Of a stretch of DNA of 44,877 nt, positions 1-44,877 are shown one piece after another. Each line of letters opens with the position of its first letter. Within the stretch, counting starts at the first letter, position 1. Origin of the DNA: an uncultured Lachnospiraceae bacterium. Its GTDB lineage: Bacteria; Bacillota; Clostridia; Lachnospirales; Lachnospiraceae. Location of the stretch: the NCBI GenBank assembly GCA_947623805.1, contig CANQHZ010000022.1, positions 1 to 44,877 of the forward strand, read 5' to 3'. A program made the translations under genes and the position numbers. The notes under the pieces were generated by a model, which was not told the DNA's origin, searched no databases, and saw only the letters and a program-made list of their open reading frames with translations.

Positions 1-865
1 GCGGCGAAGCCGTCTGCGGCGCAGGAAGCTCCTTGTCCTCGTTTATGCCGACATACGCGGAATAAAATACTCTTTTTAACCCGAATTTGTCATACAGTCC
101 CTCCGCCACAGACATTATCTGATAGTCGCTTTCTGGAGTGGCGCCTATTATCATCTGAGTGGACTGTCCCGCAGGCACAAATGCAGGGGCGTTTTTATAG
201 AGTGCAAGCTCATTTTTACCTTGTTCAATTCCTTTTTGTATCTGACGCATCGGTGTGAGTATTGTCTTCCTATGCTTATTCGGTGCCAGGCGCTCCAAAC
301 TTTCGGCCGTAGGCAGCTCAAGATTGACGCTCATCCTGTCGGCAAGATACCCTGTCTGCCGTATCAGCTCCGCGTCCGCACCGGGTATGCCTTTGACGTG
401 GATATATCCTCTGAAACGATATTCATTTCTCAGCTTATACAGCGTGGCATATATCAGCTCCATGGTGTAGCTTGGATTGTTCACTATGCCTGAGCTCAAA
501 AACAGTCCCTCTATATAATTACGCTTATAAAAATTGATAGTGAGCTCACATATCTCATCGGGCGTAAATGTGGCGCGCTCTATGTCGTTGCTCTTGCGGT
601 TGGCGCAATACTTGCAGTCATAAACACATTCATTTGACATAAGTATCTTCAGCAGCGAGATACATCTGCCGTCTGACGAGAAACTATGGCATATCCCTGC
701 CGCCTTGCAATTGCCCATATCCTTGCCGTTGCCCGCACGGTCTACGCCGGAGCTGGTGCAGGCTACGTCATATTTCGCCGCGTCAGTCAATATTGATAAC
801 TTTTCCATAATGCTTTTTCGCTGCGGGTTATACAGCTCGACCGAGGTACTTTTTAAGCGCTGCAT
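1..865 (-). CDS. Radical SAM protein, putative DNA modification/repair family (partial, C-terminus outside window)
   Basis: Translation from 865 leftward gives 288 codons with no stop before the window edge. A radical-SAM CxxxCxxC cluster lies at Cys80, Cys84 and Cys87 (CVYDCKYC), preceded by conserved-looking Cys36 (ACTSSG), Cys53 and Cys59 (NCKAAGIC). This matches my memory of the bacterial 'putative DNA modification/repair radical SAM' family (TIGR03916), usually encoded beside a uracil-DNA-glycosylase-like partner; that partner would lie left of the window. Radical SAM enzymes bind [4Fe-4S] and cleave S-adenosylmethionine; the substrate of this family is not established. ATG 865 is preferred over ATG 808 because AAAGG sits about 8-10 nt upstream of it and no Shine-Dalgarno precedes 808. 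The promoter contains two LexA-like boxes, which fits a role in DNA damage. Confidence 0.85.
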   Translation of the reverse strand, partial: MQRLKSTSVELYNPQRKSIMEKLSILTDAAKYDVACTSSGVDRAGNGKDMGNCKAAGICHSFSSDGRCISLLKILMSNECVYDCKYCANRKSNDIERATFTPDEICELTINFYKRNYIEGLFLSSGIVNNPSYTMELIYATLYKLRNEYRFRGYIHVKGIPGADAELIRQTGYLADRMSVNLELPTAESLERLAPNKHRKTILTPMRQIQKGIEQGKNELALYKNAPAFVPAGQSTQMIIGATPESDYQIMSVAEGLYDKFGLKRVFYSAYVGINEDKELPAPQTASP

Positions 866-891
866 AGTGTCACTTGCCTTTCATATATGTG

Positions 892-905
892 CAAACATTT
901 GTTTG
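892..905 (-). promoter_or_regulatory. LexA/DinR-like box 2
   Basis: The minus-strand sequence CAAACAAATGTTTG also matches 12 of 14 positions of CGAACRNRYGTTYC and sits in a near-perfect 16-bp inverted repeat (891-906) just downstream of the predicted start site. Two boxes in one short promoter are less likely to be chance than one. Confidence 0.5.
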
Positions 906-915
906 CTTTTTATAT

Positions 916-942
916 ATTATCACACATACGTTCGTATTGCAA
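916..942 (-). promoter_or_regulatory. Promoter of the radical SAM repair gene
   Basis: On the minus strand TTGCAA (937-942) serves as -35. GATAAT (916-921), preceded by TGT as an extended -10, or TAATAT (914-919, 17-bp spacer) serves as -10. The predicted start is near 909, about 45 nt before the ATG. The spacer is occupied by a LexA-like box. Confidence 0.6.
921..934 (-). promoter_or_regulatory. LexA/DinR-like box 1
   Basis: The minus-strand sequence CGAACGTATGTGTG matches 12 of 14 positions of the Bacillus SOS box CGAACRNRYGTTYC. It lies between the -35 and -10 elements, where a bound repressor would block RNA polymerase. Confidence 0.55.
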
Positions 943-968
943 GCGTTTTTTATCTTTTTAGCAAAATA

Positions 969-1000
969 ATAATCTGCCGAACATCTATCCGGCAGATTAT
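969..1000 (-). terminator. Terminator of the FIST-GGDEF / GGDEF-EAL operon
   Basis: Perfect 11-bp stem (ATAATCTGCCG / CGGCAGATTAT) with a 10-nt loop, 18 bp after the stop of the EAL gene; the minus-strand transcript continues UUAUUUUG. Confidence 0.75.
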
Positions 1001-1018
1001 CAAAATTAATGTCATAAA

Positions 1019-2659
1019 CTATTTCTTTTCAAGCAGCTTTTCAAATTCACTCCTGCATACAGGCCTTGAATAGTGATATCCCTGCAGCAGAGTGGCATGC
1101 ATATCGCCTACAATCTCCGCCACTTTGCCGTTCTCCACTCCTTCTATAATGGACCTGTAGCCCAGACGCTTGCACATTTCAAGCAGGCTGTCCACAATCA
1201 CGTAATCAATCTCATGTCCCGGCTGAGCAAGCTCCCTGATAAAAGAATGCTCCACCTTGATATAATCCACAGGCAGCCATTTCAGCATTTCCATTGACGC
1301 ATAAGCCGTACCGAAATCGTCAAGCGCCATCTTAAAGCCGTAATTGCGCAGCCTGCTAAATGTCGCCGCAAGCTCCTTGGGATTTTCCACCTGACAGCTT
1401 TCCGTAAGCTCTATAATAATATTCTCCGGATTTACCCCGTACTTTTCAGCGCTGGCAATCGCCCTCTCCGCAAACGTGCCCTCCGTCATCTGCTGATATG
1501 ATACGTTAAAGCTTACCTGCAGCTCGCCATACCTGTCACGCCACTCCACCTGCTGCCTGATTGCCTCATCCATAACCCAAAAGCCTACCTCGCGGATACC
1601 TCCGTACTCCTCAAGTACCTTGACAAATTCCATCGGATAAGAGTCCTTTATACGCTCGCCTTTCCAGCGCAAAAGGCTCTCGCAGCCTGCGACCTCACCC
1701 GTATCGGGATTGACAAACGGCTGAAAATACAGCTCAAATCCCTCAAACCCATTCTTGATGCTATGCTTTAAATCGTCGCGCAGCACAAGCCCCCTCTCAT
1801 GTTTTTGAGCAATCTCCTCCGAAAAGAATATCAGATTTCCCCGCCGCCTGTTCTTGGCATACTCAAGAGAATGTTCCAGCTTGCTGATAAGCGTCTCCCT
1901 GTCGGATGCGTCCTCTGGGAAAAACACACCTCCCGCCGATATGGAAATTTCGGTCTTGCGCCCGTCAGAAAGCATTATAACGCTTGTCCTCCGACACAAT
2001 TCCTTGTAATATTCCTCCACCTCCTGTATATCCGTATCCATGGCAAGTACAAGAAATTCATCCCCATTAAACCGCAGCGTCTTCCAATCATGCTTTGCCA
2101 GACTGCTCAACCTGCCCGCAAACTTAACCAAAATCTCGTCACCGGCATTGTATCCGTAGCTGCTTATGATTTTCCTGAAACCGTCCATGCCAATCAGCAT
2201 CGCTATCCCTGACTGCGCGGCAAAATCAAAACAGCGCAGCTCCTGCATCGTCATAAGACCCGTCAGCGAATCATACTTGCTCTGCCCGTCTATCCTCGTC
2301 ATAAGTCCCGCAAAGATAATAGGTGTACCCTCCGCGTCACGTATTACACTGCCCTTACATTCCACCCATACATATCCGCCCGAGGCATTGCGCGCCCTGT
2401 ACTGACAGTCGTGATATTTCTTTTTGCCCGAAAATACACCTGTAATGTCATCATTGTACGCATCCAGGTCATCAGGGTGCACATGATGCGCCCACACGCT
2501 TGCCGCATTTTTTATGTACTCGCTCTCCAGTCCAAAATACTCCACGGCTGCCTTCGACCAGCGGGAAACATCCGTTTTCATATCGCACACATAAATATAA
2601 ACATTGTCGGACGCCGACGCAAACGCCTCAAACAGCTCATTATTAAAAACATCACTCAT
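1019..2659 (-). CDS. PAS - degenerate GGDEF - EAL protein (c-di-GMP phosphodiesterase candidate)
   Basis: A 546-aa soluble protein. A PAS_3-like sensor covers about residues 15-120 (YIYVCDMKTD ... HPDDLDAY ... GGYVWVECKG), a GGDEF domain about 125-280, and an EAL domain about 285-545. The GGDEF signature is FNGDEF, so the first glycine is lost, and no RxxD inhibitory site is visible; cyclase activity is doubtful. The EAL domain keeps its catalytic set: ESLLRW (ExL), FNVS, ELTE, DDFGTA, YIKVE (K kept, usual D is E), EGVE and QGY, so c-di-GMP hydrolysis to pGpG is plausible, with the dead GGDEF as a possible GTP sensor (inference). ATG 2659 is preferred over an upstream start at 2698 because GGAG lies 6 nt before it. 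It follows the FIST-GGDEF gene by 45 bp, so opposing c-di-GMP enzymes are probably co-transcribed. Confidence 0.88.
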   Translation of the reverse strand: MSDVFNNELFEAFASASDNVYIYVCDMKTDVSRWSKAAVEYFGLESEYIKNAASVWAHHVHPDDLDAYNDDITGVFSGKKKYHDCQYRARNASGGYVWVECKGSVIRDAEGTPIIFAGLMTRIDGQSKYDSLTGLMTMQELRCFDFAAQSGIAMLIGMDGFRKIISSYGYNAGDEILVKFAGRLSSLAKHDWKTLRFNGDEFLVLAMDTDIQEVEEYYKELCRRTSVIMLSDGRKTEISISAGGVFFPEDASDRETLISKLEHSLEYAKNRRRGNLIFFSEEIAQKHERGLVLRDDLKHSIKNGFEGFELYFQPFVNPDTGEVAGCESLLRWKGERIKDSYPMEFVKVLEEYGGIREVGFWVMDEAIRQQVEWRDRYGELQVSFNVSYQQMTEGTFAERAIASAEKYGVNPENIIIELTESCQVENPKELAATFSRLRNYGFKMALDDFGTAYASMEMLKWLPVDYIKVEHSFIRELAQPGHEIDYVIVDSLLEMCKRLGYRSIIEGVENGKVAEIVGDMHATLLQGYHYSRPVCRSEFEKLLEKK

Positions 2660-2704
2660 GATATACTCCATTCCGCCGCCCTTTGGCTGGCGACACAAAC
2701 ATAT

Positions 2705-4477
2705 CTACAGCCTCACAACACGATTTTTGCCGGCCGCCTTTGCCATATAGAGCGCCTTGTCCACGCGGCTGTACAGCGTATCGGCATTCTCATCTCCCGC
2801 CTGCGTGACACCGATACTCACTGTCTGGCAGGGCGCCGTCTCATATGACATCGCCGCAAACGCCATACGGATTTTCTCAGCCAGAGCCTCCGCCATGTCC
2901 AAATCGCAATCCGCCAGCAATACCATAAACTCCTCACCGCCCCAGCGCCCGAGCGAGCACGAATTTACATCCGTCGTCGTGTTTCTGAGCACATCAGCCA
3001 AAGCCTGAATCACATGGTCGCCTTCCTTATGCCCGTATATGTCGTTTACCTTTTTGAAATTGTCAATATCCAGCATAATAAGCGACATATGACCGCGAAT
3101 TTCAAAATTTCTGTACTTATCAAGCATTCTGCGGATTTTCCTCTCAATCTCCGCACGGTTATAAAGCATTGTCAAACCGTCCGTGACGGAGCTCATGGCA
3201 AGTTTCTTGTTCATCTCCTCCAAATCCGCCGTGGATGCCTCGATAAACGAAACGAAACGCCTTATAATCGGTATCCTCTCTCTCTCACTGTTTTCACGCT
3301 GTACCTGCGCGATATTTACCCTCTGCCCCGACGCCGGCTCGTCTCCCTCGCGCATGGCGACTATTACGAGCGTCACATTGAAATTGAGCATATCGCCGTT
3401 TATCCGCACAAACTCGCCATGAGTGTAAAAGCCTGCCGTGGGTGCGACTTTGTTGAACAGTACAGTCTCGTCGCTTATATTCGCATCGCCCCAAAACGCT
3501 CTCCTTGCCGCGCATGAAAAAGTCTGTATAACCTCTGGCATAAAATCCGCTATACGCTGCCCGTCCTCCCTGATACTTGCAAGAATTGTCTCCGGGTCTC
3601 CGTATGCAAGCCTGACGTTCGTGCCCTCCTGCATGTCGGACGACATCACAAGCGAGCCATCCTCGTTTGCCGCAAGCGGGCATCTTAAGATATCTATGCT
3701 GTCATGCTCCACAAAAAGCGGGAACTCAAGCGTATTGGAAAAAAATTTTTCATTTCTGTTGATGTTCAAAAACCTGCGGTATATGTCAAGAGCAGGCTTG
3801 TCGTCAAGCTCGTAGAGTATCTCTCTGTTAGCTTTAGTGACTTTGAATTTTCTCTTTAGAGGTTTCCAGCCGGAGATAAACGTGCTGTATGTATGAAAAT
3901 CTTCTCCGCCCAACAGCAGGAATACAATGCCATGACCTAAAAATCCGTTGCCCTTTGAAAACACAAACGCCGTCTCGTCGTCCATGTCGGGATTGAACGC
4001 CCCGCCCCCGAATACCTGTATGTCCTCGCGCAGACCGCTCATCTCATTGCAAAATTCCATCATTGACATATCCATAATGGTCGCGTGCATCTCCACGGCG
4101 TTGACCCACGGATTTTCATCGCAGCACTTTTTAAGCTCAGCCACATCATTCGCCACGTCATCTTCCAAAAACGGAAACTGCAGGATTTTCGCCCTTGTCG
4201 TCTCACGTTCAAAGACCGTGCAGAGCAGTATGATACGCGTATTCGTCAGTGCGCCATCCATGATGTTAGCGTTAGTCGTACAGCCAAGATACAGCGCGTC
4301 GGGCATCTCACGGTCAAGACATTCGCATATATGCCTGATATGTTCCCTTTCCATATCGTCTGAATATATCCTGAATATAGTGGTGTAAGCCGCATGAGAC
4401 TCCTTCCACTGCCTAATCTTTGCCAGATTTTCGAGAAGTCCGTCATCGTCTTTATATGGTATCTTAAATTGTTTCAT
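2705..4477 (-). CDS. FIST-domain sensor with GGDEF domain (diguanylate cyclase)
   Basis: A 590-aa cytoplasmic protein. About residues 1-385 resemble FIST and FIST_C sensor domains (DALYLGCTTNANI, FGGGAFNPD, GHGIVFLLLGG, then the AAPTAGFYTHGEF-like C-terminal part near 'VAPTAGFYTHGEF'), a module thought to bind small ligands such as amino acids. A short helical linker leads into a GGDEF domain (TDGLTMLYNRAEIE, MLDIDNFKKVND, GRWGGEEF near residue 512). GGEEF is the active form, so the protein should make c-di-GMP from two GTP; no RxxD product-inhibition site precedes it. The second ATG (4477) is chosen because AAAGGAG abuts the first ATG and stands 6 nt before the second. First gene of a two-gene operon with the EAL protein. 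Confidence 0.88.
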   Translation of the reverse strand: MKQFKIPYKDDDGLLENLAKIRQWKESHAAYTTIFRIYSDDMEREHIRHICECLDREMPDALYLGCTTNANIMDGALTNTRIILLCTVFERETTRAKILQFPFLEDDVANDVAELKKCCDENPWVNAVEMHATIMDMSMMEFCNEMSGLREDIQVFGGGAFNPDMDDETAFVFSKGNGFLGHGIVFLLLGGEDFHTYSTFISGWKPLKRKFKVTKANREILYELDDKPALDIYRRFLNINRNEKFFSNTLEFPLFVEHDSIDILRCPLAANEDGSLVMSSDMQEGTNVRLAYGDPETILASIREDGQRIADFMPEVIQTFSCAARRAFWGDANISDETVLFNKVAPTAGFYTHGEFVRINGDMLNFNVTLVIVAMREGDEPASGQRVNIAQVQRENSERERIPIIRRFVSFIEASTADLEEMNKKLAMSSVTDGLTMLYNRAEIERKIRRMLDKYRNFEIRGHMSLIMLDIDNFKKVNDIYGHKEGDHVIQALADVLRNTTTDVNSCSLGRWGGEEFMVLLADCDLDMAEALAEKIRMAFAAMSYETAPCQTVSIGVTQAGDENADTLYSRVDKALYMAKAAGKNRVVRL

Positions 4478-4516
4478 GTACATCTCCTTTCTGCCGTTAC
4501 TGTCACATAAGTAATC

Positions 4517-4530
4517 GCGAAACGTTTTGC
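4517..4530 (-). promoter_or_regulatory. Possible operator palindrome
   Basis: GCAAAACGTTTCGC on the minus strand is a 14-bp palindrome with one imperfect pair and a central CG, between the predicted start site and the RBS of the FIST-GGDEF gene. The shape recalls LacI-family operators; no regulator can be assigned. Confidence 0.3.
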
Positions 4531-4539
4531 TATCAAATA

Positions 4540-4568
4540 ATTATAGCACATCCTTTCGCAAATGTACA
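4540..4568 (-). promoter_or_regulatory. Promoter of the c-di-GMP operon
   Basis: Perfect TATAAT on the minus strand (4540-4545), 17-bp spacer, and a weak TGTACA -35 (4563-4568). Confidence 0.6.
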
Positions 4569-4570
4569 CT

Positions 4571-4611
4571 TAAAAAGAGGCACGCCATAGCTCTTTCTAT
4601 GGTGCACCTCT
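4571..4611 (-). terminator. Terminator of the XRE regulator gene
   Basis: A 15-bp stem (AGAGGTGCACCATAG / CTATGGCGTGCCTCT, one mismatch and two G-U pairs) starts at the stop codon and is followed by U5 on the minus-strand transcript. Confidence 0.85.
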
Positions 4612-5027
4612 TACAAATCCATTTCCCTAAGCACATTCAACAACTTGTCGCCATAATCCGTCTGCTCCTCCACGGTAATATAACCGCTGCTTTTATTCCG
4701 CGAAAAATAATTGACAAGACGTATAAGTATGCGCAGCTTATCGTATTCCTCACTGTTCAACAGCGTCTCCCACAGGCTCTCGATACCCTCCTGCTCACCA
4801 AACAGCACATAATCTGCCGATGCGCGCAGTTCCTTTTCAAGCTTGCGCAAGCCGTCAATCGAAATCTGATTTTCCGCGCTCTCTATCTTTTTGTATGCAG
4901 ACAATGAAATCTCAAGCAGCTCTGCCATCTTTTCCTGCGTCAGGCCTGCCTTCAGGCGCACCTCACGAATCCGTCCCGCCGTCTCAACGCGCTCAGTTGT
5001 CATTCCCTTTCTTGCTACTCTTGACAC
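4611..5027 (-). CDS. XRE-family helix-turn-helix transcriptional regulator
   Basis: A 138-aa protein with an N-terminal HTH_3 domain (about residues 17-72: IREVRLKAGLTQEKMAELL, then ISLSAYKKIES and ISIDGLRKLEKEL) and a mostly helical C-terminal tail of about 65 residues with no known ligand-binding fold that I recognise. It should bind a short palindromic operator. The GTG at 5027 has GGGGG 7 nt upstream; the ATG at 5003 has only a Shine-Dalgarno that is too close. It is a single-gene unit with its own terminator, flanked by genes of unrelated function, so its target cannot be inferred; a broken palindrome at about 5106-5125 upstream (ATACCCATATGGAGTAT-like) could be an autoregulatory site. 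Confidence 0.85.
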   Translation of the reverse strand: MSRVARKGMTTERVETAGRIREVRLKAGLTQEKMAELLEISLSAYKKIESAENQISIDGLRKLEKELRASADYVLFGEQEGIESLWETLLNSEEYDKLRILIRLVNYFSRNKSSGYITVEEQTDYGDKLLNVLREMDL

Positions 5028-5190
5028 CTTCGTACCCCCATCACAAACATAATTTAAGCAATGAGATTATTCTATACAGATTTTCGCAAATTATCCAGTT
5101 ACTTGCGATACTCCATATGGGTATTGTGAATGTATCATCGTGCAAAATATGCCCAAAAAGCAACAGTTTAGGGACACTTTTCGGCGCTAA

Positions 5191-7284
5191 TTATTTTTTT
5201 CGTAATTCAAGATAGCGCTCGTAGTATTCGGGGGTTCTTTCCTTTATGCGCATTTCCAGCCTCTTTCTGTAGCGTTCCAAAAGCTCAAGCGCCTCAGGGC
5301 TCAGGCTTTTTGCTTTTTCTTCAAGTATTCTGCGGCGCTGTTCGAGACGCCTTTCTATCTCATCTATATCAAGACTTCCCTGTTTCTCAAGCTCTGAAAA
5401 ATAAAGCTCCATCTGGCTCAAAAGCGCGTCCTCATCAATCAGGCTGACATGCCCCCAGACGGACGCCTGTTCAGCTTTTTCAATGTTTTCAAGGCTGTAG
5501 TCGCCTGAGCTCACCAGCTTTTGCGCCACCTCCTTTGCAAGCTCCTCAAGTTTTTCGGCTGTACCCTCGCCGTATGCCCACTCAAACTCCGCGATACGAG
5601 CAACCTCCTCATCCACCTCGCCCGTCAAAGCGCCCTCGAGCGGATACGGGCTTGGCACGCCTGCCGCCTGCAATGCCGCCTGAATAGTCCTTCGCACAGA
5701 GCCTTCCTCGATAAGCGCGCCCGCGCCATATGCACGCAGCTGGTCGTTTACGGCATCGGCGTGTTCCGTCATATAGAAATATATGTTTCTCGCGTTCAGA
5801 TTGCGTTTGAGCACCACAAGACGCTCCGCCGCCGTAATGTCTACGCTTCCGATGCCCCGCGCGTCGACAATCACCTGCCGCGTACCGTCATCTACGGCAT
5901 TTTCTATATCCTCCTGAAACGCCCCTACGTTGGCGAAAAAAAGATTGCCGCTAAATCTGTAGATAACCGTATTTTGTATAGGACGGGCATTGGGATTGCG
6001 GCTTAAATTGTGAAAGCCCTCGTGCCCATGTATTACCCCGAGAAAAGCTTTTGACGGCACTACCGCGCGTACAATCACGGCGATAAACGACAGCACCATT
6101 CCGATGATGACCCCGTATATCGTGCCAAACACAAGCACCCCCGCAAAAGTCGCCACAAATATGCCAAACTCCTGTTTATCAGACTTCCATGCCTTTTTGG
6201 CAATGCCAAACTCCACTATGCCCATAAGCGCCGTGATGACAATTCCCGTAAGCACAGGTACCGGCAGATATCCAAGCAGCTGCGTCCCAAACAGCAGCAC
6301 AAAAACCATGGTTATCCCCGCTGTCACGGACATAAGCTGCGACTTGCAGCCATACTGGTCGGCAATGCCGCTGCGCGAGACACTGCCGTTAAGCGGGCAG
6401 CACCCTACTAGCGCCCCCGCCAGATTGCCTGCCGCATATGCAAGCACCTCGCGATTGTTGTCAACCTTATAATTATATTTTAACGCGTAATTGTTTGTCG
6501 CAAGCAAAGTCTGCGCCATTATCACGAGGGAAATCGTAATCGCCAGCACAATAATCTCCTCCGCGTTTTGTAAAAACAGCCGGAAGTATTCTGATATCTC
6601 AAAACGCTCTATGCCAAGCTCTACCTTTGGCAAAAGCCTGACGCCGTATCTGTCTATATGAAAAAAAGCAGTAAGCGCCGCGCCCGCCGCCATCATAACT
6701 ACAGACATCGGAAATTTGGGCGCAATCTTTCTAAAAACCCGCAAAATGACAATCGTGCCTATGCCGAGTGCGGCGGACAGCAGATTAAACGACGGAAGTT
6801 CGTCCCATATATGATACAAAAGCACAAATATTTCTCCTGTACCCGCGTTTCCACCAAAAAGCTTAGGCACCTGCATCAGAATAATGGTACATCCGATGCC
6901 CGAAATAAAACCGCCCATCACTGATTTTGATATGTAGTTTACAAGCCGCCCCGCCTTTATCATAAAAAATATGAAAAGGCACGCTGCCGTAGCCAGTGTG
7001 ATAACCGGTACGAGTATCGAGGCCTCGCGCGTATACGGCGTTACCCCCATACTTAGAAGTGCTCCGCCCACCAATGCCGCCGGTGTGGCATCCACGCCGA
7101 ACACAAACTGCGGCGATGATGTAAAAATCGCGTAGACGAGTATCGGCAGTACAGAGCCGTAAAGTCCGTATACCGGCGCAAGCCCCGCCACCTGCGCGTA
7201 GCCCATTGAGATAGGAATGGACACCAGCGCGACTACTATTCCCGATATAATGTCTTTTTTGATGTATTCTTTTTTATATTTCAT
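5191..7284 (-). CDS. SulP-family (SLC26-like) inorganic anion transporter with STAS domain and long C-terminal helical extension
   Basis: A 697-aa protein. The N-terminal SulP signature is clear (DIISGIVVALVSIPISMGYA, then GLAPVYGLYGS) and many hydrophobic segments run to about residue 435. A STAS domain follows (about 455-545, beginning NTVIYRFSGNLFFANVGAF). SulP proteins move sulfate, bicarbonate or other anions, usually by proton or sodium symport or by exchange; the substrate cannot be read here. The last 150 residues are charged and helical (repeated E/R/L, for example ERRLEQRRRILEEKAK), which is longer than usual. GGAG stands 8 nt before ATG 7284. The toxin gene upstream ends only 36 bp away, so read-through from the toxin-antitoxin promoter is possible. 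Confidence 0.92.
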   Translation of the reverse strand: MKYKKEYIKKDIISGIVVALVSIPISMGYAQVAGLAPVYGLYGSVLPILVYAIFTSSPQFVFGVDATPAALVGGALLSMGVTPYTREASILVPVITLATAACLFIFFMIKAGRLVNYISKSVMGGFISGIGCTIILMQVPKLFGGNAGTGEIFVLLYHIWDELPSFNLLSAALGIGTIVILRVFRKIAPKFPMSVVMMAAGAALTAFFHIDRYGVRLLPKVELGIERFEISEYFRLFLQNAEEIIVLAITISLVIMAQTLLATNNYALKYNYKVDNNREVLAYAAGNLAGALVGCCPLNGSVSRSGIADQYGCKSQLMSVTAGITMVFVLLFGTQLLGYLPVPVLTGIVITALMGIVEFGIAKKAWKSDKQEFGIFVATFAGVLVFGTIYGVIIGMVLSFIAVIVRAVVPSKAFLGVIHGHEGFHNLSRNPNARPIQNTVIYRFSGNLFFANVGAFQEDIENAVDDGTRQVIVDARGIGSVDITAAERLVVLKRNLNARNIYFYMTEHADAVNDQLRAYGAGALIEEGSVRRTIQAALQAAGVPSPYPLEGALTGEVDEEVARIAEFEWAYGEGTAEKLEELAKEVAQKLVSSGDYSLENIEKAEQASVWGHVSLIDEDALLSQMELYFSELEKQGSLDIDEIERRLEQRRRILEEKAKSLSPEALELLERYRKRLEMRIKERTPEYYERYLELRKK

Positions 7285-7320
7285 TAGCTCTCCTGCTTTA
7301 TTAATTGCTGAAACACGCGC

Positions 7321-7722
7321 CTATTCCGCCCAATTCTCAATTTTCAGTCCTGCCACCCGCTCAAATTCTCTCACATTATTTGTAACAAGTGTACATCCTT
7401 TCGACATCGCATGACCTGCAATCAGCATATCCATCGTCCCGATTGGCGTTCCTTGTTTTTGCAGATAAGCGCATATATTTCCATACTCCCTCGCCGCAGC
7501 TTCATCAAACGGCAATATATTAAGAATTGTAAGGAATTTAGAAAGAGCGGCTCTGCTTTTTTCAGTGTAATTGCTTTTGGCAGCGCCATGTTCCAGTTCA
7601 GCAAGCGTAATAGCGGAAATGCAAAGGCCTTTGTGTATATTTTCCTTTATACGCGAAAAAACCTGCTCCGGCTTATTTTTTATGGCATAAATGCAGATAT
7701 TTGTATCGAGCATATACATCAT
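7321..7722 (-). CDS. vapC: PIN-domain toxin (VapC-like ribonuclease)
   Basis: A 133-aa PIN domain. The acidic active-site residues appear in the usual order: Asp6 (MLDTNI), Glu42 (TLAELEHG), Asp98 (GTMDMLIA) and the NNVREF motif near residue 115. VapC toxins cleave RNA, often initiator tRNA or 23S rRNA, when released from the antitoxin. The ATG overlaps the antitoxin stop by 4 bp (ATGA), giving translational coupling, and AAAGGG lies just upstream within the antitoxin gene. The TATATG three codons in is an alternative start. The partner is a RelB/DinJ-type rather than a VapB-type antitoxin. Confidence 0.9.
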   Translation of the reverse strand: MMYMLDTNICIYAIKNKPEQVFSRIKENIHKGLCISAITLAELEHGAAKSNYTEKSRAALSKFLTILNILPFDEAAAREYGNICAYLQKQGTPIGTMDMLIAGHAMSKGCTLVTNNVREFERVAGLKIENWAE

Positions 7723-7991
7723 AATGTTTCCCTTTCTGAAGGTATCTCATCTGTCCTGCCGTCAGCCATAAAATCATCCGGGAAGTCGTTTACCCCGTCC
7801 ATAAACATTTGGAATGCTGTTTCCTCTGGCAATTCACCTACGATTTCAAATGGAATACGTCTCTCACGCTTTAATGCCTTGGCATACAAGGTAAATGCCG
7901 TTGTCAATGAAAGTCCCATATCCGCGCAAATCTTCTCTACATCTTTTTTTAAATCCGTGTCCATACGAATATTTACCATGCTCTGCGACAT
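7719..7991 (-). CDS. RelB/DinJ-family antitoxin
   Basis: A 90-aa protein with an N-terminal ribbon-helix-helix region (VNIRMDTDLKKDVEKIC, then GLSLTTAFTLYAKALKRERRIPFEI), the pattern of DinJ/RelB antitoxins, and an acidic C-terminal tail that should wrap the toxin. It should neutralise the PIN toxin encoded immediately downstream and repress its own promoter. GAGGGGG lies 6 nt before ATG 7991. The promoter and a candidate operator are in the 86 bp upstream. Confidence 0.88.
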   Translation of the reverse strand: MSQSMVNIRMDTDLKKDVEKICADMGLSLTTAFTLYAKALKRERRIPFEIVGELPEETAFQMFMDGVNDFPDDFMADGRTDEIPSERETL

Positions 7992-8015
7992 AAAAAGCCC
8001 CCTCTCTTTCCCTTT

Positions 8016-8044
8016 AGGATACTATGATGTAAAGCATATGTCAA
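8016..8044 (-). promoter_or_regulatory. Promoter of the toxin-antitoxin operon
   Basis: Perfect TTGACA -35 (8039-8044 on the minus strand), 17-bp spacer, TATCCT -10 (8016-8021). Confidence 0.7.
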
Positions 8045-8060
8045 GCGTTTTGATTTACAT
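8027..8060 (-). promoter_or_regulatory. Candidate operator for the antitoxin
   Basis: Perfect 7-bp inverted arms ATGTAAA (8027-8033) and TTTACAT (8054-8060), 20 bp apart, enclose the -35 element. This layout suits an autorepressing ribbon-helix-helix protein; assignment is inference. Confidence 0.4.
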
Positions 8061-8077
8061 TAATAATAATCCCACTT

Positions 8078-8755
8078 TTAATCCTCTATCAGCCTCAATC
8101 CCGCAGTATCAGTCACGGGCAATGAAAACACTATCGCCTGGGCTTTGCTCTCCGTGCCGACGCGTTCCATTACGGCTTTCATTATGCTGTTTTTCTGTTC
8201 TGTCCTTGTCACTATGAATATCATTTCTTTTTCGGCGGCAAGCGATACGCCTAGGAATTTTTCGGCGTGTTCCATGCCTGTGCCTTTTGCCTGCAGCACT
8301 GTGCCGCCGTATGCGCCTGCTTCTCTTGCGGCGTCCATTACTAGCTCGATGTAGCCTCGGTTTGCGATAACTATTACTAAATCGTGTGTGGTGTCTTTCA
8401 AGACTGATTCCTCCTCTTTCTGATATTCGTCTTTGGCGAGTAGAAACTGCAGGGTTTTTTTGCCGCCGATGCTGCTTAGCGGTATGATGAAGGCGATGCC
8501 GCCTCCTGGGGCGTCTATTTTCATTTTTCTGCGGAGTTCTTTTTTTAGCGACTGCCAGTCTTCTTCTTCCTGTACGGAGAATATTACGGTTTTTTCCGTG
8601 GCTTCCAGTCCTAGGTAGTCTAGCATGTCGCCGCGCGCTGTGCCTGCGCCTAGGGTGGTGAAGGTTACGGAAAGGCCGTTTTCTTTGTAGAGTTTTTCGT
8701 ATTTTGAGCCGTTTTTTCTGTCTACTATGGTGGTGGTGAGGTATAATTTTCCCAT
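8078..8755 (-). CDS. Tandem P-II-like regulatory protein
   Basis: A 225-aa soluble protein made of two P-II-like halves (about 1-110 and 120-225). Each half has a beta-alpha-beta start, a G-rich loop and a conserved-looking core: LGAGTARGDMLDYLG ... KTVIFSV in the first, AKGTGMEHAEKFLG ... EMIFIVT in the second. Classic GlnB/GlnK is a trimer of about 112-aa subunits that binds ATP/ADP and 2-oxoglutarate and controls transporters or enzymes; a fused pair is a variant. The canonical uridylylation tyrosine loop is not evident. Next upstream in the same orientation is a DUF1538 membrane protein, and my recollection is that DUF1538 and P-II-like genes are often neighbours, so this protein may gate that transporter (inference). 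The 372-bp gap between them contains a structured repeat. Confidence 0.78.
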   Translation of the reverse strand: MGKLYLTTTIVDRKNGSKYEKLYKENGLSVTFTTLGAGTARGDMLDYLGLEATEKTVIFSVQEEEDWQSLKKELRRKMKIDAPGGGIAFIIPLSSIGGKKTLQFLLAKDEYQKEEESVLKDTTHDLVIVIANRGYIELVMDAAREAGAYGGTVLQAKGTGMEHAEKFLGVSLAAEKEMIFIVTRTEQKNSIMKAVMERVGTESKAQAIVFSLPVTDTAGLRLIED

Positions 8756-9127
8756 GTGGTGGTGTTCCCTTTCTTTATAATGATTGGCTTTTGTTAGGAG
8801 TGATTTGTGTTATTCTGTCAGTCCGCCCGATAGTGGAAATATATCCCATTCAGACCCGCTTGCGCTTAGTGGAAAGCGTAGCGGTACTAAGCTCAACCGC
8901 GCTGTAAAAGGAGCTACGCTTTTACAGCTTGTTTCGCTAAGTACCGACGCTTCCCAAAGGTCTTCATGGGATATATTTCCACTCTCGGGCTATGTTTTCG
9001 TAACATTCAGTTTTTAAAAGATAAATCGCCAAACAGTTAATTTATATATTGCAAACTGTAGTTAAGCAATTTCACGCTTAGGCTATGTTTCGTAGAAAAT
9101 AGTTTGCAGATACAAAAACATTATAGG
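8756..9127. other. Intergenic region between the DUF1538 and P-II-like genes
   Basis: 372 bp with no credible reading frame. It holds the 164-bp inverted-repeat element (8826-8989) and, between it and the DUF1538 stop, an AT-rich stretch with a direct repeat GGCTATGTT(T)TCGTA at 8988-9002 and 9081-9094. No clear promoter or simple U-tract terminator was seen. Confidence 0.7.
8826..8989. repeat. 164-bp nested inverted-repeat element (possible structured RNA or MITE-like repeat)
   Basis: Outer 24-bp arms (8826-8849 and 8966-8989) are complementary with one mismatch. Inside are GCTTAGT/ACTAAGC (8864-8870 / 8886-8892), a perfect 10-bp hairpin GCTGTAAAAG/CTTTTACAGC (8901-8910 / 8919-8928), and a perfect 10-bp pairing AAAGCGTAGC/GCTACGCTTT (8873-8882 / 8913-8922) that overlaps the previous helix and excludes it. 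A diverged part copy lies at 10708-10752. No transposase is present. Confidence 0.75.
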
Positions 9128-10663
9128 CTACAACTCGATGATCTCCATATCGCCAAATGCTTCCAGCGTGACGCGCTCCCCTTCGAGGATGCCTTTGTGG
9201 AGTCTGTTTTCTTTTAGCCTGAATACCAGTCCCATGATTTGGATTGTGATGAGGGGCGTCATTGCTACCATGGCTACTACACCGAAGGCGTCTGTGATGA
9301 TGTTTCCTCCCATTACCTCGCAGGCGCCCATTGCGAAGGGGAGGAGGAAGGTTGCGGTCATGGGGCCTGACGCTACGCCGCCTGAGTCGAATGCTATGGC
9401 GGTAAATATTTTGGGCACGAAAAAGCTTAGTATGATTGCGATGGCATAGCCTGGGACTATGAACCACATAACGGATATGCCTGTGACTACCCTGAGCATT
9501 GCTATTCCCACTGAAAACGCAACGCCGATTGACAGGCTGAGTCCCATGGACTTGGCGGAGATTGCGCCTGATGTCATTTCCTCTACCTGGCGCGTGAGCA
9601 CGAACACGGCGGGCTCGGCGAGGACTATGAAGTAGCCTATGATCATTCCGATGGGTATGATTATCCAGTAATACGGAAGTCCCGCTATTGTCTGTCCCAG
9701 ATAATTTCCCGCGGGCATAAAGCCTACGTTTACTCCTGTCAGAAACAGCACCAGTCCTACATATGTGTAGCCTAGTCCTATCGCTATCTTTATCAGTGCT
9801 TTTTTATTTATGTCTCTGGAAACAAGCTGGAATATGCCGAAAAACAGCACGATTGGCAGCAGCGAAACCGCCATTTCTTTCATATATGTAGGAAAGCCTG
9901 ACGAGAAAAGCCGCCAGAGCTCCACTGTATTGTCGATAACGGGAATTGCCTCGGACACGCTCTGCGTCTGGCTTGGGTGGTAAATCATTCCGAGGAGCAG
10001 CACCGCTATAATCGGCCCTACCGAGCAAAGCGATACCAGACCGAAGCTGTCGTCTGCGGCGTGTTTATCGCTTCGTATTGAAGATATGCCGACGCCGAGC
10101 GCCATGATAAATGGCACTGTCATAGGCCCTGTCGTGACGCCGCCTGAGTCGAATGCCACGGCGAGAAAATCAGCGGGGACAAACAGTGTCATGATAAATA
10201 CTATGGCGTAAAAGACAATGAGCATATTCGGCAGCGATATTGCAAAGAGCATACGCAGCAAAGCAAACACGAGAAACACGCCTACGCCTGCGGCTACCGC
10301 AAGTATTATTATGATATTCGGTATTGACGGCACTTGCTGTGCCAAAACCTGAAGATCGGGTTCTGATATGGTGATTATCATTCCCATCACGAAGCTGATC
10401 AATATCATGAGTGGCACATTTTTTGTCTTTGTCATTGTCGTGCCTACGCGCTCGCCCATCTGCGTCATGGACAGCTCCACGCCGAATGAAAAAAGGAGCA
10501 TTCCAATTATGAGCAGCACTGCGCCTATTAAGAAGGTCATTAATATGCTTGGCGAAATGGGGGCTATAGTAAAGCACAAAAGCAGCACTATCGCCAGAAT
10601 CGGGAATACTGCCTTTAGGGTTTCATTAAATTTTTCCTTTAGTTTATTTCCGCTGACATGCAC
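9128..10663 (-). CDS. DUF1538 multi-pass membrane protein, internally duplicated (putative transporter)
   Basis: A 511-aa hydrophobic protein with about a dozen membrane segments. It has two homologous halves marked by AFDSGGVTTGPMTVPFIMALG in the first and AFDSGGVASGPMTATFLLPFA in the second. This is the DUF1538 signature as I know it; no substrate is established. Glycine-rich re-entrant-looking motifs repeated in both halves suggest an inverted-repeat transporter fold. The start is GTG 10663 with GGAGG 13 nt upstream, slightly long. A P-II-like gene follows downstream and is the likely regulator. A part copy of the inverted-repeat element lies just upstream. Confidence 0.85.
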   Translation of the reverse strand: MHVSGNKLKEKFNETLKAVFPILAIVLLLCFTIAPISPSILMTFLIGAVLLIIGMLLFSFGVELSMTQMGERVGTTMTKTKNVPLMILISFVMGMIITISEPDLQVLAQQVPSIPNIIIILAVAAGVGVFLVFALLRMLFAISLPNMLIVFYAIVFIMTLFVPADFLAVAFDSGGVTTGPMTVPFIMALGVGISSIRSDKHAADDSFGLVSLCSVGPIIAVLLLGMIYHPSQTQSVSEAIPVIDNTVELWRLFSSGFPTYMKEMAVSLLPIVLFFGIFQLVSRDINKKALIKIAIGLGYTYVGLVLFLTGVNVGFMPAGNYLGQTIAGLPYYWIIIPIGMIIGYFIVLAEPAVFVLTRQVEEMTSGAISAKSMGLSLSIGVAFSVGIAMLRVVTGISVMWFIVPGYAIAIILSFFVPKIFTAIAFDSGGVASGPMTATFLLPFAMGACEVMGGNIITDAFGVVAMVAMTPLITIQIMGLVFRLKENRLHKGILEGERVTLEAFGDMEIIEL

Positions 10664-10707
10664 GATACCAAACGTCCCTCCTTATTAAATCCATATTATT
10701 ATTTTAT

Positions 10708-10752
10708 CTAAGTGCCAACACTTCCCAAAAAACTTCATGAGTTATATGTCTC
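10708..10752. repeat. Diverged partial copy of the 8.8-9.0 kb element
   Basis: Aligns without gaps to 8937-8981: CTAAGTGCCAACACTTCCC here against CTAAGTACCGACGCTTCCC there, with the shared CTTCATG block further on. Changes in this copy create a small AAGTG-CCAA-CACTT hairpin. It lies just after the methyltransferase stop and before the DUF1538 gene on the minus strand. Confidence 0.55.
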
Positions 10753-10755
10753 TGC

Positions 10756-11589
10756 TCATACCGCATATGCCTTGCCACACCGCAGAATATCAACCGTATG
10801 CGCACCCGCCCCGATTAGATCCTGGCGCTCGCAGACTGAAAGCTGGTATTGTATGAAAAGCTCAAATTCCTCGTCTGAAAGCTGGTTTAAAAACGGCCTG
10901 ATATAATTTGCCGCTCCGTCGGGCGAAATTATCTTTATCCGCTCTAACCCTGCCGCCGCATTGAGCGCGTCTATGTCCTCTATGCGCACATAATCGTAAA
11001 GCTCTTTAGGCTCTGAAACTGTATGAAAATCAGATGTCAGGCGGTTTTGGGACATACATTCAAGTATATGCCTTTCCTTAAACGCATATGTTATCACGCT
11101 GTATTCGTTCATACAATACGCGGCAATGATTACGCCGCCTGGCTTTGTGACGCGCTTTGCCTCGTTTAAGGCGCAAAGCTTATCCTCGGCGGAAAAAAGA
11201 TGGTACATAGGGCCAAAAAGGAGCGTGACATCAAAGCAGCCGCTTTCAAGCCTTTTAAGCCTGAGGGCGTTGCCCTGAAACGCCTTTACCTTGTCTGATT
11301 TTTGCTTTAATATGCCGAGATTGTATTTCACAAGCTCTACGGCTGTCACGTCATAGCCCTCCTCCGCAAGCGCTATGCTGTAGCGGCCTGTGCCTGCGCC
11401 TATGTCCAGCACCTTGATTTCTGATTTTTCGCGTTTTGCGCTTTGCCCCGCACTGTCATCTGCGGCTTCACATTCGGCAAGATATTTATGAATATATTCC
11501 ATTGAGACGCGGTACTCTACCTGTCCGTGGCGCGAACCGAGGCGCTTCTCCTCGCTGAATTTGTTGTAGTATTCCTCAAGCTCTGTCAT
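10756..11589 (-). CDS. Class I SAM-dependent methyltransferase
   Basis: A 277-aa protein with a Rossmann methyltransferase core: motif I VLDIGAGTGRYS near residue 60, motif II acidic VTAVELV, then CFDVTLLFGPMYHLF and RVTKPGGVIIAAY. This is a Methyltransf_11/25-type enzyme; the substrate is unknown. An approximately 55-residue N-terminal region with YYNKFSEEKRLGSRHGQVEY precedes it. It begins directly after the stop of the YczE-like gene (TAAATG), so it is translationally coupled and is the last gene of the htrA-clpX operon. A real terminator was not found, only the weak hairpin of the repeat copy below it. Confidence 0.85.
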   Translation of the reverse strand: MTELEEYYNKFSEEKRLGSRHGQVEYRVSMEYIHKYLAECEAADDSAGQSAKREKSEIKVLDIGAGTGRYSIALAEEGYDVTAVELVKYNLGILKQKSDKVKAFQGNALRLKRLESGCFDVTLLFGPMYHLFSAEDKLCALNEAKRVTKPGGVIIAAYCMNEYSVITYAFKERHILECMSQNRLTSDFHTVSEPKELYDYVRIEDIDALNAAAGLERIKIISPDGAANYIRPFLNQLSDEEFELFIQYQLSVCERQDLIGAGAHTVDILRCGKAYAV

Positions 11590-12240
11590 TTACGCGATAA
11601 GCACCTCCATCTTTTTCTGCACCCATGTAATAACAGGACCGAGAAAAAACGCTACGGCAATCGTGACTATGCCGACATCGCCTCCAAGCGCAAAACCGCC
11701 TATCATAAACGCCACATCCCAAAGTATGCGCACTGTCTTAAATGAAAAGCGCTTTACATAGCCTGATATGATAAACGGCAGGGCATCATAAGGCGAGGAG
11801 CCAAGTCCCGCGCACATATATGCCGCCGCTCCAATCAAAAACACGGCAAGCGTCGGCAGCAGAACCACGTACCTCACGGTTGTAATTTCAAAAAAGCCAT
11901 CAGGCAGCGCATGCGCCCAAAGCCACTGGAAAAAATCCGATATATAGCCCAAAAAGAGCATATTTCCGACAGTTCCAAAGCCTATTTTGCTGATGTCGAG
12001 CTTTATTACAAACGCGAAGGTCACAAGATGGCACAAAAGCTGGCAGGTGCCAAAGCTAAACGGCAGATGCTTTTCCACGCCCTGCGTAAAGCATGAGCAG
12101 GGATCAGTGCCAAAGCTGAGCAGACGCAGAATCGAAAGCCCAAATCCCATCGCCGCTACCCCCGCCATCATCAATGCCATCCGCTTTTTAAATTTTGGAG
12201 GGCGCTCAAAGCATTTTAGCTCCTTTATATTAAAACTCAT
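11590..12240 (-). CDS. YczE/YyaS/YitT-family integral membrane protein
   Basis: A 216-aa protein with about five or six hydrophobic segments. The family features FGLSILRLLSFGTDPCSCF near the N-terminus and GLGSSPYDALPFIIS in the second half are recognisable as the paired glycine-rich repeats of this family. Function is not established; some relatives sit near regulators or transport genes. Its ATG overlaps the end of the clpX coding region by 11 bp and its stop abuts the methyltransferase start, so three genes are tightly coupled. Confidence 0.8.
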   Translation of the reverse strand: MSFNIKELKCFERPPKFKKRMALMMAGVAAMGFGLSILRLLSFGTDPCSCFTQGVEKHLPFSFGTCQLLCHLVTFAFVIKLDISKIGFGTVGNMLFLGYISDFFQWLWAHALPDGFFEITTVRYVVLLPTLAVFLIGAAAYMCAGLGSSPYDALPFIISGYVKRFSFKTVRILWDVAFMIGGFALGGDVGIVTIAVAFFLGPVITWVQKKMEVLIA

Positions 12241-13828
12241 AGAAATTGTACTCCTTGGGTTTTTCAGGCTCAGGCTTGGGCGGCTCGGGCTTTTGTTCTA
12301 GCTTTTGCGCCTCATCATTTACCTGCCCGCTTTTATGCGGCTTCTCGCTTCTTATCTCAATAATCGGTCCGCCCGTGCCATTTATGTAGTCGCCTGTAAT
12401 AGTCACTTCGCCTATATTGTCGTCTTTGGGAATTTCATACATTATGTCGAGCATAAATTCCTCGATAATGGCGCGCAGCGCACGCGCCCCCGTATCGCGC
12501 TCCATAGCCTTATCCGCTATCGCCAAAAGTGCGCTATCGTCAAATACAAGCTTTACCTCATCAAGCTCCAGAAGCTTTTGGTACTGCTTTAAAATGGCGT
12601 TTTTCGGCTCCTTCAAAATCTTTACATAACTCTCCTTTGTAAGGCTGTCCATCGGGCATATAATCGGAAGACGTCCGATAAATTCGGGAATCATGCCAAA
12701 TTTTCTGATGTCCTCCACGGTTACTTTCTTGAGAATGTTTTTTTCCTTGTCAAATGCATCCTTTAACTCGGCGTTAAAGCCTATAGATGACTGTTTCGTG
12801 AGGCGCTGCTTGATTATCTCCTCCAAATCAGGAAAAGCGCCGCCGCATATAAAGAGTATATTTCTTGTGTTTATCGTGGTGAGCGGCACCATAGCGTTTT
12901 TGCTGTTTGCGCCGACGGGCACTTCCACGTCAGCGCCCTCGAGAAGCTTTAGCATACCTTGCTGCACTGACTCGCCGCTCACATCGCGCGATGTCGTGTT
13001 CTTCTTTTTGGCAATCTTGTCTATCTCGTCGATAAAAACTATGCCTTGCTCCGCTCTTTCCACGTCATTTTCCGCAGCGGCGAGAAGCTTAGAGATTACA
13101 GATTCAATATCGTCGCCTATGTAACCTGCCTCCGTGAGCGATGTCGCGTCCGCTATCGCAAGGGGCACATCTAAAAGCCTTGCAAGCGTTTTTACCATAT
13201 ATGTCTTGCCGCAGCCCGTAGGACCAAGCAGTAGAATATTTGATTTTTCTATTTCTATGTCGTCCATCGTACCTGTGGCAACGCGCTTATAATGATTATA
13301 TACGGCAACAGAGATTACCTTTTTGGCATAATCCTGCCCTACCACATAATCATCAAGCTGCGCCTTTATCTTATGCGGCGCAGGCAGATTGTTTATGTTG
13401 AAAACCGCCTCGTCCTTTTTTTCTTTCGTTTTTTTCTTTTTAAGCTTCTGGCGGTTTGGTATGCCGCCATCACCCTGCAAATCCGCTATATTCACAAAGC
13501 TTATGTTTGGGAAACGCCTTTTGGGATTTTTCTCCTTGTCAAAAAAGTCCGACGTGTTGTTTAACATTCCCTGATAGTCAAACTGGCTCACGGTATCCAT
13601 GGTCTTATGCATGCAGTCCGAGCATATGGAGATGTGGTTAGGCAGCTTGAACATTTTGCCTGTCTTGCTCTCCGGACGGCGGCATATAAAGCATACATCT
13701 TCATATTCGCTCTCTTTTTCAGAGCCGTAATCCTCACTGCCCGCATTGCCCTTACCGCTCGCATTGTCTGTAGTACCGCTTTCGTCAATATCCAAAATCT
13801 CTAAATCATCATTTCTGTTTTCCGCCAT
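12230..13828 (-). CDS. clpX: ClpX-type AAA+ unfoldase with extended N-terminus
   Basis: A 532-aa protein. A C4 zinc finger (Cys46, Cys49, Cys69, Cys72) is followed by an AAA+ module: PAPHKIKAQLDDYVVGQ near 149, Walker A GPTGCGKT near 202, pore loop GYIGD near 235, Walker B IVFIDEID near 263, and the ClpP-binding IGF loop at 349-351. ClpX unfolds substrates and passes them to ClpP. Canonical ClpX is about 420 aa; here there are about 45 extra acidic residues before the zinc finger, about 60 Lys-rich residues between finger and AAA+, and a Pro/Glu/Lys-rich tail. It may be a second, specialised ClpX. ATG 13828 has GGAGG 5 nt before it; the longer upstream start has none. It sits 53 bp after htrA, which suggests joint work in protein quality control. 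Confidence 0.9.
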   Translation of the reverse strand: MAENRNDDLEILDIDESGTTDNASGKGNAGSEDYGSEKESEYEDVCFICRRPESKTGKMFKLPNHISICSDCMHKTMDTVSQFDYQGMLNNTSDFFDKEKNPKRRFPNISFVNIADLQGDGGIPNRQKLKKKKTKEKKDEAVFNINNLPAPHKIKAQLDDYVVGQDYAKKVISVAVYNHYKRVATGTMDDIEIEKSNILLLGPTGCGKTYMVKTLARLLDVPLAIADATSLTEAGYIGDDIESVISKLLAAAENDVERAEQGIVFIDEIDKIAKKKNTTSRDVSGESVQQGMLKLLEGADVEVPVGANSKNAMVPLTTINTRNILFICGGAFPDLEEIIKQRLTKQSSIGFNAELKDAFDKEKNILKKVTVEDIRKFGMIPEFIGRLPIICPMDSLTKESYVKILKEPKNAILKQYQKLLELDEVKLVFDDSALLAIADKAMERDTGARALRAIIEEFMLDIMYEIPKDDNIGEVTITGDYINGTGGPIIEIRSEKPHKSGQVNDEAQKLEQKPEPPKPEPEKPKEYNFYEF

Positions 13829-13881
13829 ATTTTCCTCCATGCCACCCAAAGGCAGCTCAAATATCAGTAACAAATCTCAAA

Positions 13882-15396
13882 CTATTCCGTTTTCACTCCA
13901 AGCGTGACATCCAGGATTTTTTCGCTGTACTGCCCGTTGGCAAAACGCTCTATGGTCACTTCCGTTTCTGTACCTGCAGCATAGTATTCAAGGAGATTTT
14001 GAAGCCCCTGCATTTTCTTTACAGGCTCACCGTCCATCTTTGTAATGATATCGCCCTTTGTGATGCCCGCATTATCCGCCGCCGAATTATCCACTACGCT
14101 TTTAACAAAGACACCCTCCGGCATATCATAATTTCCCATCGCGTCTTCTGTCACGTCAACACCTGATATGCCAAGGAAACCGCGCTGCGATTCCTCCACT
14201 TTTTTGCGCGTTTCAAGCTTTACAAGCTCATCTATCACAGGCTTTGCGCTTGAAATAGGGATTGCATAGCCCATGCCCTCTATCACATAATCGGCTATTT
14301 TGCTTGAATTGATGCCTATTACCTCACCCCTTGAATTTAACAGCGCGCCGCCCGAGCTGCCTGGATTTATGGCTGCGTCTGTCTGTATGAGGCGTCCCTG
14401 GCTGTATCCGCTGGTATCATCCTGTATCTCTCTGTCAAGCGCGCTTATCACGCCTGTAGTAACCGACTGCCCGTAACCGAGTGAATTGCCTATCGCTATG
14501 GCGGGCTCGCCTACTTCAAGCTTGTCGGAGTCGCCGAGCACGGCTATGGCAATCGAATCAATTGTGTCATCAGCTATCTCATCAATAAACACGCTTACTA
14601 CCGCCAAGTCATTTTCAGGCGATGTGCCTTTTATGTACGCTGTCACCTCGCTCGAATCAATAAACTGCACGGAAAGTCCGAGGCTGTCCTCCACCACATG
14701 ATAATTGGTCGCTATCAGAAGTTCTTCGTCATTCTGCCCTATTATAATGCCTGATGCATTTGTCTCGCCCTCTACCATCTCGTCATACCAGTAATCGTAT
14801 TGCATAGATTCATTTGTAATGGACACTACACACGGCATAGCTGCCTTAACCACGGCAGTCACATCAGAAACCACTGTTGAGGCAACCGGAGCATCGGAAA
14901 CCGTTTCTGCACTGTCCGTCGACCTTCTCTCGACTGCGGCGGGTTTTACTACATCGCTCTGCTCATCCGAATTTTCTATCGGCGTTTCCTCAGTTTCCGT
15001 TTCCTTTGCCTTATCATCAGCGGCTGTATCAGTTTGGACGCTGTCCTGTCTGTCGTTAAAACGTGGTTTCTGCTCTATGCTATGCTCCGTCGTTTCTTCT
15101 GTATCAGGGACACTTTCCGACTGCGCGTTTTCACCTGTTTGCGCCGCCTCATTTTCTTCTTTTACCGTTTCATCGAGCGCGTTTTCCTGTCCGTCCTGCA
15201 TAGACGCCGTTTCCTTGGCAGCGTCGCTATCACCAAACGCCCTAAATCCTGTTATATTTCCCTTTTCATCAAAGTCTACATATCGAAACGCGGCATAAAC
15301 TCCTCCTATCGAATATGTAACCATCAAAACCGCACCGCCGACCGCCGCAACAGCCGTAACAAAGCCCGAGGGCTTTTTCTTTTTTTTGTCGCCCAT
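13882..15396 (-). CDS. htrA: Membrane-anchored HtrA/DegP-like S1C serine protease with PDZ domain
   Basis: A 504-aa protein: Lys-rich cytoplasmic start, one membrane segment (about 12-36), an acidic Thr/Glu/Ser-rich linker (about 55-175), a trypsin-like domain and a C-terminal PDZ (about 400-495, SAADNAGITKGDIITKMDGE). The catalytic triad is visible as His233 (TNYHVV), Asp263 (ENDLAVV) and Ser348 (NPGSSGGAL, where GNSGG is more common). HtrA proteases degrade or chaperone misfolded exported proteins outside the membrane. GGAGG lies 7 nt before ATG 15396. It is first in the operon with clpX, yczE and the methyltransferase, behind a strong sigma-A-like promoter. Confidence 0.92.
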   Translation of the reverse strand: MGDKKKKKPSGFVTAVAAVGGAVLMVTYSIGGVYAAFRYVDFDEKGNITGFRAFGDSDAAKETASMQDGQENALDETVKEENEAAQTGENAQSESVPDTEETTEHSIEQKPRFNDRQDSVQTDTAADDKAKETETEETPIENSDEQSDVVKPAAVERRSTDSAETVSDAPVASTVVSDVTAVVKAAMPCVVSITNESMQYDYWYDEMVEGETNASGIIIGQNDEELLIATNYHVVEDSLGLSVQFIDSSEVTAYIKGTSPENDLAVVSVFIDEIADDTIDSIAIAVLGDSDKLEVGEPAIAIGNSLGYGQSVTTGVISALDREIQDDTSGYSQGRLIQTDAAINPGSSGGALLNSRGEVIGINSSKIADYVIEGMGYAIPISSAKPVIDELVKLETRKKVEESQRGFLGISGVDVTEDAMGNYDMPEGVFVKSVVDNSAADNAGITKGDIITKMDGEPVKKMQGLQNLLEYYAAGTETEVTIERFANGQYSEKILDVTLGVKTE

Positions 15397-15442
15397 GTGA
15401 ATACCTCCATCACTATCAAAACATTCCCGACCATCTTAAAAC

Positions 15443-15470
15443 AGTATACCATAAATCTATATAATTTCAA
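15443..15470 (-). promoter_or_regulatory. Promoter of the htrA-clpX operon
   Basis: TTGAAA -35 (15465-15470), 16-bp spacer, TATACT -10 (15443-15448) with an extended TGG before it, on the minus strand. The rest of the 227-bp divergent region is AT-rich; no convincing promoter for the plus-strand GGDEF gene was picked. Confidence 0.7.
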
Positions 15471-15623
15471 ACATTTTGAGCTGCCTAATTTTGCATCTTG
15501 CCTTTTTATATATTATTTATAATTCCTTAACTTATTTTTAAAAAATCAGTGACGCGCAGAAGAAAACATGATAAAATAATGTTGATAATACGTTAAAGTT
15601 TTAACTGCGATGAGGTACGCATA

Positions 15624-17216
15624 ATGTTTAAATTTTTCAAGCTTAAACGCAATTATTTTATCTTGCTGGCGCTCATAGTGTTCCTGATTTTTCAAAGCAT
15701 TATTCTCAACAATCTCAGCTCGGACATGATACAGCTCGACAATCCCGTAAGCTTTAACGATGGATGGGATTTAAATGCGGACAAACTTACCGATACAGTC
15801 ATGATAAGCCGAACAGTTACCGAGGATATGCTTGGAAACATAGTCTGTTTTTTTGTCTATGACTCCTTTGTGGACGCGCTTGTTGACGGCGAGTCTATAT
15901 ATCATTTCGGTGAATCGCACAGTTATCTCAAAAGCCCCGGCTCATTGTGGCACATGATAGATATTCCCGAAAACAGCCTGGGCAAAATGCTCACCATCAA
16001 GATACGATACGCCTATGACAGCAAATATACCACGGATATCGAAATAATTCTCGGCGGCTCCGGTGGTGTCGTTTTGACGCTCTTAAGGCGTGAAGCGCTT
16101 GATTTGTCAGTCAATCTGCTTATGCTCGTGCTTGGCATTATATTGTGCGTCATCTTCGTGCTGCAGCTCAAAAACAATATTCACAGTGAAAACTGCCTCT
16201 ACCTCGGACTTTTAAGCCTGTGCTTTGTCTTTTGGACGAACAACAACTTATTCTTCACACAGCTTATCTTTCCGTACAGCACGGCGCAGTATTTTTGCTA
16301 TTACTTCTTTTTGTCCATGCTGCCTCTGCTGCTTATGTGCTATCTGGAAACCATAACGGAGGGACTGCGTTTCAACAGACTTTTCTGGCTACATTTGGCG
16401 CTATGTGCATTCATCACGATTTCGCAGCTTTCAGGCATTGCGGAATTTACTGAAACCCTGCCTATATTTCTGATGTATTCCAGCGTTGAATTGATAATCG
16501 TTATCCTAAAGCTTATAAAAAATAAAAAAAGCCACAGAAATCCCATGCTTGTCGGCGCGTTCATAGTAATGATAGTCTGCATTCTCATAAATGCCGTTCT
16601 TTATATGTTCAGCCAGACTAAGGGCGTAAGCACCACTATGGCTAAGCTGGGCATAAGCATTTATCTGATTGTCTCAATTTATGTGAGCATTAACGGCGTT
16701 GCCACGGATTTGGCTAAGGTGCATCAGTCGGAACTTCTGCACAAAATCGCTTTCACTGACAGCCTTACGCAGATTGGAAACAGATACGCTTTTAATTACA
16801 ATATAAACGAAGTGCCTCTGTCTGACCTTTCGCTGTTTTCGTTGGACATAAATAATCTGAAATATTACAACGATACTTTCGGACATGCATGCGGGGACAC
16901 GCTTATCTGCGATGCCGCCCAAATGCTGCAAAGCGTATTTTCAAAGCTTTACCGAACCGGCGGAGATGAATTTATCGCCGTGGAGATAAAAAGTTCGTCT
17001 GAGCATTTGCAGTATTTAAAAGATACCCTCAATGACAAAATGAACGAGTATAACAAGGCTGAAAACCATGATATCGTGGTGGAGATTGCCTGCGGCTATT
17101 CGACATATAGCGAGGGTGATACCTCTTATGAGGATATTTTGAAACGGTCGGACGCGGAAATGTATTATGATAAGAGCAGAATCAAAAAAACGTCAAAAAT
17201 AAAATCAGTGCGGTAA
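15624..17216 (+). CDS. Membrane GGDEF protein (diguanylate cyclase, 7TMR-DISM-like sensor)
   Basis: A 530-aa protein, the only confident plus-strand gene. One N-terminal membrane segment (about 10-30), an extracellular beta-rich region (about 35-150), then about seven membrane segments (150-360) and a C-terminal GGDEF domain (about 365-525) with DSLTQIGNRYAF, LDINNLKYYND and intact RTGGDEF near residue 440. The layout resembles 7TMR-DISM receptors. Intact GGDEF predicts c-di-GMP synthesis; no RxxD inhibitory site is visible. GAGG lies 8 nt before ATG 15624. It is monocistronic, divergent from htrA, and ends at a shared two-way terminator with glmS. With the FIST-GGDEF and EAL genes it makes three c-di-GMP proteins in the window. 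Confidence 0.88.
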   Translation: MFKFFKLKRNYFILLALIVFLIFQSIILNNLSSDMIQLDNPVSFNDGWDLNADKLTDTVMISRTVTEDMLGNIVCFFVYDSFVDALVDGESIYHFGESHSYLKSPGSLWHMIDIPENSLGKMLTIKIRYAYDSKYTTDIEIILGGSGGVVLTLLRREALDLSVNLLMLVLGIILCVIFVLQLKNNIHSENCLYLGLLSLCFVFWTNNNLFFTQLIFPYSTAQYFCYYFFLSMLPLLLMCYLETITEGLRFNRLFWLHLALCAFITISQLSGIAEFTETLPIFLMYSSVELIIVILKLIKNKKSHRNPMLVGAFIVMIVCILINAVLYMFSQTKGVSTTMAKLGISIYLIVSIYVSINGVATDLAKVHQSELLHKIAFTDSLTQIGNRYAFNYNINEVPLSDLSLFSLDINNLKYYNDTFGHACGDTLICDAAQMLQSVFSKLYRTGGDEFIAVEIKSSSEHLQYLKDTLNDKMNEYNKAENHDIVVEIACGYSTYSEGDTSYEDILKRSDAEMYYDKSRIKKTSKIKSVR

Positions 17217-17248
17217 TCATGAAAATAACAGCTGACAGCTCAACAAAA

Positions 17249-17321
17249 GGCGCACATCACTTTCATTTTCAGGCCTTTGTGAAAACGTCTGAAAATAAAG
17301 ATGATGTGCGCCGGCTTTTTT
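17249..17321. terminator. Bidirectional terminator between GGDEF and glmS
   Basis: Arms 17249-17272 and 17289-17312 (24 nt, three mismatches) are followed by T6 at 17316-17321 on the plus strand and TTTT on the minus strand, so the hairpin serves both convergent genes. Confidence 0.85.
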
Positions 17322-17328
17322 GCCTTTA

Positions 17329-19155
17329 TTATTCTACGGTCACGGATTTTGCGAGATTTCGCGGCTTATCTACGTCACATCCTTTGCCAACTGCCACGTA
17401 ATATCCAAACAGCTGCAGCGGGATTATAGCCAACGAGTTGGCAAAATACGGGTTTGTTCGCGGAATATAAATAACATAGTCCGCAGCTTTTTCTATGTCC
17501 GTGTTGCCTGCGTTTGTCACGGCCAGGACAAACGCGCCACGAGCTTTCACTTCAACCATATTGCTGAGAGTTTTTTGGAAAAGATTGTCCTGAGTAGCTA
17601 CCGCGGCTACAAGGGTGTCTTTTTCAATCAGTGATATCGTACCGTGTTTTAACTCACCTGCGGCATATGCCTCGGAATGAATGTATGATATTTCCTTTAA
17701 CTTTAGCGAGCCCTCCATTGATATAGCGTAATCAATGCCGCGCCCTATGAAAAATACATCCTTGGCGCCTATATATCTATTGGCGAAACGCTGTATCCTT
17801 TCTTTGTTTGACAAAAGCATCTCTATCTGGTCGGGCAGACGTTTTAAGTCTTTGAGCATGGCTGTAAAGTCGGAATCACTGATGGTTCCTTTTACTTTTG
17901 CGAATTTCATCGCAAGCAGGTAAATAGCAACTAACTGCGCGCTGTAGGCTTTTGTGGTGGCTACGGCTATTTCCGGTCCTGCCCATGTGTACATTACGTT
18001 GTCCGCCTCTCTTGCTATCGAGCTGCCTACTACGTTTACAATGCCCAGCACTTTATAACCTAGCTGCTGCGATTCCCTAAGCGCCGCAAGCGTATCGGCT
18101 GTCTCTCCCGACTGACTGATGACTATTACCATAGCGCCTTCCTCAAGTATCGGGTTTCTGTATCTAAATTCGCTTGCCACATCAACCTCAACCGGTATGC
18201 GCGCTATACCCTCTATGACATATTTAGCCGTCACGCCCACATGATATGCCGAACCGCAGGCTACGATATGTACTTTCCTTATCGCCTTTATCTCGTCATC
18301 GCTCATGCCAAGTTCTTCTATTACTATGTCGCCGTCCTTTATCCTGGGCATAAGCGTGTCTGTCACTGTCTTGGGCTGCTCATACATCTCCTTTAACATG
18401 AAATGCTCATATCCGCCCTTTTCAGCAGCGTCAGCGTCCCACTCTATGTTGACAGGCTCTTTTGTGATTTCCTCCTCGTCAACCGTATAAAAATGCATAT
18501 GGTCGGCGCGAAGTCGCACCACCTCCTGGTTTTGAATGAAATATACTTTTCTTGTATATTTAAGTATAGCGGGCACATCTGATGCTATAAAGCAGCCGTC
18601 CTCATTTTGTCCCACGATAAGCGGACTGTCCTTGCGTACCGCAAATATCTGGTCAGGATGCTCGGCAAACATTATGCCAAGCGCATACGACCCCTGTACT
18701 CTGTGCATTACCTTTGTAATCGCCTCAAGGGGATTTCCTTTATAGTAATAATCAATTAAGTGCGCAAGCACCTCCGTGTCCGTATCCGAAGTGAATTTAT
18801 ATCCCTTTGAAATCATCTTTTCTTTTAGCGGGAGATAATTCTCTATAATGCCATTGTGGACTACGGCAATCGTTTCTTTTTCATTGTAATGCGGGTGGGA
18901 ATTGACATCGCTCGGCGCGCCGTGGGTAGCCCATCTGGTGTGGCCTATGCCTATCACGCCCGGCATTGTCGCTCCGTCGTGCGTAAGCTCCTCCAGCACT
19001 TTTAATCGCCCCACTGACTTTTTTATCTGTATCTTCTCACCGTCAAAAACCGCCATACCCGCGGAATCATATCCCCTGTACTCAAGCTTTGAAAGTCCCT
19101 CCAAAATAATAGGCGCCGCAGGTTTCTTTCCAATGTAACCGACTATTCCGCACAT
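17329..19155 (-). CDS. glmS: Glutamine-fructose-6-phosphate aminotransferase (isomerizing)
   Basis: A 608-aa enzyme of normal family length. The N-terminal nucleophile Cys2 follows the initiator Met (MCGIVGYIG), then the class II glutaminase domain (GIGHTRWATHG, HNGIIENY) to about residue 235, and two SIS domains (VACGSAYHVG ... SQSGETADTL, and FFIGRG) ending in PRNLAKSVTVE. It converts fructose-6-phosphate and glutamine to glucosamine-6-phosphate, the entry to UDP-GlcNAc and peptidoglycan. The second ATG (19155) is chosen because Cys must be residue 2 and GGAGG stands 7 nt before it. Only 56 bp separate it from the GT2 gene upstream, leaving no room for a glmS ribozyme. Confidence 0.97.
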   Translation of the reverse strand: MCGIVGYIGKKPAAPIILEGLSKLEYRGYDSAGMAVFDGEKIQIKKSVGRLKVLEELTHDGATMPGVIGIGHTRWATHGAPSDVNSHPHYNEKETIAVVHNGIIENYLPLKEKMISKGYKFTSDTDTEVLAHLIDYYYKGNPLEAITKVMHRVQGSYALGIMFAEHPDQIFAVRKDSPLIVGQNEDGCFIASDVPAILKYTRKVYFIQNQEVVRLRADHMHFYTVDEEEITKEPVNIEWDADAAEKGGYEHFMLKEMYEQPKTVTDTLMPRIKDGDIVIEELGMSDDEIKAIRKVHIVACGSAYHVGVTAKYVIEGIARIPVEVDVASEFRYRNPILEEGAMVIVISQSGETADTLAALRESQQLGYKVLGIVNVVGSSIAREADNVMYTWAGPEIAVATTKAYSAQLVAIYLLAMKFAKVKGTISDSDFTAMLKDLKRLPDQIEMLLSNKERIQRFANRYIGAKDVFFIGRGIDYAISMEGSLKLKEISYIHSEAYAAGELKHGTISLIEKDTLVAAVATQDNLFQKTLSNMVEVKARGAFVLAVTNAGNTDIEKAADYVIYIPRTNPYFANSLAIIPLQLFGYYVAVGKGCDVDKPRNLAKSVTVE

Positions 19156-19211
19156 ATACATTCCTCCATTCCTACTTATTTTCTTTTATACTTCCCTACC
19201 GAAATTTTTTC

Positions 19212-20156
19212 TCACACTTTCCAATAGCTGCTGCTTGCACTGCACTTCTCTATCATGCCATACGGAAGTTTCTTATAATTGATACCGAATTTATATCCCA
19301 AATATTTATATGCGCTTGATACAAAAAGATACGGAATATATCGTAAATTTTTGGTATCAGCCAAATGCTTTGCCGTCTGTCTTATAAGCTTAATCCCTTC
19401 GTTTTCTGAGGAAATCCCGTCAAAAATCTCCGGATGCTGCGCCTGTGACACGCCTAGGTCAAAATTGCGCCTAAACTGTTGCTTACATGTATAATTGTGC
19501 GAGTGATATACCTGCGCCTGCGATACATATGCTACCTTATAGCCGCTTTTTACCGCGCCTCCCGCATATATCATATCCTCATTAAAAATCGCCCTTTTCA
19601 CAAAACCGCCGAGCTCATCGTATATATCTCGTCTATATGCCGCGCAGACGTTTGAGCAGAAAAATGTCTTTATTCCAAGCGTGGGAATGTCATCCGCCGA
19701 TTTGACGGCCGACTGCTCCGGATAATTGAATTCTCTCGTATAACGCTCAATCTCCCTGCAGTCCTTGCGTGGAAGCTGCCTTGCGTATGCCACGGCTATT
19801 TTATCATCCTCGCCAAGACTGTCTGTAAGCGCCTCTATCAAATGTGTATCCGCAGGCAGCGCATCCTGTGTCATACATACAAAAATATCCGCCTCAGAAT
19901 AGCCTGCCGCCTTTCTCCTCGTCTTTCCATGGTCAAACTCAAGCGCCGAAATATGGTGTATTTCAATATTTTTGTACCTTTCCAAAAATCCCGTGCCATA
20001 AAACAGCTTATAAAAATATTTCTCCTCTGTATTCATAATGATAAGCTTATGTATCGGAACTGTCTGATTTTCCAGCAGCTCTATTATCTTCACAAGCTCC
20101 TCGTCCGGCTTATATGTCGGTATTATGACGTCTACTGTCTGCCGTATACTCATCAT
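19212..20156 (-). CDS. Glycosyltransferase family 2 (rhamnosyltransferase-like)
   Basis: About 314 aa. GT-A fold with DVIIPTYKPDEELVK at the start, DHGKTRRKAA, VCMTQDALP in the DxD position, and FFCSNVCAAYRRDIYDELGGF with FNEDMIYAG as acceptor/catalytic region. This pattern resembles RfbN-like rhamnosyltransferases of surface polysaccharide clusters. The start is uncertain: the open frame runs back to GTG 20180, whose GGAGG is too close, and ATG 20156 lacks a strong Shine-Dalgarno; TTG 20168 is a third choice. It follows the strong LCP terminator, so it probably has its own promoter, and it may carry glmS along. Confidence 0.82.
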   Translation of the reverse strand: MMSIRQTVDVIIPTYKPDEELVKIIELLENQTVPIHKLIIMNTEEKYFYKLFYGTGFLERYKNIEIHHISALEFDHGKTRRKAAGYSEADIFVCMTQDALPADTHLIEALTDSLGEDDKIAVAYARQLPRKDCREIERYTREFNYPEQSAVKSADDIPTLGIKTFFCSNVCAAYRRDIYDELGGFVKRAIFNEDMIYAGGAVKSGYKVAYVSQAQVYHSHNYTCKQQFRRNFDLGVSQAQHPEIFDGISSENEGIKLIRQTAKHLADTKNLRYIPYLFVSSAYKYLGYKFGINYKKLPYGMIEKCSASSSYWKV

Positions 20157-20217
20157 ATTTATGCGCAACTTACCGCGCACGCCTCCCTATCATACTTAAA
20201 TATTATGCAAACAAGGC

Positions 20218-20242
20218 AAAAAGGGACTGCTTTACAGTCCCT
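20218..20242 (-). terminator. Terminator of the sugar transferase-LCP operon
   Basis: Stem GGGACTG / CAGTCCC (20223-20229 and 20235-20241) followed by U5 on the minus-strand transcript, 15 bp after the LCP stop. Confidence 0.85.
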
Positions 20243-20255
20243 CCATTGGTCCTTT

Positions 20256-21932
20256 TTACTGACTTGTTTTTGCATGAACCCCTGTGTCCGAGGCAATCTT
20301 CTGACTGCATTTCTTTACAGTGTCGGACGGCACATATTCCTCCGAATCACCAAACAGGAATTTATGCAGCATTATTACATTCTGTTCCAAATCCGCGGGT
20401 GCCACCACACTTGCCTGTCCTACGCGGCAGCCCTCCTTATATCCGTCAAACGGGAAACCTGTGTTGTCCCCTATCTCATAGCTTGCTATACCCGAAAGCA
20501 GCGATAAAATCTCTGACAGGTCAAGCGAAGTGGCTATCTTGGGGAATACCGCCTCCGCTATGCCATTGAGTGTATTGGGATTTAGCGTTATCGCTTTCTT
20601 TGCTATCTGCTTTATAACTGTACGCTGCCTCTGTGTACGTTCAAAGTCATCACCTACATAACGTATACGGCAGTAGGCTGTTGCCTGCAAGCCGTTTAAC
20701 GTCTGCAGCCCTGCCTTTGTAACAGGCGTATAATCAACTCCCGGCGTCGCCGTATAATTGGGTTCACCTGACGCATTTAATGTACCGTCAGGCTTACCTG
20801 CCATGCTTATTTGGAAGCTGTTTAGATGGACTATCTCAGCCTCCTTGACATCTATCTCGACGCCTCCTACCGCGTCAATAACATCCATCAGTCCGTCAAA
20901 GCCTATGGTGACAAAATCCGTGATATTCATGTCGAGATTCATATTAAGCATCGCTATCGCCTGCTTGGGTCCGCCTTTGGCATATGCCGCGTTTGCCTTG
21001 CTGTAACTGTCCGTGCTCATGTTTAGCCATGTATCACGATAAACGGATACCATCTTTACCTCTTTTGTATCGAGATTTATCGAGGCGATTATCATAGTAT
21101 CAGAACGCGTCGCCTTGTCAAGCTGCCCTTCCCGCGAGTCAACGCCAAACAAAGCGACATTACGGTATCCTTTCATAACACCTGTTTCCGTTGACTCCTG
21201 TACCTGCTTGTCTATCTTTATCTCGTCTTCGGGAATTTCGACATACTTTATCTTGCCGACCTGCCTGCTGCCCCAGTATACCCCTACTGCTATAACGAGC
21301 AGCATAAGCAGCAAAAATATCTCACCGACAAACATAATTATCTTTTTTCTCTTTTTGCGCATCTGCTGCTGCGGAGTAAGCTCCACCTGCTGTCTTCTGC
21401 GTTTGCCGTTTTTGCTTTTCTTTCCTCCGGATTTATTTTTGCCCTTTGAAGAATTATTTATGTTTTTATTTGCCCTTGCCGAATTTTTGGCAGATGGCTT
21501 ACGCTCTGGTGTATAATATTCGCTGTCAGTATAGGGTTGTCCCTGCCTTGGATGCGACTGCCCCTGTAGCTGTGGCTGCCGAGGCTGCTCTCCCTGTCTC
21601 TGCATCTGCTGCCCACGAAGCTGCCCCTCCTGTCTTTGCATCTGCTGCTGGCGCTGCTGTCCCCCCTGTCCCTGCATCGGGCGCTGCGGTCTTCCCTCCT
21701 GTCCCTGCATGGGACGCGGCTGCCGTCCCTCCTGTCCTTGCATCTGCTGTCTGCGAGGCGGTCTTCCCTGCGTCGTCTGCGGTCTGCGGGGTGGTTCTCC
21801 CTGTCCCTGCACTGGACGCTGCTGCCCCTGCCTTTGCATGGGGCGCGTCTGTCCACGTGTCGACGCACGTCTTTGCTGCGGGTCCGCACTTTTTCTCATA
21901 TTGGAATTATCCTGATAATTGTTATCCTGCAT
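20256..21932 (-). CDS. LytR-CpsA-Psr (LCP) family protein with long Gln/Arg-rich cytoplasmic tail
   Basis: A 558-aa protein. Residues 20-133 are low-complexity Gln/Arg/Gly/Pro repeats (units like RPMQGQEGR), residues 145-197 are Lys-rich, a membrane segment spans 198-219, and an extracellular LCP domain follows (NVALFGVDSRE, RSDTMIIASI, VSVYRDTW, YCRIRYVGDDFERTQRQR). LCP enzymes transfer undecaprenyl-linked glycans to peptidoglycan; the Arg and Asp residues that bind pyrophosphate are present. GT and glycan genes lie on both sides. AAGGAG stands 8 nt before ATG. It follows the sugar transferase by 12 bp. The Gln/Arg tail is far longer than the usual short cytoplasmic stub. Confidence 0.92.
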   Translation of the reverse strand: MQDNNYQDNSNMRKSADPQQRRASTRGQTRPMQRQGQQRPVQGQGEPPRRPQTTQGRPPRRQQMQGQEGRQPRPMQGQEGRPQRPMQGQGGQQRQQQMQRQEGQLRGQQMQRQGEQPRQPQLQGQSHPRQGQPYTDSEYYTPERKPSAKNSARANKNINNSSKGKNKSGGKKSKNGKRRRQQVELTPQQQMRKKRKKIIMFVGEIFLLLMLLVIAVGVYWGSRQVGKIKYVEIPEDEIKIDKQVQESTETGVMKGYRNVALFGVDSREGQLDKATRSDTMIIASINLDTKEVKMVSVYRDTWLNMSTDSYSKANAAYAKGGPKQAIAMLNMNLDMNITDFVTIGFDGLMDVIDAVGGVEIDVKEAEIVHLNSFQISMAGKPDGTLNASGEPNYTATPGVDYTPVTKAGLQTLNGLQATAYCRIRYVGDDFERTQRQRTVIKQIAKKAITLNPNTLNGIAEAVFPKIATSLDLSEILSLLSGIASYEIGDNTGFPFDGYKEGCRVGQASVVAPADLEQNVIMLHKFLFGDSEEYVPSDTVKKCSQKIASDTGVHAKTSQ

Positions 21933-21944
21933 TCGTTATTCTCC

Positions 21945-23363
21945 TTAATAGGCATTTTTGTTGACAAAGCCCTTAAAAAATGTCAAGAACAAAATCTTAA
22001 TGTCAAATGCCATAGACCAGTTTTCAATATAATACAGGTCGTATTCTATGCGTTTTCTGATGGATGTGTCTCCACGATATCCATTTACCTGAGCCCAGCC
22101 CGTAATCCCGGGGCGAACCTGGTGCTTTATCATATACCTTGGTATTTCTTCTTTAAATTTTTCGACGAAAAGTGGTCTTTCGGGACGCGGTCCCACAAGG
22201 CTCATATCGCCTTTGAGCACATTGAAAAGCTGCGGCAGCTCATCTATGCTTGTCTTTCGCATTATCCTGCCCACTTTAGTCACTCTCGGGTCGTTTTTTT
22301 TGGTCCACCCTTTCTTTTCATCCTCGTCGCGCTGCACTTCCATGCTGCGGAATTTGTACATTTTAAACGGCTTGTTGTGGATGCCGACTCTCTCCTGCTT
22401 GAATATAAGAGGCCCTCTGCTCGTAGTCTTGACACATATTGTCGCTATAAGCATTACCGGCGAAAACAGCACAATAGCAAACAGCGAGCCAAAAATATCA
22501 ACCATTCTTTTCATCAACCTGTTTGCCGTATTGGTAAGCGGCACATGTCTTATATTTACTACCGCAAGACCGCCTAAATCCTCAAGATACGGGCGGCTCG
22601 GTATGACACTGTTGTAATCGGGAATAAATTTTGTATGCACTCCCGATTTTTCACATATATTGACTATGGACTCCAGGCGGTCATAATCCTCCAGCGCCAG
22701 CGTAATAGCTATCTCGTCAAGCTTGTTTTCGGGCAGAATTATCTCAAGATTTTCTATATCGCCGATAACCTTTATCCCTTTGTATACCGCGCCTCTCGGG
22801 ACATTATTGTCAAGTATGCCGCACACGACATAGCCCCATTCGGGATTTGCTTTGATTTTGTTGATATATTCCTCGGCTGCGCGTGAGTACCCCACAAGCA
22901 AAATGTGCTTTATATTATAGCCCTTTTTTCTGAAATAGCGCAGCGTCACTCTCACGGACTTGCGCATCGCGGAGCTTAAGAAAATATTTATGCCGTAAAA
23001 TACGCCCACCATGCCTCGAGAAAAATCAGGTATGTTTATCGCATAAAGCACAACCATTATCGCGAGAAGTCCTACCGTATTCGCTTTGATTATATTAAAA
23101 ATCTCGTATGTTGTTTTCGATGTGCGCTTTGATGAATACATATCGAAAACATTATATAAAATCAGATAGCACGGGACAATAGCGATAAGCGCAACAAAAT
23201 AGGTCTGCGTCGGCAAAACGCCTGTACCATTCTCTATCTCCTTAACAAGACCACTCAGCCACAAAAACCAAGCAAGGCTGTATGACGCCGCCGTCACAAG
23301 CGCATCAAGCAGGACTAGCAGTCTGTTAAAATACTTCTGGTTATCTTTTATCAATCGCCCCAC
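21945..23363 (-). CDS. Undecaprenyl-phosphate sugar phosphotransferase (WbaP/WcaJ-type initiating transferase)
   Basis: A 472-aa protein: four or five N-terminal membrane segments, a Rossmann-like middle domain ([15 protein letters not shown] ... [11 protein letters not shown]), a further membrane segment near 285-305, and the bacterial sugar transferase domain ([47 protein letters not shown]). It starts a polysaccharide repeat unit by moving a hexose-1-phosphate, often glucose or galactose, from UDP-sugar to undecaprenyl phosphate at the inner leaflet. The start may be GTG 23363 or TTG 23354; the G-rich Shine-Dalgarno fits TTG slightly better. First gene of the unit with LCP. Confidence 0.92.
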
Positions 23364-23401
23364 CCTGTTTCAGTGCTTCATCAAAAAATCAAGCTCTTAT
23401 C

Positions 23402-23430
23402 ATTCTACAATATTTGAGCCAAAAGTACAA
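23402..23430 (-). promoter_or_regulatory. Promoter of the sugar transferase-LCP unit
   Basis: TTGTAC -35 (23425-23430), 17-bp spacer, TAGAAT -10 (23402-23407) on the minus strand. Confidence 0.6.
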
Positions 23431-23515
23431 CTTATTTTTTCAATTCGACCTCAATCTTCAAAAAATCTTAACTATTCCGATGATTTATAATGTATAAATC
23501 CCTGTCAGTCTTGCT

Positions 23516-24505
23516 CTAGCGCCCAAGCAACAGCATGTTCCTCCAGAGCATCATCTGGATTTTGACATACCGTGAAAAGCTCTTTATCTCAAAGTGCTGT
23601 TTATGCCGCCTGCCGCTTTCACTCGCGCAAAGCTTTATGCCGTCAGCAAGTCCCCCTATATATTCTTTTCCAAAACCTTTCTTTATAAAGAAGACAGTCT
23701 TTACCAAAAAGCCAGCCAGCAGAAAAGGAGAATTTAACACAATCTGTAAAAGCGGCATATTTTTGTATGCCAAGTAGACGCTGTTCCTTGATGCGAGTTT
23801 CGTCTTAAAAGCGTTGTAACGCGAGCCGCTTGCAGCGCTTCCCGCATGATAAACTATGGCATTTGCGACATAGCGGTTTTCGTATCCGTGTAGTCTTGCG
23901 CGATAACCTATATCGATATCCTCAAAATAGGCAAAATGATTTTCGTCAAAAAGTCCGACATTGTCATCATCAAAAAGCTCACGCCTGTATATCGCCGCGC
24001 CCGCGCATGCAGCGAAAATATTACAGTCGTTATTGTATTTACTGTTCGGGGAATTTATGCTTTTTCCCTTGCCGCGGGCAAACGCCCATCCGAGCGCGCA
24101 GTAGAAATCTCCCGCATCGTCAATTATATCCTTGTCGTACAGCGACATCATACGCGCGGATGCCGAAAATAAGCGTGTATTGCCATCCATTGCCTTTTCA
24201 AGCTCATGCACAAAGGAAAGCCCTGCCCTTGTATCGTTGTTCAATAAAATAACGTATGGTGTCTTACTCGCCAATATTCCCTGATTGACTGCCCGGCAGA
24301 AGCCTGTGTTTTCGCTGTTTTCTATCAAATGCACCTTTGGGAATTTTTCCTTTATAAGCTCTAAGCTGCCGTCTGATGAGGCATTGTCAACTACTATTAT
24401 TTCTATATCTTTTTCCGTGCCTGAATATATGCTTTCCAGGCAGGCTTCTATATATTTTATTCCGTTATAATTGGGTATAACTATCGTGGATTTGCAAACC
24501 GCCAT
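23516..24505 (-). CDS. Glycosyltransferase family 2 (WbbL/rhamnosyltransferase-like)
   Basis: A 329-aa GT-A enzyme: STIVIPNYNGIKYIEACLES, VVDNASSDGS, LLNNDTRAG (DxD region), FAYFEDIDIGYRARLHGY, and a C-terminal region with a hydrophobic stretch (LLQIVLNSPFLLAGFLVKTV). The ED-D-G-R motif is typical of WbbL-like rhamnosyl or related transferases that act on lipid-linked glycans at the membrane. Donor and acceptor cannot be read. It ends a three-gene run GtrA-GT2-GT2 with gaps of 16 and 32 bp. Confidence 0.9.
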   Translation of the reverse strand: MAVCKSTIVIPNYNGIKYIEACLESIYSGTEKDIEIIVVDNASSDGSLELIKEKFPKVHLIENSENTGFCRAVNQGILASKTPYVILLNNDTRAGLSFVHELEKAMDGNTRLFSASARMMSLYDKDIIDDAGDFYCALGWAFARGKGKSINSPNSKYNNDCNIFAACAGAAIYRRELFDDDNVGLFDENHFAYFEDIDIGYRARLHGYENRYVANAIVYHAGSAASGSRYNAFKTKLASRNSVYLAYKNMPLLQIVLNSPFLLAGFLVKTVFFIKKGFGKEYIGGLADGIKLCASESGRRHKQHFEIKSFSRYVKIQMMLWRNMLLLGR

Positions 24506-24537
24506 CGTGTTTTTAGTCCCTTCGGATACATTTGGGG

Positions 24538-25920
24538 CTACATTTTACGGACACACTCAGGGTCCAGCAAAAGTCGCCCATGTTCAATAAGTCTGCCGCT
24601 CAGCTCCCTATTAAGCTGCTCTATTTTTTTTCTGCCTTCCGCCGTGCGTTCAAGCTCTCTTATCCATTGTGGCAGCTCATGCACCGTATTGTGGCTTTCT
24701 GCGCCTGCTTCCGTCAGTGTGCTTTCATACTCGTGTCCTGTGACGCTTTCATATATTTCATGTAGATTTTTATTTACCGCAAGGTTTCTGATATCAAGTG
24801 TTATTATATCTTGATATAAGTCCATTCTGTTCATATAGCCTGCATAAAATAACAGCTGTCCTTTATAGATACCACTTGTTATTTTACCGTGACGCACCAC
24901 ATATCCGCCTACAGCCGCCAAATCCGGTCTATGGGTCAGTATATCGTTACGATACACTATACGGTAAAAGCCTAAATGCTTGTTGTGCCGCACTTCAGCT
25001 TTCCAGCCCATACGGCTTGCAAAATCAATTATCGCCTTTTTGCCTGCTTCATATGCGTACATTTTGCTCTGAGGGTTGTCCGCCGTCGAATTTTGATGGC
25101 AGCGCCAGTGATAGAGGACCTTTGGCACATGGACGATGCGTGCCTCCATAGGCTTTTCCTCGCCAAGCTGCCCCTCTCTCTCCCGAAGCATCAGAGTGCT
25201 GACTATGCGAAGTATCAGGTCAAAGTCCTGTGAACCGTCGTATTCCCTGCGGATTTGCAGCTTCTTAAGCGTGGGCGTATCCACTACAAGAAAATGGCAC
25301 ATATAGTTGTTGGTAAGCAGCAGGTCCAAATTGAAATCAAGCTTAAAATGCGGGTCATAAAAGCTTTTGCCCGCGGAATCACATTTATCCTCGTCCGAAT
25401 ATACCAAAATAGGCGAATCGCTTTTTTCTATGGCACGCGCCATCTCATAAAGCGCGTCCGGCGTAAGCATATCATCATGGTCAAGTAATCCGCAGTAATC
25501 GCCCGTGGCATGCTCTATCGCCCTGTTTGTATTATCTGCAATGCCGCCGTTGTTATCCAAGCGAATATATCTTATGCGGCTGTCTTTATACTTCGCTACT
25601 GTCTCTGAAACTATATCGGACGCGCTTCCGTCCGCTATTATGAGTTCCCATTTTTCATAAGACTGTGCAAGGCAGCACTCAATAAGCGCCCCCATATATT
25701 CTTCTTGCGTTTCATATGCAGGCACTAAGATTGAAAATTTTATTTTTGAGACCGTCTTGTCATTCTTCTGTGCCAGAAGCGCCTCCGCCGTGGGCGGCAC
25801 ATACGCATAATCAGCATGATATTTCTGCGTCACCCGCTCAAACGCCGCAAAGGCTGCCTCTTTGCAGCCGTTTTTCTTACTGTAATTTATGGTTTTTTTG
25901 ACATTTTGTACTATCGACAT
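24538..25920 (-). CDS. Glycosyltransferase family 2 with N- and C-terminal extensions
   Basis: A 460-aa protein. The GT-A core begins near residue 60 (KFSILVPAYETQEEYMGALIE, IIADGSASD, GLLDHDDMLTPDAL, VYSDEDKCD) and continues to about 300 (HVPKVLYHWRCHQNST). The DHDD is the metal-binding DxD motif. This resembles the O-antigen biosynthesis GT2 enzymes with a short N-terminal helix and a C-terminal 150-residue tail of unknown role. The second gene of the GtrA-GT2-GT2 run; ATG 25920 has only a weak Shine-Dalgarno, so coupling to the preceding gene is likely. Confidence 0.88.
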   Translation of the reverse strand: MSIVQNVKKTINYSKKNGCKEAAFAAFERVTQKYHADYAYVPPTAEALLAQKNDKTVSKIKFSILVPAYETQEEYMGALIECCLAQSYEKWELIIADGSASDIVSETVAKYKDSRIRYIRLDNNGGIADNTNRAIEHATGDYCGLLDHDDMLTPDALYEMARAIEKSDSPILVYSDEDKCDSAGKSFYDPHFKLDFNLDLLLTNNYMCHFLVVDTPTLKKLQIRREYDGSQDFDLILRIVSTLMLREREGQLGEEKPMEARIVHVPKVLYHWRCHQNSTADNPQSKMYAYEAGKKAIIDFASRMGWKAEVRHNKHLGFYRIVYRNDILTHRPDLAAVGGYVVRHGKITSGIYKGQLLFYAGYMNRMDLYQDIITLDIRNLAVNKNLHEIYESVTGHEYESTLTEAGAESHNTVHELPQWIRELERTAEGRKKIEQLNRELSGRLIEHGRLLLDPECVRKM

Positions 25921-25936
25921 ATTAAATCGTCCAATC

Positions 25937-26377
25937 TCAATGCTTTTCCAAGAATATTTTTCTGCTTATAAAATTATATACCATAACTATCGCTGTGGCA
26001 ACGATTTTAGACGCCGCAAACCAAGCCACAAAATCTATCTTTTCAGCCAAATTCGCATTTGCACTGTAAACTCCTGTGCAAATCCAGATTACAAGCTCGT
26101 TGATTCCAAGTCCAATCAAACTCAATATTACAAAAATAACAAATTCTTTTTTTCTGCCAAGCTCCTCATTGCGGGTAAACACATACTTCATACTGAGGAT
26201 ATAATTTACAACCACGGAAATCGTAAAACCACAAAAAGCGCCTATAAGCGCAGCCAAATCCTCGCCGATAATATTCCTTAAAACAGCAACAAGTCCTGTA
26301 GATATCGCAAAATCTATAACAAAGCAAAGCCCACCCACGAAACCGAATTTAATTATCTGTGCAAGTAACTTATTCAA
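25937..26377 (-). CDS. GtrA-like membrane protein
   Basis: About 146 aa with four hydrophobic segments and the GtrA opening IKFGFVGGLCFVIDFAIS, later NYILSMKYVFTRNEE and NFISRKIFL. GtrA-family proteins are thought to help flip undecaprenyl-phosphate-linked sugars across the membrane. A TTG start at 26377 is chosen because GGAGG lies exactly 8 nt before it; the ATG at 26407 has no comparable site and would put the GGAGG inside the gene. First gene of the GtrA-GT2-GT2 run. A second GtrA is at 29.5 kb. Confidence 0.85.
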   Translation of the reverse strand: MNKLLAQIIKFGFVGGLCFVIDFAISTGLVAVLRNIIGEDLAALIGAFCGFTISVVVNYILSMKYVFTRNEELGRKKEFVIFVILSLIGLGINELVIWICTGVYSANANLAEKIDFVAWFAASKIVATAIVMVYNFISRKIFLEKH

Positions 26378-26465
26378 AACGCAATCCTCCAAATTCTTCC
26401 CTATCATAATGATTATAAATATCTATGGCGCCTGTGTCAAACATTTATCCCCGATTATACAAAAA

Positions 26466-26511
26466 GTGCCGCTGGGAAACAGCAGCTTACGCTACTGTCC
26501 CCAGCCTGCAC
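26466..26511 (-). terminator. Terminator of the phosphoglucomutase gene
   Basis: Long interrupted stem (GTGC, CTGGG, ACAG and AGC pairing with their complements) followed by U5 on the minus strand and T7 on the plus strand, 16 bp after the gene. Confidence 0.8.
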
Positions 26512-26527
26512 ATTTTTTTAACGGTTA

Positions 26528-28258
26528 TTAGTTTTCTCCAAGTATTGCCTTAACCTCATTTGTCAGGGCTTCTACTTTATTTTGAGAATCTTCAAGGCTT
26601 GTGCCCTTTACACCCATGTAGAACTTAATCTTTGGCTCTGTGCCTGAAGGTCTTGCGCAGCACCATGAGTCGTTTGTCAGGTCAAAATAAAGCACATTTG
26701 ACTTTGGCAATCCTGTCGGATATTCCTTGCCTGTGTCAAGCTCTACTATCTTATCATTGTCATAATCCCTGAATCTTACTACATCAAGTTCGCCAAATTT
26801 TTTAGGCGGATTTTTTCTAAGCTTATCCATAATAGCAGCTATCTGCTTAGAACCGTCTATGCCCTTTAATGTGATAGAATACTGTGTTTCTTTGTAGTAT
26901 CCATATTTTTCATAAATTTCAATCATCATATCATAGAGCGTCTTGCCGTGTTTCTTGCACCATGCCGCAACCTCGCATAGGCACATAACCGCTACTACAG
27001 CATCCTTGTCGCGCGCGTGCGTGCCTGCAAGGCAGCCGTAGCTCTCCTCTAATCCGAATACGTAGTTGTTTGAACCTGTCTGCTCGAAAAGCTTAATCTG
27101 CTCGCCGATGAACTTGAAACCTGTGAGCACCTCGATAAGCTTTACGCCATACTCCCTTGTGATGGGAGCTGTCATGTTCGTGGTAACGATTGTGGTGACA
27201 AGCGCGGGATTGGGAGGCATCGTGCCCGTCGCCTTTCTCTCTCTCAATATGTATTCAGCAATGAGCATGCCTGACATATTTCCTGTGAAAGACTTGTACT
27301 CGCCGCTCTTTGTGTCAAGCGCGTAGATGCCAAGTCTGTCCGCATCGGGGTCTGTAGCAAGCACGATATCCGCGTTCTTTTCCTTTGCAAGCCTCAATGC
27401 GTATGTAAACGCCTTGGGGTCCTCGGGGTTTGGATAGTCGAGCGTGGTGAATTTGGGGTCGGGATTTTCCTGCTCGGGAACTACATAAACATTTTTGAAA
27501 CCAAGCTCCGACAAAATTCTTCTGACGGGCTTGTTGCCTGTACCGCAAAGCGGTGTGTATACAATCTTAATGTCGTCTGCGACTTCCTTGATAACATCAG
27601 GATGGATAATCTGCTTTTTGAGCTCTGCCATGTACTTGTCGTCGATTTCCTTGCCGATGACCTCATATAAGCCAGCGTTTATAGCTTCCTGCTTATCCAT
27701 AGTCTTTACGGTATGGTAATCGGTCACTGCCTTGACTTCGTTTATAACCTCTTTATCCTTGGGTGCGGTAATCTGCGCGCCGTCCTCCCAGTATACCTTG
27801 TATCCATTGTATTCGGGGGGATTGTGGCTCGCCGTGATGACAATGCCTGAAATGCAGCCTAACGTCCTGAGTGCAAATGAAAGCTCGGGAGTAGGACGCA
27901 GAGATTCAAACACATATGCCTTAATGCCGTTTGCAGCCATGCAAAGCGCCGCCTCGTCGGCAAACTCGGGTGACATAAAGCGCGAATCGTATGCTATCGC
28001 TATGCCTTTCTTTTGTCCGCCTGCCTTGATTATGTAGTTTGCAAGTCCCTGAGAGGTCTTTCTTACAGTATAAATGTTCATGCGGTTCGTGCCTGCGCCG
28101 ATGACGCCTCTAAGTCCGCCCGTGCCAAACTCAAGCTCTTTGTAAAAGCGGTCTTCTATCTCGCTTTCGTTGCCCTTGATTTTAAGAAGCTCGTCCTTTG
28201 TCGCCTGGTCGAAATAATCATCATTCAGCCAGAAATTAAATTCGTCCATGTAACTCAT
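26528..28258 (-). CDS. pgcA: Alpha-phosphoglucomutase / phosphomannomutase
   Basis: A 576-aa enzyme of the alpha-D-phosphohexomutase superfamily, the length of B. subtilis PgcA. The phosphoserine loop is TASHNPPEYNGYK near residue 140, the metal loop DPDADRLG near 305, the sugar-specificity loop EESYG near 405, and the phosphate-binding loop RPSGTEPKIKFY near 545. It interconverts glucose-6-phosphate and glucose-1-phosphate. GGAGG lies 7 nt before ATG. It is next to the glycan locus and would provide the glucose-1-phosphate consumed by RfbF; it has its own promoter and terminator. Confidence 0.94.
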   Translation of the reverse strand: MSYMDEFNFWLNDDYFDQATKDELLKIKGNESEIEDRFYKELEFGTGGLRGVIGAGTNRMNIYTVRKTSQGLANYIIKAGGQKKGIAIAYDSRFMSPEFADEAALCMAANGIKAYVFESLRPTPELSFALRTLGCISGIVITASHNPPEYNGYKVYWEDGAQITAPKDKEVINEVKAVTDYHTVKTMDKQEAINAGLYEVIGKEIDDKYMAELKKQIIHPDVIKEVADDIKIVYTPLCGTGNKPVRRILSELGFKNVYVVPEQENPDPKFTTLDYPNPEDPKAFTYALRLAKEKNADIVLATDPDADRLGIYALDTKSGEYKSFTGNMSGMLIAEYILRERKATGTMPPNPALVTTIVTTNMTAPITREYGVKLIEVLTGFKFIGEQIKLFEQTGSNNYVFGLEESYGCLAGTHARDKDAVVAVMCLCEVAAWCKKHGKTLYDMMIEIYEKYGYYKETQYSITLKGIDGSKQIAAIMDKLRKNPPKKFGELDVVRFRDYDNDKIVELDTGKEYPTGLPKSNVLYFDLTNDSWCCARPSGTEPKIKFYMGVKGTSLEDSQNKVEALTNEVKAILGEN

Positions 28259-28302
28259 TGCTGTACCTCCACAATATATTTTTGGGTATATCCCTAATAT
28301 TT

Positions 28303-28331
28303 ATTAAACCAAAAATGGGGGAATTTTGCAA
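28303..28331 (-). promoter_or_regulatory. Promoter of the phosphoglucomutase gene
   Basis: TTGCAA -35 (28326-28331), 17-bp spacer, TTTAAT -10 (28303-28308) on the minus strand. Confidence 0.6.
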
Positions 28332-28342
28332 GGTTATCTTAA

Positions 28343-28370
28343 ACATTTAAGAAATCACATTTGAGAAATC
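28343..28370. repeat. 14-bp tandem direct repeat upstream of the phosphoglucomutase promoter
   Basis: ACATTTAAGAAATC (28343-28356) is followed directly by ACATTTGAGAAATC (28357-28370), one mismatch, just upstream of the -35. It could be a regulator site. Confidence 0.5.
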
Positions 28371-28391
28371 TGTCAAATTCAACACCCTCAG

Positions 28392-29459
28392 CTAACAAAC
28401 ACCCAAAAATTCTTTTATCTGCCTATCCATACATTCCGCGACATCGCCATTATCAAAATACAGTTTTGTCCATTCTACAATTTTATCCATTGTAGTTTCT
28501 ATATTCCACCGTGGTTTCCAGTTCAATGTCTTTTTCAGTTTGGAACAGTCTAGCTTTAAAAAATTGGCCTCATGCGGACCGCCGTCATAAATATTCTTCC
28601 ATGACACATTTCCGCCCACGGCCTGATTCCATTTTTGGCAAAACAATGTAACCAATTCACCTGTAGTCAGGCAATCAGCATCGTCAGGACCGACATTGTA
28701 GCTGCCGGATATGCTCTTATTTTCATATTGTGCCTGTGCCAGCTGAAGATATACGGCAATAGGCTCCAATACATGCTGATATGGCCTGATTGAATACGGG
28801 TTCCTGACTATTATCTCACGCTTTTCCTTGACTGCCCTTATACAGTCGGGAATTATACGGTCATTTGCAAAATCTCCCCCGCCTATCACGTTGCCTGCCC
28901 TTGCCGTAGAAACAGCAATATCCCTGTCAGCAAAAAAAGAATTTACATAGCTGTATGTGACCAGTTCTGAACATGATTTAGAATTGGAATATGGGTCAAA
29001 ACCTTTTAATTCCTCATTTTCACGGTATCCCCATTCCCACTCCCTGTTTAAGTATACTTTGTCCGTCGTCACATTGACAAATGATTTCACGGAAGGCGTC
29101 AGACGTATACATTCCAGTACATTTACAGTTCCCATGACGTTTGTTTCATACGTGTATACCGGATTTTTATACGAATCGCGTACAATCGGCTGCGCCGCCA
29201 TATGTATCACTACCTCAGGATTCACTTCTTCAAATATTTTTTTTAAATGATTCAAATCACGTACATCGCCTATAATCGAATTGATACGGCCATGAAGACC
29301 GGCTAAGCTGAATAAATCTGGTTCTGTGGGCGGTTCCAATGCGTACCCTGTAATCTGCGCCCCTGCTAACAGTAGCATTCGGCACAGCCAGGAGCCTTTA
29401 AAGCCTGTATGGCCTGTTAGTAGTATTTTTTTGTTTTTAAACCATGATAGCTGTAACAA
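28392..29459 (-). CDS. rfbG: CDP-glucose 4,6-dehydratase
   Basis: A 355-aa extended SDR. NAD-binding TGHTGFKGSW is at residues 15-24, the catalytic TTDKVY with YSNSKSCSE supplies Thr, Asp and the Y-x3-K pair, and RAGNVIGGGDFANDR and RPYQHVLEP are typical of RfbG. It converts CDP-glucose to CDP-4-keto-6-deoxyglucose, the substrate of RfbH. The start is TTG 29459 with AAGGAGG 10 nt upstream. It is the last gene of the locus, far from rfbF and rfbH, which head it. No clear U-tract terminator follows. Confidence 0.93.
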   Translation of the reverse strand: MLQLSWFKNKKILLTGHTGFKGSWLCRMLLLAGAQITGYALEPPTEPDLFSLAGLHGRINSIIGDVRDLNHLKKIFEEVNPEVVIHMAAQPIVRDSYKNPVYTYETNVMGTVNVLECIRLTPSVKSFVNVTTDKVYLNREWEWGYRENEELKGFDPYSNSKSCSELVTYSYVNSFFADRDIAVSTARAGNVIGGGDFANDRIIPDCIRAVKEKREIIVRNPYSIRPYQHVLEPIAVYLQLAQAQYENKSISGSYNVGPDDADCLTTGELVTLFCQKWNQAVGGNVSWKNIYDGGPHEANFLKLDCSKLKKTLNWKPRWNIETTMDKIVEWTKLYFDNGDVAECMDRQIKEFLGVC

Positions 29460-29531
29460 AGCGTTGCTCCCTCCTTACTAGCAAATCTTCCGATCTGTTT
29501 ACAGATGCTTTTATCGTATGATTTTACCAGA

Positions 29532-30017
29532 TCACTTACGTATTTTCTGCTTATATGCCCAGAATTTATTCAATATAAAATTCAATGGAATAGTAATCAC
29601 AAGGTTGATTAATGGAGCAATTATTTCAGGAATATGAATAACTTCAACCCACAAGGCAAGCAGTATATTGCTCAATAACAGCCCTGTACCTGCATAAGAA
29701 ACAAAAGTTTTCAGCAATGCCTTAAATTTTTCATACTTTTCTGTTGAATTAAAATTGAAAACATATTTGCTGTTCCAATAATATGCATTTAAAACACTTG
29801 CAAAGAAGCCCACTAAACTAGCAAACAAGTAATGAGCGCCCAGTATTACAAAAACAACATAGACAAAGTAAGAAATCAGCGTATTTAATAATCCTACTAT
29901 ACCAAATTTTATAAATTGCTGTAATTTTTTCATCATGCTGCTGTCCGATTTTAAATGAAAAATTTTAACAACAAAAAACTCAATTGCATTATCAATAAAA
30001 TTCCAAACTTGACTCAT
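29532..30017 (-). CDS. GtrA-like membrane protein (partner of the GtrB-like transferase)
   Basis: About 161 aa with four membrane segments and the family start IKFGIVGLLNTLISYFVYVV, then NAYYWNSKYVFNF and a basic C-terminus FWAYKQKIRK. GtrA proteins are proposed flippases for undecaprenyl-phosphate-sugar. The open frame extends to GTG 30053, but ATG 30017 fits family length better; neither has a strong Shine-Dalgarno. The GtrB-like enzyme is the next gene upstream, so the two form a GtrAB side-branch module. The base composition is clearly more AT-rich than the genes at 5-20 kb. Confidence 0.82.
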   Translation of the reverse strand: MSQVWNFIDNAIEFFVVKIFHLKSDSSMMKKLQQFIKFGIVGLLNTLISYFVYVVFVILGAHYLFASLVGFFASVLNAYYWNSKYVFNFNSTEKYEKFKALLKTFVSYAGTGLLLSNILLALWVEVIHIPEIIAPLINLVITIPLNFILNKFWAYKQKIRK

Positions 30018-30189
30018 TATAGTACACATCCAAAAATTATTTGATTTGCTCACATATATTTTGAAATATCACAATTATCAATCAATGACATTCACCAATT
30101 CCAAGCTATGATTAAATTACATTTATTCATCTTTTATACCCTACATTCCATACCCTCGCCTCACCAAACAGTAATTCGCATTATACGAA

Positions 30190-31173
30190 TTATTTTACAA
30201 TACTTTCACTCTTATCCTCAAAATTAAGTCTTTCTTCTTCAATAACCAATGGTCGTTTTGTCACCCTAGTTAAAATTTCTCCGATGTACTCTCCAAGAAT
30301 CCCCAAAAACATCAATAATATGCCTCCAATAAAAAAAATTCCTATTAAAAGCGGGGCTTGACCCATGTCAAAATACATCCAATTTTTAAGTTTCCATACA
30401 AGGTAGAATATGGCTACTGCAAAGCTTATAAGTGAAACAATAAACCCCCATAATATAGCCAATTTCAACGGTACTTTTGAAGTATTTATAAAAGAACTTA
30501 CTGCATACTGAAAGTAATACCTCAAACTATATCCTGACTTTCCCCTCAGTCGTTTAGGCTGCCTGAATTCGATAAATGCCACCTGATATCCCAAATCCGC
30601 TATTAAATGCCTCAGGCTTGGTTCAGGTTCATCCAGCGCTTTTAACTGTGAAATTACTGTTTGGTCATACAATCCAAATCCAGTAGTTTGTTCATATTCA
30701 GGAACTTCTGAATAGTGCTGGATAATTTTATAATACAATCCCCTAATATTATACATCAACGCATTTTCATCGGACTCTGTTTTTTTTCCTAATACCACTT
30801 TATATCCTTGATTCCATTTTTCAATAAACTGTGGAATCAGCTCCGGTGGATCTTGAAAGTCACAGGCCAGCAAAATCGCACAGTCTCCATCTGCCTGAAA
30901 TAATCCATTTGCCGCATTTCTTAGCCCGCCAAAATTACGTACATTTCTAATTATTTTTATTCTTTTATCCTCACCAGCCAGCCGCTTTAATATATCCCAT
31001 GTTCTATCGTCAGAATGGTTATCCACTAATATATGCTCATATTCATATGGCAGTTTTTCCATAATTTCTTTTACCGCCCTAACCATGAGTTCCACATTTT
31101 CCTCCTCGTTAAAACAAGGATTGACAATGCTTATTTTTTTTCTAAACTTATCATTTATGATGACATTATCCAT
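30190..31173 (-). CDS. GtrB/DPM1-like polyprenyl-phosphate glycosyltransferase
   Basis: A 327-aa GT2: KISIVNPCFNEEENVELMV, LVDNHSDDRTW, LLACDFQDPPEL (DxD), RGKSGYSLRYY, then two C-terminal membrane segments (about 230-255 and 275-300). This is the dolichol-phosphate-mannose-synthase-like family that loads a sugar onto undecaprenyl phosphate, here with a GtrA partner next to it. Side-branch sugars of surface glycans are commonly added through this route. Its start overlaps the end of the FkbM gene by 19 bp. Which sugar it carries is unknown; the deoxysugar made by this locus normally travels as a nucleotide sugar, so another donor is also possible. Confidence 0.9.
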   Translation of the reverse strand: MDNVIINDKFRKKISIVNPCFNEEENVELMVRAVKEIMEKLPYEYEHILVDNHSDDRTWDILKRLAGEDKRIKIIRNVRNFGGLRNAANGLFQADGDCAILLACDFQDPPELIPQFIEKWNQGYKVVLGKKTESDENALMYNIRGLYYKIIQHYSEVPEYEQTTGFGLYDQTVISQLKALDEPEPSLRHLIADLGYQVAFIEFRQPKRLRGKSGYSLRYYFQYAVSSFINTSKVPLKLAILWGFIVSLISFAVAIFYLVWKLKNWMYFDMGQAPLLIGIFFIGGILLMFLGILGEYIGEILTRVTKRPLVIEEERLNFEDKSESIVK

Positions 31174-32150
31174 CTCTCAATAAAACCTCCATGCTTTTGT
31201 TTGTGCAGGAAAAAGAAATTCGTCTGGACAGTTTCATCGTCTATAGCTAAAATTCTCTTCAGCTTTCCATCCTGCATAGCTGCGCAATCATACCCAAGTG
31301 TCTGCATATATGATATGACATCATTCGGATGATAGCCGAAACGTTTTGCATGCTTTCGCAATAATTCAGTATAAACAAATGGTTTGTAATTTAAAAGCGT
31401 GTTTTCAGCGCCTTTCAAAACTGCCTTTTCGTTTCCCTCCACATCTATTTTCATAAAATCCAACTGTGCTATTTTATTTTTTTCAATAAAGCTATCAACT
31501 GTTGTTACGGAGCACATAACCTCTTGAATATCTGTTTCTCCAGTATATTCACCAACTTTATTACTCCGTTTTTTATAAAACGCATCTTCATTAGGCACCA
31601 TTGACGCTGCTTCATTTGAAGCTGGAACAAAAAATCTAATTTCACCTTCAGTATCGGACATCCCCATATTGTATGATTTATAATGTCCGAAATCAACATG
31701 ATTAAGCTTTTCTGTTTTTTTAAGCCGTGCATATGTATCTGGCACCGGTTCAAAAAGATAATATTCCAGTTCTTTATGCGTTTGATATAAATCTAAGCTG
31801 TATAAACCGACATTGGCACCAATATCAAACACTATACGGTTTCCTGCTTGAGAAAGGAATTCACCAACCACCATCATTTCCGCACTTTCAGGATCCCCTG
31901 CCGTCAATAATTCCACTTCTGCACGGCAAATTGCCTGCGTAAAATCAAAATATATCTTTGTTCCATTTTTCCGTTCCAAAATACAGCCATCTTTTGTAAT
32001 CATGATGCTTTTAATCTCATCATTATTTGTCAATACTTCTTCTATCTCTGCCAAATAATGTGTATAATTTTCCCGCATTATTTGAAAATATAGCCTCTTA
32101 TCTACCCCCCCCCCGTATATAAATTTGTTTCGAAATTCCGCCATCCTCAT
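31155..32150 (-). CDS. FkbM-family methyltransferase with in-frame G10 tract (phase-variation candidate)
   Basis: A 331-aa SAM-dependent methyltransferase: FDIGANVGLYSLDLY near 117, YYLFEPVPDTY, and LDFMKIDVEGNEKAVLKGAE, the FkbM signature. FkbM enzymes O-methylate small molecules and sugars. The minus strand has ten consecutive G (32105-32114) at codons 13-16 (Gly-Gly-Gly-Val), 37 nt into the gene. A one-base slip there would shift the frame and kill the protein; the frame is open at length 10. AGGAGG lies 9 nt before ATG 32150. Located between the epimerase and GtrB, it probably methylates the glycan made here (inference). Confidence 0.88.
   Translation of the reverse strand: MRMAEFRNKFIYGGGVDKRLYFQIMRENYTHYLAEIEEVLTNNDEIKSIMITKDGCILERKNGTKIYFDFTQAICRAEVELLTAGDPESAEMMVVGEFLSQAGNRIVFDIGANVGLYSLDLYQTHKELEYYLFEPVPDTYARLKKTEKLNHVDFGHYKSYNMGMSDTEGEIRFFVPASNEAASMVPNEDAFYKKRSNKVGEYTGETDIQEVMCSVTTVDSFIEKNKIAQLDFMKIDVEGNEKAVLKGAENTLLNYKPFVYTELLRKHAKRFGYHPNDVISYMQTLGYDCAAMQDGKLKRILAIDDETVQTNFFFLHKQKHGGFIERWIMSS
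32105..32114 (-). repeat. Homopolymer tract (G10 in the coding strand)
   Basis: Ten C on the plus strand, ten G on the coding strand, near the 5' end of the FkbM gene. No other run of this length and type was seen in the window. Confidence 0.95.
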
Positions 32151-32171
32151 TTACGTATTCCTCCTATAAAA

Positions 32172-33227
32172 TTAATCTTTCTCTTTCAAGCTTCTATATA
32201 CTCTTTCAAATCCTTGTTTCGCTTCAAACAGATGCTCCCATCCCAATTCCATTAATTTGTATTCAACAGGTTTATTATCTTGATTCAATGAATTATTTAA
32301 ATAAGTATCTGCAGCATTCCTTTGGGCAAACGTAACTTTTAGTTTTTCTCTTGGAATCTCTGCAATTATTTCAGCCAATTCTTTAATTGACAAGAATTGA
32401 TTCGTATTAGTCACGTTATAAGCAGCACCACCATTACCTTTCAGCAAAAGCAACAAAAATGCCGCTGTTGCATCTGCTATATAGCAAAACGGACGCCGTG
32501 CGCTACCATCACTGTAAAGTACAATATCTTCATTCTTTAAAGCATTTTTTATAAAACCTGCAAAAACCCTTGGATCATTCTCCACATCCATAGTAGGTCC
32601 ATAAGTGTGCCCAATCCTCGCAATAACCGTACGAACACCATATTCTTTATAAAATGCGCTGCATAAAGTTTCACCAAGTCTTTTGCTTTCCCCATAGCAG
32701 CTATGAGTTTCTAAAGGATCCATATACCCCAGAGTGTCTTCTGTAATATCTTCGTTTCCATCTACCCGCCCATAAATATCACCACTACTAAAAAATAAAA
32801 AACATTCTGCTTTATGCTGCAAGGCAAACTTTAAAAGCTGATATGTTCCTATTGCATTTGGCTCTATAACTTCCACCGGATTAGTATTATAATACCTTGG
32901 ATTTGCCAAACCGGCAGCATGGACAATATAATCCATGTGTGGCAATTTTTTATTTACCTCTAAAATGTCCGCATTTATAAACTTAAAATCAGGATGTTCC
33001 CAATATTGAGAAAATCTTTTCTTTGCTTTATCTATATTTCTTCCTTGCGCTATTACCTGAACTGAAACATGTTTTTCGATATTTAGGTACATCAAAAAAT
33101 ATACGATATAAGATGCAAGCATCCCATAAGAACCCGAAATAAAAACTTTTTTTCCGTCAAACTTATTCCACTCATATCTGCGGTTAAAGATATTTTCCAT
33201 GTCTTCCCGCAACACTTTATTTATCAT
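32172..33227 (-). CDS. NAD-dependent epimerase/dehydratase (extended SDR, nucleotide-sugar enzyme)
   Basis: A 351-aa extended SDR: KVFISGSYGMLASYIVYFL for dinucleotide binding near residue 27, YIVHAAGLANPRYY, FFSSGDIYG, SCYGESKRLGE with the Y-x3-K pair, and RIGHTYGP. It belongs with the UDP-glucuronate-decarboxylase/RmlB-like nucleotide-sugar enzymes. In a CDP-dideoxyhexose pathway it could be the C4-reductase (paratose/abequose synthase type) or a 2-epimerase, or it could act on a different sugar. The start overlaps the C-methyltransferase stop by 11 bp. The exact reaction cannot be told from motifs. Confidence 0.85.
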   Translation of the reverse strand: MINKVLREDMENIFNRRYEWNKFDGKKVFISGSYGMLASYIVYFLMYLNIEKHVSVQVIAQGRNIDKAKKRFSQYWEHPDFKFINADILEVNKKLPHMDYIVHAAGLANPRYYNTNPVEVIEPNAIGTYQLLKFALQHKAECFLFFSSGDIYGRVDGNEDITEDTLGYMDPLETHSCYGESKRLGETLCSAFYKEYGVRTVIARIGHTYGPTMDVENDPRVFAGFIKNALKNEDIVLYSDGSARRPFCYIADATAAFLLLLLKGNGGAAYNVTNTNQFLSIKELAEIIAEIPREKLKVTFAQRNAADTYLNNSLNQDNKPVEYKLMELGWEHLFEAKQGFERVYRSLKEKD

Positions 33228-34437
33228 CGTCCATCTCCTCTGAAAATAAATTTATAATATGATTTTTTAGCCCCATGTTTTTTATTTTTTTCTCAATAGC
33301 ACTATAAGCATACTGTGACGCAATCACTATCGGAAGACACTCCTCTGCCCGTAGTTCATCAGGGGATAACACTCTATTACCGTATACTTCCATTCCAGTG
33401 TAATTCAAATTTGAATCAATCACACCCTTTATCAACTTTTCAGAAATTATATTTAATTGGACCAACATTGCTGTATTGGTTCCGGCCCCCCATACATAAT
33501 ATCCCTTTCCCGTATCATAGTCATACATTCTCTTTCGCATCCGTGTAGCAAAATCCGCGCATTGTTCCAAATATGCACTCATACCACCATTCGTATCATC
33601 AGTATATTCTTTTTGTTTATAATTTAGATAACAATCAGACTCTGCTTTTCTCCAGAGACTGATGGAATTACCTGCTAATCCCATAATGTTAATATGACTT
33701 CTTTCAAGCCGTTCAAACACATAACCTTCTAAATTCATAAGATACTGCAAACTTTTTTTATCAAAGTAATTGATATGCTCTATAGAAAACTCCTGATATA
33801 AGTCCTTATGTTCACAAAACAAAGAGACATCAGGCACAACAATTATAATCCTCCCCCCTTGTTTAAGCATCGTCCTACATTGCTGAATGCTTGCATGTAT
33901 ATCCATTAAATGTTCAAGAACACCGCATAAAATAATAATATCAAACTTCTTTTGACGTAATTCCGGAATATCATCTCCTAATTCGCCCTGGTAAACCTGT
34001 ATGCCATAATAATCCATCGCATAATCGCAATTTTCCTGAGATGGCTCAACTCCATACAAATTGCAATATCCTGCTACCTTTAGCTCATTTAGAAGACCTC
34101 CAAACGCACATCCAACATCCATAATATCAGCCTCAAGCGGTACAGTTTTTTCAATCAGTCTGACTACATGACGATACAATTCGATAAGATCCGGTGATAT
34201 GCTGTGATAGTTGCCTCCCTCGTATCTGGACATAAGCTCATAATAATCATCCAACGGCATTGATTCTTCAATATTCCCTGCGTAATATAATCCGCATTTT
34301 GAACATGAAAAAACATCATACCCTACAAATGGAACAATTAACCTACAAGGCGAAAAATCACGTTTGAATATTTTTTCATTGCTTTCGTTAATCGTGCCAC
34401 AGCACGGACATTTTTCTCTCATTATCCTTTTTAACAT
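33217..34437 (-). CDS. Sugar C-methyltransferase-like protein with zinc-binding N-terminus
   Basis: A 406-aa protein. N-terminal zinc ribbon (CPCCG near residue 10, CSKCG near 45), a SAM-binding Rossmann domain (IMDVGCAFGGLLNEL near 104, CGVLEHLMDIHAS, GGRIIIVVPD), and a C-terminal Rossmann-like domain (GYYVWGAGTNTAMLVQLN ... VIASQYAY). This zinc finger/methyltransferase/C-terminal arrangement matches the C-methyltransferases of deoxysugar pathways (TylC3/NovU type, PF08421-PF13489-PF08484). These methylate carbon next to a keto group. It may methylate the keto sugar or ring ketone made in this locus (inference). AAAGGAG lies 12 nt before the start. Confidence 0.82.
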   Translation of the reverse strand: MLKRIMREKCPCCGTINESNEKIFKRDFSPCRLIVPFVGYDVFSCSKCGLYYAGNIEESMPLDDYYELMSRYEGGNYHSISPDLIELYRHVVRLIEKTVPLEADIMDVGCAFGGLLNELKVAGYCNLYGVEPSQENCDYAMDYYGIQVYQGELGDDIPELRQKKFDIIILCGVLEHLMDIHASIQQCRTMLKQGGRIIIVVPDVSLFCEHKDLYQEFSIEHINYFDKKSLQYLMNLEGYVFERLERSHINIMGLAGNSISLWRKAESDCYLNYKQKEYTDDTNGGMSAYLEQCADFATRMRKRMYDYDTGKGYYVWGAGTNTAMLVQLNIISEKLIKGVIDSNLNYTGMEVYGNRVLSPDELRAEECLPIVIASQYAYSAIEKKIKNMGLKNHIINLFSEEMDDDK

Positions 34438-34468
34438 TTATTATTAATTCTCCTTTCAAGTATCCATC

Positions 34469-34987
34469 CTATGGTTGTTTAATCGTTTCTTCGCCAGTTA
34501 ATGCATTAATGCCTAATTCTACTTTATTATCTTCATGTCGCTGAATTAATTCTATCCAGTTTCCTTCTGGATCCCTGCAAAAACAGCATAAATTATTATT
34601 GCACATTTTGTGTATCTTTGTTTTTTGTACTCCCTGTTTGCTTTTGATTACTTCTACTGTCCTATATATGTCATCAATTTCAAAAGCCAAATGCCCCATG
34701 CCCGTCATAAAAATAGGATAGTCCAAAGGGAGCTGCGGTATTTCATTCAACTTCGACGTTATCTTGACCAGCTCCAGCATATCACCTTGACCATTCTGCC
34801 TACCATATGGCGTAATAAGCTTTGTTGTCACTATTTCTGCACACGTAACTCCTAATAATTCATCAAGCAAATTATTTTGATCAGGGGCATTGCTACATAT
34901 TGTTACCATATCAAAAACAGTCTTATAAAATGCCTCTAATCGCAAAATATCTTTAACATAAATTCCCATGTGTCGAATTGAAATCAT
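34469..34987 (-). CDS. Vicinal oxygen chelate (VOC/glyoxalase-fold) enzyme
   Basis: A 172-aa protein with two glyoxalase half-domains and the four metal ligands in the expected places: His6, Glu72 (MLELVK), His99 (MGHLAFEI) and Glu146 (NWIELIQ). VOC enzymes use a metal to do isomerisation, epimerisation or lyase chemistry. Small VOC proteins that epimerise 2-epi-5-epi-valiolone (CetB, ValD) accompany DHQ-synthase-like cyclases in aminocyclitol pathways; here such a cyclase is two genes away. That parallel is an inference. AGGAG lies 10 nt before ATG. Confidence 0.82.
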   Translation of the reverse strand: MISIRHMGIYVKDILRLEAFYKTVFDMVTICSNAPDQNNLLDELLGVTCAEIVTTKLITPYGRQNGQGDMLELVKITSKLNEIPQLPLDYPIFMTGMGHLAFEIDDIYRTVEVIKSKQGVQKTKIHKMCNNNLCCFCRDPEGNWIELIQRHEDNKVELGINALTGEETIKQP

Positions 34988-35062
34988 GCACTTATTACTC
35001 CTCTTGTTTTAATACTTATTTATATAATCAAATTTAGAGCTAATCCATGCATAGTAAATCAC

Positions 35063-35821
35063 TTAAGCTTTCAGATTAGCTCCCGCATCGGCAACTACAA
35101 CACTCCCTGTCATAATTGCCGAATCCTCCGATATCAAGAACAATACAGTCCTTGCCACTTCTTCCGGCATAATTACTTTACCCAACAGATTTTGGCTTTT
35201 AAAACGTTCAAAGTTTTTGTTTTCCCACAAATCAGTCGCTGTAGGGCCAGGACAAAGACAGTTGATGCGCACATCTGGAGCATAATTTTTTGCCAATAAC
35301 TGCGTAAATTGAATCAGAGCCGCTTTTGAGGAAGCATAGGCATAATTTGTTCTGCCATATACAGCGCTTTGTAATCCTACATTTGATGCAATATTTAATA
35401 CGCATCCCTTACTTTCTCTTATCATTGGCAAAAACGCTTTGCAGCAATATACTGTTGCATTTACATTAGTTTCAAATACTGTCTCCCAGTTGTCTTCATT
35501 TATTTCCTCTAATGCCGCCGTTTTTAATACGCCAATACTATTGACAAGAACATCCAACCGCTGAAACTTTTCCAAAATTATTTCACGTAACTTCTCTATT
35601 TCATCTTTCTGCGTCATGTCACATGAAATGAAAACAGCCTGCCCGCCTTTTTTACGTATTTTTTCTTCTTCAGCCAGTCCCCGCTTTTTACCTCGCCCTA
35701 CCAGAATAACCGAAGCACCTTCATCAGCAGCCAATTCTGCAGCTGCGGCTCCAATACCCGATGTACCGCCTGTTATCAATACGATTTTTCCATCCAGCTT
35801 TCCCATAATTTCTTCTTTCAT
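35063..35821 (-). CDS. Short-chain dehydrogenase/reductase (classical SDR)
   Basis: A 252-aa classical SDR: ITGGTSGIG for cofactor binding near residue 16, VNSIGV in place of NNAG, NIASNVG with catalytic Ser/Asn and YAYASSKAA (Y-x3-K), then CPGPTATDLW. The C-terminal SVVVADAGANLKA is typical. Substrate unknown; as part of the run with the cyclase and VOC enzyme it may reduce or oxidise a ring or side-chain ketone, and it is also a candidate for the YerF-like reduction after TPP-dependent acetyl transfer. The start may be 35821 or 35806 (MGKLDGK). Confidence 0.88.
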   Translation of the reverse strand: MKEEIMGKLDGKIVLITGGTSGIGAAAAELAADEGASVILVGRGKKRGLAEEEKIRKKGGQAVFISCDMTQKDEIEKLREIILEKFQRLDVLVNSIGVLKTAALEEINEDNWETVFETNVNATVYCCKAFLPMIRESKGCVLNIASNVGLQSAVYGRTNYAYASSKAALIQFTQLLAKNYAPDVRINCLCPGPTATDLWENKNFERFKSQNLLGKVIMPEEVARTVLFLISEDSAIMTGSVVVADAGANLKA

Positions 35822-35873
35822 ACTTCATTCCAATTCACTTGTTTTCCATATTAGCTTCTCATCATCCATTCTG

Positions 35874-36968
35874 TTAAAAAGCATTCTTCAACAAGACAAT
35901 CAATTCTTCCACAGCTTTCTCTACTTCACTTCGTTCCAAATCATGTACTATCTCCAGCTCCAAACCATCATTTTTAAACAAAACCGCCGTATAGTTCATA
36001 TCAACCTGTTTCTTGTCTTTCCTTATTGCCTTCATAATCTCATCCATATCAGACAGACTGCTAAGTTGAAATCCATTTTTTTCTTCCAGCAGCGGTATCG
36101 GCAGAATTTTCAAAAGCAAATCTTGAATGTCATTTTTCAGATGTTCGCTAAGCCATCCTCTCCTGTATGATACCTCATCCGCAACAATAGTGCCCATCGC
36201 AACAGCCGTTCCATGAGGAATTGCATAATTTGTCACGGTTTCAAAAGCGTGTCCAAAAGTGTGTGCAAAATTTAAGTGTATACGCACTCCGCGGTCATAC
36301 TCATCCGCCTCTATAAACGCTTTTTTAAATTCCAAGGATTTTCGGACATATTCTTCAATTTTGTGTCCATCTTTTTGAAGTATATACGGCAAATCCTGAC
36401 GAAGCTTCACCAAGTCCCTGCTGCCTGCCATAACATTGAATTTTACGACTTCTCCCATTCCGCTCATGAAATCTATCTGTGACAGTGTGTCAAAAAATTT
36501 AGGACAGATATGCAGCTCATCAGGCGGATAAAATGTTCCCAAAAGGTTCTTAAACTTTTTATAATTCAGCGATGTCTTGCTCCCTATACAGCTATCACAC
36601 GATGCCAACAGCGTAGTCGGTACAAATACCCATTTAATCCCCCTGTACAGTATATTTGCAGCAAATCCCGTAATATCCTGAATAATCCCGCCGCCAATGG
36701 AAATCAAAGTAATATTTCGCTTTCCCGGAAGCTCTGTCATTTTTTCACATATGCTTAGTGCCGTCTCAATTACCTTATTTTCTTCCTTGGCTTCTATCAG
36801 CATAATAGCTTCTGACGGTATATGCTCAATCAGTTTGTCCTTATACAGTTCATAGACATTTTTATCAATCACCCATAGGGATTGATCGATTACCGCAAGT
36901 TTTTTGATAAAATCGAAATCCTTTTCAAAGTATACTTGATATGTTTTTGAATGCGCCTTTATGTCCAT
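35874..36968 (-). CDS. 3-dehydroquinate-synthase-like sugar-phosphate cyclase
   Basis: A 364-aa protein of the DHQ synthase superfamily: GGGIIQDITGFAANILYRG near 92, PTTLLASCDSCIGSKTSLN near 117, KNLLGTFYPP near 140. The zinc ligands are Glu173 (MGEVVKF), His236 (AHTFGHAFE) and His252 (IPHGTAVA), with the 16-residue His spacing of the family. DHQ synthase uses NAD+ and Zn2+ to cyclise DAHP; relatives make 2-epi-5-epi-valiolone, 2-deoxy-scyllo-inosose and others. It differs from housekeeping AroB (SCIGSKTSLN versus SSVGGKTGVN) and no shikimate genes surround it, so a special cyclitol or another ring product is more likely than shikimate synthesis. GAGGGAG lies 8 nt before ATG. Confidence 0.85.
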   Translation of the reverse strand: MDIKAHSKTYQVYFEKDFDFIKKLAVIDQSLWVIDKNVYELYKDKLIEHIPSEAIMLIEAKEENKVIETALSICEKMTELPGKRNITLISIGGGIIQDITGFAANILYRGIKWVFVPTTLLASCDSCIGSKTSLNYKKFKNLLGTFYPPDELHICPKFFDTLSQIDFMSGMGEVVKFNVMAGSRDLVKLRQDLPYILQKDGHKIEEYVRKSLEFKKAFIEADEYDRGVRIHLNFAHTFGHAFETVTNYAIPHGTAVAMGTIVADEVSYRRGWLSEHLKNDIQDLLLKILPIPLLEEKNGFQLSSLSDMDEIMKAIRKDKKQVDMNYTAVLFKNDGLELEIVHDLERSEVEKAVEELIVLLKNAF

Positions 36969-36982
36969 GATTAAATCTCCCT

Positions 36983-38779
36983 CTAAATCATTTTTATATA
37001 CATATTTTTCTCAAGTTCTTCTCTTGGCAGAAACGGAGCCAAGTCCTCCAACGGCGGTGAGACCAATGTCCCGTCCTCCAATTTTTTAGTCGCTGATTTC
37101 GGTTCATATATCTGCTCTGTATCTGTGAAGACTTCTGCAATAAGCGGTCCGTTATAGTCCAATGTAGCTTTGATAAAATTCTTTAATTTATCATTACTCC
37201 CACACGAAAAATATTTATACCCATACGCCCATGCCAGCTTTTCCATATTAGGAAAAGAAAGGTCTTGGCTTTCAGGCCCAATGCCTACTGGCTTTCTCCC
37301 GCCAAAAACATTTCTTTGTGTTAAGCGTATCTGATGATAACCTTGATTATTTATTACATATATTTTTATAGGAAGCTTATTTGTGATTATAGTCTGCAGC
37401 TCTTGAAGATTCATCTGAATGCTTCCATCCCCTGCAATACATATAAGCGGTTTCTTTTCATCGGCTATACAGACTCCTATCGCTGCGGGCAGTTCATATC
37501 CCATCGAAGACAATGCACAATTCATGATAAATCTTTGATTTTCTTTTATGATATATGCCTGACTCCCGACTACACTTGCGGAGCCGTTTGCTACAACAGT
37601 ATTCATCCCTTTCGGTATCGCTTTACTCAATTCATTTATAAACGCATATACGTTGCACTTTTCGCTATCCTCATAATGCTTACTTTGCACAACCGGATAT
37701 TTTTGTTTCCAAAGCCGACATTGTGATATCCATTCTTTTTTTGGTTCAATATCTTTACCGACTTTCTGCAGCATTTCCTCCATAAAGCTTTTGATATCAT
37801 AGCAGACAGGCATATCCACTCTTATAGTAGGCTTTTTTAATTCTTCTCTGTCAATGTCAACCGCTATTACGAACGCCTCTCTTGCCCATGTATTAACATC
37901 GTATCCAACTTGATAGATGTTCAGTCGGCTTCCTAAGGATATCAACAAATCACTGTTCTGAACAGCAAAATTTCCAGCTCTGTCTCCCATAATTCCTGCT
38001 CTACCCACATAAAAGCAAGAATCCGTCGGCAGCAAATCAATACTGTTCCATCCTGTTACGACAGGTATCTGCAGTTCTTCTGTCAATTTACGAAAAATCT
38101 CATATCCGCCTGATATCCTAATCGCATTTCCGCCATATAAGACAGGTCTTTTTGCTTCTTTTATTTTTTCCCTAATTTTGTCCCAATCTACGAAATCATC
38201 TGTGTCACACTTTTCATTATATTGAAAAGAAGACAGATTATCAGTCTCAATATAGCTGCCCTGAATATCCAACGGTATGTCCACCCAGCATGGACCCGGA
38301 CGCCCATTTACGGCGATATATAAGGCTTTGTCCAGACAAAACTTAATTCTGCGGGGTTCTTCAAGCATCTCGCAATACTTCGTCATTCCTGAAATCGCAC
38401 CGATAATATCAAATTCCTGATTTCCCAAGGTACGAAGCTTTAATCCACTGTGCTTTACTGTCAAAGTGCTTTTGGTCTGTCCTGAGATAACAAGCATTGG
38501 AATGGAATCCATATACGCGCCTGCGACCCCGTTTAACGCATTGATGGCGCCGGGACCGCTCGTCACGCAGACAACGGCTATTTTATTGTTCACACGCGCA
38601 TAAGCCTCCGCCGCTATAGCGCTTGCCTGTTCATGGTGATTATATGTGCAGTGCAATCCTGCTTTGTGTCCGAATGCGTCATTAAGGTGCATGGCGCCTC
38701 CACCCACCACTGTAAAAACATCTGAAATCCCATGTGAGACAAGATATTCAGCAATATAGTCGGCAACTCTAATTTTCAT
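36983..38779 (-). CDS. Thiamine-diphosphate-dependent enzyme, acetolactate-synthase-like (YerE-like candidate)
   Basis: A 598-aa protein with the three domains of the acetolactate synthase/pyruvate oxidase family. The catalytic Glu50 lies in NHHEQASAIAAEAYAR, a middle domain includes NGRPGPCWVDIPLD, and the C-terminal ThDP motif is AGDGSIQMNLQEL ... VINNQGY. These enzymes decarboxylate a 2-oxo acid and pass the carbanion to an acceptor. No regulatory subunit gene is near, so valine/isoleucine synthesis is unlikely. In Yersinia, the related YerE adds the two-carbon unit of pyruvate to CDP-4-keto-3,6-dideoxyglucose to make yersiniose; the required rfbF, rfbG and rfbH are all in this locus. That role is an inference. 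It sits 14 bp from the cyclase gene. Confidence 0.88.
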   Translation of the reverse strand: MKIRVADYIAEYLVSHGISDVFTVVGGGAMHLNDAFGHKAGLHCTYNHHEQASAIAAEAYARVNNKIAVVCVTSGPGAINALNGVAGAYMDSIPMLVISGQTKSTLTVKHSGLKLRTLGNQEFDIIGAISGMTKYCEMLEEPRRIKFCLDKALYIAVNGRPGPCWVDIPLDIQGSYIETDNLSSFQYNEKCDTDDFVDWDKIREKIKEAKRPVLYGGNAIRISGGYEIFRKLTEELQIPVVTGWNSIDLLPTDSCFYVGRAGIMGDRAGNFAVQNSDLLISLGSRLNIYQVGYDVNTWAREAFVIAVDIDREELKKPTIRVDMPVCYDIKSFMEEMLQKVGKDIEPKKEWISQCRLWKQKYPVVQSKHYEDSEKCNVYAFINELSKAIPKGMNTVVANGSASVVGSQAYIIKENQRFIMNCALSSMGYELPAAIGVCIADEKKPLICIAGDGSIQMNLQELQTIITNKLPIKIYVINNQGYHQIRLTQRNVFGGRKPVGIGPESQDLSFPNMEKLAWAYGYKYFSCGSNDKLKNFIKATLDYNGPLIAEVFTDTEQIYEPKSATKKLEDGTLVSPPLEDLAPFLPREELEKNMYIKMI

Positions 38780-38799
38780 ACAAATTCGTTTCCTTTATT

Positions 38800-40410
38800 C
38801 TACACATAATAGCTGTCTGTTATAAAAGTTATCTTTTCTTTCAGCCCTGAACGTTCCAGACTGTTTTTAACATCCTCATTGATTTCCTGTGCGCGTTCCT
38901 TTGTAAACGTATATTCCATATTGGCATTCACGTAATTTGTTGTCCTCGCCATGTCATATCCGTCAAAACCGGCAAGCGCAATGTCAGACACTTCACTGTC
39001 TTTAAATATTTTTAACAGCATAAATAACGGATTATCCCGCATATGTGCTTTTTCATCCAACAGCCTGCCATAATTTAAAACATAATCGAATGTTTCGGAG
39101 GAACTTGTTATGTTTGAAGTTGCGATTATCCTTGTTTCCGAGCCTTTAGCCTTCAATCGCGTTGCCATCTGAACATACCTTTTGGCATTTGACATAAACA
39201 GGAAATCGACCTTATACAAATCAGGCAAAAAATTAACCGAAATTACTAATGGATTATATTTTTTCATGTACTCTAGAATTCTTTCTTTTTGTAAATACAC
39301 ATTATTGCCTGAACCTAAAACCAAAACATGCCTATTATGCAATATTCCGCTTAGTTCAGCATATACTTCTGCGTCTTCACATTCCTTGTTTTGATATTCC
39401 ATATATAGTTCTTCGATATAATTTTCATCATAAAGAAGCTTTTTCTCCGAACATATACTTGCCAGTATTTTGTTTATTGATTTTACAGATAATGTCCCCT
39501 TATCCTGTAGGAATGCCACATAATTCGGATGGCAGTCATTCGAAGCCGAAAGGAAAAATTTAAAACTGTACCCCCAATGTATCTGACGATATATATCCAG
39601 CATTGTGACATCAATAGCCTCCAACAGCTGATGTGTACGATAATTTTTTCCATTATGTTCATTCATATACATAGACAACAGCTCCGTCGGCGCATTGCCT
39701 GCGCTTTTTCCCATGCCGTATAAAGTTCCATCTATAATCAGGGTTCTGTCCAGTTCCTTTTCCAGCACTTCTATGCAGTTAGCATATGCCAGCTGGAAAT
39801 TGTTATGTGCATGATAACCTAATCCAATCTCAGGTTTCAACTGTCGGTCTGCCATGACAAAATAATGCTCTAACTGCTGCTTATGCAATAAACCATATGT
39901 GTCAACAAGTGAAAACGCATAGGGGCATATATCATTTACCAATTTGACAAGCTCCGCAAATTCTTCATCATTATAGCTAGTAATAGATACTGCCTGCGCA
40001 AAGACAGCATATCCTTTTTGCTTTAGTAAACTGCAAAAGCGAATGGCCTCATGCATCTTTCCCTTTTTAAAAATGACGCGTATGCCATCAAGATAAGATT
40101 CACTGCACATCTGCACATTCTCTATTCCACAAGTTCCAAAATCTATCATGCCAACCACCATGGAACTGTCTCTCTTTAACTCACCATATGAACGTTCTAC
40201 GCTTTTCGTATCAGGAAATATACTGCGTTCGTAATCATATTCCCTCCGCTCATCTAAAAAACCGACCTCAATGATATCCAATCCGGCACTCACAAGACGT
40301 TCAAAAATAGTTACAATATTATCATGCCCAAATTTCCAGTCATTAAGATAGCCGCCATCTCTCAATGTACAATCCAGTAATTTGATTTGTCCCATAGATT
40401 TTGTGTCCAT
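38800..40410 (-). CDS. DRE-TIM aldolase (HMGL-like) fused to an unrecognised Rossmann-like domain
   Basis: A 536-aa protein. Residues 8-290 are a DRE-TIM metallolyase domain: LLDCTLRDGG with Asp13 and Arg17, VDTYG, and GYHAHNN with His200 and His202 as metal ligands. Relatives cleave or form 4-hydroxy-2-oxo acids with pyruvate (4-hydroxy-2-oxovalerate aldolase) or condense acyl-CoA. Residues 360-536 form a second domain beginning HVLVLGSGNNVYL, with VDFLFMSNAKRY and DIALAGFDGYDM; it looks nucleotide- or sugar-binding, but I do not recognise it. It is next to the TPP enzyme, so it could supply or extend the 2-oxo acid (inference). AAAGG precedes ATG 40410 at a short distance. Confidence 0.8.
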   Translation of the reverse strand: MDTKSMGQIKLLDCTLRDGGYLNDWKFGHDNIVTIFERLVSAGLDIIEVGFLDERREYDYERSIFPDTKSVERSYGELKRDSSMVVGMIDFGTCGIENVQMCSESYLDGIRVIFKKGKMHEAIRFCSLLKQKGYAVFAQAVSITSYNDEEFAELVKLVNDICPYAFSLVDTYGLLHKQQLEHYFVMADRQLKPEIGLGYHAHNNFQLAYANCIEVLEKELDRTLIIDGTLYGMGKSAGNAPTELLSMYMNEHNGKNYRTHQLLEAIDVTMLDIYRQIHWGYSFKFFLSASNDCHPNYVAFLQDKGTLSVKSINKILASICSEKKLLYDENYIEELYMEYQNKECEDAEVYAELSGILHNRHVLVLGSGNNVYLQKERILEYMKKYNPLVISVNFLPDLYKVDFLFMSNAKRYVQMATRLKAKGSETRIIATSNITSSSETFDYVLNYGRLLDEKAHMRDNPLFMLLKIFKDSEVSDIALAGFDGYDMARTTNYVNANMEYTFTKERAQEINEDVKNSLERSGLKEKITFITDSYYV

Positions 40411-40446
40411 ATACCTTTCAAAAAATTATAGTTCATATTCAGTCCC

Positions 40447-41787
40447 TTATATTTCTGCCGCCTCTATTATTGTTTTTGCCATATAGTCAATCATCTCGTC
40501 CGTCATTCCCGGATATACGCCTACCCAGAATGAATCATTCATAATTCTGTCCGTATTTTCCAGTGAACCCACGACTCTGTAGCCTTCTTTGCTTTCGCGC
40601 ATTCCGTCAAAACATGGATGCTTTACCAGATTGCCCGCGAATAACATTCTCGTCTGAATGCCTTTGCTTTCTATATACTGTACAGCCTTATTTCTGCTCA
40701 CTCCAGTTTTGCATGTTATTAAAAAGCCAAACCAGCTCGGTTTTGAATTGTCACATGCGACGGGCAGTATAAGCTTGTCCCCCGTTCCTGACAACGCATT
40801 TTTCAGTCTTTCAAAGTTATGGTGTCTTCTTTTCACAAAGCTTGGAAACTTTTCAAGCTGTGCGCAGCCTATTGCCGCCTGCATATCGGTAGCCTTTAGA
40901 TTATATCCAAAATGCGAGTACACATATTTGTGGTCATACCCAAGCGGAAGTTCACCATATTGCTTGTCAAAACGATGCCCGCATAAGTTATCATGACCTG
41001 AAGGGCATACGCAATCACGCCCCCAATCTCTAAACGAACGTATTGCCTTATGCAGCAGTGCATTGTCTGTGTAAACCGCTCCGCCTTCGCCCATTGTCAT
41101 ATGATGCGGCGGATAAAAGCTAGATGTGCCGATATCACCTATCGTGCCCGTAAATTTTTCTACGCCGTCTATAGTGTACTTAGAGCCTAACGCATCGCAG
41201 TTATCCTCTACAAGCCACAGATTATGTCTGTCGCAGAAAGCCTTAACCGCCGACAGGTCAAACGGATTGCCAAGCGTGTGCGCTATCATAACCGCCTTGG
41301 TCTTTTCGGATAATGCTTCTTCAAGCATGGTTGTATCTATATTGTACTGAGGAATAGTCACATCGACAAACACCGGCACTGCTCCGTATTGTATTATAGG
41401 CGCAACCGTGGTAGGAAATCCCGCCGCCACGGTAATCACCTCATCGCCGCGTTTTATGCTTTTTTCCCCAAGCAGAGGCGATGTCAACGCCATAAAGGCA
41501 ATCAGGTTTGCCGATGAACCCGAGTTTACAAGTGAGCAGTATTTTATTCCAAGATAATCAGCAAACTTTCTTTCAAATTCGTCAGTATATCTGCCTGATG
41601 TCAGCCAAAACTCCAACGCGCTGTCTACCAAGTTAATCATTTCAGCACTGTCATAGACTCTGGACGCATACGGTATTCGCTGTCCTTCTTCAAATTCTTT
41701 TTTCGTATTATGATATGTGTCTGCATATTCCCTCACCATAGCAAGAATGTCCGCTCTTGCCTGCTGCTCTGTCTTATTTTCAAACAT
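40447..41787 (-). CDS. rfbH: CDP-6-deoxy-4-keto-glucose 3-dehydrase (E1, PLP/[2Fe-2S])
   Basis: A 446-aa DegT/DnrJ-fold enzyme in which the usual PLP-binding lysine is replaced by His (FYPPHHMTMGEGGAV, His228/229), the hallmark of E1 3-dehydrases. The [2Fe-2S] cysteines are visible at Cys196 (EDNCDAL) and in RDCVCPSGHDNLCGHRF (Cys259, Cys261, Cys269). It removes the C3 hydroxyl of CDP-4-keto-6-deoxyglucose to give CDP-4-keto-3,6-dideoxyglucose together with an NADH-dependent flavin/iron-sulfur reductase (E3). No E3 gene lies in the window. AGAGGAG lies 6 nt before ATG. It follows rfbF by 29 bp. Confidence 0.95.
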   Translation of the reverse strand: MFENKTEQQARADILAMVREYADTYHNTKKEFEEGQRIPYASRVYDSAEMINLVDSALEFWLTSGRYTDEFERKFADYLGIKYCSLVNSGSSANLIAFMALTSPLLGEKSIKRGDEVITVAAGFPTTVAPIIQYGAVPVFVDVTIPQYNIDTTMLEEALSEKTKAVMIAHTLGNPFDLSAVKAFCDRHNLWLVEDNCDALGSKYTIDGVEKFTGTIGDIGTSSFYPPHHMTMGEGGAVYTDNALLHKAIRSFRDWGRDCVCPSGHDNLCGHRFDKQYGELPLGYDHKYVYSHFGYNLKATDMQAAIGCAQLEKFPSFVKRRHHNFERLKNALSGTGDKLILPVACDNSKPSWFGFLITCKTGVSRNKAVQYIESKGIQTRMLFAGNLVKHPCFDGMRESKEGYRVVGSLENTDRIMNDSFWVGVYPGMTDEMIDYMAKTIIEAAEI

Positions 41788-41816
41788 AATATTCTCCTCT
41801 TATATCGCCTACTGCC

Positions 41817-42602
41817 TTATTGAGACTGTTTCCACACCATCCATGGCGCATCACCTGATGAAATCATTTTTTCCAGCTGCTGCATATCTCTTTGTGTATC
41901 CATGCATTTCCAGAAACCAAAATGTCTATATGCCATCAGCTGGCCGGCAGCCGAAACCATCTCAAGCGGCCTTTTTTCAAACACAGTAGTATCATCTTCC
42001 AGATAATCAAATATTTCCGGATTCAGTACCATATATCCAGCATTTACAACTCCGCCATCCTTTTTATTTTTTTCGCGGAATTTGCTTATTATGCCATTAT
42101 CATCAATTTCAAGGACACCAAACTGCTGTCCTACATTTACAGCCGTTATCGTGGCAATTTTACCATGTGATTTATGAAATTCAGCCAATTCCCGTATATT
42201 TACATCCGAAACGCCATCGCCATACGTAAGCATAAATGCTTCATCCCCTATATAGGGCTGGACTCTTTTTATTCGCCCTCCTGTCATAGTATTTAATCCG
42301 GTATCAACAATAGTAACTTTCCACGGCTCCGCGACATTTGAATGTATCTCCATACGGTTCTCTTTTGTAAAATCATATGTTATATCGCTGTTATACAGGT
42401 AATAATTGTTAAACCATTCCTTAATGATATGCTGCTTATATCCGGCACATATTATAAATTCATTAAAACCGTAATGTGAATACTCTTTCATAATATGCCA
42501 TAAAATCGGTTTCCCGCCTATTTCAATCATTGGTTTCGGTTTCAAATGGCTGTATTCACTTATACGCGTACCGTATCCGCCTGCTAAGATTACTACCTTC
42601 AT
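41817..42602 (-). CDS. rfbF: Glucose-1-phosphate cytidylyltransferase
   Basis: A 261-aa nucleotidyltransferase of the RfbF type: VVILAGGYGTRISEYS for nucleotide binding, KPKPMIEIGGKPILWHIMK, LTYGDGVSDV for the metal-binding Asp, VNAGYMVLNPEIFDYL, and WKCMDTQRDM near the end. It joins CTP and glucose-1-phosphate to CDP-glucose, the entry step to CDP-dideoxyhexoses. It is the first gene of the locus, behind a perfect TATAAT and a leader of about 107 nt. AAAGGA lies 10 nt before the ATG. Confidence 0.95.
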   Translation of the reverse strand: MKVVILAGGYGTRISEYSHLKPKPMIEIGGKPILWHIMKEYSHYGFNEFIICAGYKQHIIKEWFNNYYLYNSDITYDFTKENRMEIHSNVAEPWKVTIVDTGLNTMTGGRIKRVQPYIGDEAFMLTYGDGVSDVNIRELAEFHKSHGKIATITAVNVGQQFGVLEIDDNGIISKFREKNKKDGGVVNAGYMVLNPEIFDYLEDDTTVFEKRPLEMVSAAGQLMAYRHFGFWKCMDTQRDMQQLEKMISSGDAPWMVWKQSQ

Positions 42603-42651
42603 TAATATTTTTTCCTTTCATGTTTTGCTCATAATGGTCTCAATCTTTCAA

Positions 42652-42669
42652 TGCAAAATGCTTTTTGCA
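42652..42669 (-). promoter_or_regulatory. Leader palindrome of the glycan operon
   Basis: TGCAAAA / TTTTGCA arms (7 bp each, perfect) with a 4-nt centre, about 40-57 nt downstream of the predicted start site of the rfbF operon. It could be an operator or an RNA hairpin. Confidence 0.35.
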
Positions 42670-42715
42670 AGCTGACTTACCTTAAAATTGTGGCTTGTTT
42701 TTTAATTATTTGTGT

Positions 42716-42739
42716 ATTATACTAATTTATTTTAACATA
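42716..42739 (-). promoter_or_regulatory. Promoter of the glycan operon (rfbF first)
   Basis: Perfect TATAAT -10 on the minus strand (42716-42721). The -35 is poor: TTAAAT fits only with an 18-bp spacer. The AT-rich upstream stretch may serve as an UP element. Confidence 0.55.
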
Positions 42740-42899
42740 ATTTAACATTTATTCAACATAATTATTCTTAATATTCCAAAATCTTATTTCCGGAGGTTTT
42801 ATAGACAATGAACCTTAATGATATGTGTGAAGACTTTCATTATGATTTAGTCCAATAGAAGACTCAATGGTAAAAATAAAAAATGAACATTAAACAAAA

Positions 42900-42928
42900 A
42901 AGGGCGATAAGCCTATGGCTCCGCCCTT
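42900..42928. terminator. Two-way hairpin terminator, mainly for the AAA gene
   Basis: AAGGGCG / CGCCCTT with inner AGCC / GGCT; followed by U6 on the minus-strand transcript (after the AAA gene) and a weaker TTATTTT on the plus strand. Confidence 0.75.
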
Positions 42929-43068
42929 ATTTTCTGGATGGGAAATGTTGATTTTGACCGAATGAATAAATTCTGCACCGTGTCGCAGGTGTCTTTTCGT
43001 CATCGGTGTTAACCGCAAGCAATGCCTTGATAAGCGTAAACGCTAAATAATAGGATGTAGTCATCCCC

Positions 43069-44661
43069 CTACACAACCGCCTCCACAATCAACTTTCCTC
43101 CAGCCTGTATTTCTTTCACGCCAACCTCTTTATTCTTGTTGAAATTGAAGCTGAGCAAATATCCTTTATCCTGATGATAATAATCAAGATATTCTGAAAG
43201 CTGTTTTTCGCCCCTTTCATTATACTCATTGCCATGCCATATCTTGAGCTCAATGATAAACTGCTCGCCGTGATAATCGACTACAATATCCGTGCGTTTA
43301 TCATTTCTTGTCCGCGCCTCAATATAGTAATTGCCTGCTCCGTTAATAATAGGGCGCAGATACATCAAAAACAGCTTGCGTCCATTATCCTCAATAAAAC
43401 TGTCAGTATTTTTGCCATAAATATCCCCGAAAGTTGTCACAAATTTGCGCATCACAGCATCCATATCAAGCCTGCCATTATTGATAAAACTGCTCTTATT
43501 GCGCTTTGCTTCCTGGATTATTGCATTAGAGAGTTCCTCCTCCGAATAAAAATAGTTGTAAAGGCGCGTTTCAAAAATGCGATTGGCAATCCGCACTTTA
43601 CCATCACTGTCAACAGCATAGCCAAACATACATGCCAAATCAATCTCTTTTGTATCTGAATTATACGAAAATTCGCTTCCATTAAATAATATCGAATAAA
43701 ACATTTTCTTCATCTCCGGGAAGGTATCGAGATGACGAATCATGCTTTCAAACAATGTAATATTCTTAGTCTGCAGTCTCCTGACAGCGCTTATGACACC
43801 TGCATTTGACCAGATTTTGTCCTGACCCTCAAACTCTTCATCTGCAGCCAGGTCTTCATCGATATATTTGCATATAGCCGACACCAGCACCGGATAGCCT
43901 GATGTGTACGCATATATCTCCTCTGACACAGCCTGTATATCCATTTCCGTGTGATAGTCAGCTTCATATTCTTCCAGCATGCCTGCAATCTGGCTTACAG
44001 AAAAACTCATGCTTATCTTAAAATCAGCCGCTATATTCCATGGACTGTTATACTGGTGTTCCGATTCAGGGCGCAGCTTTAATTTCAAGTTTTTGATATT
44101 ATATACCCCCGCCAAAATCACGGAATGAAAAATCGGCGCCTTATCGCGTTTCAAATAACGGGCCCGAAGCTGTGCCAAAAAATCAACAAAAACCTGATTA
44201 TTTGAAGCACTGTCAACCTCATCAATCATCAACACTATCGGGTGCAGGCTGCGGCCGCATATACTGCTGATACATTCAAACAGTTCCTCCAGCCCGCCAT
44301 CGGGATCATTGTCTTTAAAATCCGCCAGAGGTTTTTGCAGCTGCTCTTTGTCTTCCGCCTCCGTATAGCGAAACGCCTCACACAGTTTCCTTGCCAGCGC
44401 CCGCGAAAACACTGTGCTATTTGCAAATTTTTCTGTTTCCAACTCCTGAAAATCCAATGACAGGACTGTATATTCGTCTTTCAAATACTGCTCCAATGCC
44501 CTCAGCGTAGTCGTCTTTCCGTACTGACGTCCCCTGTTTATGACAAAATACTTTTTCCTGTCCACAAGTGTCTTTTTAATCTGCTCCATCCTGTCATCGA
44601 GCCGTACCATATAGTGTTCTTCCGGCCTGCACAAGCCTTCAGTATTAAAATAACGCGTCAT
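43069..44661 (-). CDS. AAA-ATPase with C-terminal PD-(D/E)XK nuclease-like domain
   Basis: A 530-aa protein. An AAA/STAND-like ATPase domain (Walker A GRQYGKT near 44-50, Walker B IVLMIDEVDSA near 145) fills about residues 20-330, followed by an all-helical region and a C-terminal PD-(D/E)XK core: RTDIVVDYHGEQFIIELKIWHG with Asp near 458 and ELK near 471. This is the AAA_34/PDDEXK_9 type common in Lachnospiraceae and Bacteroidetes, often in many copies per genome; function is not established. ATG 44661 is preferred since AGGTGG precedes it; the frame extends to GTG 44673. It has its own promoter and terminator and no evident link to the glycan locus. Confidence 0.85.
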   Translation of the reverse strand: MTRYFNTEGLCRPEEHYMVRLDDRMEQIKKTLVDRKKYFVINRGRQYGKTTTLRALEQYLKDEYTVLSLDFQELETEKFANSTVFSRALARKLCEAFRYTEAEDKEQLQKPLADFKDNDPDGGLEELFECISSICGRSLHPIVLMIDEVDSASNNQVFVDFLAQLRARYLKRDKAPIFHSVILAGVYNIKNLKLKLRPESEHQYNSPWNIAADFKISMSFSVSQIAGMLEEYEADYHTEMDIQAVSEEIYAYTSGYPVLVSAICKYIDEDLAADEEFEGQDKIWSNAGVISAVRRLQTKNITLFESMIRHLDTFPEMKKMFYSILFNGSEFSYNSDTKEIDLACMFGYAVDSDGKVRIANRIFETRLYNYFYSEEELSNAIIQEAKRNKSSFINNGRLDMDAVMRKFVTTFGDIYGKNTDSFIEDNGRKLFLMYLRPIINGAGNYYIEARTRNDKRTDIVVDYHGEQFIIELKIWHGNEYNERGEKQLSEYLDYYHQDKGYLLSFNFNKNKEVGVKEIQAGGKLIVEAVV

Positions 44662-44737
44662 TGCAACCACCACCTAAACATAATCTTTCCCTCTGCCTGC
44701 CCTATCCCATCCCCGCCTCTCTTAACTTAATGATTTT

Positions 44738-44766
44738 ATTATATGGCATATTGGGAATTTTTACAA
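44738..44766 (-). promoter_or_regulatory. Promoter of the AAA-ATPase gene
   Basis: TTGTAA -35 (44761-44766), 17-bp spacer, perfect TATAAT -10 (44738-44743), on the minus strand. The 216 bp right of the gene hold nothing else I can call. Confidence 0.75.
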
Positions 44767-44877
44767 TGATTTATACGGATTTGTTTATAAATCTTTCTAT
44801 CTCGGAAGTTTGACAGCCTAATTATCTTTCCATAACAGCCGTACACCCTTTAACCCTTTATAAAGACTGGATTTTCA

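Follow-up and report, generated by a model that had tools for sequence, protein, structure and literature searches.

Which sugar does a glycan locus build when genes for a CDP-3,6-dideoxyhexose stand in one run with a YerE-like TPP enzyme, an aldolase fusion and an AroB-related cyclase? We asked this of a run in a 44,877-nucleotide stretch of DNA, here called the window, from an uncultured Lachnospiraceae bacterium.

The thirteen-gene run and its neighbours

A first-pass annotation had described a thirteen-gene glycan run at 28392..42602, and this run is present: all genes lie on the − strand, intergenic gaps range from −19 to 136 bases, and the families were matched by profile search. The genes and their neighbours are as follows, from high to low coordinates.

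41817..42602, − strand: rfbF, glucose-1-phosphate cytidylyltransferase (TIGR02623, 377.8 bits, cut-off 300)
40447..41787, − strand: rfbH, CDP-4-keto-6-deoxyglucose 3-dehydrase (NF011936, 722.3 bits, cut-off 423)
38800..40410, − strand: ALD, DmpG-type (HMGL family) pyruvate aldolase domain (residues ~1-330) plus C-terminal domain (~345-536)
36983..38779, − strand: TPP, three-domain YerE-like ThDP ligase (8rph match, trees, 12 discriminating positions)
35874..36968, − strand: CYC, AroB-related sugar-phosphate cyclase (TIGR04425, 422.1 bits, cut-off 400)
35063..35821, − strand: SDR oxidoreductase (PF13561)
34469..34987, − strand: VOC/glyoxalase-fold protein, variable extra (PF00903)
33217..34437, − strand: SAM-dependent methyltransferase, local extra (PF13489)
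32172..33227, − strand: NAD-dependent epimerase/dehydratase (PF01370)
31155..32150, − strand: FkbM-family methyltransferase (TIGR01444)
30190..31173, − strand: GT2 glycosyltransferase (PF00535)
29532..30053, − strand: GtrA-family membrane protein (PF04138)
28392..29459, − strand: rfbG, CDP-glucose 4,6-dehydratase (TIGR02622, 441.2 bits, cut-off 278)
26528..28258, − strand: phosphoglucomutase/phosphomannomutase, adjoining the run (PF02878-02880)
20256..23363, − strand: LytR-CpsA-Psr protein and priming sugar transferase (PF03816, PF02397)

The identities first given to rfbF, rfbH and rfbG held, each scoring above its NCBIfam cut-off. The phosphoglucomutase/phosphomannomutase beside the run could be a source of glucose-1-phosphate, and the LytR-CpsA-Psr protein and priming sugar transferase are, judged by family, wall-glycan assembly genes. 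The GT2 glycosyltransferase gave sub-cut-off matches to the PgfS and ArnC models; we propose that it transfers sugar to undecaprenyl phosphate in a GtrB/ArnC-like manner and that the GtrA-family protein is a flippase. The gene families are the established part of this account, and we infer all reactions of the locus from them.

Similar neighbourhoods recurred in Lachnospiraceae, Selenomonadaceae, Treponema and others, so the gene set is not a chance assembly. One of them, L046, belongs to a near relative whose TPP, CYC and visible part of ALD are 90-92% identical to those of the window. The sugar had been assigned to the surface of a Gram-positive bacterium; the module is not confined to Gram-positives, since Treponema and Selenomonadaceae also carry it.

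The TPP enzyme, the aldolase and the cyclase

The best solved relative of TPP was 8rph (E 2e-121, 409 bits, residues 2-593, including the C-terminal tail), with 234 bits for the AHAS chain 5ahk and at most 214 for the others. We take 8rph to be JanthE, a YerE-like ligase of broad donor and ketone scope; at one site it has the motif CDG where the window TPP has GDG. The description of TPP as acetolactate-synthase-like applies at the superfamily level only: its best NCBIfam model, TIGR00118, scored 341.7 bits, below the cut-off of 538, and the matches disfavour a biosynthetic acetolactate synthase. Grouping with biosynthetic AHAS, named in advance as the result that would speak against the annotation, was not seen in the structure matches, the genome paralogues or the tree. 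That TPP should be an acetolactate synthase, in a locus for ordinary sugars alone, is highly improbable. That reading can point to TIGR00118 as the best model; against it stand the 8rph match, which runs through the C-terminal tail, and two other AHAS-type genes in the genome, 30-32% identical to the window TPP. The parallel drawn earlier with YerE, in contrast, gained support from the 8rph match, and the neighbourhood of TPP is that of a CDP-3,6-dideoxyhexose, with rfbF, rfbG and rfbH all in the run and rfbH in 62 of 80 related loci.

In trees, the TPPs adjoining CYC formed one clade, save exceptions, and 12 alignment positions fully discriminated this subtype; because the 80 related loci were picked by similarity to alignment A1, which the window TPP leads, these clade statistics are biased. 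Five of the 12 positions fall on 18 AHAS channel residues (p 2e-5), placed where we assume them to lie. Two cyclase loci found from CYC differed, each on a contig that stops just past CYC: at L132 the TPP lay outside the clade and had mixed residues, and at L141 a TPP fragment had mostly ordinary-type residues. TPP thus appears to be a subtype of YerE-like ThDP ligases found mostly beside the cyclase.

The aldolase fusion was confirmed: ALD extends ~195 aa beyond its HMGL-like aldolase. The N-terminal domain matched the DmpG-type fold and its metal-site residues. ALD differs from DmpG (4-hydroxy-2-oxovalerate aldolase) in the added C-terminal domain, which is a putative Maf/SteA/HPPK/CstII fold and may belong with the GT42/Maf-type glycosyltransferases, and in its score against the DmpG equivalog model TIGR03217 (81.6 bits, below the cut-off of 286).

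CYC, as the call of a DHQ-synthase-like cyclase had it, passes the cut-off of TIGR04425, an uncharacterised family of AroB-related putative sugar phosphate phospholyases (cyclizing) that was not named in the literature searched. Under the aroB model TIGR01357 it scored 256.7 bits (cut-off 305), and another AroB-family gene of the genome, at C14, falls below the TIGR04425 cut-off. A 17-row alignment that includes this other AroB-family protein showed R109, D125, K131, N141, E173, K176, K215, R229, N233, H236, H240, H252 and K319/K320 to be invariant. With catalytic, metal and substrate roles and reference numbering as we take them to be in DHQ synthase, CYC keeps every active-site residue, including the carboxylate pair (columns K215 and R229). 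In the EEVS and DOIS cyclitol synthases, the carboxylate-binding residues of the substrate site are altered. Retention of the pair in CYC would be odd if a sugar replaced the carboxylate, and counts against a ligated-sugar substrate.

Gene co-occurrence and a candidate pathway

ALD was present at all 17 loci where CYC adjoins TPP. A CYC-only search added seven genomes, with TPP beside CYC in all seven and ALD in six, the seventh being represented by a 3-kb contig; CYC lay beside TPP in every cyclase locus fetched. ALD and CYC distances correlated strongly (r 0.96, n 15), TPP correlated with both at only ~0.4, and rfbF and rfbH correlated with ALD and CYC at −0.05 to −0.08. At least one of rfbF, rfbG and rfbH was found at 14 of the 17 TPP+CYC loci and none in the stretches fetched for L047, L059 and L094 (21.8 kb for L094).

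A check had been suggested of whether the TPP, aldolase, cyclase and VOC genes always travel together. ALD and CYC do form a recurrent pair tied to TPP, but VOC, at 6 of the 17 TPP+CYC loci, drops out. By these counts VOC, the SAM methyltransferase, the epimerase (9/17 TPP+CYC and 2/59 TPP-only loci) and FkbM (7/15 CYC loci within the set of 80) look like variable extras, unlike the ALD/CYC pair. A relative of the SAM methyltransferase occurred at one of the 80 loci (26% identity), placing it outside the conserved set; its earlier label of C-methyltransferase is retained for SAM-dependent methylation and dropped for C-specificity, the match being general only. SDR, the proposed reductase of a ring ketone, was found at 15/17 TPP+CYC, 1/11 TPP+ALD and 1/59 TPP-only loci.

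A HAD phosphatase lay near ALD at 21 of 32 loci without CYC versus 2 of 17 with it (Fisher p 3e-4), a count in which 6 of the 23 HAD-positive loci, including both with CYC, had supplied the HAD queries. It is as if CYC took over removal of ALD's phosphate. An FGGY kinase accompanied one CYC/ALD subtype at 6/6 loci and the other at 0/11.

We tentatively favour, at somewhat under an even chance, a pathway in which the operon yields a CDP-activated 3,6-dideoxyhexose whose C4 branch is built by ALD, attached by TPP and closed into a carbocycle by CYC. On strong family evidence, RfbF, RfbG and RfbH would supply CDP-4-keto-3,6-dideoxyglucose. ALD would condense pyruvate with an aldose phosphate, most likely of four carbons, giving a 2-keto-3-deoxy acid phosphate; TPP, with its reaction type taken from its family and this acid as the putative donor, would decarboxylate it and place the acyl unit on C4. 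The resulting tail, R-CO-CH2-CHOH-CHOH-CHOH-CH2-OPO3, would be the DAHP skeleton with the sugar replacing the carboxylate. CYC could then, like DHQ synthase, oxidise it, eliminate phosphate and close the ring onto the TPP-made ketone. SDR would reduce the ring ketone, the epimerase, VOC and methyltransferases may tailor the product, and GT2 and GtrA would pass the sugar via undecaprenyl phosphate to a wall glycan. The free sugar is predicted as C12H22O8 (294.13) and its keto form as C12H20O8 (292.12), computed before methylation, with +14 per methyl. The undescribed branched or carbocyclic sugar foreseen by the first-pass annotation is thus a reasonable expectation from the gene families, with the product itself a prediction.

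This reading is favoured by a YerE-like TPP usually found with rfbFGH and by a DmpG-type ALD at 17/17 TPP+CYC loci. The genomes found from CYC, the ALD/CYC correlation, the HAD phosphatase counts, the TPP clade with its channel positions and the donor preferences of ErwE and MMAR_2332 also speak for it. It is weakened by the TPP types at L132 and L141, the loci without rfbFGH, the carboxylate pair and the TPP correlation of ~0.4, and it does not explain the FGGY kinase split well. Several of these points would suit two pathways in one operon, with TPP adding a two-carbon branch from pyruvate, as for yersiniose, and ALD then CYC making a free carbocyclic acid, similar to dehydroquinate, as a decoration of the glycan: ALD and CYC covary more closely with each other than with TPP, CYC keeps its carboxylate-binding residues, and it pairs with other TPP types. 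We consider this unlikely, as none of the thirteen genes matched a family for activating or attaching such an acid, a yersiniose-type TPP would not need a changed channel, and CYC adjoins TPP at every cyclase locus fetched.

An open-chain long branch of the caryophyllose or erwiniose type, in which ALD makes the donor, TPP ligates it and CYC is a dephosphorylating lyase or acts on another sugar phosphate, would fit the eleven TPP+ALD loci without CYC, seven of which have a HAD phosphatase. The DHQ-synthase residues kept in CYC and the way SDR tracks CYC make it decidedly unlikely. More doubtful still is that CYC, in EEVS or DOIS style, makes a free cyclitol whose ketone is the TPP acceptor, rfbFGH serving a separate dideoxy sugar. 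In vitro, cyclic ketones do serve as acceptors for YerE-like enzymes, according to excerpts of PMC12247030, and three TPP+CYC loci show no rfbFGH in the stretches fetched; against this, TPP kin accompany rfbFGH more widely than CYC, and ALD would have no role.

If instead the branch is cyclised on the sugar, DHQ-synthase chemistry may have shifted from the shikimate pathway to a nucleotide sugar. We hold this wider proposal more loosely than the pathway: a DAHP-like graft on CDP-4-keto-3,6-dideoxyglucose, cyclised by an AroB paralogue, would give cyclitol-branched surface sugars in animal-associated Lachnospiraceae, Selenomonadaceae and Treponema. Three ordinary enzyme types would then suffice to build a carbocycle into a bacterial surface sugar, TIGR04425 would have a function, and YerE-like biocatalysts used to make tertiary alcohols would gain new donors. 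The predicted residue, of defined mass, could be searched for in bacterial glycans, and the locus would serve as a genetic model for bacterial sugars with a carbocycle and provide gene markers for finding pathways to known ones.

Relation to known branched and carbocyclic sugars

The locus shares with the yersiniose A pathway (rfbFGH and YerE) the CDP-4-keto-3,6-dideoxyglucose genes and a YerE-like TPP ligase, and adds an aldolase, a cyclase and SDR. A ~305-aa NAD-dependent reductase, by assumption the yersiniose ketoreductase, is present at 45/59 TPP-only and 9/17 TPP+CYC loci and was not found in the window, where its best match (24%, 42 bits; limit 80 bits) fell on the epimerase gene.

In the available text of PMC12247030, YerE prefers pyruvate as donor, ErwE favours 2-keto acids that are hydroxylated (demonstrated with a sugar analogue) and MMAR_2332 has a donor preference resembling ErwE's. 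Both enzymes are YerE-like, and the 3,6-dideoxyhexoses of their pathways, caryophyllose (MMAR_2332) and erwiniose (ErwE), bear long branches at C4, as the predicted sugar would (excerpts of PMC12247030 and PMC5706390). The caryophyllose branch, 1,3,4,5-tetrahydroxyhexyl in a part of PMC5706390, is a precedent because its length equals that of a C7 2-keto-3-deoxy acid minus CO2. Compared by description, not by loci, these branches are open-chain in the excerpts, whereas that of the window is predicted to be cyclised. Carbocyclic surface sugars resembling the predicted one are caryose, a 4,8-cyclo-3,9-dideoxy-nonose (excerpt of PMC9671505), and bradyrhizose, whose genes an excerpt of PMC4743980 calls unknown before proposing an 11-gene cluster; the likeness is one of structure, not genes, and the ring is placed differently.

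The thirteen-gene run and its YerE-like ligase

The glycan genes form a compact run with intergenic gaps of −19 to 136 bases, ordered as follows from 42602 downwards:

42602 to 28392, minus strand: rfbF; rfbH; ALD (DmpG-type aldolase fused to a domain of probable Maf/CstII fold); TPP (YerE-like ThDP ligase); CYC (TIGR04425 AroB-related cyclase); SDR; VOC; methyltransferase; epimerase; FkbM; GT2; GtrA; rfbG

RfbF, RfbH, and RfbG scored above the curated model cut-offs. The run adjoins genes for a phosphoglucomutase, glycosyltransferases, a priming sugar transferase, and a LytR-CpsA-Psr protein, and its setting is that of wall-glycan genes. Its G+C content is 0.382, compared with 0.462 for positions 1 to 28391 of the window and 0.395, also low, from 42603 to the end. 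CYC had no match, at the limits used, in one listed genome of the same genus (G732). The low G+C and this absence fit acquisition of the run, and neither amounts to proof. A promoter scan was uninformative (71 sites versus 59.6 in shuffles). Adjoining the run at 43069 to 44673 is an AAA-family ATPase with a PD-(D/E)XK-type end; a protein whose start resembles it by eye follows a TPP locus in another genome (L108, at 15117). The glycan region holds two GtrA-family genes, at 25937 to 26407 and 29532 to 30053.

The first-pass annotation had likened the TPP enzyme to YerE, and the parallel held. Against the AHAS model, TPP reached 341.7 bits, under the cut-off of 538, and its best structure match was 8rph, at 409 bits versus 234 for the second chain. 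We take 8rph to be JanthE. The alignment with 8rph extends through the C-terminal tail of TPP, DGTLVSPPLEDL, which is variable among related loci and which L128, the other AHAS-type protein of this genome, lacks. Preference for 8rph, together with an identity of only 30 to 32% to the two further TPP matches in the host genome, led us to reject a biosynthetic acetolactate synthase. A 2025 review (PMC12247030) classes JanthE as YerE-like and states that, within the decarboxylase superfamily, use of isolated ketones is known for the YerE-like subclass alone. It gives pyruvate as the preferred substrate of YerE and longer hydroxylated 2-keto acids as those of ErwE and MMAR_2332, with ketone acceptance by MMAR_2332 still pending. 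A search of plasmids with TPP gave no match at 1e-90; phages gave 23 records, and the ten listed were 28 to 30% identical and either carried an acetolactate synthase annotation or had none.

Related loci in other genomes

Four TPP enzymes used as scan queries retrieved 569 confirmed relatives. Among the best 80 of 569 (L046 to L125), we found rfbH at 62 loci, rfbG at 51, rfbF and GT2 at 50 each, ALD at 22, and CYC and SDR at 15 each; absences are soft because many of the contigs are short. With further loci added, and counting genes no more than 7 kb from TPP (or ALD), 17 loci had TPP with CYC, 11 had TPP and ALD without CYC, 59 had TPP only (including L057, whose aldolase lies just past the 7-kb limit), and 21 had ALD without TPP.

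ALD accompanied TPP and CYC in 17/17 loci, and VOC was variable (6/17). SDR was present in 15 of the 17 and the epimerase in 9, and none of the 17 had a CMP-sugar-type cytidylyltransferase. VOC, the SAM methyltransferase, FkbM, and the epimerase vary between loci and were dropped as core parts. At least one of rfbF, rfbG, and rfbH was visible in 14/17; none was visible in L047, L059, or L094, the last on a stretch of 21.8 kb.

Searching with CYC first gave 2/398 genomes in the phylum, 2/392 in the order, and 2/397 in the family, the window's own included in each, and 6/189 in the order of another genome, G361. TPP lay beside CYC in all seven other genomes, and ALD was present in six, the seventh being on a 3,015-base contig. 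The seven are not independent: two duplicate the records of L061 and L092, and some are congeneric.

L046, a Lachnospiraceae contig, is the nearest relative and is probably from rabbit, as its isolate name "Lapin" indicates; its TPP and CYC are 90 to 92% identical, as are the 129 aa of its ALD that can be seen. Among the best 80 of 569, contigs with the gene set belong to Lachnospiraceae, other Clostridia, Selenomonadaceae, Anaerovibrio, and Treponema, and the names of many mark them as gut or rumen MAGs. Two YerE-type loci (L086 and L117) are on contigs labelled Methanomassiliicoccaceae archaeon and may be misbinned. At the contig end of L132 (about 11086 to 11631), an open reading frame after the cyclase resembles, by eye, an IS66-type transposase.

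ALD-type fusions also occur without TPP (G000:C30:971-2566, which is L019, and L020 to L043). Across the 21 loci counted, 13 had a cytidylyltransferase and 14 a KdsC/HAD phosphatase; these loci may encode a so far unrecognised way to ulosonic acids by pyruvate aldolase, the aldolase being fused to a CstII-fold domain. A Pfam search with the ALD C-terminal domain returned nothing credible. The aldolase found no relative on viral contigs and three partial matches on plasmids. CYC matched 48 plasmid records at <60% identity, the 25 listed being 29 to 35% identical and, where annotated, 3-dehydroquinate synthase or its family.

Ties among aldolase, cyclase, and TPP enzyme

A HAD phosphatase lay near ALD in 21/32 loci without CYC versus 2/17 with it (Fisher p 3e-4) and, in TPP loci only, in 7/11 versus 2/17 (p 0.01); these p values take loci as unrelated, and the loci that supplied the queries (L019, L022, L045, L049, L079, and L108) match by construction, two of them being the two positive CYC loci. 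The greater frequency of the phosphatase where CYC is absent suggests that a phosphate passes from ALD to the cyclase.

Across 14 loci plus the window (omitting L046, with its cut aldolase, L051, and L132), ALD and CYC protein distances had a correlation of 0.96, and those of TPP correlated with ALD and CYC at 0.41 and 0.38; 0/2000 permutations were as high in each case. ALD and CYC distances showed no correlation with those of rfbF or rfbH in the same set. The value of 0.96 arises because two subtypes of each protein, 28 to 33% identical for ALD and 30 to 38% for CYC, switch together. An FGGY kinase marks 6/6 loci of one subtype (L045, L052, L060, L084, L092, and L094) and 0/11 of the other.

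The TPPs beside CYC formed one group in a first quick tree (L066, which is truncated, and 17 others; support 89, without a star). They did so again in a second (17 rows including L066; support 96). In this second tree L066 counted as cyclase type although its contig shows a kinase, SDR, VOC, and epimerase and no cyclase; L051, nearly identical to another row, was omitted, and 29/57 TPP-only rows were kept. The general rule that the cyclase always comes with its own TPP subtype is broken by L132, whose TPP has mixed residues and falls outside the group, and by L141, a fragment with mostly ordinary-type residues at the positions covered.

Leaving out L051, L144, L132, L038, JanthE, and AHAS, from an alignment without L037, L044, L141, L127, L128, and 5ahk, 12/527 comparable positions separated 18 cyclase-type rows from 66 others with no overlap. 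Five of these (197, 200, 206, 377, and 570, by a single offset agreeing with four landmarks) fall on 18 presumed residues of the AHAS substrate channel; the p value of about 2e-5 is only rough, because adjacent sites are non-independent and the channel residues are presumed. A distinct channel subtype beside CYC is therefore suggestive only, given also the omitted exceptions and a sample picked by TPP similarity.

A candidate route and its known counterparts

CYC scored below the aroB cut-off and above that of TIGR04425. It keeps all the DHQ-synthase residues considered, in 17 aligned rows, one of them the genome's other AroB-family protein. PMC5706390 gives caryophyllose as 3,6-dideoxy-4-C-(1,3,4,5-tetrahydroxyhexyl)-hexose, so a YerE-type pathway is able to install a six-carbon branch, the length of a seven-carbon 2-keto-3-deoxy acid minus CO2. 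If such an acid kept its 7-phosphate, the ligated branch would have the DAHP skeleton, with the sugar replacing the carboxylate; CYC could close it to a cyclohexane ring on C4 of the dideoxy sugar, and the near-constant SDR might reduce the ring ketone. The analysis shows gene identities, associations, and folds; from them we infer all substrates, the product, and that ALD acts before TPP and TPP before CYC. We propose this ring-branched sugar tentatively, with confidence somewhat short of even, lowered slightly by the three cyclase loci without visible rfbF, rfbG, or rfbH.

Alternatively, TPP might add a two-carbon branch while ALD and CYC separately make a free carbocyclic acid. The carboxylate-binding pair kept in CYC would better fit an enzyme acting on free acid, the ALD-CYC tie is tighter than the tie of either to TPP, two cyclase loci (L132 and L141) use another type of TPP, no rfb gene is visible in three, and the ring-branched scheme accounts poorly for the FGGY kinase. 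For these reasons we keep the two-pathway reading in play, as unlikely.

In the open literature we found no paper naming TIGR04425 and, among the matches listed, none on this gene set. Carbocyclic surface sugars are already described in reports on caryose (PMC9671505) and bradyrhizose (PMC4743980). The YerE-type C4-branched sugar is likewise already known, and the present gene set is a recurrent variant of it that has gained an aldolase and a cyclase.
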